Assembly: GCF_011046975.1 (NCBI RefSeq)
Contig: NZ_CP049254.1
Location: 1 to 45,606, forward strand
Direction: 5' to 3'
Length of the DNA: 45,606 nt
From: Microbacterium amylolyticum
GTDB taxonomy: Bacteria; Actinomycetota; Actinomycetes; Actinomycetales; Microbacteriaceae
Part shown: positions 1 to 45,606 of the stretch, piece by piece
Layout of the letters: each line of letters starts with the position of its first letter
Numbering within the stretch: the stretch's first letter is position 1
Program-made: the position numbers and the translations under genes
The notes under the pieces: generated by a model
The model's database searches: none
The model's input: only the letters and a program-made list of their open reading frames with translations
What the model was told of the DNA's origin: nothing

Positions 1-1616
1 AGGCTGCTCGCCGTCGCGCCGGTCTCCTGCCCTGCAACGGTCGCGGCCTTCTTTGTGGGCGCGACGATCACCATCTTTCGGCCCTGGTTCTCCAAGAGCT
101 GACGCGCAACGCGCAGCATCGTCGTCTTACCCGTGCCCGCCGGGCCGGTCACCGTCACCAGGCGGTCGGTGCCGCCGATCGCCGCGGCCGCGTCCGTCTG
201 ACCGGCATCGAGGGTGCGTCCGTCGGTGAGCGACTCCGCAGCGACGGCGTTGACCGTTTCTGCTTCGACGGTCTCTCCGGCGATCGCCAGTCGATCAAAT
301 TTGTCGGCTAGTGCCACCTTCGCCGATAGCGTTCGTGTGGCCATCCGGTGCTTCACGTGGCCCGGGATCGAGGGCTCCGTCACGAGTGTGACGGTCGACC
401 CCTCAGAAGCGCGCGCGGCGACGTCTTCGATCAGCTCATCAAGGGCTGCACGGTCGGCGACGATGCCCGCCGCGGCGACGGCGCGGACGGCTCCTGCACG
501 GACGTCGAAGTCGCTAAAGCGGCCTCCGTTTCCTGCTGAACGGTTGTCGGCATCGGTGACCGCGCGCAGCGCAAGATCGTCGCGGTCGACGTCTGCGATC
601 GCGCGTGATGTGACCGGTGCCGGCGGGCGGACGTTGCCGTCCGTGACGAGTGCTGGGTCGATGTCTGCGATCTCGCGGCGGACGGTGTCACGCCATTCTT
701 CTTCGTCGACAGTGTCGGGTTTGTTGGGTCGCTGGTGAGCCCACGCCCACCGATCGATCGCCATGAGAACGTCATGGCCAGGTTCCTGTCCGGGGTTCGC
801 TTTGCGCCATTGTGCGAGGCGCACAGCACGGTTCGCTTCGATCTGATTCGATCGCCGAGACAGCGGACGGACGACCTGCGCGAGCTCGGTAATCTCCCCA
901 TCCGCGTCCAGCGTGAACCCCTTTTCAGCCAGCGCAGCGATCCATTCGGGATCGGTTCGCGCGGCCAAATCGCCCTCCGCGTTGACGACGTTTTGGAACC
1001 GGAGCATCACTCGAGAGTCGAGGCTCGACCACTTTCCGTCGCGGCCGAGCACCTTCGCGTTGAGCCAGAGATGACGATGCTTGTGAGCATCGAGAGCACG
1101 AGAACGTTCGTGGCGCAGCTCGACAACTTCAACTTGTGCCAGCTCCATTCGCTCGGCTCCCGCAGCCCCTCGACGACCGTTTAGTTCCTCTTTCCAAAGG
1201 GTCACAATTCGGTCGCGCAGACGGTCCTGCAATGCCTCGTACGCGTCGGCAAGTTCGGGGTCAAGAACGGCTGCAAGTGAATATGACTTAGGTGAATTTA
1301 CGGTCGCATCAAAGACAAGATCTGTCGCCGGGGAAGTGAGTTCACGGCCGCGCCGTTCGCCCGTTTTTGGGTCAGATCCAGCGAACCAAGTTTGTAGCTG
1401 ATCGACGTTCAGATCGTCCCGAGAGATCCCCTCATCGGTGACCGTGTGACGTGTCACAGTCGACCCGGCGTAGCGGGCCGCGGCAATCGTCGACGTCGTG
1501 TGATCGGCGCTGTGATCGTGACTGGAATCACACGCTCCACCGAAGGCGTACGCCGCAGCAGAGGCGACTCCCGCGCCTCCGATACCGCGTTTCCAACGCG
1601 CCACACCACCTCGCAT
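1..1616 (-). CDS. traA: MobF conjugative relaxase-helicase, N-terminal part (continues at 45606)
   Basis: This is the first 539 codons of a 1247-residue protein that nicks oriT, stays bound to the 5' end and unwinds the plasmid during conjugation. Reading on the minus strand from ATG 1616, the protein starts MRGGVARW, like the MRGGV openings I recall from actinobacterial TrwC relaxases. The HUH metal site is visible as H178-K-H180-R-H182. Y23 and Y49 are the only early tyrosines I see that could be catalytic. Walker A GPAGTGKTT lies at residues 491-499 and begins the RecD-like helicase. At position 1 the reading frame is open and the codon CT|G is completed by base 45606, so the gene crosses the window ends. 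The start is a judgement: upstream codons stay open, and GGAGG lies rather far from ATG 1616. Divergent to the methylase/helicase gene. Confidence 0.88.
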   Translation of the reverse strand, partial: MRGGVARWKRGIGGAGVASAAAYAFGGACDSSHDHSADHTTSTIAAARYAGSTVTRHTVTDEGISRDDLNVDQLQTWFAGSDPKTGERRGRELTSPATDLVFDATVNSPKSYSLAAVLDPELADAYEALQDRLRDRIVTLWKEELNGRRGAAGAERMELAQVEVVELRHERSRALDAHKHRHLWLNAKVLGRDGKWSSLDSRVMLRFQNVVNAEGDLAARTDPEWIAALAEKGFTLDADGEITELAQVVRPLSRRSNQIEANRAVRLAQWRKANPGQEPGHDVLMAIDRWAWAHQRPNKPDTVDEEEWRDTVRREIADIDPALVTDGNVRPPAPVTSRAIADVDRDDLALRAVTDADNRSAGNGGRFSDFDVRAGAVRAVAAAGIVADRAALDELIEDVAARASEGSTVTLVTEPSIPGHVKHRMATRTLSAKVALADKFDRLAIAGETVEAETVNAVAAESLTDGRTLDAGQTDAAAAIGGTDRLVTVTGPAGTGKTTMLRVARQLLENQGRKMVIVAPTKKAATVAGQETGATASS

Positions 1617-1887
1617 AAGGCCCAGCGTAGCGGGCCTCCACTCAAAGTGCCTGCGTGCATCACCTTCATTTCTTCGTCGGAGGTGCGATAGCCTGACGGT
1701 GTCTTGTTCGCGTAGCGGCTCAACGTGAGTTGCTGGGTGGGAGGACCGGAGTCTGGTTTGAGGTCTGTGGGTCGGCTCGGTGGATCGAAGTTTCTTCGAT
1801 CCATGGGGTCAGTGGCGATCAGCTCTGTGAGTCGATGCAGTCTCGATATGGGGCTCGTTGAGAAGGTCAAGATGAGGGGATTGGCGA
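1617..1887. other. Divergent intergenic region, candidate oriT
   Basis: No convincing gene lies between the relaxase start and the methylase/helicase start. The region must hold divergent promoters. MobF plasmids commonly keep the nick site beside the relaxase gene, so oriT is expected here or nearby. It contains a perfect 10-bp inverted repeat (1781-1803). The short word GCGTAGCGG occurs at 1625 and 1710 (and at 1468 inside the relaxase gene). I cannot identify the nick position itself. Confidence 0.4.
1781..1803. repeat. Perfect hairpin in the oriT candidate region
   Basis: Arms TGGATCGAAG and CTTCGATCCA are separated by TTT. Relaxase-binding hairpins of this size flank nick sites in other plasmids, which is the reason for linking it to oriT. 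It could instead be an operator for either divergent gene. Confidence 0.5.
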
Positions 1888-4800
1888 GTGGCTCGTCGCA
1901 GTCGTCGGAACAGCTCAAAGTCGTTTCAGCAACCGGAGCTGGACCTGTGGGGAATGTCACCATCGGAAGCAGATACGGAAGTACGGGCGGTGCGGGAGGC
2001 TTCAGCCACCCCCACCGAGTCGGCGCTCGTAGACGGCTTGCTCGACTTCTCACTTCTTGACGAATTCGAAGGAGGAAATGATGAATCAATACGGTCAGAT
2101 GGCGATGAGTCATTGGCAGACTCACGCCCCGCAGCGATACGCGGAAATCGACAATCCAACGACGTTTTTCGAGATGCTCGGGGAACAGGCGATGGAACAG
2201 ATCACGTCGCTCGCGGCGAAGCTCGAGGGGACCGATCGGGAGACCGAGGGGTACCTCGAGAAGGTGGGCCGGCTGAACGCCGCGCGGAAGCAGGCGGAGG
2301 AGATCGTCCTGTCCGACCTGGTGTGGATCCCGGCCGAGACGACGGACGACGAGACGTTCGAGGAGTGGATGGCGGGCCAGAGCGATATCAGCAGTCCCCT
2401 TCACATTTGGGCGAGGTCGCTGGAGTCCGCGGACACTCCGGAGGCGCGCGAGGAAGCAGAGCTGCTGAGCCCGCAACAGATGTCCGAGGAGCTCGGACTG
2501 TCGGAGGAAATGACGCAGCGGATCTGGGACGCGAAGTTCCCGGAGCTGGAAGTGGAGTCGGCTCAGTCACGCGCAGAGATCACGAAGGCGCATCGGAAGT
2601 TGTGGGAGAAGCTCGGGCGGCCTCTCCCGGTGTAGCCCGGTTCCTGCCCGCCACGCAGGATGACCTCGCACCATCAGGTGCGAAAGCACGCTTCGCAGCA
2701 AACGTCGCCGCGATCCGTGTTGCCCAGCAACTCGATCGTGAGCAGCGCCTGGCCACCGCCGACGAGCAACGCACCCTCGCCCGATACGGTTCCTGGGGCG
2801 CAGTGCCTGACGTGTTCGACCCGGCGAAAGAAAGCTGGGCGCACGAACGTGCCGAGCTACAGACGTTGCTCGATGAAGCGTCCTACGACGCAGCCCAACG
2901 AACAACGATCAACGCTCACTACACCGACCCGGCATACGTGCGCGAGATCTGGTCTGCTCTTGACGCCCTCGGCTTCGACGGGGGCACAGTGCTCGAACCG
3001 GGATCCGGAGCGGGAACCTTCATCGGTCTTGCTCCTGAATCTGCCGACATGATCGGTGTCGAGCTGGACCCGACAACGGCCTCGATTGCTCGCGGCTTGT
3101 ATCCCCAAGCCGCGATCCGCACCGAATCGTTCGCGGAGACGCCCTTCCCCGATGGTCACGTCGACGCCGTTGTCGGCAACGTGCCGTTCGGAAACGTCAC
3201 TCTGCATGACCCGCGACACAATGCGGGGCGGCATTCGATGCACAACCATTTCATCATCAAGTCGCTCGCCCTCACCCGACCGGGCGGGCTGGTGGCCGTA
3301 CTCACCAGTCACTACACACTGGATGCTCAAAACCCCGCAGCGCGGCGCGAGATGAGTCAGATGGCTGATCTGGTCGGCGCCGTCCGCCTCCCCAGCGGTG
3401 CCCACCGCCGCGCTGCCGGCACAGAGGTCGTCACCGATCTGCTTGTGTTCCGTAAGCGAGAGGCCGGGGAGGTCGCTCGCGATCGCCAATGGGAAACCAC
3501 CACCCCGCGCGTCATCGATGGTGAGAAAGTCTCCGTCAACGCGTACTTCGATGATCATCCCGCGCACATCCTCGGAGACCTCGCCGTGCGATCAGGTGCG
3601 TACGGGTCCGCATCCTTGCATGTCGACAGCAGCGACCTGTCGAGCGTCGACGTCGTGCTTCGCACGGCCCTCGACGGCGTCGTCGATCGTGCGATCGAGC
3701 GCGGCCAGACGATGACGCAGCCCACCGCAGCGGTTGAGACCGCACGTACAGCCTTCGTCGAGACAGACACCGCCGTATGGGACGGCACCCTGCTGGCGAC
3801 CGACGCCGGCATCATGCGCGTGCGTGGCGGACGCCGCGAGCCAGTGAAGGTCGCAGCGAAGAATGTCCGCGAGCTCACGGCACTTATCAAGATCCGCGAC
3901 GCAGTGACCACGGTGCTCGATCTCGAAGCATCGTCGCCAGACGACACTGATGATCTTGTCGCCGCCCGCGAAGATCTCCGCGACCGGTACGACGCGTATG
4001 CCGCCCAGTACGGTCCCATTAACCGCTTCACTCTGTCAAAGAGCGATTCGCGGATCACGCCACAAGCGCCGCGTCTCATGCGCGGCGATCCTTTTGGCCC
4101 CGCAGTACTCGCACTTGAGCTGTTCGACGAGGAATCCCAGACAGCACGCCACGCAGCCATCCTGGGGCAGCGTGTGTTGTCTCCACGTCCTGTCCGCGAA
4201 GGTGCAGAAACACCTGCAGAAGCGATCTCGATCAGCCGCGACCGCACCGGGCGTATCGACCTCGACACGATCGCTTACCTCCTCGGCACCGACCAGGTGG
4301 ATGCTCGCGCCCAGCTGGGGACACTCGTTTTCGATGACCCCGCCCGTGACGGGCAGATCGTCGCCGCCAGTGAGTACCTTTCGGGCAACGTCCGTCTCAA
4401 GCTCGATCAGGCGCGCGCAGCCAACGAGACAGATCCCGGCCGTTACAGCACGAACATCGCCGCCCTCGAGGATGCACTCCCCGAAGCGATCCCGCAGGAC
4501 CAGATCGAAGCGCAGCTCGGAGCAGTGTGGATCGACATCCCCACGTATCAGCAGTTCTTCCGCGAGACGCTCCAAGACCGGAACCTCACGATCGAATCTC
4601 CCCTCCCCGGAAAGTGGAAGGTAACGGGCAACAAGCACACGTTGCGTGCGCGTGAGGAATGGGGCACCGACGATCGGTCGGCGATTGCGATCGCCGAAAA
4701 CCTCCTTGAACAGATGCCGATCACCGTCAAGGACCAGATCGACGTGGGCGAGACGACCAAACGTGTTATCAACGCTGAGAAGACCACCGCGGCACAGGAG

Positions 4801-7782
4801 AAGGCGCAGAAACTACAGGAGCGATTCTCCGAATGGGCGTGGGAAGACCCCGATCGTGCAGCGCGCTTGTCCGACGAGTACAACCGGCGTTTCAACTCGA
4901 TCGTTCTCCGGTCATACGACCGCGACGGCGAGTACCTCACCCTTCCGGGCCTGACGGAGACATTCAAGCCGCGAGAGCACCAGCTAGCAGCGGTTGCACG
5001 CATCGTCAGCGAGCAGGCCGTGGGGCTGTTCCATCAGGTCGGAGCAGGTAAGACGGCCGAGATGGTCATGGGCGCGATGGAGCTTAAGCGCATGGGCCTC
5101 GTGAACAAGCCCGTTGTCGTCGTCCCCAACCACATGCTCGAGCAGTTTTCGCGTGAGTGGCTGCAGATGTATCCGCAGGCGCGGCTTCTCGCCGCGTCGA
5201 GCAAGGATCTCGGCAAGGACGACCGCCGACTGTTTGTCGCCCGGGCAGCAGCCAACGACTGGGACGCGATCGTCATGACACATTCCGCGTTCCAATCCAT
5301 TCCCCTCTCGCCCGCTTTCGAGCAGCAGTACATCAGCCGCGAGGTTGAGACCATGCGCGAGGCTCTGACGCACGCACAAGACGAAGGCGGCAGTTCGTAC
5401 ACGGTCAAGGAAATTGAGAAGGCGGTCATCCGCCTCGAAGAACGACAGAAAGAACTGATCGATCTGCCCCGTGACCCCGGGCTGTCGTTTGAATCGACCG
5501 GTATCGACTACGTGATGGTCGACGAAGCGCACCTCTACAAGAACCTGGCCACCGCGTCGAACATCCCCGGCGCGGAACTCCGGGGATCTCAGAAGTCGAC
5601 CGATATGCACATGAAGCTCGACTACCTGCGCAGTCAGCACGGAGAACGTGTGGTGACCATGGCGACCGCAACGCCGATCGCCAACTCGGTCACCGAGGCA
5701 TACGTCATGCAACGCTATCTTCGGCCAGATCTCCTCGAAAACGCTGGCCTACGCGTCTTCGACCAATGGGCAGCAACGTTCGGCAAGACCGTCAGCGAAA
5801 TCGAAGTCGCACCCACCGGCGGGGAAAAATTCCGGATGAAGACGCGCTTCGCGTCGTTCCAGAACGTACCCGAGATGCTCCGCATGTGGCACGTCTCCGC
5901 CGACGTGAAAACGAGCGAGGATCTCAATCTGCCGGTGCCCGAGCTGTCGGTACGCCCCGACGGACAACGTGGACCGCTGATCCACACCGTCTCGCCAGGC
6001 CCGAAGCTGCGCGCGTACATCGACGACATCGCCCAGCGTGCGGATGCGGTGGCCAACAAGGAAGTCGCGCCCGACGTCGACAACATGCTCAAAATCAGTA
6101 GCGACGGCCGTAAAGCCGCACTCGATGTGCGCATGGTGGGCCTCGATAAGGATGTCGACACCGGCAAGATCGACGCCGCCGCAGCACAAATCCTGCACAC
6201 CTGGCAACAGACTCGCGATCGCGAGTACGTCGACACCGTCACCAAAGAGAAATCCCCCGTTCCTGGCGGGCTACAACTTGTCTTCAGTGATCTCGGTGTG
6301 CCCAACTCCGATGGCAGGTGGAACGCCTACGACGAGTTGAAGAACCTCCTCGTCGACGGCGGGATGAACCCCGACTCAATCCGGTTCATGGGTGAAGCCA
6401 AAACAGACGCCGAGAAAGCGCGCCTGTTCCAGGCCGCTCGGTCAGGTCACGTCGCCGTTCTCGTGGGATCGACCGAAAAGATGGGCGTGGGAACCAACGT
6501 TCAAGCTCGTGCCGTCGCGCTGCACCACCTCGACGCGCCCTGGCGTCCGGCCGACGTCGAGCAGCGTGACGGCCGCATCATCAGGCAGGGAAACCAGAAC
6601 GCTGAAGTCTCCATCCACCGTTACGTCGTCGAGCGATCCTTCGACGCGTACATGTGGCAAACACTCGAGCGCAAAGGCCGATTCATCAATCAGGTCATGC
6701 GAGGAAAACTCGACGTGCGTGAGATGGACGATGTGTCGTCATCGACGATCAGCGCGGCAGAAACGAAGGCGATCGCCTCCGGCAACCCGCTCCTGCTCGA
6801 GCAAGCTCAGACAAACGACGAACTCGGCAAGCTCGAACGGCTCGCCCGTTCCCATTCCCGAGCGCAGTCCAACCTCGTCCAGACGCACCAGATCAAACAG
6901 CGCCGGGCGGAAGTACTCAGCTCGCGCATCCTCGACCTGGAACACGCAAGTAACCATGTCGTCGATACCTCCGGCGAGAAGTTCCGCATCCAGATCGACG
7001 GACGGACGTACGACAAACGTGCCGACGCCGGAGCCGCACTCGCACGCACAATGATTCAAAAGGGTGTGCAGTACACGCAGCGAGATCAGGCTCTCGGCAC
7101 CATCGCCCAGATCGGTTCTCACTCCATAGAAGCGCGCACGATCGTGTCGCTCGGACAAGCCAGCGTCGAATTCGTCGTGGCAGGCCTCCCCGATGTCACC
7201 CGCCGTGTGTCACGCGAGCGGGCACTCGATGCCGGGATCGGCCTCGTTACGCAGCTGGAAAATACTCAGGCATCGATCCCGGCCGTGCTCGAACAGATGA
7301 AACAAGATCTGGCAGACACGCGACGTGACGCCGCTGCGGCGCAGTCGCGCATCGGTATCCCGTTCGAGCATTCCGATCAGCTAGAGGCGGTGCGCACGCG
7401 TGCGGCGCAGATCGCGCAGCAACTGTCGCAGCAGGCAAGCAGCGGCCCAGCCGCTGTCGAGGAAGAACCGGAGAGGTTCTCCCCCGCCGAGCTAGCGCGT
7501 GAGATGGAAGACCCGAAGTGGTGGGCCGGGCGAGCCTATTCAGAACTGAGCACACTCGTGAGCGAGTCACGCGAGAAACGAAGCGATGATCCCGACTGGC
7601 GGCGCGTGTACTCGACGCTCGAAGACGGGCTACGGAGCAGACTGACGCCTTCGGCGCTCAAGAGCGCGTTCGATATCGACACGCCCCCAGATCAGTCAGT
7701 ACCGCGTGCCGAGACGTCGTCTGCGACAGGGCCCGTCACGGGCTCGGCTCCTGATCGGAGCACCGGGCCGTCACTTTCGTAA
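1888..7782 (+). CDS. Giant methylase/SNF2-type helicase fusion of conjugative plasmids
   Basis: A 1964-residue cytoplasmic protein of the methylase-plus-DEAD/DEAH-helicase type common on conjugative elements. Its role is not established; protection of entering DNA is a usual guess. The SAM-binding motif is VLEPGSGAGTF near residue 368. The amino-methylase motif IV is NVPFGN (in place of NPPY/F) near 431. Helicase Walker A HQVGAGKTAEM is near 1049, the DEAH box (MVDEAHLY) near 1210 and motif VI RDGRIIRQGNQ near 1560. The C-terminus is helical and ends TGPVTG...STGPSLS, a tail shared with other proteins here. The start GTG 1888 follows AGGGG at 8 bases. Residues about 66-248 are read over a second gene in another frame and are Gly/Arg/Asp-rich and featureless. 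No ATG, GTG or TTG occurs in frame just after that gene, so translation must enter from upstream or by frameshift. Confidence 0.85.
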   Translation: MARRSRRNSSKSFQQPELDLWGMSPSEADTEVRAVREASATPTESALVDGLLDFSLLDEFEGGNDESIRSDGDESLADSRPAAIRGNRQSNDVFRDARGTGDGTDHVARGEARGDRSGDRGVPREGGPAERRAEAGGGDRPVRPGVDPGRDDGRRDVRGVDGGPERYQQSPSHLGEVAGVRGHSGGARGSRAAEPATDVRGARTVGGNDAADLGREVPGAGSGVGSVTRRDHEGASEVVGEARAASPGVARFLPATQDDLAPSGAKARFAANVAAIRVAQQLDREQRLATADEQRTLARYGSWGAVPDVFDPAKESWAHERAELQTLLDEASYDAAQRTTINAHYTDPAYVREIWSALDALGFDGGTVLEPGSGAGTFIGLAPESADMIGVELDPTTASIARGLYPQAAIRTESFAETPFPDGHVDAVVGNVPFGNVTLHDPRHNAGRHSMHNHFIIKSLALTRPGGLVAVLTSHYTLDAQNPAARREMSQMADLVGAVRLPSGAHRRAAGTEVVTDLLVFRKREAGEVARDRQWETTTPRVIDGEKVSVNAYFDDHPAHILGDLAVRSGAYGSASLHVDSSDLSSVDVVLRTALDGVVDRAIERGQTMTQPTAAVETARTAFVETDTAVWDGTLLATDAGIMRVRGGRREPVKVAAKNVRELTALIKIRDAVTTVLDLEASSPDDTDDLVAAREDLRDRYDAYAAQYGPINRFTLSKSDSRITPQAPRLMRGDPFGPAVLALELFDEESQTARHAAILGQRVLSPRPVREGAETPAEAISISRDRTGRIDLDTIAYLLGTDQVDARAQLGTLVFDDPARDGQIVAASEYLSGNVRLKLDQARAANETDPGRYSTNIAALEDALPEAIPQDQIEAQLGAVWIDIPTYQQFFRETLQDRNLTIESPLPGKWKVTGNKHTLRAREEWGTDDRSAIAIAENLLEQMPITVKDQIDVGETTKRVINAEKTTAAQEKAQKLQERFSEWAWEDPDRAARLSDEYNRRFNSIVLRSYDRDGEYLTLPGLTETFKPREHQLAAVARIVSEQAVGLFHQVGAGKTAEMVMGAMELKRMGLVNKPVVVVPNHMLEQFSREWLQMYPQARLLAASSKDLGKDDRRLFVARAAANDWDAIVMTHSAFQSIPLSPAFEQQYISREVETMREALTHAQDEGGSSYTVKEIEKAVIRLEERQKELIDLPRDPGLSFESTGIDYVMVDEAHLYKNLATASNIPGAELRGSQKSTDMHMKLDYLRSQHGERVVTMATATPIANSVTEAYVMQRYLRPDLLENAGLRVFDQWAATFGKTVSEIEVAPTGGEKFRMKTRFASFQNVPEMLRMWHVSADVKTSEDLNLPVPELSVRPDGQRGPLIHTVSPGPKLRAYIDDIAQRADAVANKEVAPDVDNMLKISSDGRKAALDVRMVGLDKDVDTGKIDAAAAQILHTWQQTRDREYVDTVTKEKSPVPGGLQLVFSDLGVPNSDGRWNAYDELKNLLVDGGMNPDSIRFMGEAKTDAEKARLFQAARSGHVAVLVGSTEKMGVGTNVQARAVALHHLDAPWRPADVEQRDGRIIRQGNQNAEVSIHRYVVERSFDAYMWQTLERKGRFINQVMRGKLDVREMDDVSSSTISAAETKAIASGNPLLLEQAQTNDELGKLERLARSHSRAQSNLVQTHQIKQRRAEVLSSRILDLEHASNHVVDTSGEKFRIQIDGRTYDKRADAGAALARTMIQKGVQYTQRDQALGTIAQIGSHSIEARTIVSLGQASVEFVVAGLPDVTRRVSRERALDAGIGLVTQLENTQASIPAVLEQMKQDLADTRRDAAAAQSRIGIPFEHSDQLEAVRTRAAQIAQQLSQQASSGPAAVEEEPERFSPAELAREMEDPKWWAGRAYSELSTLVSESREKRSDDPDWRRVYSTLEDGLRSRLTPSALKSAFDIDTPPDQSVPRAETSSATGPVTGSAPDRSTGPSLS
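2081..2635 (+). CDS. Small acidic protein nested out of frame in the helicase gene
   Basis: A 184-residue protein starting MNQYGQMAMSHWQ, preceded by a strong GGAGG at 2071-2075 (5 bases to ATG 2081; ATG 2078 is too close). It looks like a genuine soluble protein: acidic helical stretches such as RLNAARKQAEEIVLSD and a mixed C-terminus. I recall similar MNQYGQ-starting proteins beside relaxase/helicase genes of actinobacterial plasmids, function unknown. The whole gene lies in the -1 frame relative to the helicase gene, whose frame stays open throughout. Its ribosome-binding site is itself read as part of EFEGGN in the helicase frame. Its stop is at 2633-2635, where the helicase frame again looks like real coding sequence. 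Confidence 0.8.
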   Translation: MNQYGQMAMSHWQTHAPQRYAEIDNPTTFFEMLGEQAMEQITSLAAKLEGTDRETEGYLEKVGRLNAARKQAEEIVLSDLVWIPAETTDDETFEEWMAGQSDISSPLHIWARSLESADTPEAREEAELLSPQQMSEELGLSEEMTQRIWDAKFPELEVESAQSRAEITKAHRKLWEKLGRPLPV

Positions 7783-7801
7783 CAGCTAGTTCAGTCTGTG
7801 G

Positions 7802-7835
7802 GGGCCGGCTGGCGGTGCATCTCAGCTGCCGGCCC
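7802..7835. terminator. Candidate bidirectional terminator
   Basis: Arms GGGCCGGC and GCCGGCCC lie between the convergent helicase and nuclease genes and overlap the nuclease stop codon. There is no clear T-tract, so termination efficiency is uncertain. Confidence 0.4.
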
Positions 7836-8631
7836 GGCATTCAGCGGTGCCGAAGACGTAGTTGAGGGAGCAGCCTGCGGCGGCGTTTGTGACGTTCACG
7901 CGCATGTCAATCTCTCCGTCGCATGAGCGCACGTCTACATGAACAGCCCGCGGGATCAGCTCGTCACCGTGGTACTGCGGGGTGGCTGCGTAATAGAGCG
8001 GGCAAGCGTCACCGGCGCCGGTATCGAGGTAGTCGCGAGCGATTTTCTCGGTGTAGGCCATCCCGCCGGCATAGACACCATCGGCGCGGGTGGATCCGAC
8101 GTTTTGGGTGCGTGTTCCGGTGACGAGGTTTTCGCGCGAGGCTGCACCGCCGAGTGAGTCTGCGAGCAGGTGTGAACGGTTCCACAGCCATCCTGAGTAG
8201 GCCGTAGATCCGTCGACGTCTGCACGTGCAGGGATCGTGACCTCACCGTTTTCAGCGGGCCATCCAGCAGGGTCAACGGTGATGTCTTCGCGGCCCCGAT
8301 CGGCTGCAGCCTGACGCAGCTCGGAGGTAAGTACCCCATAGGCGCACGTTGCCCGGTCGAGCTGGTCGACGGGACAGTAGGCGACGTCGCCGGGCTCTGC
8401 GGCGTACAGCACCTCTGCCGCGCCATCGACGGTGTAGTAGTCGCCGTCAACCGCAATGGCGACCTGCTCGATCGTCGGAGCGCCCCCCACGATGTCGCTT
8501 AATTCTGGCAGCCATTCGGCTCCGATACTGGGGACGGCGACCCATGCGACTGCCGCGACTACGGCCGTTGCCGCAATGCTTATCAGCGCCCGGCGCACTC
8601 GTTTGCGGATCGTTCTCGTGGTTCGTTTCAT
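7822..8631 (-). CDS. Secreted DNA/RNA non-specific endonuclease
   Basis: A 269-residue protein with an N-terminal signal/anchor (KRVRRALISIAATAVVAAVAW) after a basic start, so it acts outside the membrane. The catalytic region reads WNRSHLLADSLGG, then ENLVTGTRTQN. This fits the EndA/NucA-like beta-beta-alpha metal nucleases: His in the NRSH block as general base, Asn in the following block as metal ligand. Four cysteines in the mature part may form disulfides. I chose ATG 8631 rather than an upstream in-frame start because the signal sequence then begins the protein. It is the last gene of a minus-strand run containing SSB and two other small genes. A secreted nuclease next to transfer genes is odd; it might degrade surface or competing DNA. 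Confidence 0.85.
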   Translation of the reverse strand: MKRTTRTIRKRVRRALISIAATAVVAAVAWVAVPSIGAEWLPELSDIVGGAPTIEQVAIAVDGDYYTVDGAAEVLYAAEPGDVAYCPVDQLDRATCAYGVLTSELRQAAADRGREDITVDPAGWPAENGEVTIPARADVDGSTAYSGWLWNRSHLLADSLGGAASRENLVTGTRTQNVGSTRADGVYAGGMAYTEKIARDYLDTGAGDACPLYYAATPQYHGDELIPRAVHVDVRSCDGEIDMRVNVTNAAAGCSLNYVFGTAECRAGS

Positions 8632-8668
8632 ACGTCTCTGGCGTCTCCCGTTCAGGCTTGCGTTCGTG

Positions 8669-9163
8669 TTATCCGCTGTAGGGGGTTCCGGGAAGCAGGT
8701 CTTTCTCGCTGATGGTGCGCAGCTGGAACTCTGCACCTGTCCACGCGAGCTGCACGGTCACCTCTCGGGTACCGTCAGTGATCACCGTTGACCCGTATGG
8801 GCCGACGTTGAGTTCTGCGGGGCTTTTGCCCACGGGCCATCCCACGGGCCATTTCAGTTCACGGGCCTGTTCGTCTGTCAGGCGGAGGTCGTATGTCTCG
8901 TACACCGCATCCTGGACGCTCCGCGTGGTCTGTGCCCCCCGGTGAATGGCTTCGAGGACCAAAGTCAGGACAACTGCCGCGCTGATCGCGATCATCGCGT
9001 TGAGGCCAAGGATGTATAAGAGCCCAGCGCCTTCGTTACGTCGTCGACGGATTCGTTCGTTGACCACAACGCTGACGAGGACACCGACGATGAACACTGC
9101 GATTGCTGTCCATGTCCATGTCAGCCAGCCGTAAGCGCTCGGCTCGATGTCGAACTGGTTCAT
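8669..9163 (-). CDS. Two-helix membrane protein, unknown
   Basis: A 164-residue protein with two hydrophobic segments: WLTWTWTAIAVFIVGVLVSV near residue 13 and LNAMIAISAAVVLTLVLEAI near residue 53. The C-terminal half is soluble and mixed charge, with a WPVGWPVGKSP segment. I do not recognise the family. It lies 2 bases after the RHH gene and just before the nuclease gene, so the three are probably co-transcribed. The N-terminus is short and outside or inside is undetermined. Confidence 0.75.
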   Translation of the reverse strand: MNQFDIEPSAYGWLTWTWTAIAVFIVGVLVSVVVNERIRRRRNEGAGLLYILGLNAMIAISAAVVLTLVLEAIHRGAQTTRSVQDAVYETYDLRLTDEQARELKWPVGWPVGKSPAELNVGPYGSTVITDGTREVTVQLAWTGAEFQLRTISEKDLLPGTPYSG

Positions 9164-9165
9164 AG

Positions 9166-9492
9166 CTACTCCCCCATTCGGCGACCGGGGGCCATCACGC
9201 CAGTACCCACGGGCTGGAACGGCTTCCCGCCGTTGTACTTTTTCTCGAGGCGCTCGACCTCGGCCATGACGGCGCGGTTGATGAAGTCGGTCAGTGATCG
9301 GTGGGGCTCCTGCATCATCGTTCCCATCACAGCGCCGCGCATCCGCGCACTATCGTCTGGGTGCTGCTCGAACGACACCTTCTTGCGCTTTTTAGTCGAT
9401 GCAGGCGCAGCCGGCTGCTGGGGGGTCTTGCCTGTGAGCTGTTCACGGGTCAGTGGGTTGTCGGGATTGTCATCACTGTCGATTGTGTTCAT
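9166..9492 (-). CDS. Ribbon-helix-helix protein resembling pCXC100-type ParB
   Basis: A 108-residue protein with a Pro/Ala/Thr-rich, basic N-terminus (KKRKKVSF) followed by a compact helical domain, RMRGAVMGTMMQEPHRSL to FINRAVMAEVERLEKKY. That arrangement resembles the centromere-binding ParB of Leifsonia plasmid pCXC100, a ribbon-helix-helix dimer. No ParA lies beside it; the plasmid's ParA and another RHH protein are at 23-24 kb. It follows ssb in the same operon, so it may be an operon regulator rather than a partition protein. Family assignment is from memory of the motif. Confidence 0.6.
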   Translation of the reverse strand: MNTIDSDDNPDNPLTREQLTGKTPQQPAAPASTKKRKKVSFEQHPDDSARMRGAVMGTMMQEPHRSLTDFINRAVMAEVERLEKKYNGGKPFQPVGTGVMAPGRRMGE

Positions 9493-9516
9493 GGTGTGTC
9501 CCTTAGTGCTCAGGTG

Positions 9517-10026
9517 TTAGATGGGCTGGTCGTCGCTCGGGATCGCGACGGTTTCCCAGGGATGTGCGGGCGGGGCGGGCGTTTCTGCGCGGCTCGGCCA
9601 GGACGTCTGTGGGTGGAGCGGCATAGGGTCCGCGGCGGGTTCCGCGGGAGCAGCCTCTTTCCGTGCGGTGCCGCGCATCTTCGTTGCCTTCACCTGGTGG
9701 AAGCGGAGGCTGAAAGAAACTTCGCTCGCGTCGATCTTCTGCGATCGGCGGGTCTGCCCGGTCTCTTTATCTGGCCAGACGTCGGTCTGGACGTCGCCGG
9801 TGATGTGCACGCGATCGCCCTTGTGGCAACTCGCGGCGACGTTTTCGGCCATGTCGCCCCACACCTGTACGCGCCAGGCGTTGGGCTCAGCGTCCACCCA
9901 TTCGCCGTCAGCGTTTCGTGTGCGCCGGTTCTCGAGGACGCGGAACCGTGCCATGGCTCGCCCGTTCTGGGCGTAGCGCAGCTCGACTTCTTCAGCGAGG
10001 TTCCCCGCGAAAGTGATGGACGACAT
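9517..10026 (-). CDS. ssb: Single-stranded DNA-binding protein
   Basis: A 169-residue SSB. The N-terminal OB fold is clear: ITFAGNLAEEVELRY, RFRVLENRR and WGDMAENVAASCHKGDRVHITGDV. The Pro-rich linker ends in DDQPI, a shortened and altered form of the usual acidic DDDIPF tip that recruits partner proteins. Plasmid SSBs coat the incoming strand in a new recipient and are typical of leading regions. It sits after a 39-residue gene and before the RHH gene, all on the minus strand. Confidence 0.93.
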   Translation of the reverse strand: MSSITFAGNLAEEVELRYAQNGRAMARFRVLENRRTRNADGEWVDAEPNAWRVQVWGDMAENVAASCHKGDRVHITGDVQTDVWPDKETGQTRRSQKIDASEVSFSLRFHQVKATKMRGTARKEAAPAEPAADPMPLHPQTSWPSRAETPAPPAHPWETVAIPSDDQPI

Positions 10027-10071
10027 GATTACCGCTTTCTCTGCTATTGCCAGTAATGGATGAAAGTAAGG

Positions 10072-10191
10072 TCAGCGCTCGGGGATGACCCAGCAGGTGC
10101 CATCCGGGGTGATGGGTGGGCTTCCGAGGTCGCGCCAGATGTTCACTTCGTGCCATTCCGGCCACGGCGCAAGATTTGGTTCTGTTCCCAT
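10072..10191 (-). CDS. 39-residue small protein upstream of ssb
   Basis: The product begins MGTEPNLAPWPEWHEVN and ends WVIPER, with five tryptophans, hydrophilic, no membrane segment. GAGGG lies 5 bases ahead of ATG 10191, and a palindromic operator-like site lies just upstream, so this is likely the first gene of the ssb operon. The family is unknown to me. Its small size and high Trp content are unusual but the start signals are good. Confidence 0.6.
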   Translation of the reverse strand: MGTEPNLAPWPEWHEVNIWRDLGSPPITPDGTCWVIPER

Positions 10192-10204
10192 CACTCCCTC
10201 TTTT

Positions 10205-10230
10205 CACCTCTAATAGTACCAATAGAGGTG
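10205..10230. promoter_or_regulatory. Operator-like palindrome of the ssb operon
   Basis: Arms CACCTCTA and TAGAGGTG are separated by 10 bases, 14 bases upstream of the 39-residue gene. On the minus strand the spacer contains TACTAT, a plausible -10 box. The related words ACCTCC and ACCTCT occur at the toxin-antitoxin promoter (12272-12312), suggesting one shared regulator. Confidence 0.5.
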
Positions 10231-10237
10231 TTGCTAG

Positions 10238-10489
10238 TTAAGTGAGTGCGGCGATCCGGTCGATGTGGTCGGGTCGGAATCCGGACCAGTGGTCCTGGTC
10301 GGTGCCGTCTTCAACGACACACACGGGCGCTTCGGTGTAACCGAGATCCTGAGTGACGTACTCGCGTGCGTTGGCATCGTCGCGGATGTCGATCTCGTTG
10401 AAGGGAATGCCCTTATCTGCGAGAACGCGCTTGGTCATCGTGCAGCGGATGCAGCTCGGGCCGGTGCTGTAGACGGTCACGGTATTCAT
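10238..10489 (-). CDS. nrdH: NrdH-type glutaredoxin-like redoxin
   Basis: An 83-residue thioredoxin-fold redoxin: VTVYSTGPSCIRCTMTKRVL with the CIRC active site, then FNEIDIRDD and the cis-proline region EAPVCVV. NrdH proteins give electrons to class Ib ribonucleotide reductase, but plasmid copies may serve other partners. Start ATG 10489 has GGAGGAG six bases upstream. It is directly downstream of structured element A, so its expression is probably tied to that element. No ribonucleotide reductase genes are present. Confidence 0.85.
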   Translation of the reverse strand: MNTVTVYSTGPSCIRCTMTKRVLADKGIPFNEIDIRDDANAREYVTQDLGYTEAPVCVVEDGTDQDHWSGFRPDHIDRIAALT

Positions 10490-10511
10490 GGTGTGCTCCT
10501 CCCCCGTATTT

Positions 10512-10717
10512 TTTTGGCCAAGCGGCTCGTCCACGAGCCGATGAGCGTGTGGTGCGTGTCAGGCCCTAGACGTTCCGGGAGTGGCCGACCGAGCGTGCGA
10601 GGGAGAGACGCGGCCGGGGTGTCGCCCGGGCTTGACCCACACCAGCCCCGTAGCCGTTGCTTGCAGCGGCCCAGGGCCACGCTCGTACAATCGGCCCCTT
10701 GGTCCGCTTGGCCAAAA
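10512..10717 (-). promoter_or_regulatory. Structured element A upstream of nrdH (candidate ssDNA promoter or leader RNA)
   Basis: The outer stem is a perfect 14-bp pair, 10512-10525 with 10704-10717, flanked by T- and A-runs. Inside are a small hairpin (CTCG/CGAG, 10526-10537) and an inner helix CCGAT + GAGCGTG (10538-10549) with CACGCTC (10678-10684) and ATCGG (10690-10694). The unpaired bases GTACA (10685-10689) form a bulge. On the plus strand the 3' arm carries TACAAT (10686-10691) with TTGCAG 19 bases before it. The base of the stem is 22 bases from the nrdH start. A GCCCGC/GCGGGC hairpin (10729-10743) abuts it. Elements B and C share the layout but not the sequence. Confidence 0.65.
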
Positions 10718-10743
10718 TACACTCTGCCGCCCGCGCTGCGGGC

Positions 10744-10979
10744 GTCGTTGCCCCGACCTCCGGTGCCGGGGGCCGGTGTCAGCGGTGCGGGCACCTCCGC
10801 GCCGTTTGGCGTGGTGAAGCGTCCGGGGATTCCCAAGGGGGCCGGCGCCTCCTTGGGCTGCCAGAGGCGACCGTTTGTGACGGGCTCAGTAGTAGTGGAG
10901 GTGATCACGGTAATGCTTCTACTGCCGACATCGCTGTACTTGACTGTTTATCGCGCGGTGTAGGCCTGCCCGGCGCCCA
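10744..10979. other. Gap upstream of element A, no confident gene
   Basis: A minus-strand frame opens at GTG 10908 (VITSTTTEPVTNG...) but runs straight through element A and has no ribosome-binding site. I do not call it a gene. The word TEPVTNG is reminiscent of the TGPVTG tails elsewhere. Otherwise I see nothing. Confidence 0.4.
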
Positions 10980-11546
10980 TCACGTCTCTCTCGGATCTGC
11001 CATAGCCTCAGCCGCGAACCAGGCTTGGCGTTCGATCATGCGCTCCCGGACCGCAGACCCCGCACTGAAGATCAGAGTGCCGCTGGCGATCACGCCGAGA
11101 ACCACATCGAGACCCGGCCACCCCTCCTTAGGGAGGATCGATTCCCACATGTTCCATGCCACGACGACTGCGAGAGTCACGGACCCCCCCACCCAGGCGA
11201 ACCAAACATGGTGGCGCAGCGCTGACGCATGGTCATGCGGGCCAGGACCAGACAGGCCAAATCTTACGAACAGCACCAGTGCCAAAAAGAGTGACGACGT
11301 AAGCAGCAGAGGCATGAAGGACGACTCGAAATCGATCCCGAACCACGTGGTAAACAGCGGCACCTCGCCGCTAAATTCAAAGAAGCCAAGGATCATTGAG
11401 GTGAGAACGATGCTCCCGGTCAACGTAAATACGCCGGGCTCGACCTCCCGCTCCAAGTTCTTCATGGCCGTGACTCTCTTCTTCTCTGCCTCGTCCATCG
11501 CGTCACTCGATTCACTCATGTCTTCTGCTTCTCTCAGATTAAGCAT
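10980..11546 (-). CDS. Four-helix membrane protein, unknown
   Basis: A 188-residue protein: charged N-terminus (about 40 residues), then four hydrophobic segments, around FTLTGSIVLTSMILGFF, PLLLTSSLFLALVLFV, VWFAWVGGSVTLAVVVAW and LDVVLGVIASGTLIF, and a short charged C-terminus. GGAGG five bases before ATG 11546 fixes the start. The family is not recognised. It stands alone between element A and the toxin-antitoxin pair on the minus strand. Confidence 0.8.
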   Translation of the reverse strand: MLNLREAEDMSESSDAMDEAEKKRVTAMKNLEREVEPGVFTLTGSIVLTSMILGFFEFSGEVPLFTTWFGIDFESSFMPLLLTSSLFLALVLFVRFGLSGPGPHDHASALRHHVWFAWVGGSVTLAVVVAWNMWESILPKEGWPGLDVVLGVIASGTLIFSAGSAVRERMIERQAWFAAEAMADPRET

Positions 11547-11623
11547 CCGGGCCTCCGTAACCGGGCCAGCGGCCCGGGTGGCCGTTTCCGTTCTGGATGG
11601 TCGCCTGTGGCGTTACAACTGCG

Positions 11624-11968
11624 TCATGATGCACGCAGGTACTCGGTGAGAGCATCGCGGATGACGGCGCTGGCCTTGCGGTGCTCTCGCTTGGCCCGCT
11701 CGGTTAGGGCGCGGTCGAGCTCCTCGGGCAGGCGTACCTGCCGCTTGGGTGACTCGCCCCGCGCAGCGGCTTGGCCGAGGCTGGGGCGGCCGCGACGGAT
11801 CGCTGCATCCAGCTCGGCCAGCTCATCGGCATCGAGGGCAGACTCAACAACGGCACGGCCGCGGCGCGCAGCCTCATCGCCGCTGGAGATCGTGGCGTTG
11901 GGGGAAATGTCAATGTCGCCCCGCTCGTAGCGCTCAGCGCGCTCCTCGGGCGTCTCGCGTACGGTCAT
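11624..11968 (-). CDS. Ribbon-helix-helix antitoxin
   Basis: A 114-residue protein. The acidic N-terminus (TPEERAERYERGDIDI) is likely the toxin-binding arm. The C-terminus has a ribbon-helix-helix DNA-binding domain, KRQVRLPEELDRALTERA, then SAVIRDALTEYL. The start overlaps the stop of the preceding gene by ATGA, the usual coupling in toxin-antitoxin operons. The order toxin first, antitoxin second is like BrnT/BrnA. It probably represses the shared promoter near 12270-12312. Confidence 0.8.
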   Translation of the reverse strand: MTVRETPEERAERYERGDIDISPNATISSGDEAARRGRAVVESALDADELAELDAAIRRGRPSLGQAAARGESPKRQVRLPEELDRALTERAKREHRKASAVIRDALTEYLRAS

Positions 11969-12264
11969 CGCTTCTGCTCCTTCTGTGCGGTCTCAATTGT
12001 GCGGATGATGTGCGGGCGGGCTTCCATCATGTGGAAGATCTGGATCTCGCGGGCGCGGTGATCAACTTCTGCGAAAACCTCGACCTCGGTCCCGTCGACA
12101 GCGGGTCCGATCCATCCGGCCGGGTCCGGTGTCGACGGGATTCGCGATGCCTGGAAGGGGTCCGCCGTCAGGCGGGCCCGGCTGATCGCCGCAAGGGCAT
12201 CGATCCGCTCAAAGCCGTGACGTCGAGCTGAGGCTACGAGGGTGATCTTCCACTTGCCATCCAT
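11965..12264 (-). CDS. Toxin of a type II toxin-antitoxin pair (BrnT-like arrangement)
   Basis: A 99-residue protein starting MDGKWKITLVASARRHGFERI and ending in a helix, IQIFHMMEARPHIIRTI. It has no obvious family motif I can name with certainty. The assignment as toxin rests on size, order and its overlap with a clear RHH antitoxin. An in-frame ATG at 12282 is less likely because it falls in the promoter repeats. RelE/BrnT-fold mRNA interferase is the best guess, unproved. Confidence 0.6.
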   Translation of the reverse strand: MDGKWKITLVASARRHGFERIDALAAISRARLTADPFQASRIPSTPDPAGWIGPAVDGTEVEVFAEVDHRAREIQIFHMMEARPHIIRTIETAQKEQKR

Positions 12265-12269
12265 ACACT

Positions 12270-12312
12270 TATTGTACTCCATAAAGAGGTAAATATGTAG
12301 TCCAATAATGGA
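12270..12312. promoter_or_regulatory. Promoter/operator of the toxin-antitoxin operon
   Basis: AT-rich stretch with repeated words: on the minus strand ACCTCCATTATTGG followed by ACCTCTTTATGGAG. These resemble the palindrome ahead of the ssb operon. RHH antitoxins bind such repeats to autoregulate. Confidence 0.4.
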
Positions 12313-12348
12313 GGTTTTTAGCGCCCCCAGGGGGGGCTCACGCCCGGT

Positions 12349-12486
12349 TCAGTTCCCAACAATTTCATTGGGGTGAGGTGGATCATCCCGGTAGTTGGCG
12401 ATCGCTGCGAGGAGGTCAGGGACGTCGGCGCACCCGGTGAGGTCGAGAAGGTCTCTGATCTCAGACCAGACCAGCTGTCGCGGCAT
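12349..12486 (-). CDS. 45-residue small protein
   Basis: The product starts MPRQLVWSEIRDLLDLTG and ends HPNEIVGN. It is acidic, with one amphipathic helix. GAGGAAA six bases ahead of ATG 12486 supports translation. No known family and no membrane segment. It lies divergently from the 320-residue gene. Confidence 0.55.
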   Translation of the reverse strand: MPRQLVWSEIRDLLDLTGCADVPDLLAAIANYRDDPPHPNEIVGN

Positions 12487-12620
12487 CGCTTTCCTCTCGT
12501 GAAGTTCTGCCCTCATCGTAGAGACGAAGGGCTTTCTGTTTGTCAGAAGCACGGGCAGCGCGCAAGTTCTGGTGAACGTCCCGTGACGTGCGGGATCGGA
12601 TTTGACTGGGGGAGGTAAAC

Positions 12621-13583
12621 ATGGCGGAAGACAATCGGCGGACAAGTGCGCCGCCTGACGCAGCGGTGAATGACCGTGTGGCAGAGGTTGCTTCGCGGAT
12701 GCCATTCGGCAAGACATTCATCGAGGACTATGCCGAGGGCGTGCTGCAGATTGACCTCGGTGCGACCGGTGAGGACGAAGGTCACGACCGTGCAGGAATC
12801 GATGGCACTGGCCCTGAGTACCGGTGGTGGGTGGAGACCCCTTACGGCGACCGTCAGGAATGGTCGGATCTGGGCTTTGACGCCGATCCTACGGAGGTTG
12901 CCACCTGGGTGACCCGCCAAGCGCTGACGCTCAATTCGCCAGCGGCAACGTTCAGACGTGAGATAACGCCCGTGCAGCTTGATGAGCAGCAGATTGACAC
13001 ACTGCGTCACGAGCTTCTTGACTATGCCGAATGGATCAATACGGCAGAGTTCACCGACGCGGAGGTGAGAGATGCGGCCGCTCGCGGGCATCGCCTGGAC
13101 GTCCCTATGGATATGTACACGGGGATTGCGCGGAATCTCCCCGCGGCGGGCGAGGTCCTCTATGTGAACACCGTCGATGAGCGACTGAGCGAAGTGTTTC
13201 ATCGCGCGGGATGGTCGACGGCACCGGACAGTGCCACTCCCCCGCACATGCGGTCGCTTGTAGAGACGGTCGAGAGCCAGATGCTTCGCGTTCGAGTTCT
13301 GGATGCCGCGAATGCCGCACCGGGGTTGTCCCGCACCGCGGCGACAACCGAACAGCTCGCCGGACGGATCAGCGCCCTCGAGACGCATAACAGCAGCCTC
13401 GAGGTCAGGCTCTCCGCGGCCGAGCAAGACTTGGCGCACACACGGTCAGCGCTGATCTCCGTCGCTCGCAAGCTCGATCCGGGAACCGCGCAACGAGAAC
13501 GGCAGCAGGATCCGGCTGCGACGGGGCCGGTCACGGAGGCTCCTGGAACGCCTCGAGCGGCTCCGTCAGTGGGCCCTGCTTGA
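12621..13583 (+). CDS. Unknown 320-residue protein with TGPVT tail
   Basis: A soluble, acidic protein preceded by GGAGG at five bases. The N-terminal two thirds is mixed alpha/beta with RWWVETPYGDRQEW. Residues about 245-285 form a coiled coil (ISALETHNSSLEVRLSAAEQ). The last 25 residues are Pro/Ala-rich and begin TGPVTEAPG, matching the tail of the helicase, the zeta-like toxin and Fic. It is the only plus-strand gene in an otherwise minus-strand block and ends at a strong terminator. No function can be named. The shared tail suggests it is handled like those proteins, for example exported by the conjugation apparatus. Confidence 0.8.
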   Translation: MAEDNRRTSAPPDAAVNDRVAEVASRMPFGKTFIEDYAEGVLQIDLGATGEDEGHDRAGIDGTGPEYRWWVETPYGDRQEWSDLGFDADPTEVATWVTRQALTLNSPAATFRREITPVQLDEQQIDTLRHELLDYAEWINTAEFTDAEVRDAAARGHRLDVPMDMYTGIARNLPAAGEVLYVNTVDERLSEVFHRAGWSTAPDSATPPHMRSLVETVESQMLRVRVLDAANAAPGLSRTAATTEQLAGRISALETHNSSLEVRLSAAEQDLAHTRSALISVARKLDPGTAQRERQQDPAATGPVTEAPGTPRAAPSVGPA

Positions 13584-13597
13584 TCTCAGTGCCTTAG

Positions 13598-13637
13598 AAA
13601 GTGGTCCCGCCCCGTTCTCATGGGGCGGGACCACTTT
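13598..13637. terminator. Strong bidirectional terminator
   Basis: A perfect 16-bp inverted repeat, AAAGTGGTCCCGCCCC and its complement, with an 8-base loop. T-runs are provided on both sides by the AAA/TTT ends. It lies between convergent stops at 13583 and 13642. Confidence 0.85.
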
Positions 13638-13641
13638 GGGT

Positions 13642-14052
13642 TCATGCAGCGGGGTCGTATCGCCGGAACCAGATGTGGTGATTGTCGTCGAGTCGCGATC
13701 CAAAGGTGCGGATTCCGTCAGCGATGTCGATCGTTTCGTCGGTGACAGCAGCGGCTAGCTTGCCGAGGTCGATCCGTACCCGGATGATGCTCATCGAGTG
13801 GGTAAAGCACACTTCAACCGTGTCGTCATCGTCGGCAATGTGGCCGACACCCTCGGAATTGATGACGGCCAGCTCTCCGCGGTTGACGGTCAGGAGCATC
13901 TGCGGAGTAGGGCCGTGTCGGAGTGCTTGGGCGTCGTAATCGGGGTGCGCCTGGGCGAACGTGGTGCGGCCGATGTAAAGAAGTGTGTTGGGGTCAATGA
14001 TGTGAGCGATTGCTCCGCGGGGGCGTGTACCGGTGGGGGTGTTGGTGGTCAT
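13642..14052 (-). CDS. Unknown 136-residue protein under element B
   Basis: The product starts MTTNTPTGTRPRGAIAHI. It is a small, probably beta-rich soluble protein with TLLYIGRTTFAQAHPDYDA and an acidic DDDDTVEV stretch, no membrane segment. I do not recognise it. GAGGGAG before ATG 14052 is a good ribosome site, and element B lies immediately upstream. By position it belongs to the class of small early proteins found in conjugative leading regions, where anti-defence functions are common; that is inference only. Confidence 0.75.
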   Translation of the reverse strand: MTTNTPTGTRPRGAIAHIIDPNTLLYIGRTTFAQAHPDYDAQALRHGPTPQMLLTVNRGELAVINSEGVGHIADDDDTVEVCFTHSMSIIRVRIDLGKLAAAVTDETIDIADGIRTFGSRLDDNHHIWFRRYDPAA

Positions 14053-14066
14053 GTGTCTCTCCCTCA

Positions 14067-14234
14067 TTTTTTTGCCTTGATGGCACGTAGTGCCACAGCG
14101 ACCGCGAGAGTGGAGCGCAACCCTAGCGCCGGGCATGCGTGGCCGAGCGGAGCGAGAGACGCGCGAGACAGGCGCGGCCAGGGTTGCGCGGAGCGGAGTG
14201 GTCGCTATCGTGCCGCAGGCATCACGGCAAAAAA
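14067..14234 (-). promoter_or_regulatory. Structured element B upstream of the 136-residue gene
   Basis: The outer stem is GCCTTGATG (14074-14082) with CATCACGGC (14220-14228), 8 of 9 paired, flanked by seven Ts and six As. Inside: hairpin GGCAC/GTGCC (14082-14094), AGCGACC (14097-14103) with GGTCGCT (14200-14206), and GCGCAACCC (14115-14123) with GGGTTGCGC (14181-14189). On the plus strand the 3' arm carries TTGCGC (14184-14189), 16 bases, then TATCGT (14206-14211), promoter-like. Same architecture as elements A and C; the helices are kept although the sequences differ. Confidence 0.65.
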
Positions 14235-14238
14235 TAGA

Positions 14239-14278
14239 GCCCGTAGGGCGACTGCTGCGGGGGCGCGAAGCGCCCCCG
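14239..14278 (-). terminator. Hairpins between the 214-residue gene and element B
   Basis: Two hairpins follow the upstream gene on the minus strand: a 9-bp CGGGGGCGC stem (14258-14278) and GCCC/GGGC (14239-14249). The second is followed by TCTATTTTTT, which resembles an intrinsic terminator. Equivalent hairpins abut elements A and C. Confidence 0.5.
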
Positions 14279-14400
14279 TCGATCACCGATGGGCGTTCTA
14301 TCGCGCGATCGGGAATGAGGAGTTCTCTCACACGTCGCCGCCGCCGTCCGGAGGGTGGACGGTACGGCGGCGTGGGTCCGGACACGGGTCCGGTGGTATG

Positions 14401-15045
14401 TCAGGGCTCGCTGTTGTCGGCGAGGTCGTAGCCGCCGAGAGGGCTATAACCGGGGACGTGGCGAGAGGCGAGCTTGGATGCGCGGGCGGTGCGGATGGGG
14501 GCACCGTCAACACGGAAAGCCGCGGGATAGTTCTCGTCGATCCACGCGCGACGCTGGGGTGTCATCTCTCTACTTCCCATGCCCCCTCGCAGGTTCCCCG
14601 GGAGGATCGGGAGTTCGCGCCATCCGGCGAATGCATGGTCGTGCCAGGCTTCGACGGCGATGTTCTCGTCGGAGTCGATATGGTGCCACCTGCACCTGGT
14701 GCAGATCGTCATCGTGAGCAGGCCCCCGACGCACAGGCACGCGAGCCGGTTTCCGTCCTGGTCGACGTGCCGCCAGAAGTCGCATCGGAGGTCGGCAGTG
14801 AACTGGAAGAGGTCATGCTCTGGGAGGTCCAAGCGCCCGCCCGTCGCTGAGGGGAACCACATGTGAGTGGCGCGGAGGCTGCCGCGCTTGTCGAGGTGCT
14901 CCTCCTCGCGACGGCGCAGGGCTGCCATTGCTTCGTCTGGGTCGATGTAGCCGCTCGTGAAGTGCAGTGGCAGTCCCTCCCAAACGGGCAGGGCGTCGAG
15001 GTCGGCCTCGATCATCAGCTGGTCGATTGCGGTCATGAGGTCCAT
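14401..15045 (-). CDS. DUF6349-like protein under element C
   Basis: A 214-residue soluble protein. CTRCRWHHI may be half of a metal site. The AVEAWHDHAFAGWRELP block and the ending RHVPGYSPLGGYDL match what I recall of DUF6349, an uncharacterised family of actinobacterial plasmids and phages. GAGGGAGAG lies upstream of ATG 15045. Structured element C precedes it. After its stop, the same frame continues TTGPVSGP, like the TGPVTG tails of other genes here; this may be chance or a lost tail. Function unknown. Confidence 0.7.
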   Translation of the reverse strand: MDLMTAIDQLMIEADLDALPVWEGLPLHFTSGYIDPDEAMAALRRREEEHLDKRGSLRATHMWFPSATGGRLDLPEHDLFQFTADLRCDFWRHVDQDGNRLACLCVGGLLTMTICTRCRWHHIDSDENIAVEAWHDHAFAGWRELPILPGNLRGGMGSREMTPQRRAWIDENYPAAFRVDGAPIRTARASKLASRHVPGYSPLGGYDLADNSEP

Positions 15046-15068
15046 GTGGCTGATCTCTCCCTCTCTTC

Positions 15069-15226
15069 TTTTGCCGTTGAGGCACTGTGTGCCGATCAGG
15101 ATGAGAAGCGGGACAGCAACCCGAAGGGCGGCACCTGTGCCGGCCCAACGCGCCGCTCGCGGGCGCGGTGGGCTTGTGTTCCGCGGAGCATCCGTACAAT
15201 CGCCAAAGGCTCAACGGCTAAGAAAA
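15069..15226 (-). promoter_or_regulatory. Structured element C upstream of the DUF6349-like gene
   Basis: The outer stem is GCCGTTGAG (15073-15081) with CTCAACGGC (15210-15218), flanked by T- and A-runs. Inside: hairpin GGCAC/GTGCC (15081-15093), CGAT (15093-15096) with ATCG (15199-15202), GGATG (15099-15103) with CATCC (15189-15193), and a bulge GTACA exactly as in element A. On the plus strand TTGTGT (15174-15179), 15 bases, then TACAAT (15195-15200). The stem base is about 28 bases from the gene start. Confidence 0.65.
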
Positions 15227-15234
15227 ATCGGGGT

Positions 15235-15250
15235 GCCCGCCTTGGCGGGC
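15235..15250 (-). terminator. Hairpin abutting element C
   Basis: GCCCGCC/GGCGGGC with a 2-base loop, followed on the minus strand by ACCCCGATTTTT. It could terminate the upstream membrane-protein operon and is placed like the hairpins beside elements A and B. Confidence 0.6.
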
Positions 15251-15324
15251 GCGTCCAGTGCGGCACGTGCACTCCAGGCGAGGCACGGGACATCGAGTGG
15301 TGGAGCTGACCGGTATCTTCTAGC

Positions 15325-15855
15325 TCAACGTGCGTCGGACTTCGCCCAGAGCACGCCGGCGACAACCAGAACGATCGGCGTGAGCACGAGCACCGCTACC
15401 GACGTCGGAATTGATGCGGCGACGCGATGCAGCCAATCGTTCACACCACCGAGGAGCACGCCGAGGAATAGCGCCACGGCGGGAACGTATCCGAATAGTG
15501 GCACGTCGTTTCCCGCTCCCCAAAGGCCCCATATTGCCAACGCGATCGACGCCGCGATGCCGGTAAAGAACAGCACCAAAACGACACCTGAGGACGGGAT
15601 GTGCCGCATCACCGAGCCGGGCAATACCAACAACACCAGAGCGGCCCCGCAACTCACGGCGACCCACGCGAGCCACATCACGGTCTTGACTGCCGTAGCG
15701 CCACGGCTGTAGCCGACGTGACGATCACTGACCCACGTCGCTACCGTCGCCGCGGAGAGGGTCCAGATCACCGTCACCGCGGTCAGCACCGCGACCGACA
15801 GCCAGTTCACCCATGTCCAGTCCGTCTCATACGCGAGTGCGGTCTCCCAGGTCAT
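15325..15855 (-). CDS. Five-helix membrane protein, unknown
   Basis: A 176-residue protein, mostly membrane, with five hydrophobic stretches such as WLSVAVLTAVTVIWTLSAA and SVAVLVLTPIVLVVAGVLW. Start ATG 15855 overlaps the stop of the upstream gene (ATGA), so it is translationally coupled. Last gene of a three-gene operon with a larger membrane protein and an HTH protein. Family not recognised. Confidence 0.8.
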   Translation of the reverse strand: MTWETALAYETDWTWVNWLSVAVLTAVTVIWTLSAATVATWVSDRHVGYSRGATAVKTVMWLAWVAVSCGAALVLLVLPGSVMRHIPSSGVVLVLFFTGIAASIALAIWGLWGAGNDVPLFGYVPAVALFLGVLLGGVNDWLHRVAASIPTSVAVLVLTPIVLVVAGVLWAKSDAR

Positions 15856-17021
15856 GCGTCTTCTCCCATCGTCATCGGCGCGCGCTCCACGCGCCACCAC
15901 CCGAACGGCCCGTTCTCCGATGCCACCGTCCCGGGGAAGGTTGCCTCCCAGCGCATCGCCAGCTTCTTCGACCGCGTGCGCGCCCAAATAATCGTTCCTG
16001 CTCTGTCTGCCGCGGCTGTGAGCGCCGGACTAACCCTCGCCAGGAGTGAGGCGCCGCGTCCCTGGCCGATGTTCCGAGCGACGTGATCGATGATCTTCCA
16101 TCCGCTGGCCGAGGACACCACAGCGACTGCCGCATCACGCTCCTGCGTGACGTAGTAGCGGGTGCCCGACTGGTCGAACAGCAGGATCTGCGTGAGTGCG
16201 AGAACCGGCCACAGTGGCCACCACACCATCACACAGAACACGCTCCACGCGCGGCTTGAGAACCCACCGACTCGCATCCGTCGCTGATGCATGAGCTGCC
16301 ACCACCAAACGATCCTCAGCGCGTCGGCATAAGTCCCCCGCAGAACGCCTTGGATTTCCGGCGGCTGCGGAATATGCCTCAGTGCTGCTCTCTCCGCGGC
16401 GATCACGAGCCCGACCGCGATCACGAGCCCGACCGCCGCCGCTCCAATCACGATCGCGACCATCGTCCACTGTGCGTCCTCGACCGATTGCTCTGTGAGG
16501 GCGACGGTAGAGGACGTCGCGGCCGAAAAACTCACCCCGAACAAGACGCCGTTCAACAGCGTCCAGATACCGGCCACAACCCACCGCTCACTCCGCGGCG
16601 TCCGGGGACTCGTCGCGAAGCTCGCCGCCACCGGCAGCGCGAGCGCCGCGACGAAGAAAACGGACATCACCGCTCCGTGCTCGAACGCGACATTCAGCCA
16701 TACGACCAGGACCGTCACCCCGATGCTTACAACGCCGGGAGTGGTCAGTCGCGTCCACCGCGGTTCAACGCTGTCGTGATGTTTCCGTGCCACCCAGTCC
16801 CACGACGATCGCCGCATGTATCGGGCCGAGATCAGCGCGGCCAATGTGAGGAGCACGAACCCGATCAGCATGAGCGGATGCGGATATACGAACAGCACCG
16901 GCAGCGTGGCGAGCCCTGCCAGATGCGCGATCGCGTACAGCACGATCGACGCCGCATAGCGCAACCGTCCTTCTTTCTCTGCGCGCAGAGGGTGGTCCAC
17001 CAGAGGTGCTGTCATCGTCAT
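15852..17021 (-). CDS. Seven-helix membrane protein with cytoplasmic C-terminus
   Basis: A 389-residue protein with about seven membrane segments in the first 285 residues (for example VVAGIWTLLNGVLFGVSF and VFCVMVWWPLWPVLALT). A soluble domain of about 100 residues follows (RYYVTQERDAAVAVVSSAS, ending in an RAPMTMGEDA tail). The soluble part could be an acetyltransferase-like or substrate-binding fold, but I see no firm motif. It contains a duplicated GLVIAV segment from an 18-bp DNA repeat. Coupled by ATGA to genes on both sides. Confidence 0.8.
   Translation of the reverse strand: MTMTAPLVDHPLRAEKEGRLRYAASIVLYAIAHLAGLATLPVLFVYPHPLMLIGFVLLTLAALISARYMRRSSWDWVARKHHDSVEPRWTRLTTPGVVSIGVTVLVVWLNVAFEHGAVMSVFFVAALALPVAASFATSPRTPRSERWVVAGIWTLLNGVLFGVSFSAATSSTVALTEQSVEDAQWTMVAIVIGAAAVGLVIAVGLVIAAERAALRHIPQPPEIQGVLRGTYADALRIVWWWQLMHQRRMRVGGFSSRAWSVFCVMVWWPLWPVLALTQILLFDQSGTRYYVTQERDAAVAVVSSASGWKIIDHVARNIGQGRGASLLARVSPALTAAADRAGTIIWARTRSKKLAMRWEATFPGTVASENGPFGWWRVERAPMTMGEDA
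16399..16434. repeat. 18-bp tandem duplication inside the membrane-protein gene
   Basis: Two exact copies of GCGATCACGAGCCCGACC, in frame. It adds six residues to a membrane helix, probably by replication slippage. Confidence 0.8.
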
Positions 17022-17449
17022 GTTGTCGCCTCCCGCAACGTGTCGTCATCATCGTGTTGCGCCCGCGCTAGGCGGGCCGTTGTCATATGTCCTCGAAGCG
17101 GGGAACCAGCATTCGCCGAACGTGACGCTGCCTGTCTTGTTAGCCCAAGATCGCGCGCGATCGTCGCGATCGGCTGATCCGTGTTCAGCTCCACGATCGC
17201 GGCCGTGCGCATCTGCGCCGCTTCCCCTCGAATGCGGTCGCCGAGATGATCCAGCTCAATAGCCACGATCGCTCGCGTTCGAGCTGGAAGACTCTCTCGA
17301 AGTTGCTCCCAGAGAATGCGGCCCGCTGCAAACTCACGGGTAAGTTCGTCAAATTCTTCGGGTTTCAGATCAGTAGTCGCGAGTCGTGCGGCCGCGGCAC
17401 GCGCGTCGTCGCCGCCGACTCGGTACCAGAGAGTCCATGACCAATCCAT
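17018..17449 (-). CDS. Helix-turn-helix protein, first gene of membrane operon
   Basis: A 143-residue protein with WTLWYRVGGDD at the start, a helical middle and a helix-turn-helix, ELNTDQPIATIARDLGLTRQ, near residues 92-112, then a basic tail. The HTH resembles homeodomain-like or sigma region 4 domains that bind DNA. Start ATG 17449 was preferred to an in-frame upstream start because that would read through the perfect palindrome at 17466-17512. It overlaps the 389-residue gene by 4 bases. Probably regulates its own operon; no target can be named. Confidence 0.65.
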   Translation of the reverse strand: MDWSWTLWYRVGGDDARAAAARLATTDLKPEEFDELTREFAAGRILWEQLRESLPARTRAIVAIELDHLGDRIRGEAAQMRTAAIVELNTDQPIATIARDLGLTRQAASRSANAGSPLRGHMTTARLARAQHDDDDTLREATT

Positions 17450-17465
17450 GCTGCCCACGGTAGAC

Positions 17466-17512
17466 CGCAAGCCTCTGTTGCGCAAGCGCCTATTGCGCAA
17501 CAGAGGCTTGCG
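17466..17512. repeat. Perfect 20-bp inverted repeat
   Basis: Arms CGCAAGCCTCTGTTGCGCAA and its exact complement with a 7-base spacer GCGCCTA, just upstream of the HTH gene. The CTCTGTTGC core recalls ends of IS6-family elements, so it may be two insertion-sequence ends brought together. It could also be an operator or terminator. Confidence 0.75.
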
Positions 17513-17809
17513 GGCGCTTTCAATGGTTGACGCTCCTCCCAGGTGTTCGACCACCGAGCCCCTGACGCATCATGCGGGTCCGACCGCGAAACCCGGTACG
17601 GTCGGCGTCCCACACGCGAGAACGAGTAATCCCAGCAGCGATGGATGACCTCGACGTCGAAGCACAACCCCATTACCCTGACTGCGGCGTGGTGTTGCGA
17701 CCGCGGCAAGGAGGGGCCGCGGCCTCCGACACTGCAGCTGTCCGTTGGGGGATCGTTTTGTGTGACACCCAAGTCCGCGTCATCTTCCTGCGCCATAGCG
17801 CGACACCCT
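17513..17809. other. Gap with possible decayed reading frame
   Basis: A plus-strand frame, 17641-17826, encodes 61 residues starting MDDLDVEAQPHYPDCGVV. It has no ribosome-binding site and runs into the next palindrome. The PDCGVV words faintly recall the zinc-finger start of ISL3-type transposases, which would make the region an insertion scar. I do not call it a gene. Confidence 0.3.
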
Positions 17810-17864
17810 CGTCTCATATAGGGTGACCATAGGAAAACTCATTAATGCCCGCCTATATGAGACG
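17810..17864. promoter_or_regulatory. Inverted repeat upstream of the recombinase, candidate res site or operator
   Basis: Arms CGTCTCATATAGG and CCTATATGAGACG, 29 bases apart. Small serine resolvases act at res sites made of inverted repeats beside their gene and also bind there as repressors. The AT-rich spacer could contain the promoter. Confidence 0.5.
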
Positions 17865-17892
17865 CACCCACGTGATCGAAGAGGAGACCGGA

Positions 17893-18000
17893 ATGGTCAG
17901 CGATGACGACAACCAGCAGGAGACGTGGGTGCCGACAGTTCGCCGGGCTGAGGATGAGACCGAGATCTCCCAGACGCTGCGGCCTCGTCGAGATCACTGA
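17893..18000 (+). CDS. 35-residue acidic small protein upstream of the recombinase
   Basis: The product starts MVSDDDNQQETWVPTVRR and ends SQTLRPRRDH. GAGGAG seven bases upstream supports ATG 17893. The stop overlaps the recombinase start (ATGA), so it may act mainly in translational coupling. Unknown family. An in-frame ATG at 17857 lies inside the palindrome and is less likely. Confidence 0.55.
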   Translation: MVSDDDNQQETWVPTVRRAEDETEISQTLRPRRDH

Positions 18001-18584
18001 TGGATTTCGGCTACTCCCGGGTCTCGACCGTCGGGCAAGATCTCGAGGTGCAGCGCACATTCCTCCTCGGTGAGGGGATCCCCGAGGGGCGAATCTTCTT
18101 CGATCACGGATTCTCGGGGAAGACGGCTGATCGCGATGGTCTGCGGACGGTACTCGGGGTCCTTGGCGAGGGCGACAAGCTCACGGTCCCGAAGCTCGAT
18201 CGACTCGCGCGCAACGTTGAGGAGACGCTGCGCATCGTGCGCGAACTTGCAGATCGCGGTGTCGCATTCCAGTTCGGGAAGACGGTCTACGACCCTGCGG
18301 ATCCGTTCTCGAAGCTCTTCCTGACGTTCCTCGCCGCGATCGCCGAAGCGGAAGGCGGGTGGATCAGCCTCCGCACTCAGGAGGCGATGGCGCGTCCGTC
18401 AGTCCGCGCGAAACTCAAGGGCCGTCGCCCGAGCCTCACGCCGAAGCAGGACGCGGCGATCGCCCGCCACCTCGCCGACGGCGAGTTCAGCGCCATGGAG
18501 ATCGCCCAGATGTTCGGCACGTCACGTGCGAGCGTCTATCGCGCGGCAGATCGCCACCAGAAAAGAATTGAGAGGACACAATGA
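18000..18584 (+). CDS. Serine recombinase (resolvase/invertase family)
   Basis: A 194-residue small serine recombinase. The N-terminus DFGYSRVSTVGQDLEVQR contains the catalytic serine. FFDHGFSGKTADRDGL and LTVPKLDRLARNVEETL are conserved blocks of the catalytic domain. The C-terminus has a helix-turn-helix, FSAMEIAQMFGTSRASVYR. Likely roles are resolving plasmid dimers at the inverted repeat upstream, or a remnant transposon resolvase. It forms an operon with the following toxin-antitoxin genes (start of the next gene overlaps its stop), an arrangement known from stability modules of Gram-positive plasmids. Confidence 0.92.
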   Translation: MDFGYSRVSTVGQDLEVQRTFLLGEGIPEGRIFFDHGFSGKTADRDGLRTVLGVLGEGDKLTVPKLDRLARNVEETLRIVRELADRGVAFQFGKTVYDPADPFSKLFLTFLAAIAEAEGGWISLRTQEAMARPSVRAKLKGRRPSLTPKQDAAIARHLADGEFSAMEIAQMFGTSRASVYRAADRHQKRIERTQ

Positions 18585-18850
18585 CAGAGAGTCTTCCTTC
18601 CAGCAAGGGTCAGCGTTTGTACGACTACGACCCGATGATCTATGACCTCCTTCGGGAGGCAGCGAACGTCCTGCGCGGTGAGTACATCGGCTTGGCGAAC
18701 GAGTCGGCGGAGCCGGAGCGGTCGCGCTTTCTTAAAGCTGAGCGAGCGGTGTCTCGCGAGGTGGATGCGGTTGATAGCTATGACCGGGCGGCGGTCGAGT
18801 CATTGACCGCGGAGTTCCGCGGCCGCACCAGTGAGCTGCGGTCGATCTAG
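18581..18850 (+). CDS. Epsilon-like antitoxin
   Basis: An 89-residue acidic helical protein, starting MTESLPSSKGQRLYDYD. GAGAGG lies upstream, the start overlaps the recombinase stop and the stop overlaps the start of the zeta-like toxin. Assignment as antitoxin is from position and size: epsilon proteins block the nucleotide pocket of zeta. Confidence 0.7.
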   Translation: MTESLPSSKGQRLYDYDPMIYDLLREAANVLRGEYIGLANESAEPERSRFLKAERAVSREVDAVDSYDRAAVESLTAEFRGRTSELRSI

Positions 18851-19881
18851 TGGCGTGGCGTAGCAACCTGGACCAGGCTGAGCTTCGGGCGCTGTTTGAA
18901 GCCCAGGTGCGGCCGAGTCTGGATGCCGCATCGTCGCCGACGCGTGAGCGTCCGCTCTTCGTGATCATTGGGGCGCAACCTGGTGCCGGCAAATCTCGAT
19001 CGATCGAAGCGGTGCGGCGCGAGCATCCGGATGTGGTGCCCGTGATTGGGGATGATCTGCGTCCATATCATCCGGATTTTCGGGCGCTGATGCGCTCGAA
19101 TCCGCTGGCGATGCCGGCAGTCACTCAGCAGGCTTCCGGGGCGTGGGTCGGGATGTCAGCTGCGCATTTGCGCGAGCGGCGTCAGAGTGTGTTGCTCGAG
19201 ACGACGATGCGGCAGCCGTCAGTGGTCGTCGCGACCGTGCGCGAGTTTCGTGCGGCAGGGTACGACGTGGAGGTGCGCGGACTTGCCGTGCCGGCTGAGG
19301 TGTCGCGACTCGCGACGGTAACGCGATGTTTGACGGACGAGAAGGAGCGGGGGCGCTGGGCTCCCTCGACGTTTCACGACGCTGCGTATGAGGCCATGCC
19401 GGGCACTCTAGAGGCCGTGATCGCCAGCGGAAATGTCGATCGTGCCGTTGTGCAGAAGCGTTCCGGTCAGGTGTTGTTGGACCGGCGTGTGACACCGGAG
19501 GCTGCCGAACGGTTGGGAGCAGAAGCACGTTCGGCCGTGGAGGACGGGCGAGACGTTGCTACGTTGACGCGGGAGGACGGGCGCGCCTGGGTGCACGAGT
19601 ATGTTCGCGCGTCGACCATTATGGCGTCCGGTCAGCAGCCTGAAGATCCAGGGATGCTGCGCACGATGATTGCTCTTGCGAACGGTCCTGCTCGCGCCTT
19701 GATTCGAGCGACGCACGAACAAGGCACCGAGGAACAGGCTGCCGCGCTCGAGCATGTTCTGGCCGGGGCCGCACGGTTGACGCCGTCCTCACAACACGGA
19801 CGTCGTGCTGCAAGCCCCGATACGGGCCCCGTCACGGGACAGACTCCTGATGGCCCGTCTGCGGGCCCGGTGCTTCGATAG
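18850..19881 (+). CDS. Zeta-like toxin kinase with TGPVT tail
   Basis: A 343-residue protein of the zeta/PezT family, which phosphorylates UDP-N-acetylglucosamine and blocks wall synthesis. Walker A GAQPGAGKS is at 41-49 (K48), then VVPVIGDDLRPYHPDF, the substrate Asp region, and LLETTMRQP. Length beyond the kinase core is about 80 residues and ends in the tail TGPVTGQTPDGPSAGPVLR. The last 32 codons and stop are part of an exact 100-bp repeat found again at 21785. GTG 18850 shares a base with the antitoxin stop. Could be a plasmid-addiction toxin, or cargo delivered to recipients, as the shared tail hints. Confidence 0.85.
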   Translation: MAWRSNLDQAELRALFEAQVRPSLDAASSPTRERPLFVIIGAQPGAGKSRSIEAVRREHPDVVPVIGDDLRPYHPDFRALMRSNPLAMPAVTQQASGAWVGMSAAHLRERRQSVLLETTMRQPSVVVATVREFRAAGYDVEVRGLAVPAEVSRLATVTRCLTDEKERGRWAPSTFHDAAYEAMPGTLEAVIASGNVDRAVVQKRSGQVLLDRRVTPEAAERLGAEARSAVEDGRDVATLTREDGRAWVHEYVRASTIMASGQQPEDPGMLRTMIALANGPARALIRATHEQGTEEQAAALEHVLAGAARLTPSSQHGRRAASPDTGPVTGQTPDGPSAGPVLR

Positions 19882-19884
19882 TTA
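19785..19884. repeat. 100-bp direct repeat, left copy
   Basis: Identical base for base to 21785-21884, exactly 2000 bp away. This copy is the 3' end of the zeta-like gene. Confidence 0.95.
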
Positions 19885-20007
19885 GCCTCGGGCTTTCATC
19901 GTTGAAGCGCTCTGAGCTCGTGTCCTGGACGTGAAAAGTGCCCCTGATCTGGAAGAATAAGACTTGTCTAGAGCACTTGTTCGTCCAGTTCGAGGAGCAC
20001 CTTCAAG

Positions 20008-20139
20008 GTGAAGAATACCGGAGCCTATCCCCGCGCCCATGTTGATACTGCGGCGGTGTCCGCGTTGCCGCCGGTGACATTCATATTCGGATCATCTCAC
20101 CCCGCTACGACAACGGCTGGGGACGGACGCTCCCACTAG
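20008..20139 (+). pseudogene. Possible remnant of an IS1380-family transposase start
   Basis: A GTG-started frame begins VKNTGAYPRAHVDTA, close to what I recall of IS1380 transposase N-termini (KNTGxYPRxxxDTAG), preceded by GAGGAG. The similarity stops after about 15 residues and the frame ends at 43. It would be a broken insertion sequence carried with the methyltransferase unit. The rest of 19885-20148 shows no gene. Confidence 0.4.
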
Positions 20140-20148
20140 GTTTGGAGC

Positions 20149-21780
20149 ATGGACAAGAACCGGCTGTACTACGGCGACAACCTCGACGTGTTGCGCAAGC
20201 TCCCCGGCTCGTCGGTCGATCTGGTCTACCTTGACCCGCCGTTCAACTCGGCTCGCAACTACAACGTGATCTTCTCGCGCCACGGTGAATCTGACAACGG
20301 CGCTGGCGCGCAGATTCAAGCGTTCGAGGACACCTGGGTGTGGACCCAAGCGACGGAGGAACAGTTCGACGAATACGTCGGCGGGGGTCTCCCCGTTCGC
20401 GTTGCCGAAGCGCTCACTGCATTCCGCACGCTCGTCGGAGAGAACGACGCGCTTGCGTACCTCGTGAACATGGCACCCCGGCTCGTCGAGCTTCATCGTG
20501 TGCTGAGCGACACGGGGTCACTCTGGCTTCACTGTGACCCGACGATGTCTCACTACCTCAAGATTTTGCTCGACTCGATCTTCGATCCGCGCACTTTCCG
20601 CAACGAACTGATTTGGCAGCGCACGACCGCGAAGGGCTACCAGACTCGAAAGCTCGCGGCGAACCACGACGTGATTCTGGTCTACGGCAAGACCGACAAG
20701 ATGACATGGAACGCGGATGAAGCCTTCATCCCATATGACGAAGACGACCTCGACGAGAAGACGCTGAGCAAGTATTCGCACGTCGATGATGACGGTCGTC
20801 GCTACCGGCTCGACAATCTCACTGGTCCCAATGACCCTCGCCCGAACCTCACTTATGAGGTCATGGGGGTCACCCGTCGCTGGCGATGGAGCCGCGAACG
20901 CATGGAGCAGGCAATCGCTGACGGGATCGTTGTTCAAACGAAGCCCGGTGGAGTTCCGCAACGCAAGAGCTTCCTCGATGAGCGCAGCGGTCGACCGCTC
21001 GCGGACGTATGGACTGATATCTTCCCGTTGAACTCGCAAGCCGCGGAGCGACTGGGCTACCCGACGCAGAAGCCCCTCGCGTTGCTTGAGCGCATCCTCA
21101 AGCTGTCGACCAACCCCGGCGACACCGTGCTTGATCCGTTCTGCGGATGCGGCACGACCGTCGATGCCGCGCAGAAGCTCGACCGTTCGTGGATCGGTAT
21201 TGATATCACCTACATCGCGATCGACCTGATCGTGAAGCGGCTCACGCACACCTTCGGGAAGAACGTGCTCGATTCCATCGACATCGCCGGTATCCCGCGT
21301 GACGTAGGTGGCGCGCAAGCGCTATTCGATCGCAACCCCTTCGACTTCGAACGGTGGGCGGTCTCACATATCAACGCGCAGCCAAATGAGAAGCAGGTTG
21401 GGGATCGCGGGATCGACGGCGTCGCACGTTTCATGCTCGACGGCACCGTGAAGAACCTCGGGCGCATCCTGGTTTCGGTCAAGGGTGGCAGGCAACTCAA
21501 TCCGTCGATGGTGCGAGACCTAGAAGGAACCATCACCGCGCAGAAGGCAGAGATGGGCGTTCTCATCTTGCAGCACGAGCCGACGCGCGGGATGCTCGAC
21601 GTGGTGAATCACTCAGGCTTGTTCACGCACCCGTCGAACGGACAGAAGTACCCTCGCTTGCAGATCATCACGACCGGCGATCTTCTCGCAGGCAAGCGTC
21701 CTGAGATGCCGCCGGTGCTTCCCCCTTACGTGCAGGCGAAGGCAGCGATCCAGGACTCAGGGGCAATGCCGCTTTTCTAG
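20149..21780 (+). CDS. DNA methyltransferase fused to an Mrr-like nuclease-type domain
   Basis: A 543-residue protein. The beta-class amino-methyltransferase order is visible: motif IV DPPF (29-32), target-recognition middle, then motif I DPFCGCGTT (about 329), so it methylates A-N6 or C-N4. The last 140 residues contain GDRGIDGVARF (about 419) and VSVKGG (about 443), a pattern like the D...(E/Q)xK core of Mrr-type nucleases, which would make it a combined restriction-modification enzyme. There is no separate restriction gene. The ribosome site is weak (GGAG one base from ATG). The gene fills a 2-kb insertion bounded by 100-bp repeats. Confidence 0.85.
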   Translation: MDKNRLYYGDNLDVLRKLPGSSVDLVYLDPPFNSARNYNVIFSRHGESDNGAGAQIQAFEDTWVWTQATEEQFDEYVGGGLPVRVAEALTAFRTLVGENDALAYLVNMAPRLVELHRVLSDTGSLWLHCDPTMSHYLKILLDSIFDPRTFRNELIWQRTTAKGYQTRKLAANHDVILVYGKTDKMTWNADEAFIPYDEDDLDEKTLSKYSHVDDDGRRYRLDNLTGPNDPRPNLTYEVMGVTRRWRWSRERMEQAIADGIVVQTKPGGVPQRKSFLDERSGRPLADVWTDIFPLNSQAAERLGYPTQKPLALLERILKLSTNPGDTVLDPFCGCGTTVDAAQKLDRSWIGIDITYIAIDLIVKRLTHTFGKNVLDSIDIAGIPRDVGGAQALFDRNPFDFERWAVSHINAQPNEKQVGDRGIDGVARFMLDGTVKNLGRILVSVKGGRQLNPSMVRDLEGTITAQKAEMGVLILQHEPTRGMLDVVNHSGLFTHPSNGQKYPRLQIITTGDLLAGKRPEMPPVLPPYVQAKAAIQDSGAMPLF

Positions 21781-21784
21781 CTCA

Positions 21785-21884
21785 GTCCTCACAACACGGA
21801 CGTCGTGCTGCAAGCCCCGATACGGGCCCCGTCACGGGACAGACTCCTGATGGCCCGTCTGCGGGCCCGGTGCTTCGATAGTTA
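21785..21884. repeat. 100-bp direct repeat, right copy
   Basis: Exact copy of 19785-19884, here without the rest of the zeta-like gene. It is followed by the short spacer to the convergent Fic gene, so it marks the original zeta-Fic junction. Confidence 0.95.
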
Positions 21885-21897
21885 CCGGTAAATGGCG

Positions 21898-22660
21898 CTA
21901 CAGGTTCGGGCCAGCAAGACCCGTCCGCGATGAGCCAGGTGTGACGGGTCCGGTGTTCGGATCAGCGGGCCGACGCCGGATTCCAGAGGTGTCACGGTCA
22001 CCGGCGGCATGATCCGGGCGGGTCACCGTTGCTGCGTCGATCACGCCGACGAGGGGGCGTGGGTCAATCCAGGTTCGTTCTCCGCGAGGCGTACTTTTCG
22101 CGGATGCGGCGTACAGCTCCTCCGCGCTCACGCGGGAGAAATCGACCTTGAACGGTGTTTGCTCAGCGATCTGGGTCACGAATGACCGTATTGTCCGGCC
22201 GTTCCCGTCGCGGAAGGGGTGCGCCTGGTTGAGGTAGGCGAAAACGGTTGCCGCGCTCATGATGAAGCGCCTCCGGTCGAGATCCTTCCAAGGGGTGTCC
22301 CGTGTGAATTCTTGGACCTCCGCGACACGCTGTTCGATCTCACCGTTGCGCGGTTTCGCGAATTCGGTCTCTCGATCAGCCTGCATTCGAGCCGTGCGCA
22401 GCTCTACTGGCCCAGTCGTAGACGTCTTGGAAGAGGTAGCGGTGGATTGCCCGCAAATGATCGAGGCCGTACGTACGCTCATTGTTCGCAGTGCCGTCAG
22501 CGAGATCCATGAGGCGATCGGCCGTTGCCGCTCGGACTCTCGCCTCTAATCGGTCAGGGTCGCGTTCGCCGAACTTGTTTCGGAGCGTCCCCTGATGAGT
22601 CTCGGGATCAATCGTCTCGGGGTAGAAATACGACTCCCATGCTTCCCAGCCGGTCGCCAT
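21898..22660 (-). pseudogene. fic: Fic toxin, frameshifted, with TGPVT tail
   Basis: Fic-domain AMP-transferase of the VbhT type, split by a frameshift. The first frame (from ATG 22660, MATGWEAWESYFYPETIDPE...) reads to TYGLDHLRAIHRYLFQDVYD, then goes off at WASRAAHGSNAG. The second frame picks up at LRTARMQADRE near 22400 and carries the catalytic motif HPFRDGNGR (about 22200-22222) and the ending NTGPVTPGSSRTGLAGPNL. One extra base in GCCAGTAGAGCTG explains it. It is either inactivated or a sequencing error. Canonical Fic motif HxFxxGNGR is intact. It is preceded by its probable antitoxin. Confidence 0.85.
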
Positions 22661-22666
22661 CGGTCG

Positions 22667-22873
22667 CTAAGCGCGCGAGCGAATGCGCTGCGTGTACTCG
22701 TCGCGGGTGATCGCACCGCTTTTGAGCTCGAGGAGATCTACAACGTCAGCGCGGTTGGGTTCCCAGCCGGAAAGGTACTGGGAGGCGAAGGTCTGCCGAA
22801 ACAAGTCCTGGCGGTCTTCGTCGAGATCGACGAAGAGATCCGGCCATAGCGCCACCACATCACATCCGGCCAT
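22667..22873 (-). CDS. VbhA-like antitoxin of Fic with altered inhibition motif
   Basis: A 68-residue protein; ATG 22873 has AGGAGGT seven bases upstream. The C-terminal part, ASQYLSGWEP then LKSGAITRDEYTQRI, resembles VbhA antitoxins (SxxxEG, then a G-E/D-I-...-DE block). The inhibitory motif (S/T)xxxE(G/N), whose Glu enters the Fic active site, reads S31-Q-Y-L-S35-G36 here, so the Glu is Ser. It ends 6 bases before the Fic start, as in known pairs. Confidence 0.6.
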   Translation of the reverse strand: MAGCDVVALWPDLFVDLDEDRQDLFRQTFASQYLSGWEPNRADVVDLLELKSGAITRDEYTQRIRSRA

Positions 22874-22958
22874 AACGACCACCTCCTGTGAAGCAGTCAA
22901 CCACGTGAACCACGTTCCTCCGCGTCAGGACAGGCTCAGCACCGGAGTCTCGGTGTAA

Positions 22959-22996
22959 CGCCAGTGGCTCCCACTCAAAGGTGGGAGCCACTGGCG
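22959..22996. terminator. Terminator after the par operon
   Basis: A perfect 16-bp stem (CGCCAGTGGCTCCCAC and complement) with a 6-base loop, between the partition operon and the VbhA-like gene. No clear T-run. Confidence 0.65.
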
Positions 22997-23021
22997 AAGA
23001 TGCCGATCGGAGTGGTGTTTT

Positions 23022-23366
23022 CTATCGTCCGCTCCCCCATGTTTGACGAACTGCGTCTTCGACGATCTGCCGTTTGGTGAGGCCCTCCCGGAAGTGAATT
23101 TCGTCGATGAGGTTGGCGATTTCTTCGCTCAGACGTGTACCGAACTGCACTGTTACGTCGCGTCGACGAGGAGGTGCGCCCTTCGCCATCCCACCAGCGG
23201 CATCCTTATGAGGTGTCTTGTCGGCCTCCCTCAATGATGGTGCGCTCGGGGCCGTGTCCTCACGAGGTTTGACCGGACTCAGGGTGTGGTCGACGGGGTC
23301 GATACCTGCCGAAGGGGCAGGGCGTGGCCGCGTCGTGCGGGGTGGGCGTTCGGGCAGATTGGTCAT
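23022..23366 (-). CDS. ParB-like ribbon-helix-helix centromere-binding protein
   Basis: A 114-residue protein with a long disordered Pro/Thr/Arg N-terminus and a C-terminal RHH domain, RDVTVQFGTRLSEEIANLI to GLTKRQIVEDAVRQTWG. It overlaps the parA stop by ATGA. In type Ib partition systems, a small RHH protein binds centromere repeats and activates ParA. The disordered arm would be the part that contacts ParA. It should bind the repeats at 24188-24352. Confidence 0.8.
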   Translation of the reverse strand: MTNLPERPPRTTRPRPAPSAGIDPVDHTLSPVKPREDTAPSAPSLREADKTPHKDAAGGMAKGAPPRRRDVTVQFGTRLSEEIANLIDEIHFREGLTKRQIVEDAVRQTWGSGR

Positions 23367-24184
23367 CGGATTACCTCTCGCATGATCGTTTCGTAGGCCT
23401 GGCGAATCGGCCCACCTTTCCTGTACCGGCCGTACCATTCCCCACGTAGACGAGATTCGGGCACGATCGACAGGTGTGGGATGAGCTGCCCCAGTCGCGG
23501 GGCGTTCTTGGTGATGAGTTCTACGGCATCGGTCTCGGAAAAGCTCATGAACCCCGTTCCATCCCGGCTGATCGCTGAGCCTGCCTCGTGAATCGCATGT
23601 CCGGTGCCAAGGCGTTGCTGCGCAGCTGTGAAACGGTGAACTGTTCGCTGTGCACCGTCAACCCCGTCAACCCCGCTGTCGGTCGCTGTGGCGGCATAAA
23701 TTACGGCTTGTGAGGCGTAGAGGGCGTTCAGTGTCAGGATTCCGCCTGGCCTGTTTGCACAGTCGATGACAACGAGATCGGCGTCGAGGCCTTCGAGAGC
23801 TGCGCTCAGTCGTAGTTCCGCGAAGTCGTTGCGCTCCCCCTCGACGTTAGACAGGTCTGCTGTTGAGGGGATGATCCGGAGGTTTTCGCTCCATCCCGCC
23901 TCGGCGTTGGCGGGGACGGCAAGTTCTTTCGCCCAGCCGGCAGAGTCGTCGTTGCCGAGGATCGCGCCGATGTGCAGGCCTTCTTCCACGGGCTGTGCGC
24001 GTAGCCACTTCGTGGACGCAGCGCGCGGGTCAAGGTCGACGAGAACGACGCGGCGCGGGGCGACTGCAGGGAGGTGGTTCTTTGCATCGGCCTCGATGCC
24101 TTGTGCTGCCACCATTGCGATGCTCACGGCGGTCGTGGTCTTGCTGACTCCCCCGGCCTCGCTGTAAACCATGATCGTCTGCAT
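23363..24184 (-). CDS. parA: ParA partition ATPase
   Basis: A 273-residue Walker-type ParA lacking an N-terminal HTH, as in type Ib systems. The deviant Walker A is SEAGGVSKTTTA (signature K plus K15), Walker A' VLVDLDPRAAS and Walker B LVVIDCANRPGG. It segregates plasmid copies along the nucleoid. First gene of the par operon, directly downstream of the centromere-like repeat array that probably also contains its promoter. Confidence 0.92.
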   Translation of the reverse strand: MQTIMVYSEAGGVSKTTTAVSIAMVAAQGIEADAKNHLPAVAPRRVVLVDLDPRAASTKWLRAQPVEEGLHIGAILGNDDSAGWAKELAVPANAEAGWSENLRIIPSTADLSNVEGERNDFAELRLSAALEGLDADLVVIDCANRPGGILTLNALYASQAVIYAATATDSGVDGVDGAQRTVHRFTAAQQRLGTGHAIHEAGSAISRDGTGFMSFSETDAVELITKNAPRLGQLIPHLSIVPESRLRGEWYGRYRKGGPIRQAYETIMREVIR

Positions 24185-24187
24185 GTC

Positions 24188-24352
24188 TAAATCCTATCTC
24201 TCTTTCTGGCGTTCTAGATAGATATCTAGCGGTGTAGATAGATACCTAGAACACCGGCGCGGCTTGCGATCTTTCCAACTAGAGTACTAGACATCTTTCG
24301 TTCTGACTATCTTTCTAGATAGACAGCGTTCTAGCGAGAACGATAGGTAGCT
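24188..24352. repeat. Centromere-like repeat array (parS candidate)
   Basis: AT-rich block with many CTAG-centred words: TTCTAGATAGATATCTAG, GTAGATAGATACCTAGAAC, CTAGAGTACTAGAC, TTTCTAGATAGACAG and GTTCTAG. The pattern TCTAGATAGA recurs in both orientations. Placement just upstream of parA is typical for the binding site of an RHH ParB and for autoregulation. Confidence 0.75.
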
Positions 24353-24584
24353 AACTCGCTCGCTACGTGTTACCAGTTCACTGAGAGTGGCAACGCGGCG
24401 TCGGTGGTCCGTGCGATCGCCGCTGAGGTCGTCACGGTCGGCTTGGGCGAAACGCTGGCGGCACTGAAAGTGAAGGAGAAATGAGCCCGGCGCGAGCATG
24501 TCGCTTGAGAGGTGCGCATGTTCGAATATCAGTCTTAAGTGTCATACTCCTCGACGTAGATTCGTTCTAGTGGGGGAGGTGGGC
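24353..24584. other. Gap upstream of umuD
   Basis: A short plus-strand frame ends at 24484 (…TVGLGETLAALKVKEK) with no good start; it may be a gene remnant. GTTCGAA at about 24518 is half of an actinobacterial SOS box and overlaps a possible -35, with CATACT 16 bases on as a -10. Confidence 0.35.
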
Positions 24585-25016
24585 GTGGGAACGCTGAATG
24601 CGCGGCTGCTGCCGGTGGCCTGGGGGGAGCCAGTGACGCTGCTGGTTGCGCCTGAGTCAGTGCCGGCGGGGTTTCCCAGTCCGTCTCAGGACTACGCCTC
24701 AGACGAGCTGGATTTGAACGAGCGTCTGATCCGCGATCGGGTGTCGACGTTCGTATGGAAGGCCGCGGGGCACTCGATGACGGAGGCGGGGCTCCATGAC
24801 GGGGATCTCCTACTGGTCGACCGGGGTGTTGACCCGGTGCCGGGTCACATTGTGGTCGCGGTGGTCGACGGGGAATACACAGTGAAGCGGCTCGATCTGG
24901 TGGGAAAGCGCCTAGTGCTGCGTGCTGAGGCACCGGGCTATCGCGACATCATTCCGGGCGAGCTGAGCGAAACGAGCATCTGGGGAGTCGTGACGTGGGT
25001 TCTTCACCAGACGTGA
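24585..25016 (+). CDS. umuD: UmuD-like self-cleaving subunit of translesion polymerase
   Basis: A 143-residue S24/LexA-type peptidase without a DNA-binding domain. Catalytic Ser64 is in AAGHSMTEAG and Lys101 in EYTVKRL. AGVP-type cleavage site: SVPAGFPSPSQDY near residue 27 (Ala-Gly). After RecA-stimulated cleavage it activates UmuC. Start GTG 24585 follows GGGGGAGG. Its end overlaps umuC by 22 bases. Confidence 0.9.
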   Translation: MGTLNARLLPVAWGEPVTLLVAPESVPAGFPSPSQDYASDELDLNERLIRDRVSTFVWKAAGHSMTEAGLHDGDLLLVDRGVDPVPGHIVVAVVDGEYTVKRLDLVGKRLVLRAEAPGYRDIIPGELSETSIWGVVTWVLHQT

Positions 25017-26290
25017 TCGCCCTCGTCGATTGCGTTTCCTTCTACGCCAATGCCGAGCGTGTCTTTGATCCGTCGATCGCGACGCGCCCCACAGTGGTGC
25101 TCAGCAACAACGACGGTTGCGTGGTGGCCGCGGACCCGCTGGCGAAGGCTATGGATCCGGACATCATGGGCAAGCCTTGGTTTCAGATCGAGGCGTGGTG
25201 CCGTGCTGCGGGCGTGGCCGCACGCTCGTCGAACTATGAGCTGTATGGGTCGCTGTCGGGGCGTGTGGCGGAGATCCTGGGCCGGTTCTCGGCATGGCAA
25301 GAGGTTTACTCGATCGATGAGAGTTTTATTCGGCTACGGGGGACACCTGCCGAGGTCGAGGCGATCGGCCAGGAGATCCGGGCGACGGTGCTGCGTCTAA
25401 CGGGGATCCCCGTTCGGGTGTCGATCGCGCCGACGAAGACGCTGGCGAAGGTCGCGGCGCTCGGCATTAAGAAGGTACCCGCGATGAACGGGGTGCTGGA
25501 TCTGCGCCGGTATGAGTCGGATCAGCTCGATCGGATCCTCGATTCGATACCCGTGACGGATCTGTGGGGCGTGGCCGGTAGAACGGGGAAGAAGCTCGCG
25601 GCCATGGGCATCCATACCGCTCGCGAGTTGCGTGACTCGAATCCGATGTGGATCCGCAAGCGGTTCTCCGTCGTGATGCAGCGAACCGTTCTCGAGCTGC
25701 GCGGGACGCGTTGCATCGATCTTGAAACACAACCGGTGACCGCGAAGGATCAACTCATCTACTCGCGCTCGTTCTCGGTCAAGATCACCGATGCTGATGT
25801 TCTCGATCAGGTCATCAGCATTTACGCACAACGCGTGAGCGCCCGCTTGCGGGCTCAGAAATCGTTGGCGGGGCATTTGAGTGCGTGGGTGTCGACGGGC
25901 TGGGCTGACGAACGCTCCGTGGCTCACACCGGGCACGTGAACGTACCGTTGGCGACTCCGAGCGATGACCCGATCGCGCTGACGAAAGCTGCTGGCCGTC
26001 TCCTCCCGAAGTGCTTCCCTGTTGACGGGATCCGGTACGCCCGGGCGGGTGTCGTACTGACGGATCTCCGCGACGTCGACGGGACGATGCCGCTTTCACT
26101 GTTCCGAGAAGAATTCGAGGGGCGCGGCATCGGCCGAGCGCTAGATGACATCACGCGCAAGCTCGGCCGCGACGCTGTGGGCGTGGGGCTGGGTGGGATC
26201 AAGAAGCCGCCCGGGTGGGAGATGAAGCGGGCAATGTTGTCGAAGCGGGCAATGACGCATTGGGACGAGCTGCCCGTCGCCGTCTCGTAA
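24995..26290 (+). CDS. umuC: UmuC-like Y-family DNA polymerase
   Basis: A 431-residue translesion polymerase. Catalytic carboxylates are in ALVDCVSFYANAE (near residue 11) and YSIDESF (near 105). The palm/fingers motif SNNDGCVVA, thumb with helix-hairpin-helix and C-terminal little finger are present. The pair lets the host copy damaged DNA after transfer or stress, and is mutagenic. It converges on rep with 4 bases between. Confidence 0.93.
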   Translation: MGSSPDVIALVDCVSFYANAERVFDPSIATRPTVVLSNNDGCVVAADPLAKAMDPDIMGKPWFQIEAWCRAAGVAARSSNYELYGSLSGRVAEILGRFSAWQEVYSIDESFIRLRGTPAEVEAIGQEIRATVLRLTGIPVRVSIAPTKTLAKVAALGIKKVPAMNGVLDLRRYESDQLDRILDSIPVTDLWGVAGRTGKKLAAMGIHTARELRDSNPMWIRKRFSVVMQRTVLELRGTRCIDLETQPVTAKDQLIYSRSFSVKITDADVLDQVISIYAQRVSARLRAQKSLAGHLSAWVSTGWADERSVAHTGHVNVPLATPSDDPIALTKAAGRLLPKCFPVDGIRYARAGVVLTDLRDVDGTMPLSLFREEFEGRGIGRALDDITRKLGRDAVGVGLGGIKKPPGWEMKRAMLSKRAMTHWDELPVAVS

Positions 26291-26294
26291 GGGT

Positions 26295-27635
26295 CTAGAA
26301 CGGCACGTCACCTTCGTAACTAACGGCAGCCGGCACGTGGTGGCCTGCGCGGATCTGCGGTGGGCAAGTCGGGCACGGACGAGCGAAGCTGTAGCCGGCG
26401 TCAGTGACGCTGTTGATCCAGCCGTGGCCGTCGCAGTCGCCGACGCCGCACGGCTCGGCCGGGGGAGTGGCCGGCTGTGCTTGGGGAAGTTCCCCGTACA
26501 TCGCCGCGTCGATGTCGGGGAGGGTGCCGACGCCGCGCAGCATGATTTTCAGGAGCGCAAACGGGCTGCGCGCAGGTTCCCACGGGCTTACGCGCAGCGT
26601 GCTGGCTTCGCGGCGCAGCGCGGCGGTCAGCGCCCCTGCACGCCAGCCGCCTTGTTCATATGGCTTGAGCTGTCCAGCAAGTCTGCCGGGCCGGACGCCG
26701 GCGAAAACGGTAGCGAACATTGGATCTGCCAATAGCTCGACGGCGAGCCCAAGGCCAGCGCGCGGTTTCTTACGGAGCCTGCACTTTTTCGTTGTCATTG
26801 GCTTCCCTGCCGCGTCAGCGGCCGAAGAAGTAACCATCTGTAGAACGTGAGTGAGATCAAAAAAGGAACTACTACGTAGAGGGGGGGTGGCATCGTTCTG
26901 CTGGGGAAAATCAACGCTGCGCAGCTCAGCGAATTGGCCAGCCTTCGGAGCGGTGAACTGCGCAGCGTGCTGGGGTGTGAACACGCCCATCGCGAAGACG
27001 CTGGGGAAGCCCTGCTGCTTGTGCCGGTCGTGGTCGTTCCAGAGCGTCAGGCGCTCGTTGAGGGTAAGCCGGCGGCCTCGGTACAACTCGACGTAGAGAC
27101 CGGCCTTCTTGCCGATCGAGCGGGCGAGCTGCACGGCGGCGTCACCGCCTTTGTAGCCGGCGCGGATCGCAGCAACACGGTTCGTGGTGCGGAGGAGCCC
27201 ACCCGATTGTGCGGCGTCGATGACGTCGTTGATCCAGATGGCGCGGAGTCCGTCGCGGCCGATCTTGCGGCCGCGTGCGGAGGTGATGACAGGGTGGTCG
27301 ATGATTCGGTCAATCACTAAGAGCATCTGGTCACGGCCTGGCCAGCGCGGGAGGTGACGGCGCAGCTCGTCAAGTGTCCCGGCATCGTTGACATCAAGAC
27401 CTTTGTGGCGGTCCGTGACGTGTGTGACGGCCTGGCGTCGACGTAGCGCGCTCTGGGACCAGGTGCGGCCACTTTCGGGGATGCGTGCGTAGTCGAGCGT
27501 GCTCGACGCGATCCCGACCACCGTCACAGCGCGCTGCCGCAGCCTCGTGTGTCTTGTCCGCCATTTGGGGGACAAATCCGACACGCCTGTAGATGCACAG
27601 GTACACGTGATTTTTTCTATACCTAGCGCTACCAT
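26295..27635 (-). CDS. Putative replication initiator
   Basis: A 446-residue protein; ATG 27635 with GAGAGGAA upstream. The N-terminal half has DRHKGLDVNDAGTLDELRRH and a basic middle with RIGYK-like helices. The C-terminus has four cysteines in two CxxxxC/CPTC pairs around GHGW, which resembles a DnaJ-type zinc finger. I assign it as Rep because it is the only candidate on this circular plasmid, sits next to the par locus and has a structured leader. I do not recognise a catalytic rolling-circle motif, so theta replication is likelier. Confidence 0.55.
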   Translation of the reverse strand: MVALGIEKITCTCASTGVSDLSPKWRTRHTRLRQRAVTVVGIASSTLDYARIPESGRTWSQSALRRRQAVTHVTDRHKGLDVNDAGTLDELRRHLPRWPGRDQMLLVIDRIIDHPVITSARGRKIGRDGLRAIWINDVIDAAQSGGLLRTTNRVAAIRAGYKGGDAAVQLARSIGKKAGLYVELYRGRRLTLNERLTLWNDHDRHKQQGFPSVFAMGVFTPQHAAQFTAPKAGQFAELRSVDFPQQNDATPPLRSSSFFDLTHVLQMVTSSAADAAGKPMTTKKCRLRKKPRAGLGLAVELLADPMFATVFAGVRPGRLAGQLKPYEQGGWRAGALTAALRREASTLRVSPWEPARSPFALLKIMLRGVGTLPDIDAAMYGELPQAQPATPPAEPCGVGDCDGHGWINSVTDAGYSFARPCPTCPPQIRAGHHVPAAVSYEGDVPF

Positions 27636-27797
27636 GTAGTTGTTCCTCTCGTCCTGGCGAGTTGGCACAACGAAGCCCCGCCCCGGCAAGGGCGGTTCTT
27701 CTGAGAGATCCAGGTCTGCAACTGCTTGCTGGCTGCTAGCAGACCGAACCAATAACTTGAATTAGGCCCCACCCTTGTGGTGGGGCCTTTTCGTTTA
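27636..27797 (+). ncRNA. Structured rep leader, candidate antisense RNA on the plus strand
   Basis: The rep leader contains three hairpins: CCGCCC/GGGCGG near 27680, GGTCTGC/GCAGACC (27713-27745) and AGGCCCCACC/GGTGGGGCCT (27764-27788). Only the last, read on the plus strand, is followed by TTTTCGTTT as an intrinsic terminator. No plus-strand gene precedes it. An antisense RNA that controls rep, as in many plasmids, would fit. Confidence 0.45.
27764..27797 (+). terminator. Rho-independent terminator
   Basis: A 10-bp GC-rich stem with a 5-base loop, then TTTTCGTTT in plus orientation. Confidence 0.75.
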
Positions 27798-28034
27798 AGG
27801 CTTGTCGATAGGCAACTCTCCGTCACGGCGATCATCGTCGGGCCACCAGGTGGGGCGACCGTATTGGTTTAGCTCGTCTTCCAGATGATCGACCATCCGT
27901 TCAAGGAAGACCGAAGCAGAGACTCCAACGTTGGCGGCGACGCGATCGAGCAACCGCTTCCGATCGCCCTCGATCATCCAACCAACGCGCACAGGATCTA
28001 CGCGCGTACCACGTGGGAGCCTGGTAGAAGTCAT
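27795..28034 (-). CDS. Small ribbon-helix-helix (CopG-like) protein
   Basis: A 79-residue protein starting MTSTRLPRGTRVDPVRVG. It has a basic ribbon then two helices (RKRLLDRVAANVGVSASVFL, ERMVDHLEDELNQYG) and an acidic C-terminus. It lies upstream of rep on the same strand and may be a copy-number repressor like CopG, which is inference from position. Confidence 0.7.
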   Translation of the reverse strand: MTSTRLPRGTRVDPVRVGWMIEGDRKRLLDRVAANVGVSASVFLERMVDHLEDELNQYGRPTWWPDDDRRDGELPIDKP

Positions 28035-28319
28035 GCCCCTACGGTACTGATGTGTACAGCGCGCGACTAGAGCGACACGCCGCTACATACATCACGTGTT
28101 GCCGTCGAGGGTCTCCTCCGTCAGTCAAGCGGCACTTGTGCCGGTCCTACATGCGGCGCGCACTGAGCATGAGTGATGAGCAGGGCTGTGTTGTAGGTTT
28201 CGGTAAGCGAGCTCGGCTGATTCGTTGTGGAGTCCGCACAGGCCGACACCTGGTCGACGAGCTACGGGCCGCCGGCACCGGCGCGTATGCACACTGAATT
28301 GCTTGTCAGGGCCGGCGCA
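28035..28319. other. Intergenic gap without a confident gene
   Basis: A plus-strand frame of 42 residues (MSDEQGCVVGFGKRARL..., ending at 28297) is open but lacks a ribosome site. Otherwise I see only promoter space for the small RHH gene. Confidence 0.4.
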
Positions 28320-29432
28320 CTACCGCCGAGCCAGCCACTGAGAGATTGTTTTGGTGAATTTCTCGGGCGCGACGTTATATTCCCACGCGTGGTCCGCCGT
28401 AGGCGCGAGGTGCAGCGTGACCGTCTGCGGGTTGGCCTCTGCCACTTGGTGCGATACCTCGAGAGGGACCGTGCGGTCTCCGGGGGAGTGGATGATGAGG
28501 GTGGGGATCCGAATGCGCTCTGGGCGGGTCCAGTCAAGAACACGGAAGTCGATTGGTCGGCTGAGTCCGACAAGATCGCTGAATGGCCGACGGCTGAGGA
28601 AGAACTGTGCGAGGGCGGAGCATGCGCTGGGCAGAGGGAGGCCCATGCGCGTGGCAGATCTTGTGATTGTCTGTCGCCACTCAAGCGCGGGCGAGATGAG
28701 AACTGCAGCTGAGACGAGGGCTCTGTCGGCGGCATGTTCTGCGGCGAGAAGAGCCAGGCTTGCTCCCATCGACCAGCCGATGAGGACGATCTTCGTAGCA
28801 CCGTTTGACCGCGCATACGCGATCGCTGCCTCGATGTCCTTCCACTCAGTAAGGCCGAGGGTAGCCGCATCGCGGTTCATCCGCGGCCCCTCGTTGTCTC
28901 CGCGGTACGAGACGACGAGGGAGGTGTATCCGGCTTCAACAAGGGCAGGCACTGTGCGAAGAGCGTTGATTCGGTTGGCGCGGATCCCGTGGATGTGAAT
29001 GGCCCATCGCTCCGCCGACGGCCCGATGCGCCATGCCGGCAAGTGAGTGCCGTCGGGACCAGGAAAGCTGACGTCGCTTGCGGGGCCAATAGCTTCAGGC
29101 GAGTGAAAGACGTCGCCTTCCCAGATGTTTCGGGAGGAATCCTCTGGCACGGGGTTTCTTGCGAGGATCGATCGGGTGACACGCTTGCGTCGTTCGTCGT
29201 GGCATGTCACGTCTCCCACAAGAAGGTGGTCCGTTGGAGTCCAGAGACCGAACCTCCCGGGATGGAGCGTCTTGGGAGTGGCCGCGAGCACGACGTCGTG
29301 CTCGGAGATCTCGATGACCTTGGCTCGCAGTCGGGAGCGTGTTCCGACAACACGGCGAGCGAAGGCGTAGCCGAGGCCGGTGACAACAGCGGCGGCTCCA
29401 GCGACTGCTGCGGGAATCGCGAGGGCTGGCAT
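28320..29432 (-). CDS. Membrane-anchored alpha/beta hydrolase
   Basis: A 370-residue protein. An N-terminal hydrophobic segment (LAIPAAVAGAAAVVTGLGYA) anchors it. The hydrolase fold shows nucleophile GWSMGAS, acid SPGDRTVP and histidine TADHAWEYN, plus an oxyanion-region IHIHGIRANR. It belongs to the peptidase S9/lipase-like alpha/beta group. Substrate unknown. It starts directly after the stop of the membrane protein gene and is the fourth gene of the XRE/ImmA operon. Confidence 0.85.
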   Translation of the reverse strand: MPALAIPAAVAGAAAVVTGLGYAFARRVVGTRSRLRAKVIEISEHDVVLAATPKTLHPGRFGLWTPTDHLLVGDVTCHDERRKRVTRSILARNPVPEDSSRNIWEGDVFHSPEAIGPASDVSFPGPDGTHLPAWRIGPSAERWAIHIHGIRANRINALRTVPALVEAGYTSLVVSYRGDNEGPRMNRDAATLGLTEWKDIEAAIAYARSNGATKIVLIGWSMGASLALLAAEHAADRALVSAAVLISPALEWRQTITRSATRMGLPLPSACSALAQFFLSRRPFSDLVGLSRPIDFRVLDWTRPERIRIPTLIIHSPGDRTVPLEVSHQVAEANPQTVTLHLAPTADHAWEYNVAPEKFTKTISQWLARR

Positions 29433-30356
29433 CTAGGACGACGCCCCAACAAGCTGCGGCAAGATCGTCTCGATCCACTCCTCAGATTCTTTGACCGTGG
29501 TCCGCTCCTCTTCGGTGAGATGGACCTTCTGGAGCACCGTGGCGTCTGTGATTCGGATCAACAAGGCGTACACCGTGTACGCATGGTCATCCTCGGTTGC
29601 CGGCAGTGCGATCGCGCGCTCCGTGAGTATGCGTTCAAGACGCTGAATACGCGTCCGTGTGCGGTGCGCACGGATTAGCCGAGCACCCCAGAACCAGATG
29701 ATGCCGGTGACGATGAGCACGGCACCTGAGTAGAACGTTGGGTCGAACACAGCGTAGAGCGCTTCGCGAACGCGAGACGATGCTCCGAGGTGGGCCCAAA
29801 TGAGTGCCACGATCTCAACGCAGATACCAACGATGATGAGCGTGCCGCCTGCCCTGAACAGCCAATACCCAAAGCTTTTCTTCGCTCGCACGAAGATGAG
29901 CAGCCGGAGACTTAGCAACGCGACGCCAGTCATGTAGATCGATGCGCAGATCACGGCGGCTAGCTGGTCCACGTGATCGTGGATGAAAAATAGTGCTGTG
30001 GGTGCGCGGTCCTCGATGAGAAAGAAAGGGATCGCGATGATGCCGCAGTAGGCCAGGATTGCCCAGGGGCGACGTGGCCGCTCGTCACCCCCGCCGATGT
30101 TTCTAGCAGCCTCGAAGAGAAGCCAGAAGGCGACGAGTGCGAGCCAGCATTGCACGAGGTAGATGATGTTGGTCCCGCCGAGGGCCGAATCAAGAGTTGC
30201 GACTGGGATCACGGGGCCGAGAGTGAGAATCGCAAGTGCACCGACTCCGCATGCCAGCCAGGACAGTCGGCCATGGTGAGAGCGAAACGCGGAAGGGATG
30301 CGGATAACGAACGCCACGGAAAGCGTCAGGAAGACGGCAAGGTGCAGCTCCGTCAT
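29433..30356 (-). CDS. Polytopic membrane protein (MAB_1171c-like)
   Basis: A 307-residue protein with about seven membrane helices in residues 1-225 and a cytoplasmic tail of 80 residues (RTRIQRLERILTERA...). It resembles the MAB_1171c putative transporter family, which I recall next to XRE and ImmA genes in actinobacteria. Overlaps immA-like by 4 bases. Might be a sensor that controls the protease rather than a transporter. Confidence 0.7.
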   Translation of the reverse strand: MTELHLAVFLTLSVAFVIRIPSAFRSHHGRLSWLACGVGALAILTLGPVIPVATLDSALGGTNIIYLVQCWLALVAFWLLFEAARNIGGGDERPRRPWAILAYCGIIAIPFFLIEDRAPTALFFIHDHVDQLAAVICASIYMTGVALLSLRLLIFVRAKKSFGYWLFRAGGTLIIVGICVEIVALIWAHLGASSRVREALYAVFDPTFYSGAVLIVTGIIWFWGARLIRAHRTRTRIQRLERILTERAIALPATEDDHAYTVYALLIRITDATVLQKVHLTEEERTTVKESEEWIETILPQLVGASS

Positions 30357-30862
30357 GCGAACAGACGTTCGTCGTCGTGATAGATGGGACGCAACAGAGT
30401 TCGGGTGATCAACGATCCGAGATACTCGGCTTCCGCTTCGTGCCGCCAGTCGCCGTGAGCGGACGACACCTCGTCAGCGGAGAGGAGGACGCGGCCGCGC
30501 ACTCGTCCTCCGATGGTGTACTTCGCTAGTGCAGGATCTGCAGAAAGACCTGTGCAAGCAGGGTGCTGAAAGAGGATGTGGGCGAACTCATGATGCAGCC
30601 CGCGAACTTGGTAGTAGGGGCGATCGGAGGCTCGGAGAATCACCTTCGACCGGTCGTCGTACTCGACCCAAAGAGCAGTGGTGTGGATGATCGCTGGGTC
30701 ATCGATCTTCACCACCTCTATTGGTTTCCCCCCAGCTGCGATCACTCGATCGAGCATTGCCTCGGGTGATCGTGCTGCTCCAAGCTCGTACCTCTCAAAG
30801 AGATCGTGGGCTCGCGTCGCAATGGCAGGGTCCTGAACCCATGGAGGGGATACGCCGGTCAT
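30353..30862 (-). CDS. ImmA/IrrE-family metallopeptidase
   Basis: A 169-residue protein with the zinc-binding motif HHEFAHILFQH (HExxH) near residue 91 and a downstream EAEAEYLGSL for the third ligand. ImmA proteases cleave the partner repressor, derepressing mobile elements such as ICEBs1. The partner here is the XRE gene upstream, 8 bases away. Confidence 0.88.
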   Translation of the reverse strand: MTGVSPPWVQDPAIATRAHDLFERYELGAARSPEAMLDRVIAAGGKPIEVVKIDDPAIIHTTALWVEYDDRSKVILRASDRPYYQVRGLHHEFAHILFQHPACTGLSADPALAKYTIGGRVRGRVLLSADEVSSAHGDWRHEAEAEYLGSLITRTLLRPIYHDDERLFA

Positions 30863-30870
30863 GTGTACCT

Positions 30871-31548
30871 CTACTTGCGGAGCGCCGCGGTGATCGCTCG
30901 TATCTCTGCTGCTGACAGAGAACCGAGGGAGCGGGCGGCAACACGTTGAACACCTGTCTCACGTATGACGCTCTCGAACTCGATCTCAGCCTCAACACGC
31001 TCGGCGTCATCCGGACGATCGAGTTCGAGAAGGAAATCCGGCGGAACGTGGAAGAAATTTGCCAGCTCCTGAAGCAACTTGCGTGAAACACGCACCGGCG
31101 CGGTGAGCTGGAGAAGAGCTTCCAGCTGGTGCGGCTCGCTGTGGAGGGGGTGCGTGTCCGGTACAGGTTCCGCCGAAGTGACGATGGCCGTCTCTTGCAG
31201 AAACCGCAGTCGTCGTGCAAGCTCCGCGCCATCGAGGGTGACGAACAGTTGGAAGACATCCGGGTCTTCTTGCGTCGTGAAGACTGCCCCCGGGGCAGAT
31301 GCGGAATCAGTCTCACCGATGAGATACGCCACGCTCGTCTTCAGAGCGTCAGCGACAAGGATCACTTCATCCAGGTACCACCGCCGGTGCCCGTGGATTT
31401 TCTGGCTCAGCGAAGCGCGGTCGGTATCAATGCGCCGCGCGAGCGCCGCGAGAGTACGTAGGTCGTGTGTTTCCGCCATGAGCGCATTGATGCGGTCAGG
31501 GAGAACCTTAGGCGTCTCATCGCGCTGTGGGGCGTCAGTGGCAGGCAC
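30871..31548 (-). CDS. XRE-family repressor (ImmR-like)
   Basis: A 225-residue protein. N-terminal helix-turn-helix: LAALARRIDTDRASLSQKI, residues about 33-51. The C-terminus is helical and acidic and could be the protease target. Start GTG 31548 is chosen since upstream ATG 31602 falls in the operator; it lacks a clear ribosome site. It likely represses the divergent promoters at 31588-31620, including those of the small HTH and sigma-like genes ahead of the T4SS operon. Confidence 0.8.
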   Translation of the reverse strand: MPATDAPQRDETPKVLPDRINALMAETHDLRTLAALARRIDTDRASLSQKIHGHRRWYLDEVILVADALKTSVAYLIGETDSASAPGAVFTTQEDPDVFQLFVTLDGAELARRLRFLQETAIVTSAEPVPDTHPLHSEPHQLEALLQLTAPVRVSRKLLQELANFFHVPPDFLLELDRPDDAERVEAEIEFESVIRETGVQRVAARSLGSLSAAEIRAITAALRK

Positions 31549-31587
31549 GTTACGGATCGTATCGAGCTGACATGCAAAGAGATGCCT

Positions 31588-31620
31588 GTTATCGCATATC
31601 ATTGCTATATGCAACGTAAC
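31588..31620. promoter_or_regulatory. Operator between XRE repressor and transfer genes
   Basis: GCATAT (31594-31599) and ATATGC (31607-31612) with flanking GTT/AAC form a palindrome 33 bp long in the divergent promoter region. It is the expected target of the XRE protein. Confidence 0.65.
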
Positions 31621-31636
31621 TCGATAGTCTGATCGT

Positions 31637-31801
31637 ATGTGTAACGGTCTGCGACTCGAAGCCACCCTTGTGGCCGCGCGGATCATGCACCGCCTTGAGG
31701 ACCTCGAGCATCCGCGTAGCTGGCTTGCTAGACGGCTACGCGAGAACGAGATGTGGGTGCGCCGTACTGCGGCGGAGACAACGTATCGCCGTGATTGCTG
31801 A
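31637..31801 (+). CDS. 54-residue helix-turn-helix-like small protein
   Basis: The product starts MCNGLRLEATLVAARIMHRL and includes HPRSWLARRLRENEMWVRR, a Cro/XRE-like helix-turn-helix. It lies right after the operator and overlaps the sigma-like gene by 11 bases. It may be the counter-regulator (Cro/Cox-type) of the XRE repressor. Confidence 0.6.
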   Translation: MCNGLRLEATLVAARIMHRLEDLEHPRSWLARRLRENEMWVRRTAAETTYRRDC

Positions 31802-32597
31802 CAATAGCGAGAGTTGCGAAGCGACCAGCCCGGTTTGCGCACGTGGGGAGCTTGTGCGCGAGTTGCTCACGGCAGCTGACAGGTGGGTACCGTTGATCCG
31901 CTCCAAAGTTGGCCCGGTGCACGCGGATGACGTTCTGCAAGACATCCGTGAGGTGCTTCTGGTCCATGCTGACCGGTACGACCCCGATCGAGGAGACCTC
32001 GGTGGGTTCGTATTCGGGGTTGTCCGGAACGTCATCCGCAAATCTGAGCAGGACTTGTATCGTCGTGCAGCTCGACAGCTCGACAGTGACTCACGCTTCT
32101 CCGTCGACCAGCTCGAACAGACAACCCCGTTGTTTGACCCTATTGAGGCTCTTGGCGAGAACGCGGCCGCTGAGGAGTGGGTGCGCGTCGCATCAGATGC
32201 AGCCACCGATTTCGAATGGGCCGTCGTCGTCGCGCTCGTTGAGACAGAGGGAACCAGCGCAGACGTAGCGAAGCTGCTCGATGCTTCCCCGAGCGCGGTC
32301 AGGATGGCGGTAGGCCGTGTTGCTGCGATCGTTCGCACAACCCGCGCAGCCATCGCTCTACGTGACGATGGTCTCCCTGTCACGCTTGAGGCGTCTATCC
32401 CTGTAGAAGGCGGCTTCGCCGCGATGCTGCCCTATCGCGCAGCGTCGGAGGTAGAAGGGTCCAAGGCACTCGGTATCGCGGCGACCTCCTTCCGAGGACG
32501 ACGCAGCGTGCTCACGAGACTCGCCAAGATTGTGCACACGATCGATGCTCAACGAGGACTCTCCCCTCAGCGCGAGAAATGTTTGTCAGTTAGGTAG
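31791..32597 (+). CDS. Sigma-70-family-like regulator
   Basis: A 268-residue protein; GTG 31791. Region 2-like block DDVLQDIREVLLVHADRYDP then GGFVFGVVRNVIRK; region 4-like block TSADVAKLLDASPSAVRMAVG. The C-terminal 90 residues are unlike any sigma domain I know. It precedes the T4SS operon by 32 bases and could direct its transcription. Its overlap with the 54-residue gene suggests coupling. Could be a diverged ECF sigma factor. Confidence 0.7.
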   Translation: MIADNSESCEATSPVCARGELVRELLTAADRWVPLIRSKVGPVHADDVLQDIREVLLVHADRYDPDRGDLGGFVFGVVRNVIRKSEQDLYRRAARQLDSDSRFSVDQLEQTTPLFDPIEALGENAAAEEWVRVASDAATDFEWAVVVALVETEGTSADVAKLLDASPSAVRMAVGRVAAIVRTTRAAIALRDDGLPVTLEASIPVEGGFAAMLPYRAASEVEGSKALGIAATSFRGRRSVLTRLAKIVHTIDAQRGLSPQREKCLSVR

Positions 32598-32629
32598 CTC
32601 GCCTCCAAGTTGTACGTAAAGGAGGCGAT

Positions 32630-34027
32630 ATGGCAGTTCCGGCAATTGCTGCCGCGGCGAAAGCGATCGCCGCGGCCGCGGGCAGAGCGGCCGCGGCGGG
32701 AGCGGCGAAAAAAGCAGGGGGAGGGAGCTGGTTCGGCTTCCTAGCCGTCTTAGCTGCTCTCGTTGTGGCGATCGTCGGAGCCCCTGCGATGCTGGTCGGC
32801 GCTGCCATCATCACCGCCGCGGCCGCGGGTGGGTCCGCGGGAAGCGATCTGAGCCCTCCGGACGGTGATGAAGATGGCTCCCCGCAATGGCTTGACGAAA
32901 TGATGCCGATCTGCGCGGGTGCGCGGCTGCGCGATGTTGATGAGGTAAACGGTACGACGCCGGGTGGCACGTGGGATGCCGAGCAGCTGGAGAATGCTCG
33001 GACGATCACCGAGGTCGCGATGACCCTCGACTGGCGAGCGTTTTATGCAGTTCCCAGCAGGCCGTTCCCTCCGGGAGAGGGAGAACTCTGGCCTTCTGTT
33101 ACGGAGGCTCCGGCCGTGCCGATGCAGGTGCTCGTGACAGCGATGATCACGGCGATGCAAGAGTCGTCGTTGCGCAACCTTGATCACGACGATGATGCGA
33201 TCAATCCGGATGGAACGATCGCTGACGGCGGCGGACTGTTTCAGCAGCAACCGTCTCAAGGGTGGGGAACCTGGGACCAAATCACGGATCCTGCATGGTC
33301 AACGGCCCGGTTCATGCTGGGTGTGGCCGATCTCGGAGACCGGTCGATACTCGGTTCAGTGGAATGGGCGAAGGCCACGCCTCCGGAGATCGCTCACGCA
33401 GTGCAGGGGAATCAGTCGGTCGATGATTACGTGCCGTGGTGGGAAAACGGCGACGCTGAGCTGCTCATCTCCCGTTTCCTCGACACAGAGGACTGTCTTG
33501 GGGGGATGGAGTTGCCCTTGCCGGGGCAGTACACCTGGACCAGCGGCTACGGCCCGCGCAATACAGGTATTCCTGGCGCATCGACCTGGCACCCGGCGTG
33601 GGATTTCGCTAATGGCTGCAACGTCCCCATCTACGCGATCCGGCCCGGCTCGGTCACGACCATTAACGGAGCTGCGAACACTCTCGGGATCACGGACCCG
33701 GAGACAGGGGCGGAGATCCAATATCTGCATATGTACCCGGGTGCTGAATGGGTTGAGCTCGGCGACGTCGTCGAGGTGGGCCAGCAGATTGGTGCCGTTG
33801 GCAACTATGGCGTCGGCTCAGGGTGTCACCTGGATCTGCGCATCTACGCGCCACGCGTTGACGGTGACCCCCGGATAACGGACGCGTTGGAGCACACGGA
33901 AGACATCTCGCCCTTACCTCTTGCGGGGTATGTCCACCCCAACGCTTATGCGGCGTTGTTCGACTTCGATCTCTGCCCCCCGGATCGTTGTACCGCCGCG
34001 ACGACTGACGGCCACCCCTGGCCATGA
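32630..34027 (+). CDS. T4SS cell-wall hydrolase with M23 domain
   Basis: A 465-residue protein with AAGGAGG upstream. The Ala/Lys-rich start and a membrane helix (FGFLAVLAALVVAIVGAPAM) anchor it. The middle (SSLRNLDHDDDAINPDGTI..., GGGLFQQQPSQGWG) looks like a transglycosylase-like fold. The C-terminus is an M23/LytM-like domain: TWHPAWDF supplies HxxxD, but the usual HxH is CHLDL (second His is Asp). It cuts peptidoglycan to let the channel through. First gene of the T4SS operon, overlapping the next start. Confidence 0.85.
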   Translation: MAVPAIAAAAKAIAAAAGRAAAAGAAKKAGGGSWFGFLAVLAALVVAIVGAPAMLVGAAIITAAAAGGSAGSDLSPPDGDEDGSPQWLDEMMPICAGARLRDVDEVNGTTPGGTWDAEQLENARTITEVAMTLDWRAFYAVPSRPFPPGEGELWPSVTEAPAVPMQVLVTAMITAMQESSLRNLDHDDDAINPDGTIADGGGLFQQQPSQGWGTWDQITDPAWSTARFMLGVADLGDRSILGSVEWAKATPPEIAHAVQGNQSVDDYVPWWENGDAELLISRFLDTEDCLGGMELPLPGQYTWTSGYGPRNTGIPGASTWHPAWDFANGCNVPIYAIRPGSVTTINGAANTLGITDPETGAEIQYLHMYPGAEWVELGDVVEVGQQIGAVGNYGVGSGCHLDLRIYAPRVDGDPRITDALEHTEDISPLPLAGYVHPNAYAALFDFDLCPPDRCTAATTDGHPWP

Positions 34028-34695
34028 CGAAAGAGATGAGCATGATGAACCGATCACGTATGACATACGGAGCGGCCAGCCTCCTGGTTGCGTTGCTCGC
34101 CGTCACCGGTTGCAGCGCAGGCAGCGCAGATCCTCAGCCGGACCCAACAACAACTGCGATCGCAACTCCGGAAGCCGAAGAGCCGGCGGCGACGACTTCG
34201 CCAAACGAACCGGTTGCCCGCGCGAGCTTCTCGTTCGCGACGTATGCGATCTATGAAGTCGAGCGGTACGAGACCAAGCAGAACTGCGGGTGTGCTCTCG
34301 AAGACGGTGGGCCGGAGATGTTCCCCGCGGGGACGCAGGCGATTCTCTACCGGGTTGTCATCACGGGAAAGTCGATGGGGTTGCAAGAGGGCAACACCTG
34401 GACTGTTCCCGACCTCAACGTCACCGCCGATCTGCTCGGTTACGAGGGTTTGGCCGTGGTCGAAGAGCACGAAGGGCCCGAGCGTGCCCGTTCGGCGGGC
34501 TTGGCCTGGTTGCCCGAGGGGCTGTTTCCTGACGGGCCCGGGACGATCGTCAATGACTCACCGGTGTCGTTCACTGTCGCGTACTACGTCCCCGAAACCG
34601 TGCAGACGTTGCGCATGACGCTAACGGGCGTCTACGACGCCGCCGAGGTGGACTGGCCCGCTGACCCCCTCGATTTCGACATCCCGGTGATGTAG
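34024..34695 (+). CDS. T4SS-associated lipoprotein
   Basis: A 223-residue protein with a signal peptide ending in the lipobox LAVTGC (Cys30), a Thr/Pro/Glu-rich linker and a beta-rich domain with a CGC pair. It is on the outer face of the membrane. Position in the T4SS operon suggests a channel accessory. No family recognised. Confidence 0.8.
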   Translation: MTKEMSMMNRSRMTYGAASLLVALLAVTGCSAGSADPQPDPTTTAIATPEAEEPAATTSPNEPVARASFSFATYAIYEVERYETKQNCGCALEDGGPEMFPAGTQAILYRVVITGKSMGLQEGNTWTVPDLNVTADLLGYEGLAVVEEHEGPERARSAGLAWLPEGLFPDGPGTIVNDSPVSFTVAYYVPETVQTLRMTLTGVYDAAEVDWPADPLDFDIPVM

Positions 34696-34703
34696 GTCGC
34701 GCC

Positions 34704-34844
34704 GTGAATGTCGCAGACGTCCTCGATATCGCTACAGCGGTGGGGCTCCTCCTGCTCGTAGCTGTCGGGGCTATCGCCGGAAAGGCGTTCCTCGCCGCAG
34801 CCCGGATACGCAATCAAAACAACGAAATGGAGAACGACGAATGA
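34704..34844 (+). CDS. 46-residue membrane protein of the T4SS operon
   Basis: One hydrophobic segment, ATAVGLLLLVAVGAIAG, then a basic/polar tail, RIRNQNNEMENDE. GTG 34704; the stop overlaps the next start. Small single-helix proteins are common in T4SS operons of Gram-positives. The weak start is its main uncertainty. Confidence 0.65.
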   Translation: MNVADVLDIATAVGLLLLVAVGAIAGKAFLAAARIRNQNNEMENDE

Positions 34845-35152
34845 TCGCTCACCTGGGGACGATCCTCCCCTCTATTGTCAAGACCCAGCTGGACAGCCCC
34901 ATTGTCAACTGGGACTTCATCGGCATCAGCGCCGCGACGGAAATCTACGGCGGCATCTTTACCTTGGTGCTCATTCTCTGCGGTATTGCTCTCCTGACAG
35001 GTGCAGTCCTGTTGGCGTTCGGCAAGATTGGGCAACACCAGGGAGCCTTCACCGGCGGGTTGTGGACGGTTGGCCTCTCAATTTTCGTTGCTGCCCTGGC
35101 ATCGAGTGTGGCTGCGCTGATCAACTTCGGCGCTGGCATCAACCTCGGCTGA
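34841..35152 (+). CDS. Small two-helix membrane protein, VirB2-like
   Basis: A 103-residue protein with two membrane segments (GGIFTLVLILCGIALLTGAV, LWTVGLSIFVAALASSVAAL). Size, topology and position before the VirB6-like gene fit a VirB2/TrbC- or PrgF-type channel component. No sequence signature is decisive. Confidence 0.65.
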   Translation: MIAHLGTILPSIVKTQLDSPIVNWDFIGISAATEIYGGIFTLVLILCGIALLTGAVLLAFGKIGQHQGAFTGGLWTVGLSIFVAALASSVAALINFGAGINLG

Positions 35153-35153
35153 C

Positions 35154-36179
35154 ATGATCGTCTTCAGCGAGGGTGGCTTTGCGGATCCGGATTTCGGCTG
35201 CGGCTTAACTGCGATCGGATGCCACATGAACGAGGGCACCGCGAGACTGATGCTCGGCGGGATTGTCGGCCTCGGGGACTTTTCAGCCGACGTCATTGTG
35301 AACGCGTTCGACAAGCCGATCTCAAACGCCGACTGGGGTGTCGCGTTTGATCAGTGGGGCATGTGGGCCGGGGCGATGATCCTCTTTGTTGCGATCGTCA
35401 TGCTTTACCAGATCGGCATCGGTGTGATCATGCAGAACCGTCGCCGAATCGGCGCTGCGGTTTTGGGCGGCGTTTTGGCTGTCCCCATCGCCGCCCTCGC
35501 TGTGGTCATGATGGCCCGTCTCGTCAGCGCCGTCGATGGCACATCTCAGCGCGTGCTCGAAACGATCCAAGGCGGTGAGATGGGACTTGCGCTCATCCAG
35601 ACTCTGGGTCTCAACCCCGACCTAGGGGAATTCGAAAAGGATAGTGCCGTCCACGCGATGGTGACGGACACGATCGCGGCGCAATCCATTGCTGGGTTCC
35701 TGCCCGCGCTGGTCCTCACGTTGCTGATGATGATCGCAGGAATGTTCCTTGACATGGCGATGAGCTTCCGCACGATCGCACTTCTGATCCTGGCTGCGCT
35801 GGCACCGATCGCTCTCATGATGATCGGGCAAGGGAAACTCTCCGCGTGGGCAGAGAAGTGGTTCGTGCTCGTGGCAGGGCTGATTCTGATGAAACCGCTG
35901 GTGATCGGAATCATTGCGCTGGTGATCGGGCTGAGCTCGTCGGGTGGGGGTCGAACGTTTTCTGAGCTGCTGGTTAGTGTCCTGATCATTTTCTTCTGCG
36001 CGTTCGCTCCGTTCTGGGTGGTCAAACTCATCGACTTCACCGGCAGTGAGGTGGGGTCGGCGATGGCGAACCGGCCGAGCATGCGCGCGGGCGGTGCCCG
36101 CGTCAGTTCTGTGTCAAATAACCGGATGACGAAGGCGATCACCTCGGCGATGAGCCGCGTGTTCCGCCGAGGCAAGTAA
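35154..36179 (+). CDS. VirB6/TrbL-like polytopic channel protein
   Basis: A 341-residue protein with about seven membrane segments, for example MWAGAMILFVAIVMLYQIG and FLPALVLTLLMMIAGMF, a typical VirB6-like central run with ALAPIALMMIGQGK, and a basic C-terminus. It forms the inner-membrane pore of the T4SS. Confidence 0.8.
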   Translation: MIVFSEGGFADPDFGCGLTAIGCHMNEGTARLMLGGIVGLGDFSADVIVNAFDKPISNADWGVAFDQWGMWAGAMILFVAIVMLYQIGIGVIMQNRRRIGAAVLGGVLAVPIAALAVVMMARLVSAVDGTSQRVLETIQGGEMGLALIQTLGLNPDLGEFEKDSAVHAMVTDTIAAQSIAGFLPALVLTLLMMIAGMFLDMAMSFRTIALLILAALAPIALMMIGQGKLSAWAEKWFVLVAGLILMKPLVIGIIALVIGLSSSGGGRTFSELLVSVLIIFFCAFAPFWVVKLIDFTGSEVGSAMANRPSMRAGGARVSSVSNNRMTKAITSAMSRVFRRGK

Positions 36180-36194
36180 GGCAGGGCGTTCATC

Positions 36195-37733
36195 ATGTCG
36201 ACCGATATCGAAACCGTCGAGATTCCCCGCGTTCGTTTCACGCAACGAGAGCGCCGCGGAGTGTTCTTGGGCCGCTCGTGGCCACAAATCATTCTTGCTG
36301 GTATCGCGATTCTCGGGATGTTGCTGCCCGCTCTCCTCGCGTCGTGGGAGCGGGTCTGGTGGCTGCTCTTCTTAGGGCTTCCGCTGCTCGTACTGGCGGT
36401 GTGGAACTTCCGAGGAGAGCCGATTCTCCTACTCCTTTCCCAGTCGTCCAGGTATCTGTGGCGTTCGATGCGGGGGCAGACGAAGTTTCGCCGCAACGTG
36501 TGGAGGCGTGTTCTGACAACGCCGTTGCCGACGGGCAATCCGTCGGAGCGGATCCCGGTCCCTTACGTGTACCGGCATCTCGATCTTCCCGGTGGGCTTG
36601 CTGATGTGCAGTTCGTGGATATCCCGACGCGTGGGGGCTTCATCTACAACGCCCGCGACCAGGTCGCAGCGGTCACGATCAGAATTCGTTCGTCAGCGTG
36701 GATGCTCCGTGATGACACCCGTAAGGCAGAGGTCTACAACGGGTTCGGCGGGTGGCTGTCAAGCCTTGAAGGAATGCCGGCTCTGACTGAAGCCAACCTG
36801 TGCGTGCGCGTTGACCGGGCACCGTCAACAGAGCTTGCTGAGCATGCTGCGCGTCGGGATGAGGAGCGAAAGACGGTGATCAGTGACGAGCTGCAGAGAG
36901 AGTACGACTGGCTCGTTGCTACGGAGCAGGCGCGCTCGATGGAGTTCACCAGCACGATCACACTGAGCTTCGACGTTGCCGCGCTCTCGACCGACGTCAA
37001 GGACTCCGGCGGTGGGCTAACGGGCCTCGGGGCGATCATGTTCGACCGGGTGGAGGCGCTTAAAAGCGCGCTCGTGGATCTGGACGTGGATTTCGAGGAG
37101 TGGATGGATGCTGAGACGCTCGACGCGTACACGGCTGCCGCTCTTGATCCGATGACGGCTTCGGCACGCCGCGAGAAGCTTGGCCGATCGCGTAAGGAGT
37201 CGCGTTCCCGCCCGCCGATGATGTCCATCGACGAGCACTCGTCGTCGATCACGATTGATGGCACGGAGCATCGGACGATGTGGGTTCATGAATGGCCACG
37301 CACGAAGGTCCGCGTCGGTTTCCTTCACCCGTTGCTGTACACCGGAGAGTCCACTCGCTCTGTCGTGTTGCAGTTCCGGCCGATCCCGATGCATGAGGCG
37401 ATCAATGAGCTGGGCCAGGCGCAGATCGACCTCGAGGCGGCGGCAACAGTGCGTGAGAAGTGGGGTGGCCGCACGGGCATCCTCCACGACCGTGAAGCGC
37501 AGGACCTGGAGGACCGCGAAGAAGACCTGGCGGATGGTTTCACCGATGGCCGCTTCCGTGCGTTTGTGACGATCTCGGGCCACTCACTTGCCGAGATCCG
37601 CCGTGACCAGACGAGTCTCGAACAGGCGGGGTATCAGGCGCATGTGCGTATGGGGTTGCTCCGCAACCAGCAATGGCCGGCGCTGGTGACGTCTGTCCTG
37701 CCGATCCCAACGCGGGGAAAGAAGAAGAAGTGA
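36195..37733 (+). CDS. SCO6880-like protein: PrgI (VirB3-like) domain fused to VirB4 N-terminal part
   Basis: A 512-residue protein. N-terminal PrgI-like membrane part with two helices (IILAGIAILGMLLPALLA, WWLLFLGLPLLVLAVW). The rest resembles the N-terminal domain of VirB4 ATPases and lacks a Walker A. I recall this as the SCO6880 family in Streptomyces-type systems. The nucleotide-binding half is in the next gene, overlapping by 4 bases. Confidence 0.8.
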   Translation: MSTDIETVEIPRVRFTQRERRGVFLGRSWPQIILAGIAILGMLLPALLASWERVWWLLFLGLPLLVLAVWNFRGEPILLLLSQSSRYLWRSMRGQTKFRRNVWRRVLTTPLPTGNPSERIPVPYVYRHLDLPGGLADVQFVDIPTRGGFIYNARDQVAAVTIRIRSSAWMLRDDTRKAEVYNGFGGWLSSLEGMPALTEANLCVRVDRAPSTELAEHAARRDEERKTVISDELQREYDWLVATEQARSMEFTSTITLSFDVAALSTDVKDSGGGLTGLGAIMFDRVEALKSALVDLDVDFEEWMDAETLDAYTAAALDPMTASARREKLGRSRKESRSRPPMMSIDEHSSSITIDGTEHRTMWVHEWPRTKVRVGFLHPLLYTGESTRSVVLQFRPIPMHEAINELGQAQIDLEAAATVREKWGGRTGILHDREAQDLEDREEDLADGFTDGRFRAFVTISGHSLAEIRRDQTSLEQAGYQAHVRMGLLRNQQWPALVTSVLPIPTRGKKKK

Positions 37734-39190
37734 TTAAGCAGCAGGTTGAGTTCCGTGACGGAACGGAGACACGCAAGGCGCGCCAGGCGCGGCTTGCCGA
37801 GCGGAAGAGCGCAAAGAAGGCAGCCAAGCCCGCCGCTACGGGAGTACCGCGGCTTCAGGTGGGGGCGTTCCCGCTGTCGAAAATGCCTCGCACTGGCTGG
37901 AAGACAAAAAACTCGATGCGGAGCGTCACGCGGGTCGATCCCATTCCTCACCGGGCATCGACCCGCGTGCTCGCCACGGCGTACCCGTTCCTCACAGAGT
38001 CGGGAAAGATCCTTCGCGGGGCGTATGTAGGCGAGAACATGCTGTCGCGGTCGCCGTTCTGCTTTGACCCGTGGGACGCGTACTCGGACGGGATCATCAA
38101 AAGCCACTCGGCGGCGATCATCGGCGTCAAAGGCACGGGAAAGTCGATGCTGGGGAAGTCGCTCAGCTCCCGTCTTGCGCGTCTGGGGCGTTGTATCGCG
38201 GTACCTCACGATCCGAATGGGGAGTGGGTGCGTGTGGCCGAATATGTGGGTGGAAAGTCGATCCGGGTTGGTCTGGGGATCGGCACCCGAATCAACCTTC
38301 TTGACGCCGGGGTTCGCGACGACTCCGTTAGCAGGCAGGCGTGGCGTGAGTATGTCTTGCAGGAGCGGCGTGCCACGGTGAAAGCGGTTGTGCGACAGCT
38401 GCGGCAGGGCGCAGCTGTCAATGAGTTTGAGCACACAGCGATCGACGAAGTTGTGGACAGCCTCATGGGGCAGGACATCGTCACCGTGGTGGATGTGTTC
38501 CATGCACTGCGCAAGTTGGAAAGCAATGATGAGCTGGTGCGACGTGCAGCACACGCGCTCGCGCACACGATGCGTCGTCTTGTCGCTGGCGACCTTGCCG
38601 GCATGTTCGATGGACCATCGACGGTCGATTTCGACCCAACATCTCCCATGATGGTCGTCGACACGTCGGGCCTAAAAAGCGCCGCTGCTGATATGCAGGC
38701 TCTTGCGCGCCTGGCGACGACTCGGTGGGTACGAAACGCTACGACAGGCGCGAACCGCCGTCCCCGCGTGATCGTCCATGAAGAGGCAGCGATCGCGCTG
38801 ATGAACGATGTCTACGGAGGCGCGGGGCTGATGTCGCGCGTTGCGGACGAGAAGGTGGCCCGTCACGACGGCACCTCTAACTGGTACCTGCTGCACCGTA
38901 TCGCTGACCTCGACGCTCTTGGCGACGAGGGATCGGCGACCCGCACGCAGGCCATCGGTCTGCTTGCCGACTGTGAGACCCGCGTGAGTTATCAACAGCA
39001 TCCCGGTGAGGTAGCCCGTAGCGCTCGCACGCTCGGTTGGAACCAGACGATGTCGAACTTGGTCCCATCTTTGAAGAAGGGCGAGGGGTTGTGGCAGATG
39101 GGACAGAGCCGCATCGCCCTTGTACGCAACAAACTCACGCCGCGTGAAATCGCGGTGTTCAGCACTGACGGAGCCGGAGGGGCACGATGA
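37730..39190 (+). CDS. VirB4-like ATPase, C-terminal part encoded separately
   Basis: A 486-residue protein; GTG 37730. Walker A GVKGTGKSM near residue 132, Walker B RVIVHEEAA near 345, and a conserved QALARLATTRWVRN. It powers channel assembly and substrate entry. The basic N-terminus (RKARQARLAERKSAKKAA) replaces the usual domain, which is in the previous gene. ATGA overlap with the next gene. Confidence 0.88.
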   Translation: MIKQQVEFRDGTETRKARQARLAERKSAKKAAKPAATGVPRLQVGAFPLSKMPRTGWKTKNSMRSVTRVDPIPHRASTRVLATAYPFLTESGKILRGAYVGENMLSRSPFCFDPWDAYSDGIIKSHSAAIIGVKGTGKSMLGKSLSSRLARLGRCIAVPHDPNGEWVRVAEYVGGKSIRVGLGIGTRINLLDAGVRDDSVSRQAWREYVLQERRATVKAVVRQLRQGAAVNEFEHTAIDEVVDSLMGQDIVTVVDVFHALRKLESNDELVRRAAHALAHTMRRLVAGDLAGMFDGPSTVDFDPTSPMMVVDTSGLKSAAADMQALARLATTRWVRNATTGANRRPRVIVHEEAAIALMNDVYGGAGLMSRVADEKVARHDGTSNWYLLHRIADLDALGDEGSATRTQAIGLLADCETRVSYQQHPGEVARSARTLGWNQTMSNLVPSLKKGEGLWQMGQSRIALVRNKLTPREIAVFSTDGAGGAR

Positions 39191-40605
39191 ACGAGAACAC
39201 GACGACGCGGGTTCAAGCTCGCGCAAAGATCCGCGGCAATGTCGCGAAGCTACTGTTGCCGGACGGCCGCGAGGAGGAGATCTCCTTTTCGTTCGGTGAA
39301 GATGTTCGCGCCCAGCTGGTGATGCGCGCGATCGCGGCTGCCCGTTTGCTCGAGGAACCAATCGAGCTAGTGACCGAAGGTGAGCTGGGCGAGGTTCGCC
39401 TCGCTATCCATCCTGACGGGCGTGTTCTCCCCGCTGCGGCTCCGAACGCATGGGAACTGCTCAGCGAAGATGAGATGGATGTCGACGAGGACGATCTGGT
39501 GACAGAGGAGATGCTCGACGAGCTGCTCCCAGCGTCAGAACTGGTGACGGAGAGCCGGGTGCGGGCTCGCACGACGTCGGTCACATCCGACGAGATCGAT
39601 GAGCCGCAGCAGCTTGTGGAGGAGGATGCGCCTGCGGGTATTCCTGCGCCGCCTGCAGCGGAGGATGACGTGCCGATGCTGCGCCGCACGCGCCGCACGT
39701 TCATCGACACGCGTGAGCCGATGTCCACGGTCCCGCAGTCTGGCTGGAGGAAGGCGCTGCATTCGATGGGGATCAAGATCTCACCGTCGGCAGAGGAGAA
39801 GGACCGTGAGCAGGCCCGGCGTGCAGTGTCGGCACAATGGGGAGCTCCGCGCCGGATCGCGGTGGTGAATGGAAAAGGTGGCATCGGCAAGACGATGACC
39901 ACTGCAATGTTGTCGGCGGTGTTTGCTCGCGAGGGCGGCGGCGGCGTCCTCGCATGGGACAACAACCCCACTCGAGGGAGCCTGGGCTGGCGCACTGAAT
40001 CGGCAGGCCACGAAGCCACTGTGCAGGACGTCCTGGAGCACGCTGATCGGCTCCTTGATCCTTCCGCTCCACGCGCACTCATGGCGGACTTCGTGCATCA
40101 CCAGACCGATGATCGGTTTGACGTGTTGCGATCAAACCCTGAGATGCTGGCGATTCGTCAGCAGATCGAGAACGATGAGTTCGATCTGCTGCGGCAGGTC
40201 GTCGACCGTCATTACCGACTGGTGCTGTTCGACAGTGGGAACGATGAGTCGGCCGCGCGATGGTTGCGGATGGTCGATTGGACGGACCAGCTTGTTGTGC
40301 CAACGACGCCGTCGCCTGAGGCGGCGGAATCGGCGATGCTGCTCCTGGACGAATTGAGTGATCGCGACGAGCACTCGAAGAAGCTGGCCTCTCGCGCTGT
40401 GATCGTTCTGACAATGAACGAGCGCTCACCGGACCCGACAGACATCAAAGCCATCACGTCAGGCTTTGAAGAAGCGGGCCTGACTGTGCGGACTGTCCCC
40501 TTTGACAAGGAACTCAAGTCAGGGCCTCTCCGTTTTGGAAAGCTCGCCGCGGCTACGCGTGATGCGTGGCTGCAGGTGGCGGCAAAGGCAACGGAACACT
40601 TCTGA
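39187..40605 (+). CDS. ParA/MinD-like ATPase of the T4SS operon
   Basis: A 472-residue protein. The N-terminal 200 residues are acidic and low-complexity with a beta-rich start. The ATPase has NGKGGIGKTMTT near 227 with the signature lysine and VLFDSGNDES as Walker B. Such proteins localise secretion machineries or DNA. This is not the plasmid partition ParA, which has its own locus. It overlaps the coupling protein start (TGATG). Confidence 0.85.
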   Translation: MNENTTTRVQARAKIRGNVAKLLLPDGREEEISFSFGEDVRAQLVMRAIAAARLLEEPIELVTEGELGEVRLAIHPDGRVLPAAAPNAWELLSEDEMDVDEDDLVTEEMLDELLPASELVTESRVRARTTSVTSDEIDEPQQLVEEDAPAGIPAPPAAEDDVPMLRRTRRTFIDTREPMSTVPQSGWRKALHSMGIKISPSAEEKDREQARRAVSAQWGAPRRIAVVNGKGGIGKTMTTAMLSAVFAREGGGGVLAWDNNPTRGSLGWRTESAGHEATVQDVLEHADRLLDPSAPRALMADFVHHQTDDRFDVLRSNPEMLAIRQQIENDEFDLLRQVVDRHYRLVLFDSGNDESAARWLRMVDWTDQLVVPTTPSPEAAESAMLLLDELSDRDEHSKKLASRAVIVLTMNERSPDPTDIKAITSGFEEAGLTVRTVPFDKELKSGPLRFGKLAAATRDAWLQVAAKATEHF

Positions 40606-42428
40606 TGAACCGGCGGATGAGTCGGCCTGCGGAATACCTTGTCGCGGTCCTGGTCACGGTATTCGTCACGACCATGTTGCTGACGCTGGGCTCGGCTGCT
40701 GTGGCGACACGATGGGACTGTGGCGCATGGCCAGCGCCGAGCGGATTTACCTCGGGCTTTGACATGTTCCTCGGACGCGAGACGCGGATGGCAACGGAGG
40801 GCGGGTGCCACCCAGCGGAGCAGACGGCGTGGATTACGCTCATCGCTGTCCTGGTGCTCGTGGTGTTCGTCGGCCTGCTGATCACTGTCTGGTGGGCGCG
40901 CTATCGCGCATCGGACAAGTACTTCATCAAGAAGCTGCGCGCTCGGCGGGGCTTCGCGGGGGCTTCCGAGCTGCAACGCGCACTGACCTCGAAGGCTGTC
41001 CGTCGCCGGGCGAAGACGCTTCGCCCGGACGTGGGCAAGAAGGCCAAGGCTACGGACGTTGCGTGGAAGGTTGGCACTGCGCGGGGCGTTGAAGTGTTCG
41101 TCTCGATTGAGGACTCCGTGATCGTGATCGGTCCGCCCCGGTCGGGTAAGGGTTTCCGGTTTGTGATCAACGCGATCCTGGATTGGCCGGGACCGCTGAT
41201 TACGACGTCGACTAGGAACGACAATCTGGCGGCGACGATGGCGATGCGTGAGAAGGTCGGCCGCGTGACGGTGTTCGACCCTCAGAGGTTGTCTGGTGTG
41301 CGGTCAACGACCAAGATCTCGCCCCTCACGGGTTGTGAGAACGCGATGGTGGCAACACAGCGTGCTGACGCTCTGGTCAATGGGTCGGGGCTGTCCAAAT
41401 CGGGAGAGAACGCCGTATGGGCAGGGGAGGCTCGGAAGATCCTCGCCCGCCTTTTGCTCGCGGCTGCCGTCGACGGACGCGACGTAACGACGCTGGCGAG
41501 GTGGGGGTCAAGCCCGTCTCAAGCGGAAGAAGCGATCGAGATCCTGGAGAACGCCGGTCCTCGTGGGTGGGCGCAGAGCCTGTCGAGTGTGATTCACGAC
41601 GACGATGACAAGCTCCGCGGCAATAAGTGGTTCGGCGTTTCCGGCGCGATCGAGCCGTTGGAGATCCCCGAGATCGCCGAGGCGATGACGCCTCGCGACG
41701 GTGACGACGTTTTCGATCCGGATGATTTCCTCAATGGGCGGAACACGCTCTATCTCATTGGGACGAAGTCCGGGGCCGGCGCTGCGGGCGGATACCTCGC
41801 AGCGCTCTTGGACGACATCGTCGAACAAGCGCGGCGACGGGCGCTGTCGATGCCGAACTCTCGCCTGAGCCCACCATTGGGGCTCATCCTCGATGAGATC
41901 GCCAACATCTTCACATGGCCGGCACTCCCGACTGTGATGGCGGACGGTGGCGGTGTGGGGATCTCGCCTCTCGTCGTTCTCCAGGCGCGTAGCCAGGCAG
42001 AGACAGCGTGGTCGCGAGCCGAGATGGACTCGGTGTTTTCGTCCGCGACAGCGAAGATGCTGCTCGGCGGTTCGGGGGACGTATCGCTCTTGCGCGACCT
42101 GGAGGCGCTGCTCGGCACGCATCAAGAAGATCGTCGTAGTCACTCTTGGAATGAGCAAGGGACGTCGGTGTCGGTGCAGAAGGAAAAGTTGGCGTTGATG
42201 ACACCAGAAGAACTGCGCCGCATGCCGACCACTATCGGGTTGTTGATCTATCGCAACATTCGACCAGTCGTGCTCGATCTCGATGCGTGGATCGAGCGAC
42301 GTGATGCTAAACACGTGAAGCGGGGTAAGAAAGCAACGGAGCAAGCTCAGCGAGAGGTTTTCATCGAGCAAAACGTACAGCGTCGCGCGGAACGGCGCGG
42401 TGAGATGGTGGAAACGAGTGGCGATTGA
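40605..42428 (+). CDS. Type IV coupling protein (VirD4/TraG-like)
   Basis: A 607-residue protein. Two N-terminal helices (PAEYLVAVLVTVFVTTMLL, ITLIAVLVLVVFVGLLITVW), Walker A IGPPRSGKGF near residue 177 and Walker B GLILDEIANI near 427, plus a TraM-recognition-like C-terminus. It links the relaxosome to the channel and would select proteins with export signals. Confidence 0.92.
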   Translation: MNRRMSRPAEYLVAVLVTVFVTTMLLTLGSAAVATRWDCGAWPAPSGFTSGFDMFLGRETRMATEGGCHPAEQTAWITLIAVLVLVVFVGLLITVWWARYRASDKYFIKKLRARRGFAGASELQRALTSKAVRRRAKTLRPDVGKKAKATDVAWKVGTARGVEVFVSIEDSVIVIGPPRSGKGFRFVINAILDWPGPLITTSTRNDNLAATMAMREKVGRVTVFDPQRLSGVRSTTKISPLTGCENAMVATQRADALVNGSGLSKSGENAVWAGEARKILARLLLAAAVDGRDVTTLARWGSSPSQAEEAIEILENAGPRGWAQSLSSVIHDDDDKLRGNKWFGVSGAIEPLEIPEIAEAMTPRDGDDVFDPDDFLNGRNTLYLIGTKSGAGAAGGYLAALLDDIVEQARRRALSMPNSRLSPPLGLILDEIANIFTWPALPTVMADGGGVGISPLVVLQARSQAETAWSRAEMDSVFSSATAKMLLGGSGDVSLLRDLEALLGTHQEDRRSHSWNEQGTSVSVQKEKLALMTPEELRRMPTTIGLLIYRNIRPVVLDLDAWIERRDAKHVKRGKKATEQAQREVFIEQNVQRRAERRGEMVETSGD

Positions 42429-42469
42429 GATTCGCCCGGCGAACGCGGTCACCGCGGCGAGAGGGATAC

Positions 42470-42841
42470 GTGCAGGGCTACTTGAAGTCGGTGGCGTGGT
42501 TCCGCCGACGCGACCGGTGGTTCGTCGACGAGCGACGTCGGCGGGGCGAAGTGCGCTGCATCATCTGCCGGAAAGCGGGGACGAATCGGTCGCTCGAGCT
42601 GCATCATCTGGACTACGAACGTGCCTCGCAAGATGCACACGGAAAGTGGGTCGCTGGAGAAGAGCACGGCGACCTCGTGGCGGCGCATCCGCGTTGTCAC
42701 GAGTGGATTCATCGGGTGCTCGATCGGGACGAGGCAGCGTCCTCGGCCGCGGATCGACGCGAGGCAAACATTCGCGTGATTCGCGCGTTGCGGGCAAAGT
42801 TCTCCACGGCTCTAAACCTGGTGGCCAACGATGAACTTTGA
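42470..42841 (+). CDS. HNH-type nuclease-like protein
   Basis: A 123-residue protein; GTG 42470 follows GAGAGG by 5 bases. CIICRKAG, ELHHLDY and HPRCHEWIH form an HNH-like zinc/metal fold. It could be a nuclease or a DNA-binding relic. The upstream in-frame TTG that overlaps the coupling protein stop is possible. Overlaps the next start by 11 bases. Confidence 0.75.
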   Translation: MQGYLKSVAWFRRRDRWFVDERRRRGEVRCIICRKAGTNRSLELHHLDYERASQDAHGKWVAGEEHGDLVAAHPRCHEWIHRVLDRDEAASSAADRREANIRVIRALRAKFSTALNLVANDEL

Positions 42842-43280
42842 TGGCGACCCCACTATCGAGGAGCTGGCCAATAGCCTCAATGACGATTGGGCGGATGAAG
42901 CTCTCGCGGATCGGTCTTCCGGGGACGAGATGATCGGCCCGGTCATCGTCAACTGGCGAGACATCTCTGACGAGGACAGGCCGGAGGCCTGCCGCGCTCT
43001 TGCCGATTGGGTGCAGGACTGGTTGGTGCCGCGCTATGCGCTGTCGGTCAAGGTGATCCCGGATTGCTGGTACGCGCATCCTGCGATGCTCGAGGAGCTG
43101 TCCGCTCTCCATGCGGCGTGGATCGTCGCGTTTGATGAGGCTGATGGTGGTTACGGCCCGATCGGCTGGCACGAACGGTGGGCGCTTGCGCGAACGCGAG
43201 ACGCCTTCCGTGAGAAATGTGCAGAGAAGCATCGGGATGATCGCACCCGCGAGATGCCCGCAGCGCCGGATACGTTCTAA
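42831..43280 (+). CDS. DUF4913-like protein
   Basis: A 149-residue protein with VIPDCWYAHPAMLEELSALHAAW and IGWHERWA, which I recall from DUF4913 of actinobacterial conjugative elements. Acidic N-terminus and basic C-terminus. It ends the T4SS operon, converging on the relaxase. Function unknown. Confidence 0.8.
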   Translation: MNFDGDPTIEELANSLNDDWADEALADRSSGDEMIGPVIVNWRDISDEDRPEACRALADWVQDWLVPRYALSVKVIPDCWYAHPAMLEELSALHAAWIVAFDEADGGYGPIGWHERWALARTRDAFREKCAEKHRDDRTREMPAAPDTF

Positions 43281-43286
43281 ATCAGT

Positions 43287-43316
43287 GTGCCGGGGGTCTT
43301 AATAGACGCCCGGCAC
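43287..43316. terminator. Bidirectional terminator between T4SS operon and relaxase
   Basis: GTGCCGGG-G-GTCT and AGAC-G-CCCGGCAC with a TAAT loop. It follows the DUF4913-like stop. Confidence 0.7.
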
Positions 43317-43478
43317 ATCTGTGTCTTGTGAGGTGAGCCCAGATCGACGGGCCAGTCTCGTAGGTTTGGTGCGTGACTGCTTTGACGCCGCCTGAGCCTG
43401 AGGCGCGTACCCGTCGGGTCCGGTGACCGGTCCGGACGGACAATATGGTGCATCCTCGTCCGGTCCAGAGCTGACGCG
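43317..43478. other. Gap downstream of the relaxase stop
   Basis: No gene. In the relaxase frame, after the amber stop, translation would continue to SGPVTGPDG (43410-43436), like the tails of other proteins here. Confidence 0.5.
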
Positions 43479-45606
43479 CTAGCCGAGAGAGGGGCCCCGA
43501 TCGCGGTTCCGAGGGTCACCGGCTGGGGCGGCGGCATGGTCGTCGGTTGCTGCCCGACGAGCGGCGTCCTCTGCCGCGGCACGGTCGACCGTTGTCGTGG
43601 CTGTTTCCAGCTCACGTGCGAGGCGTTGACGATCGCGTTCGCTCAGCGTCACGCCTTCCTCGTCGACGCCCATCTCTAGCATCGTCTGGATGGTGCTGAC
43701 GCGCTGTGTGATTGCGGCTGTACTTGTTGAAAGCTGCTCGCGGAATGCTAGCTCGCGGTCGATTCCGCGCATCCGCCAGACGAGTTTGGTGTGCTTTTCA
43801 ACAACGGTGTCGTATGCCGCGACCGCGCCCTCCAGTGACGTCGTGATGCGTTCGCGCTGTTCAGGGGTGAGAGGAATACCGTTCGGCCCTGCACCGGTGC
43901 GCACGATCTGCTGCGCGGCGGCGATCCTGTCAGCGCGCTCTGCGCGTTCGGCGTCGATCTTCGCAAGATCGTTGTTCGTTGCCACGCGCAATGCACGAAG
44001 CGACGTCGCCCGTCCGAACGGCCGCGCCTTCCGGTCGTTCCAGGCCGGTACGTCTTTCCCGTACCGTTCGCGCAGCGCACGGCGACGAGCGTCGTCTTCG
44101 TAGGCTGCGTGGTCGCTGCCGAGCACGGTGCGGATGCCCTGCTCGGCCTGGGCGAGTTCAAGCCGGCGTGTGATCTTGCGGTACTCCCGGGAAAGCTCGC
44201 CGCGTTCTTCGCGCGCAGCGGACAACCGACGCATGAGCCGGTCTCTCGCAGGGAGCAGACGTGCAGCGTCGTCGTCGACATCGGTGCCGTGCGAGAGTGC
44301 TTCTCCAGTAGCGATCTTTACGTTGATCTCATCGAGTGCCGCCTGGTCGATGGCGATCGTTTCTGACAGTCGTGTGACCTGGTCGTGCAGTGCCTTTTCG
44401 CGGTCGACGGCGTCGGTGAGGATCTCGTCGATGCGCCGTAGGTGTCCGAGCGGTCGCGCTGTTTTGTCGTGCCACGGTGCTGTCTTGCCGGTTTCGTCGA
44501 CCGGAACGTGTGTATCGCGCGCGGCCCGTGCGAGGTCCAGTCGCGCGGCTGCGCGGCTGTCATCGATGGTCGCCTCGATCTGGCCGCGCTGCATTGCGTC
44601 GACCAGCTGCTCACGTGCAGCGCGGTCGTTGTCGGCGATCACCACGGCGGCGTTATGGGTGCGGCCGCGGGTGAGTCCCACATACAGTCCCGCGGCATCG
44701 ACGCCCGGCCCGACCAGGGCACGGTCGGTGGTTTCTCCCTGTACCCCGTGAACGGTCGACGCGTATGCGAGGTGAGCGTGTTCCGAGAGGTACGCGGTGT
44801 CGACCTGGCGCGTCATGCCGGCGTCTTCGATCGACGTCAGCGTGACCGTGCCGGAGTCGTTGATGTCGGAGATCGTCCACACTTGACGGTTCTCAACGCC
44901 AGCGTTCTGGTCGTTGCGACGTGTCTGAACAATGTCCCCGGTGTATGCGACCTGGCCGCTCTGCAGCACCGCGGTGCGGTCGGTGTCGAGGTGACCGTGC
45001 TCGAGGCGGCGAGCCTGAATCGCTTCGCTGATCGCCTGAGCCTCATCGTGTGTCGCTGTCACTAGCGAGACGCGCTGTCCGGCCGCGTGACCGGACAGCC
45101 ACTCGTCGACCATGTGCGCCCGCGCCTCGGTCTCTCCGGATACGGCGACGCAGTGGCCGGTCGCGACGATCTCGGCAGCGATCTTTTCAGCGTTCTCGCC
45201 GGGCTCGCGCACCCGAAGCGACAAGTCTGCCCAGGCTGTATCGGGTTCGCCGTCCTCCGTACGGAAACGGTGCACGGCGGTCAGCTCGACGGCGGCGGTG
45301 GACCGCGATCTCATCAAGCTCATCGCACCGCTGTGACCCACGGGGAGGGCCTGGAGGTGGTCTCCGACCATGGCCAAGCCCGCGCCGCTCTCCGCGGCCA
45401 CGTCTGCGAGAGCGTTCGCCGTGTGCAGGTCGACCATTCCGGCCTCGTCGACGACGATGCGGTCGCCCTGGTTCAGGGGGAATTTGGTCGGGCCTTCGTA
45501 CACCCGCCCGGTCACTGGGTCGTCCTGCCCGGCGACCAGTCGCGTCCATTGCTGACCGGCCGGGGTGTCCGTCCATCGGAATCCGTGGTCATGAAGCAGA
45601 GCGTGC
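43479..45606 (-). CDS. traA: MobF conjugative relaxase-helicase, C-terminal part (joined to 1..1616)
   Basis: This holds the remaining residues of the relaxase: the body of the RecD/TraI-like superfamily 1 helicase, then a long charged tail. The junction sequence reads TASSLHALLHDHGF without a break. Walker B VVDEAGMVD follows at about residue 592, then helicase motifs including the HGVQGETTDRALVG segment. Residues from about 900 onward are helical, rich in Arg, Glu and Ala, and probably coiled-coil. The protein ends RDRGPSLG at an amber stop, a close match to the GPSLS ending of the methylase/helicase. It converges on the plus-strand T4SS operon. The family (TrwC relaxase plus helicase) normally carries both activities in one polypeptide of about this length. 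Confidence 0.9.
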   Translation of the reverse strand, partial: HALLHDHGFRWTDTPAGQQWTRLVAGQDDPVTGRVYEGPTKFPLNQGDRIVVDEAGMVDLHTANALADVAAESGAGLAMVGDHLQALPVGHSGAMSLMRSRSTAAVELTAVHRFRTEDGEPDTAWADLSLRVREPGENAEKIAAEIVATGHCVAVSGETEARAHMVDEWLSGHAAGQRVSLVTATHDEAQAISEAIQARRLEHGHLDTDRTAVLQSGQVAYTGDIVQTRRNDQNAGVENRQVWTISDINDSGTVTLTSIEDAGMTRQVDTAYLSEHAHLAYASTVHGVQGETTDRALVGPGVDAAGLYVGLTRGRTHNAAVVIADNDRAAREQLVDAMQRGQIEATIDDSRAAARLDLARAARDTHVPVDETGKTAPWHDKTARPLGHLRRIDEILTDAVDREKALHDQVTRLSETIAIDQAALDEINVKIATGEALSHGTDVDDDAARLLPARDRLMRRLSAAREERGELSREYRKITRRLELAQAEQGIRTVLGSDHAAYEDDARRRALRERYGKDVPAWNDRKARPFGRATSLRALRVATNNDLAKIDAERAERADRIAAAQQIVRTGAGPNGIPLTPEQRERITTSLEGAVAAYDTVVEKHTKLVWRMRGIDRELAFREQLSTSTAAITQRVSTIQTMLEMGVDEEGVTLSERDRQRLARELETATTTVDRAAAEDAARRAATDDHAAAPAGDPRNRDRGPSLG

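Follow-up and report, generated by a model that had tools for sequence, protein, structure and literature searches.

The window, by which we mean the whole stretch of DNA that was analysed, is an entire plasmid contig of 45.6 kb, which encodes both a type IV coupling protein and a MOBF relaxase; the relaxase gene is split by the contig ends, the contig having been opened inside it (Table 1). The GAGGTGCGA of the candidate oriT region resembles GAGGTGTGA, which is conserved upstream of related MOBF relaxases. A first-pass annotation had described three structured elements, A, B and C, with the geometry of single-stranded DNA (ssDNA) promoters. All three are present with the architecture it described and with the downstream genes it named, i.e. 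nrdH (A), a gene for a 136-aa protein (B) and a DUF6349 gene (C), and these genes point back to the presumed oriT. A family match for the 136-aa protein was looked for and none was found. The gap between stem base and gene, given earlier as 22-28 nt, has to be corrected to about 20-22 nt for A, 14 nt for B and 20-23 nt for C, counted to the start codon, values that vary with where the stem base is set.

Table 1. Coordinates of the elements and neighbouring features in the window.
Feature	Position	Strand	Remarks
Relaxase gene (MOBF), 5' part	3..1616	-	TrwC domain
Candidate oriT/nic region	1655..1690	+	short inverted repeat, then GAGGTGCGA at 1680-1688; nicking presumed
Plasmid SSB gene	9517..10026	-	next same-strand gene called after nrdH
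nrdH-like glutaredoxin gene	10238..10489	-	first gene after element A
Element A	10510..10719	+	upstream of nrdH; outer stem, 5' hairpin, inner helix, -35/-10-like boxes
GC hairpin abutting element A	10728..10744	+	
Gene for 136-aa protein	13642..14052	-	downstream of element B
Element B	14067..14235	+	upstream of 136-aa gene; T7/A6 runs
GC hairpin abutting element B	14258..14278	+	GAA loop
DUF6349 gene	14401..15045	-	downstream of element C; PF19876, E 6.8e-29
Element C	15066..15225	+	upstream of DUF6349 gene; T4/A5 runs
GC hairpin abutting element C	15235..15250	+	
Type IV coupling protein gene	40566..42428	+	TraG/VirD4 family
Relaxase gene (MOBF), 3' part	43479..45605	-	AAA_30 helicase

The outer stem of element A (GGCCAAGCGG/CCGCTTGGCC) is enclosed by T7/A4 runs and its 5' hairpin occupies 10523-10540; the hairpins of B, with a GNA loop, and of C lie at 14081-14095 and 15081-15093. 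Boxes resembling -35 and -10 hexamers are TTGCAG (10661-10666) and TACAAT (10686-10691) in A, TTGCGC (14184-14189) and TATCGT (14206-14211) in B, and TTGTGT (15174-15179) and TACAAT (15195-15200) in C, with spacings of 19, 16 and 15, respectively. The 10-mer CGTACAATCG is common to A (10684) and C (15193), at an equivalent structural position. Against 20 dinucleotide shuffles each, the folding z of A, B and C was -3.4, -6.3 and -4.6 on the plus strand and -4.7, -4.5 and -4.3 on the minus strand; for element A the complement is the more stable strand (difference +3.9 kcal/mol). An Rfam scan of the window gave no match over the gathering score. Searches of plasmids by blastn returned no match for element A and only short pieces in other plasmids for B and C. 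These pieces include three Burkholderia matches to the middle of B and one Streptomyces match to C.

Relatives were collected with a covariance model trained on B, C and 12 further elements. B and C, both in the training set, score 112.9 bits (E 1.3e-26) and 98.4 bits (E 5.8e-23). Element A, outside it, has a weak score of 15.9 bits (E 0.039), and since a chance match of the model in the F plasmid reaches 14.5 bits, we count A as a member by geometry and not as a clear model match. Positive genomes numbered 45/299 in the host family and 17/347 in the host order, the window's own genome included, and in the phylum sample the single match among 296 genomes was again the window's own. The elements are about 145-220 nt long, and several copies may occur on one plasmid, with five on plasmid L011. 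Two sets of 97 underlie the counts below. The first, referred to as elements, consists of 122 matches minus same-place opposite-strand matches and duplicate loci, plus three added rows (window A and the two L011 rows at 12681 and 16026); one L025 match and the order-level matches were left out, and near-identical copies were kept (73 clusters). The second, referred to as genome matches and used for relaxase and contig counts, comprises 77 family-level and 20 new order-level matches, without window A.

The fold is conserved. As the earlier proposal of pairing partners that change together would predict, a double change was found in 29 of the 29 modelled pairs, and none of 500 shuffles reached the observed covariation score (0.359 vs 0.127 for shuffles). 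The fold moreover shows a strand bias. Wobble pairs on the element strand were 141 G.T against 35 A.C, counted in 94 of the 97 elements because the three added rows are absent from alignment A2. In the helix containing the -35 box the counts were 63 vs 3 (49 vs 2 in 70 cluster representatives), and in the GC hairpin they were 3 and 4. Triloop hairpins of the form cGNAg with a stem of at least 3 bp occurred 189 times on the element strand and twice on the complement (97 elements), and an apical block, CGAWRTRAG, was present in 54/97 elements on the element strand and in 0/97 on the complement. Folding energy favoured the element strand in 94/97 elements, and the strand difference exceeded that of the element's own shuffles in 74/97; as a strand test we rejected this measure, since it reflects mostly base composition (mean difference -6.4 vs -4.3 in shuffles). 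Like Frpo and ssi promoters, the presumed transferred strand folds into a stem-loop.

The 3' arm of many elements, A, B and C included, carries a promoter-like motif. TTGnnn-N14-19-TAnnnT was found within the last 110 nt of 52/97 elements and within the first 110 nt of none, whereas the reverse complement had it within its own last 110 nt in 0/97 and within its own first 110 nt in 5/97; mononucleotide shuffling gave a mean of 0.69 and a maximum of 4. Box spacing was 16 in 42 of the 52 motif-bearing elements, in which the A at -11 was the least paired base of the -10 box (mean paired probability 0.23). The strict motif is absent from the other 45 of the 97. Two subtypes keep the TAnnnT box with no clear TTG, and some elements lack the TA as well. 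Where present, the putative -35/-10 boxes, recognised as a sequence motif, lie on the folded strand and are directed at the gene, as in Frpo and ssi promoters. A gene start with a Shine-Dalgarno sequence and coding bias lay no more than 100 nt from the stem base in 79/97 cases, compared with 4/97 on the other side. The first genes (96 scanned) are establishment-like and include 17 ArdC, 16 glutaredoxin, 12 DUF3846, 6 ParB_N, 2 DprA and 2 DUF6349 genes.

Lying directly upstream of start codons, the elements could be 5' leader RNAs that act as attenuators or riboregulators and are made from an ordinary duplex promoter at some distance upstream. Either strand can fold (mean z -3.7 for the element strand and -3.1 for the complement), 116 of the 189 GNA hairpins would read as cUNCGg, a stable RNA tetraloop, in the gene-sense RNA, and the Bacillus plasmid pLS20 is described as having a structured region, EGeRS1, ahead of establishment genes (PMC8708921). 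However, the remaining 73 would not form such a tetraloop, the excess of G.T over A.C pairs lies on the element strand, and the -35/-10 boxes of the antisense strand are left without explanation. A gene-sense TTG-TAnnnT was found in the 150 nt upstream in only 3/97 cases, where shuffled sequences gave a mean of 1.76 and a maximum of 7. Taken together with the distribution of GNA loops between strands, this weakens the leader-RNA explanation, which we consider unlikely. It is harder still to regard the elements as mobile or REP-like palindromes, or as ordinary terminators, that fell between genes by chance. Intergenic GC hairpins are common here, and GNA hairpins are also found outside the element, in its 300 nt flank (104 vs 21 by strand), but stem, hairpin, -35, -10 and T/A runs come in a recurrent order, changes are compensatory, gene adjacency is one-sided, and the matches examined are not scattered in random orientation away from genes. 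We give this explanation very little credence.

The position of the elements relative to relaxase genes supports the proposed association with transfer functions. Counting PF03432 and PF08751 as the relaxase families, 51 of the 97 genome matches have a relaxase within 30 kb, always on the opposite strand (51/51 matches, 33/33 contigs), and 46 have none within that distance. This uniformity of strand is a further point against leader RNAs. If circularity is not assumed, 43 of the 51 lie 5' of the relaxase gene. One contig (G297:C2) is an exception in that element and relaxase share a strand within 100 kb, and when distance is not limited the same strand is seen in 3/66. Contigs of at most 641 kb, which may include chromosome fragments, hold 78 of the 97 matches, and contigs above 900 kb the other 19. 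Upstream of MOBF relaxases, the nic-like motif GAGGTG[TC]GA was found on the element strand in 11/22 cases and on the other strand in 0/22, the motif having been picked from the element-strand orientation; the looser GGTGTG[AG] gave 15/22 and 4/22. In the F control, GTGGGGTGTGG is on the template strand of the leading genes. The RP4-type nic sequence ATCCTG[CT] had few matches upstream of MOBP relaxases (2/23 on the element strand and 0/23 on the other), and we set it aside as uninformative. We infer that the element strand is the strand expected to be transferred, and, with oriT placed accordingly, the elements would occupy the leading region upstream of oriT-facing genes, as Frpo and ssi promoters do.

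The computed evidence, from the conserved fold and its strand bias to the motif, the adjacent genes and the strand relative to the relaxase, makes it quite probable, as far as sequence can tell, that A, B and C are ssDNA promoters of a zygotic (leading-region) regulon. According to this model transfer would start at an oriT near 1.66-1.7 kb and bring the plus strand into the recipient with its 5' end leading. The element, while single-stranded, would fold into an outer stem, two mini-hairpins (5' and 3') opposite each other, and an inner helix; this helix would hold the -35 hexamer paired, whereas the -11 A of the -10 box would be left mostly unpaired. Host RNA polymerase, carrying the housekeeping sigma factor, would bind to the 3' arm, begin transcription in the unpaired junction and exit through the stem base. 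With the plus strand as its template it would proceed leftward, from A into nrdH and then ssb, from B into the 136-aa gene and from C into the DUF6349 gene. Expression would stop once the second strand is made, since the hairpin would be lost and the motif would then point away from the gene. Alternatively or in addition, the elements may be ssi/sso sites at which RNA polymerase or primase makes the primer for the second strand, a role compatible with that of a promoter. The title of the 1997 paper by Masai and Arai ties Frpo to both transcription and primer RNA synthesis, and the apical block is not obviously required by a promoter. Against this, plasmids with several copies, most of which are placed at a separate gene that has a ribosome-binding site, have more than priming needs; a priming role is possible, though we would not expect it. 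The elements are best read as an independent, multi-copy family in Micrococcales that would function as ssDNA promoters.

Phage N4 virion RNA polymerase is recruited by ssDNA hairpins with small purine-rich loops, but N4 uses its own polymerase and one short hairpin, whereas the elements have housekeeping-sigma-like boxes in a composite fold. Work on Frpo and the ColIb-P9 promoters was reportedly done by Masai and Arai in 1997, Bates in 1999 and Nasim in 2004. Frpo1 and Frpo2 of F and the ssDNA promoters of ColIb-P9 are described as known systems (PMC9849209, PMC8708921). In Frpo, and by our inference in the elements, the transferred strand forms a long stem-loop within the leading region; both have -35/-10 boxes on the fold and a position upstream of ssb and establishment genes facing oriT. 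In F, 46 nt separate ssb from the end of the long stem that we take for Frpo2. The analogy first drawn with Frpo holds for geometry, including a 3'-arm promoter motif directed at stem base and gene, but not for sequence. Covariance model R1 did not match F at its Frpo regions and hit only chance pieces in other parts of the plasmid, and blastn of A, B and C against plasmids returned no enterobacterial plasmid. Since no sequence kinship to Frpo was found, our results favor the view that the elements work like Frpo, not that they are Frpo. The strict TTG/TAnnnT pattern found no promoter in F's own Frpo regions, and so is not a general test for ssDNA promoters. Frpo is also longer (about 320 nt), and the elements, unlike Frpo, have GNA mini-hairpins, a T/A-run base, five copies on one plasmid, Micrococcales hosts, and both MOBF and MOBP relaxases. 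EGeRS1, too, is GC-rich and structured, comes from a Gram-positive host and recurs in front of several establishment genes, ardC among them; it is, however, described as 400-600 bp long and without a recognisable promoter, and the transferred strand is its non-template strand (PMC8708921), whereas here it would be the template, and in this respect the elements do not follow EGeRS1. GNA triloops with G-C stems are reported to be extraordinarily stable in DNA (Hirao and co-workers; PMC4686876); they are treated there as a chemical motif, whereas here they recur within natural, putatively regulatory elements.

In a joint reading that we offer tentatively, and rate somewhat below an even chance, a DNA-only class of promoters arose on conjugative plasmids of Micrococcales with no evolutionary link to Frpo, and its GNA mini-hairpins hold the junction open so that a transcription bubble is already in place. 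The several copies on a plasmid would run a zygotic regulon (anti-restriction, redox, SSB, ParB-like), and the conserved apical block would be a second docking site, for SSB, primase or polymerase, coupling early transcription to second-strand priming.

ssDNA promoters have been worked out on enterobacterial plasmids, and among the open-access literature matches listed we found no description of them in Actinomycetota. Two recent leading-region surveys relied mainly on similarity to Frpo sequences (PMC11541004, PMC12826799), an approach by which the present elements would probably be missed. If our interpretation is true, expression from the entering strand arose more than once, the elements are a strand-specific marker of the transferred strand, and GNA mini-hairpins represent a natural DNA design rule. 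The model would then locate leading regions, and the early anti-defence genes within them, in actinobacterial plasmids without recourse to annotation.

The first-pass annotation had described three structured elements, A, B and C, and that observation was right: their coordinates, T- and A-runs, hairpins and promoter-like hexamers were all reproduced, as were box spacings of 19, 16 and 15, and a GC hairpin abuts each. Compared with 20 dinucleotide shuffles, the folding z-scores of A, B and C were -3.4, -6.3 and -4.6 on the plus strand, and -4.7, -4.5 and -4.3 on the minus strand. The three elements have counterparts of the same architecture, which form a family. Short stretches matching B or C in blastn, hits to nrdH and a scan for stems led to them on plasmids of Leifsonia, Mycetocola, Rathayibacter, Curtobacterium, Cryobacterium, Miniimonas, Amnibacterium, Agreia and Microbacterium. 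Searches of more than 40 genomes used stricter filters, so that weak matches were lost; under these conditions a covariance model built from 14 sequences matched 45/299 genomes of the same family, Microbacteriaceae, and 17/347 of the order, here called Micrococcales (M. amylolyticum included in both), 15 of the 17 lying outside the family in eight other family groups, and 1/296 in a phylum sample, this one being M. amylolyticum itself. The weakest of the three is element A, which scored 15.9 bits, near the 14.5 bits of a chance match in plasmid F. One strong match on an annotated plasmid (L012:9193-9412, minus strand, 143.6 bits) stands without a clear gene at the base and is perhaps an orphan from rearrangement.

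The structure of the element is under selection. As proposed earlier, the pairing partners change together: double changes occurred at 29/29 modelled pairs, and the observed values were reached by 0/500 shuffles. Over 109 distinct rows, 89.8% of cells pair, versus 33-47% in slid controls. All of these figures are biased toward structure, since the rows were aligned by fitting them to the model and include opposite-strand matches. Even so, outer-stem pairs vary freely (e.g. GC 51 and TA 29 at one pair; TA 46, GC 21 and CG 12 at another).

Several asymmetries bear on which strand folds. Among 94 aligned elements, wobble pairs on the element strand, i.e. the strand carrying the promoter-like boxes on its 3' arm, were G.T in 141 cases versus A.C in 35 (outer stem 49/15, 5' hairpin 26/13, -35 helix 63/3, GC hairpin 3/4; in 70 cluster representatives 33/11, 18/7, 49/2 and 3/4, respectively). 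GNA triloops closed by C-G in small hairpins numbered 189 on the element strand versus 2 on the complement of all 97 unique elements; 116 of the 189 would be cUNCGg, a stable RNA tetraloop, if read on the opposite strand, and 73 would not. The gene-side flank held 14 versus 13 GNA hairpins by strand, and the non-gene flank was likewise biased (104 versus 21), mainly through one hairpin lying no more than 50 nt from the element. GNA loops form extraordinarily stable DNA mini-hairpins, according to the accessible part of PMC4686876. Folding energy was lower on the element strand in 94/97, an advantage that shuffle comparison attributes mostly to composition. Many elements have an extra GC hairpin with a GNA loop 0-50 nt beyond the 3' end (72 hairpins of at least 4 bp in the first 50 nt of the 97 3' flanks); among the abutting hairpins of A, B and C, only that of B has such a loop. 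A conserved apical block, CGAWRTRAG (e.g. in L011:17217-17413), occurs on the element strand in 54/97, on the complement in 0/97 and in 2/194 flanks, and is perhaps a protein or primer site.

TTGnnn-N14-19-TAnnnT lies within the last 110 nt of 52/97 elements and in the 5' arm of 0/97; complement controls gave 0/97 and 5/97, and mononucleotide shuffles a mean of 0.69. Spacing is 16 in 42 of the 52, and in 48/52 the -10 box ends 23-25 nt from the element end. In the other 45 the boxes vary: CTACGATGACCGG or AATAGGTTGA subtypes retain the TAnnnT box only, and some lack both. The least paired of the -10 bases is the -11 A (0.23). In 79/97 a gene start, marked by a ribosome-binding site, start codon and coding bias, follows within 100 nt of the stem base, versus 4/97 on the far side. 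The 96 first genes scanned included ArdC N-terminal domain (17), glutaredoxin (16), DUF3846 (12), ParB_N (6), and DprA, DUF6349 and DUF3560 (2 each). In double-stranded DNA the promoter-like boxes would be directed away from them.

Within 30 kb of a PF03432/PF08751 relaxase, the element lies on the opposite strand in 51/51 elements on 33/33 contigs (62/63 within 100 kb; 63/66 without distance limit). The sole contig within 100 kb with both on one strand carries an apparently truncated element with no clear gene at its base (G297:C2:19527-19672). Because plasmid genes are unevenly oriented (24/37 on the relaxase strand in L011 and 34/54 in L013, by hand count), the per-contig chance of this arrangement exceeds one half; even so, the pattern is very unlikely to arise by chance. 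Annotated plasmids L009, L010, L011, L012, L013 and L014 are arranged alike, L011 and L013 being already among the counted contigs, L012 resembling one, and L010 having only the adjacent MobC named.

Upstream of MOBF relaxases, GAGGTG[TC]GA occurs on the element strand in 11/22 and on the other in 0/22, mostly after a short repeat; the motif was chosen from the element-strand orientation, and its independent part is thus the likeness to F. There, as a control, GTGGGGTGTGGTG, the nic sequence of F, lies on the template strand of the leading genes. Upstream of MOBP relaxases, AGCTTGCT was found in 18/23 in the element-strand orientation, the one counted, preceded by an inverted repeat among the rows listed. 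A candidate oriT of actinobacterial MOBP plasmids would comprise a conserved CCAGCGCAGCGA block (18/23), the inverted repeat and AGCTTGCT (18/23), as in L011:6105-6220 and L009:5314-5430. Together, the strand opposite the relaxase, the nic-like motifs and the likeness to F point to the element strand as most likely the one transferred.

The plasmid is the entire contig C2 (45,606 bp) of a two-contig, 2.59-Mb genome. In the region right of the relaxase start, genes other than the five minus-strand ones tabulated are on the plus strand.

Features of the M. amylolyticum plasmid
Feature	Position	Strand	Remark
MOBF relaxase gene (TrwC + helicase)	1616 to 3, then 45605 to 43479	minus	spans contig ends
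GAGGTG[TC]GA-type motif	1680-1688		
1964-aa methyltransferase/SNF2-type helicase protein	1888-7782	plus	adjoins presumed oriT
SSB	9517-10026	minus	right of relaxase start
NrdH	10238-10489	minus	right of relaxase start
Element A	10510-10719	plus	
Ribbon-helix-helix gene, weak RelB likeness	11624-11968	minus	right of relaxase start
136-aa gene	13642-14052	minus	right of relaxase start
Element B	14067-14235	plus	
DUF6349 gene	14401-15045	minus	right of relaxase start
Element C	15066-15225	plus	
Resolvase, 89-aa protein, zeta-toxin-family gene	18000-19881	plus	consecutive; perhaps plasmid maintenance cassette
TraG/VirD4 coupling protein	40566-42428		

The 1964-aa protein has weak similarity to DISARM DrmD, far under that model's cut-off; its gene lies inside the presumed leading region, yet in an orientation that the transferred strand could not template.

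In F, early and transient expression of leading genes is driven by the single-stranded promoters Frpo1 and Frpo2, as the accessible part of PMC9849209 describes. Of two leading-region surveys (PMC11541004, PMC12826799), one reports, in the parts available, Frpo-like promoters found via blastn and candidates in a few islands found via boxes and fold; words beginning Actino were not found in the available main text of the two. For the Bacillus plasmid pLS20, single-stranded promoters were weighed and then rejected, chiefly on the ground that its transferred strand is the non-template one (available part of PMC8708921), whereas in the present family it would be the template, i.e. the reverse. Sequence kinship with Frpo is undetected, since a model search of F left the Frpo regions unmatched; on present evidence the elements would work like Frpo. 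The earlier interpretation of A, B and C as putative single-stranded-DNA promoters is the best available.
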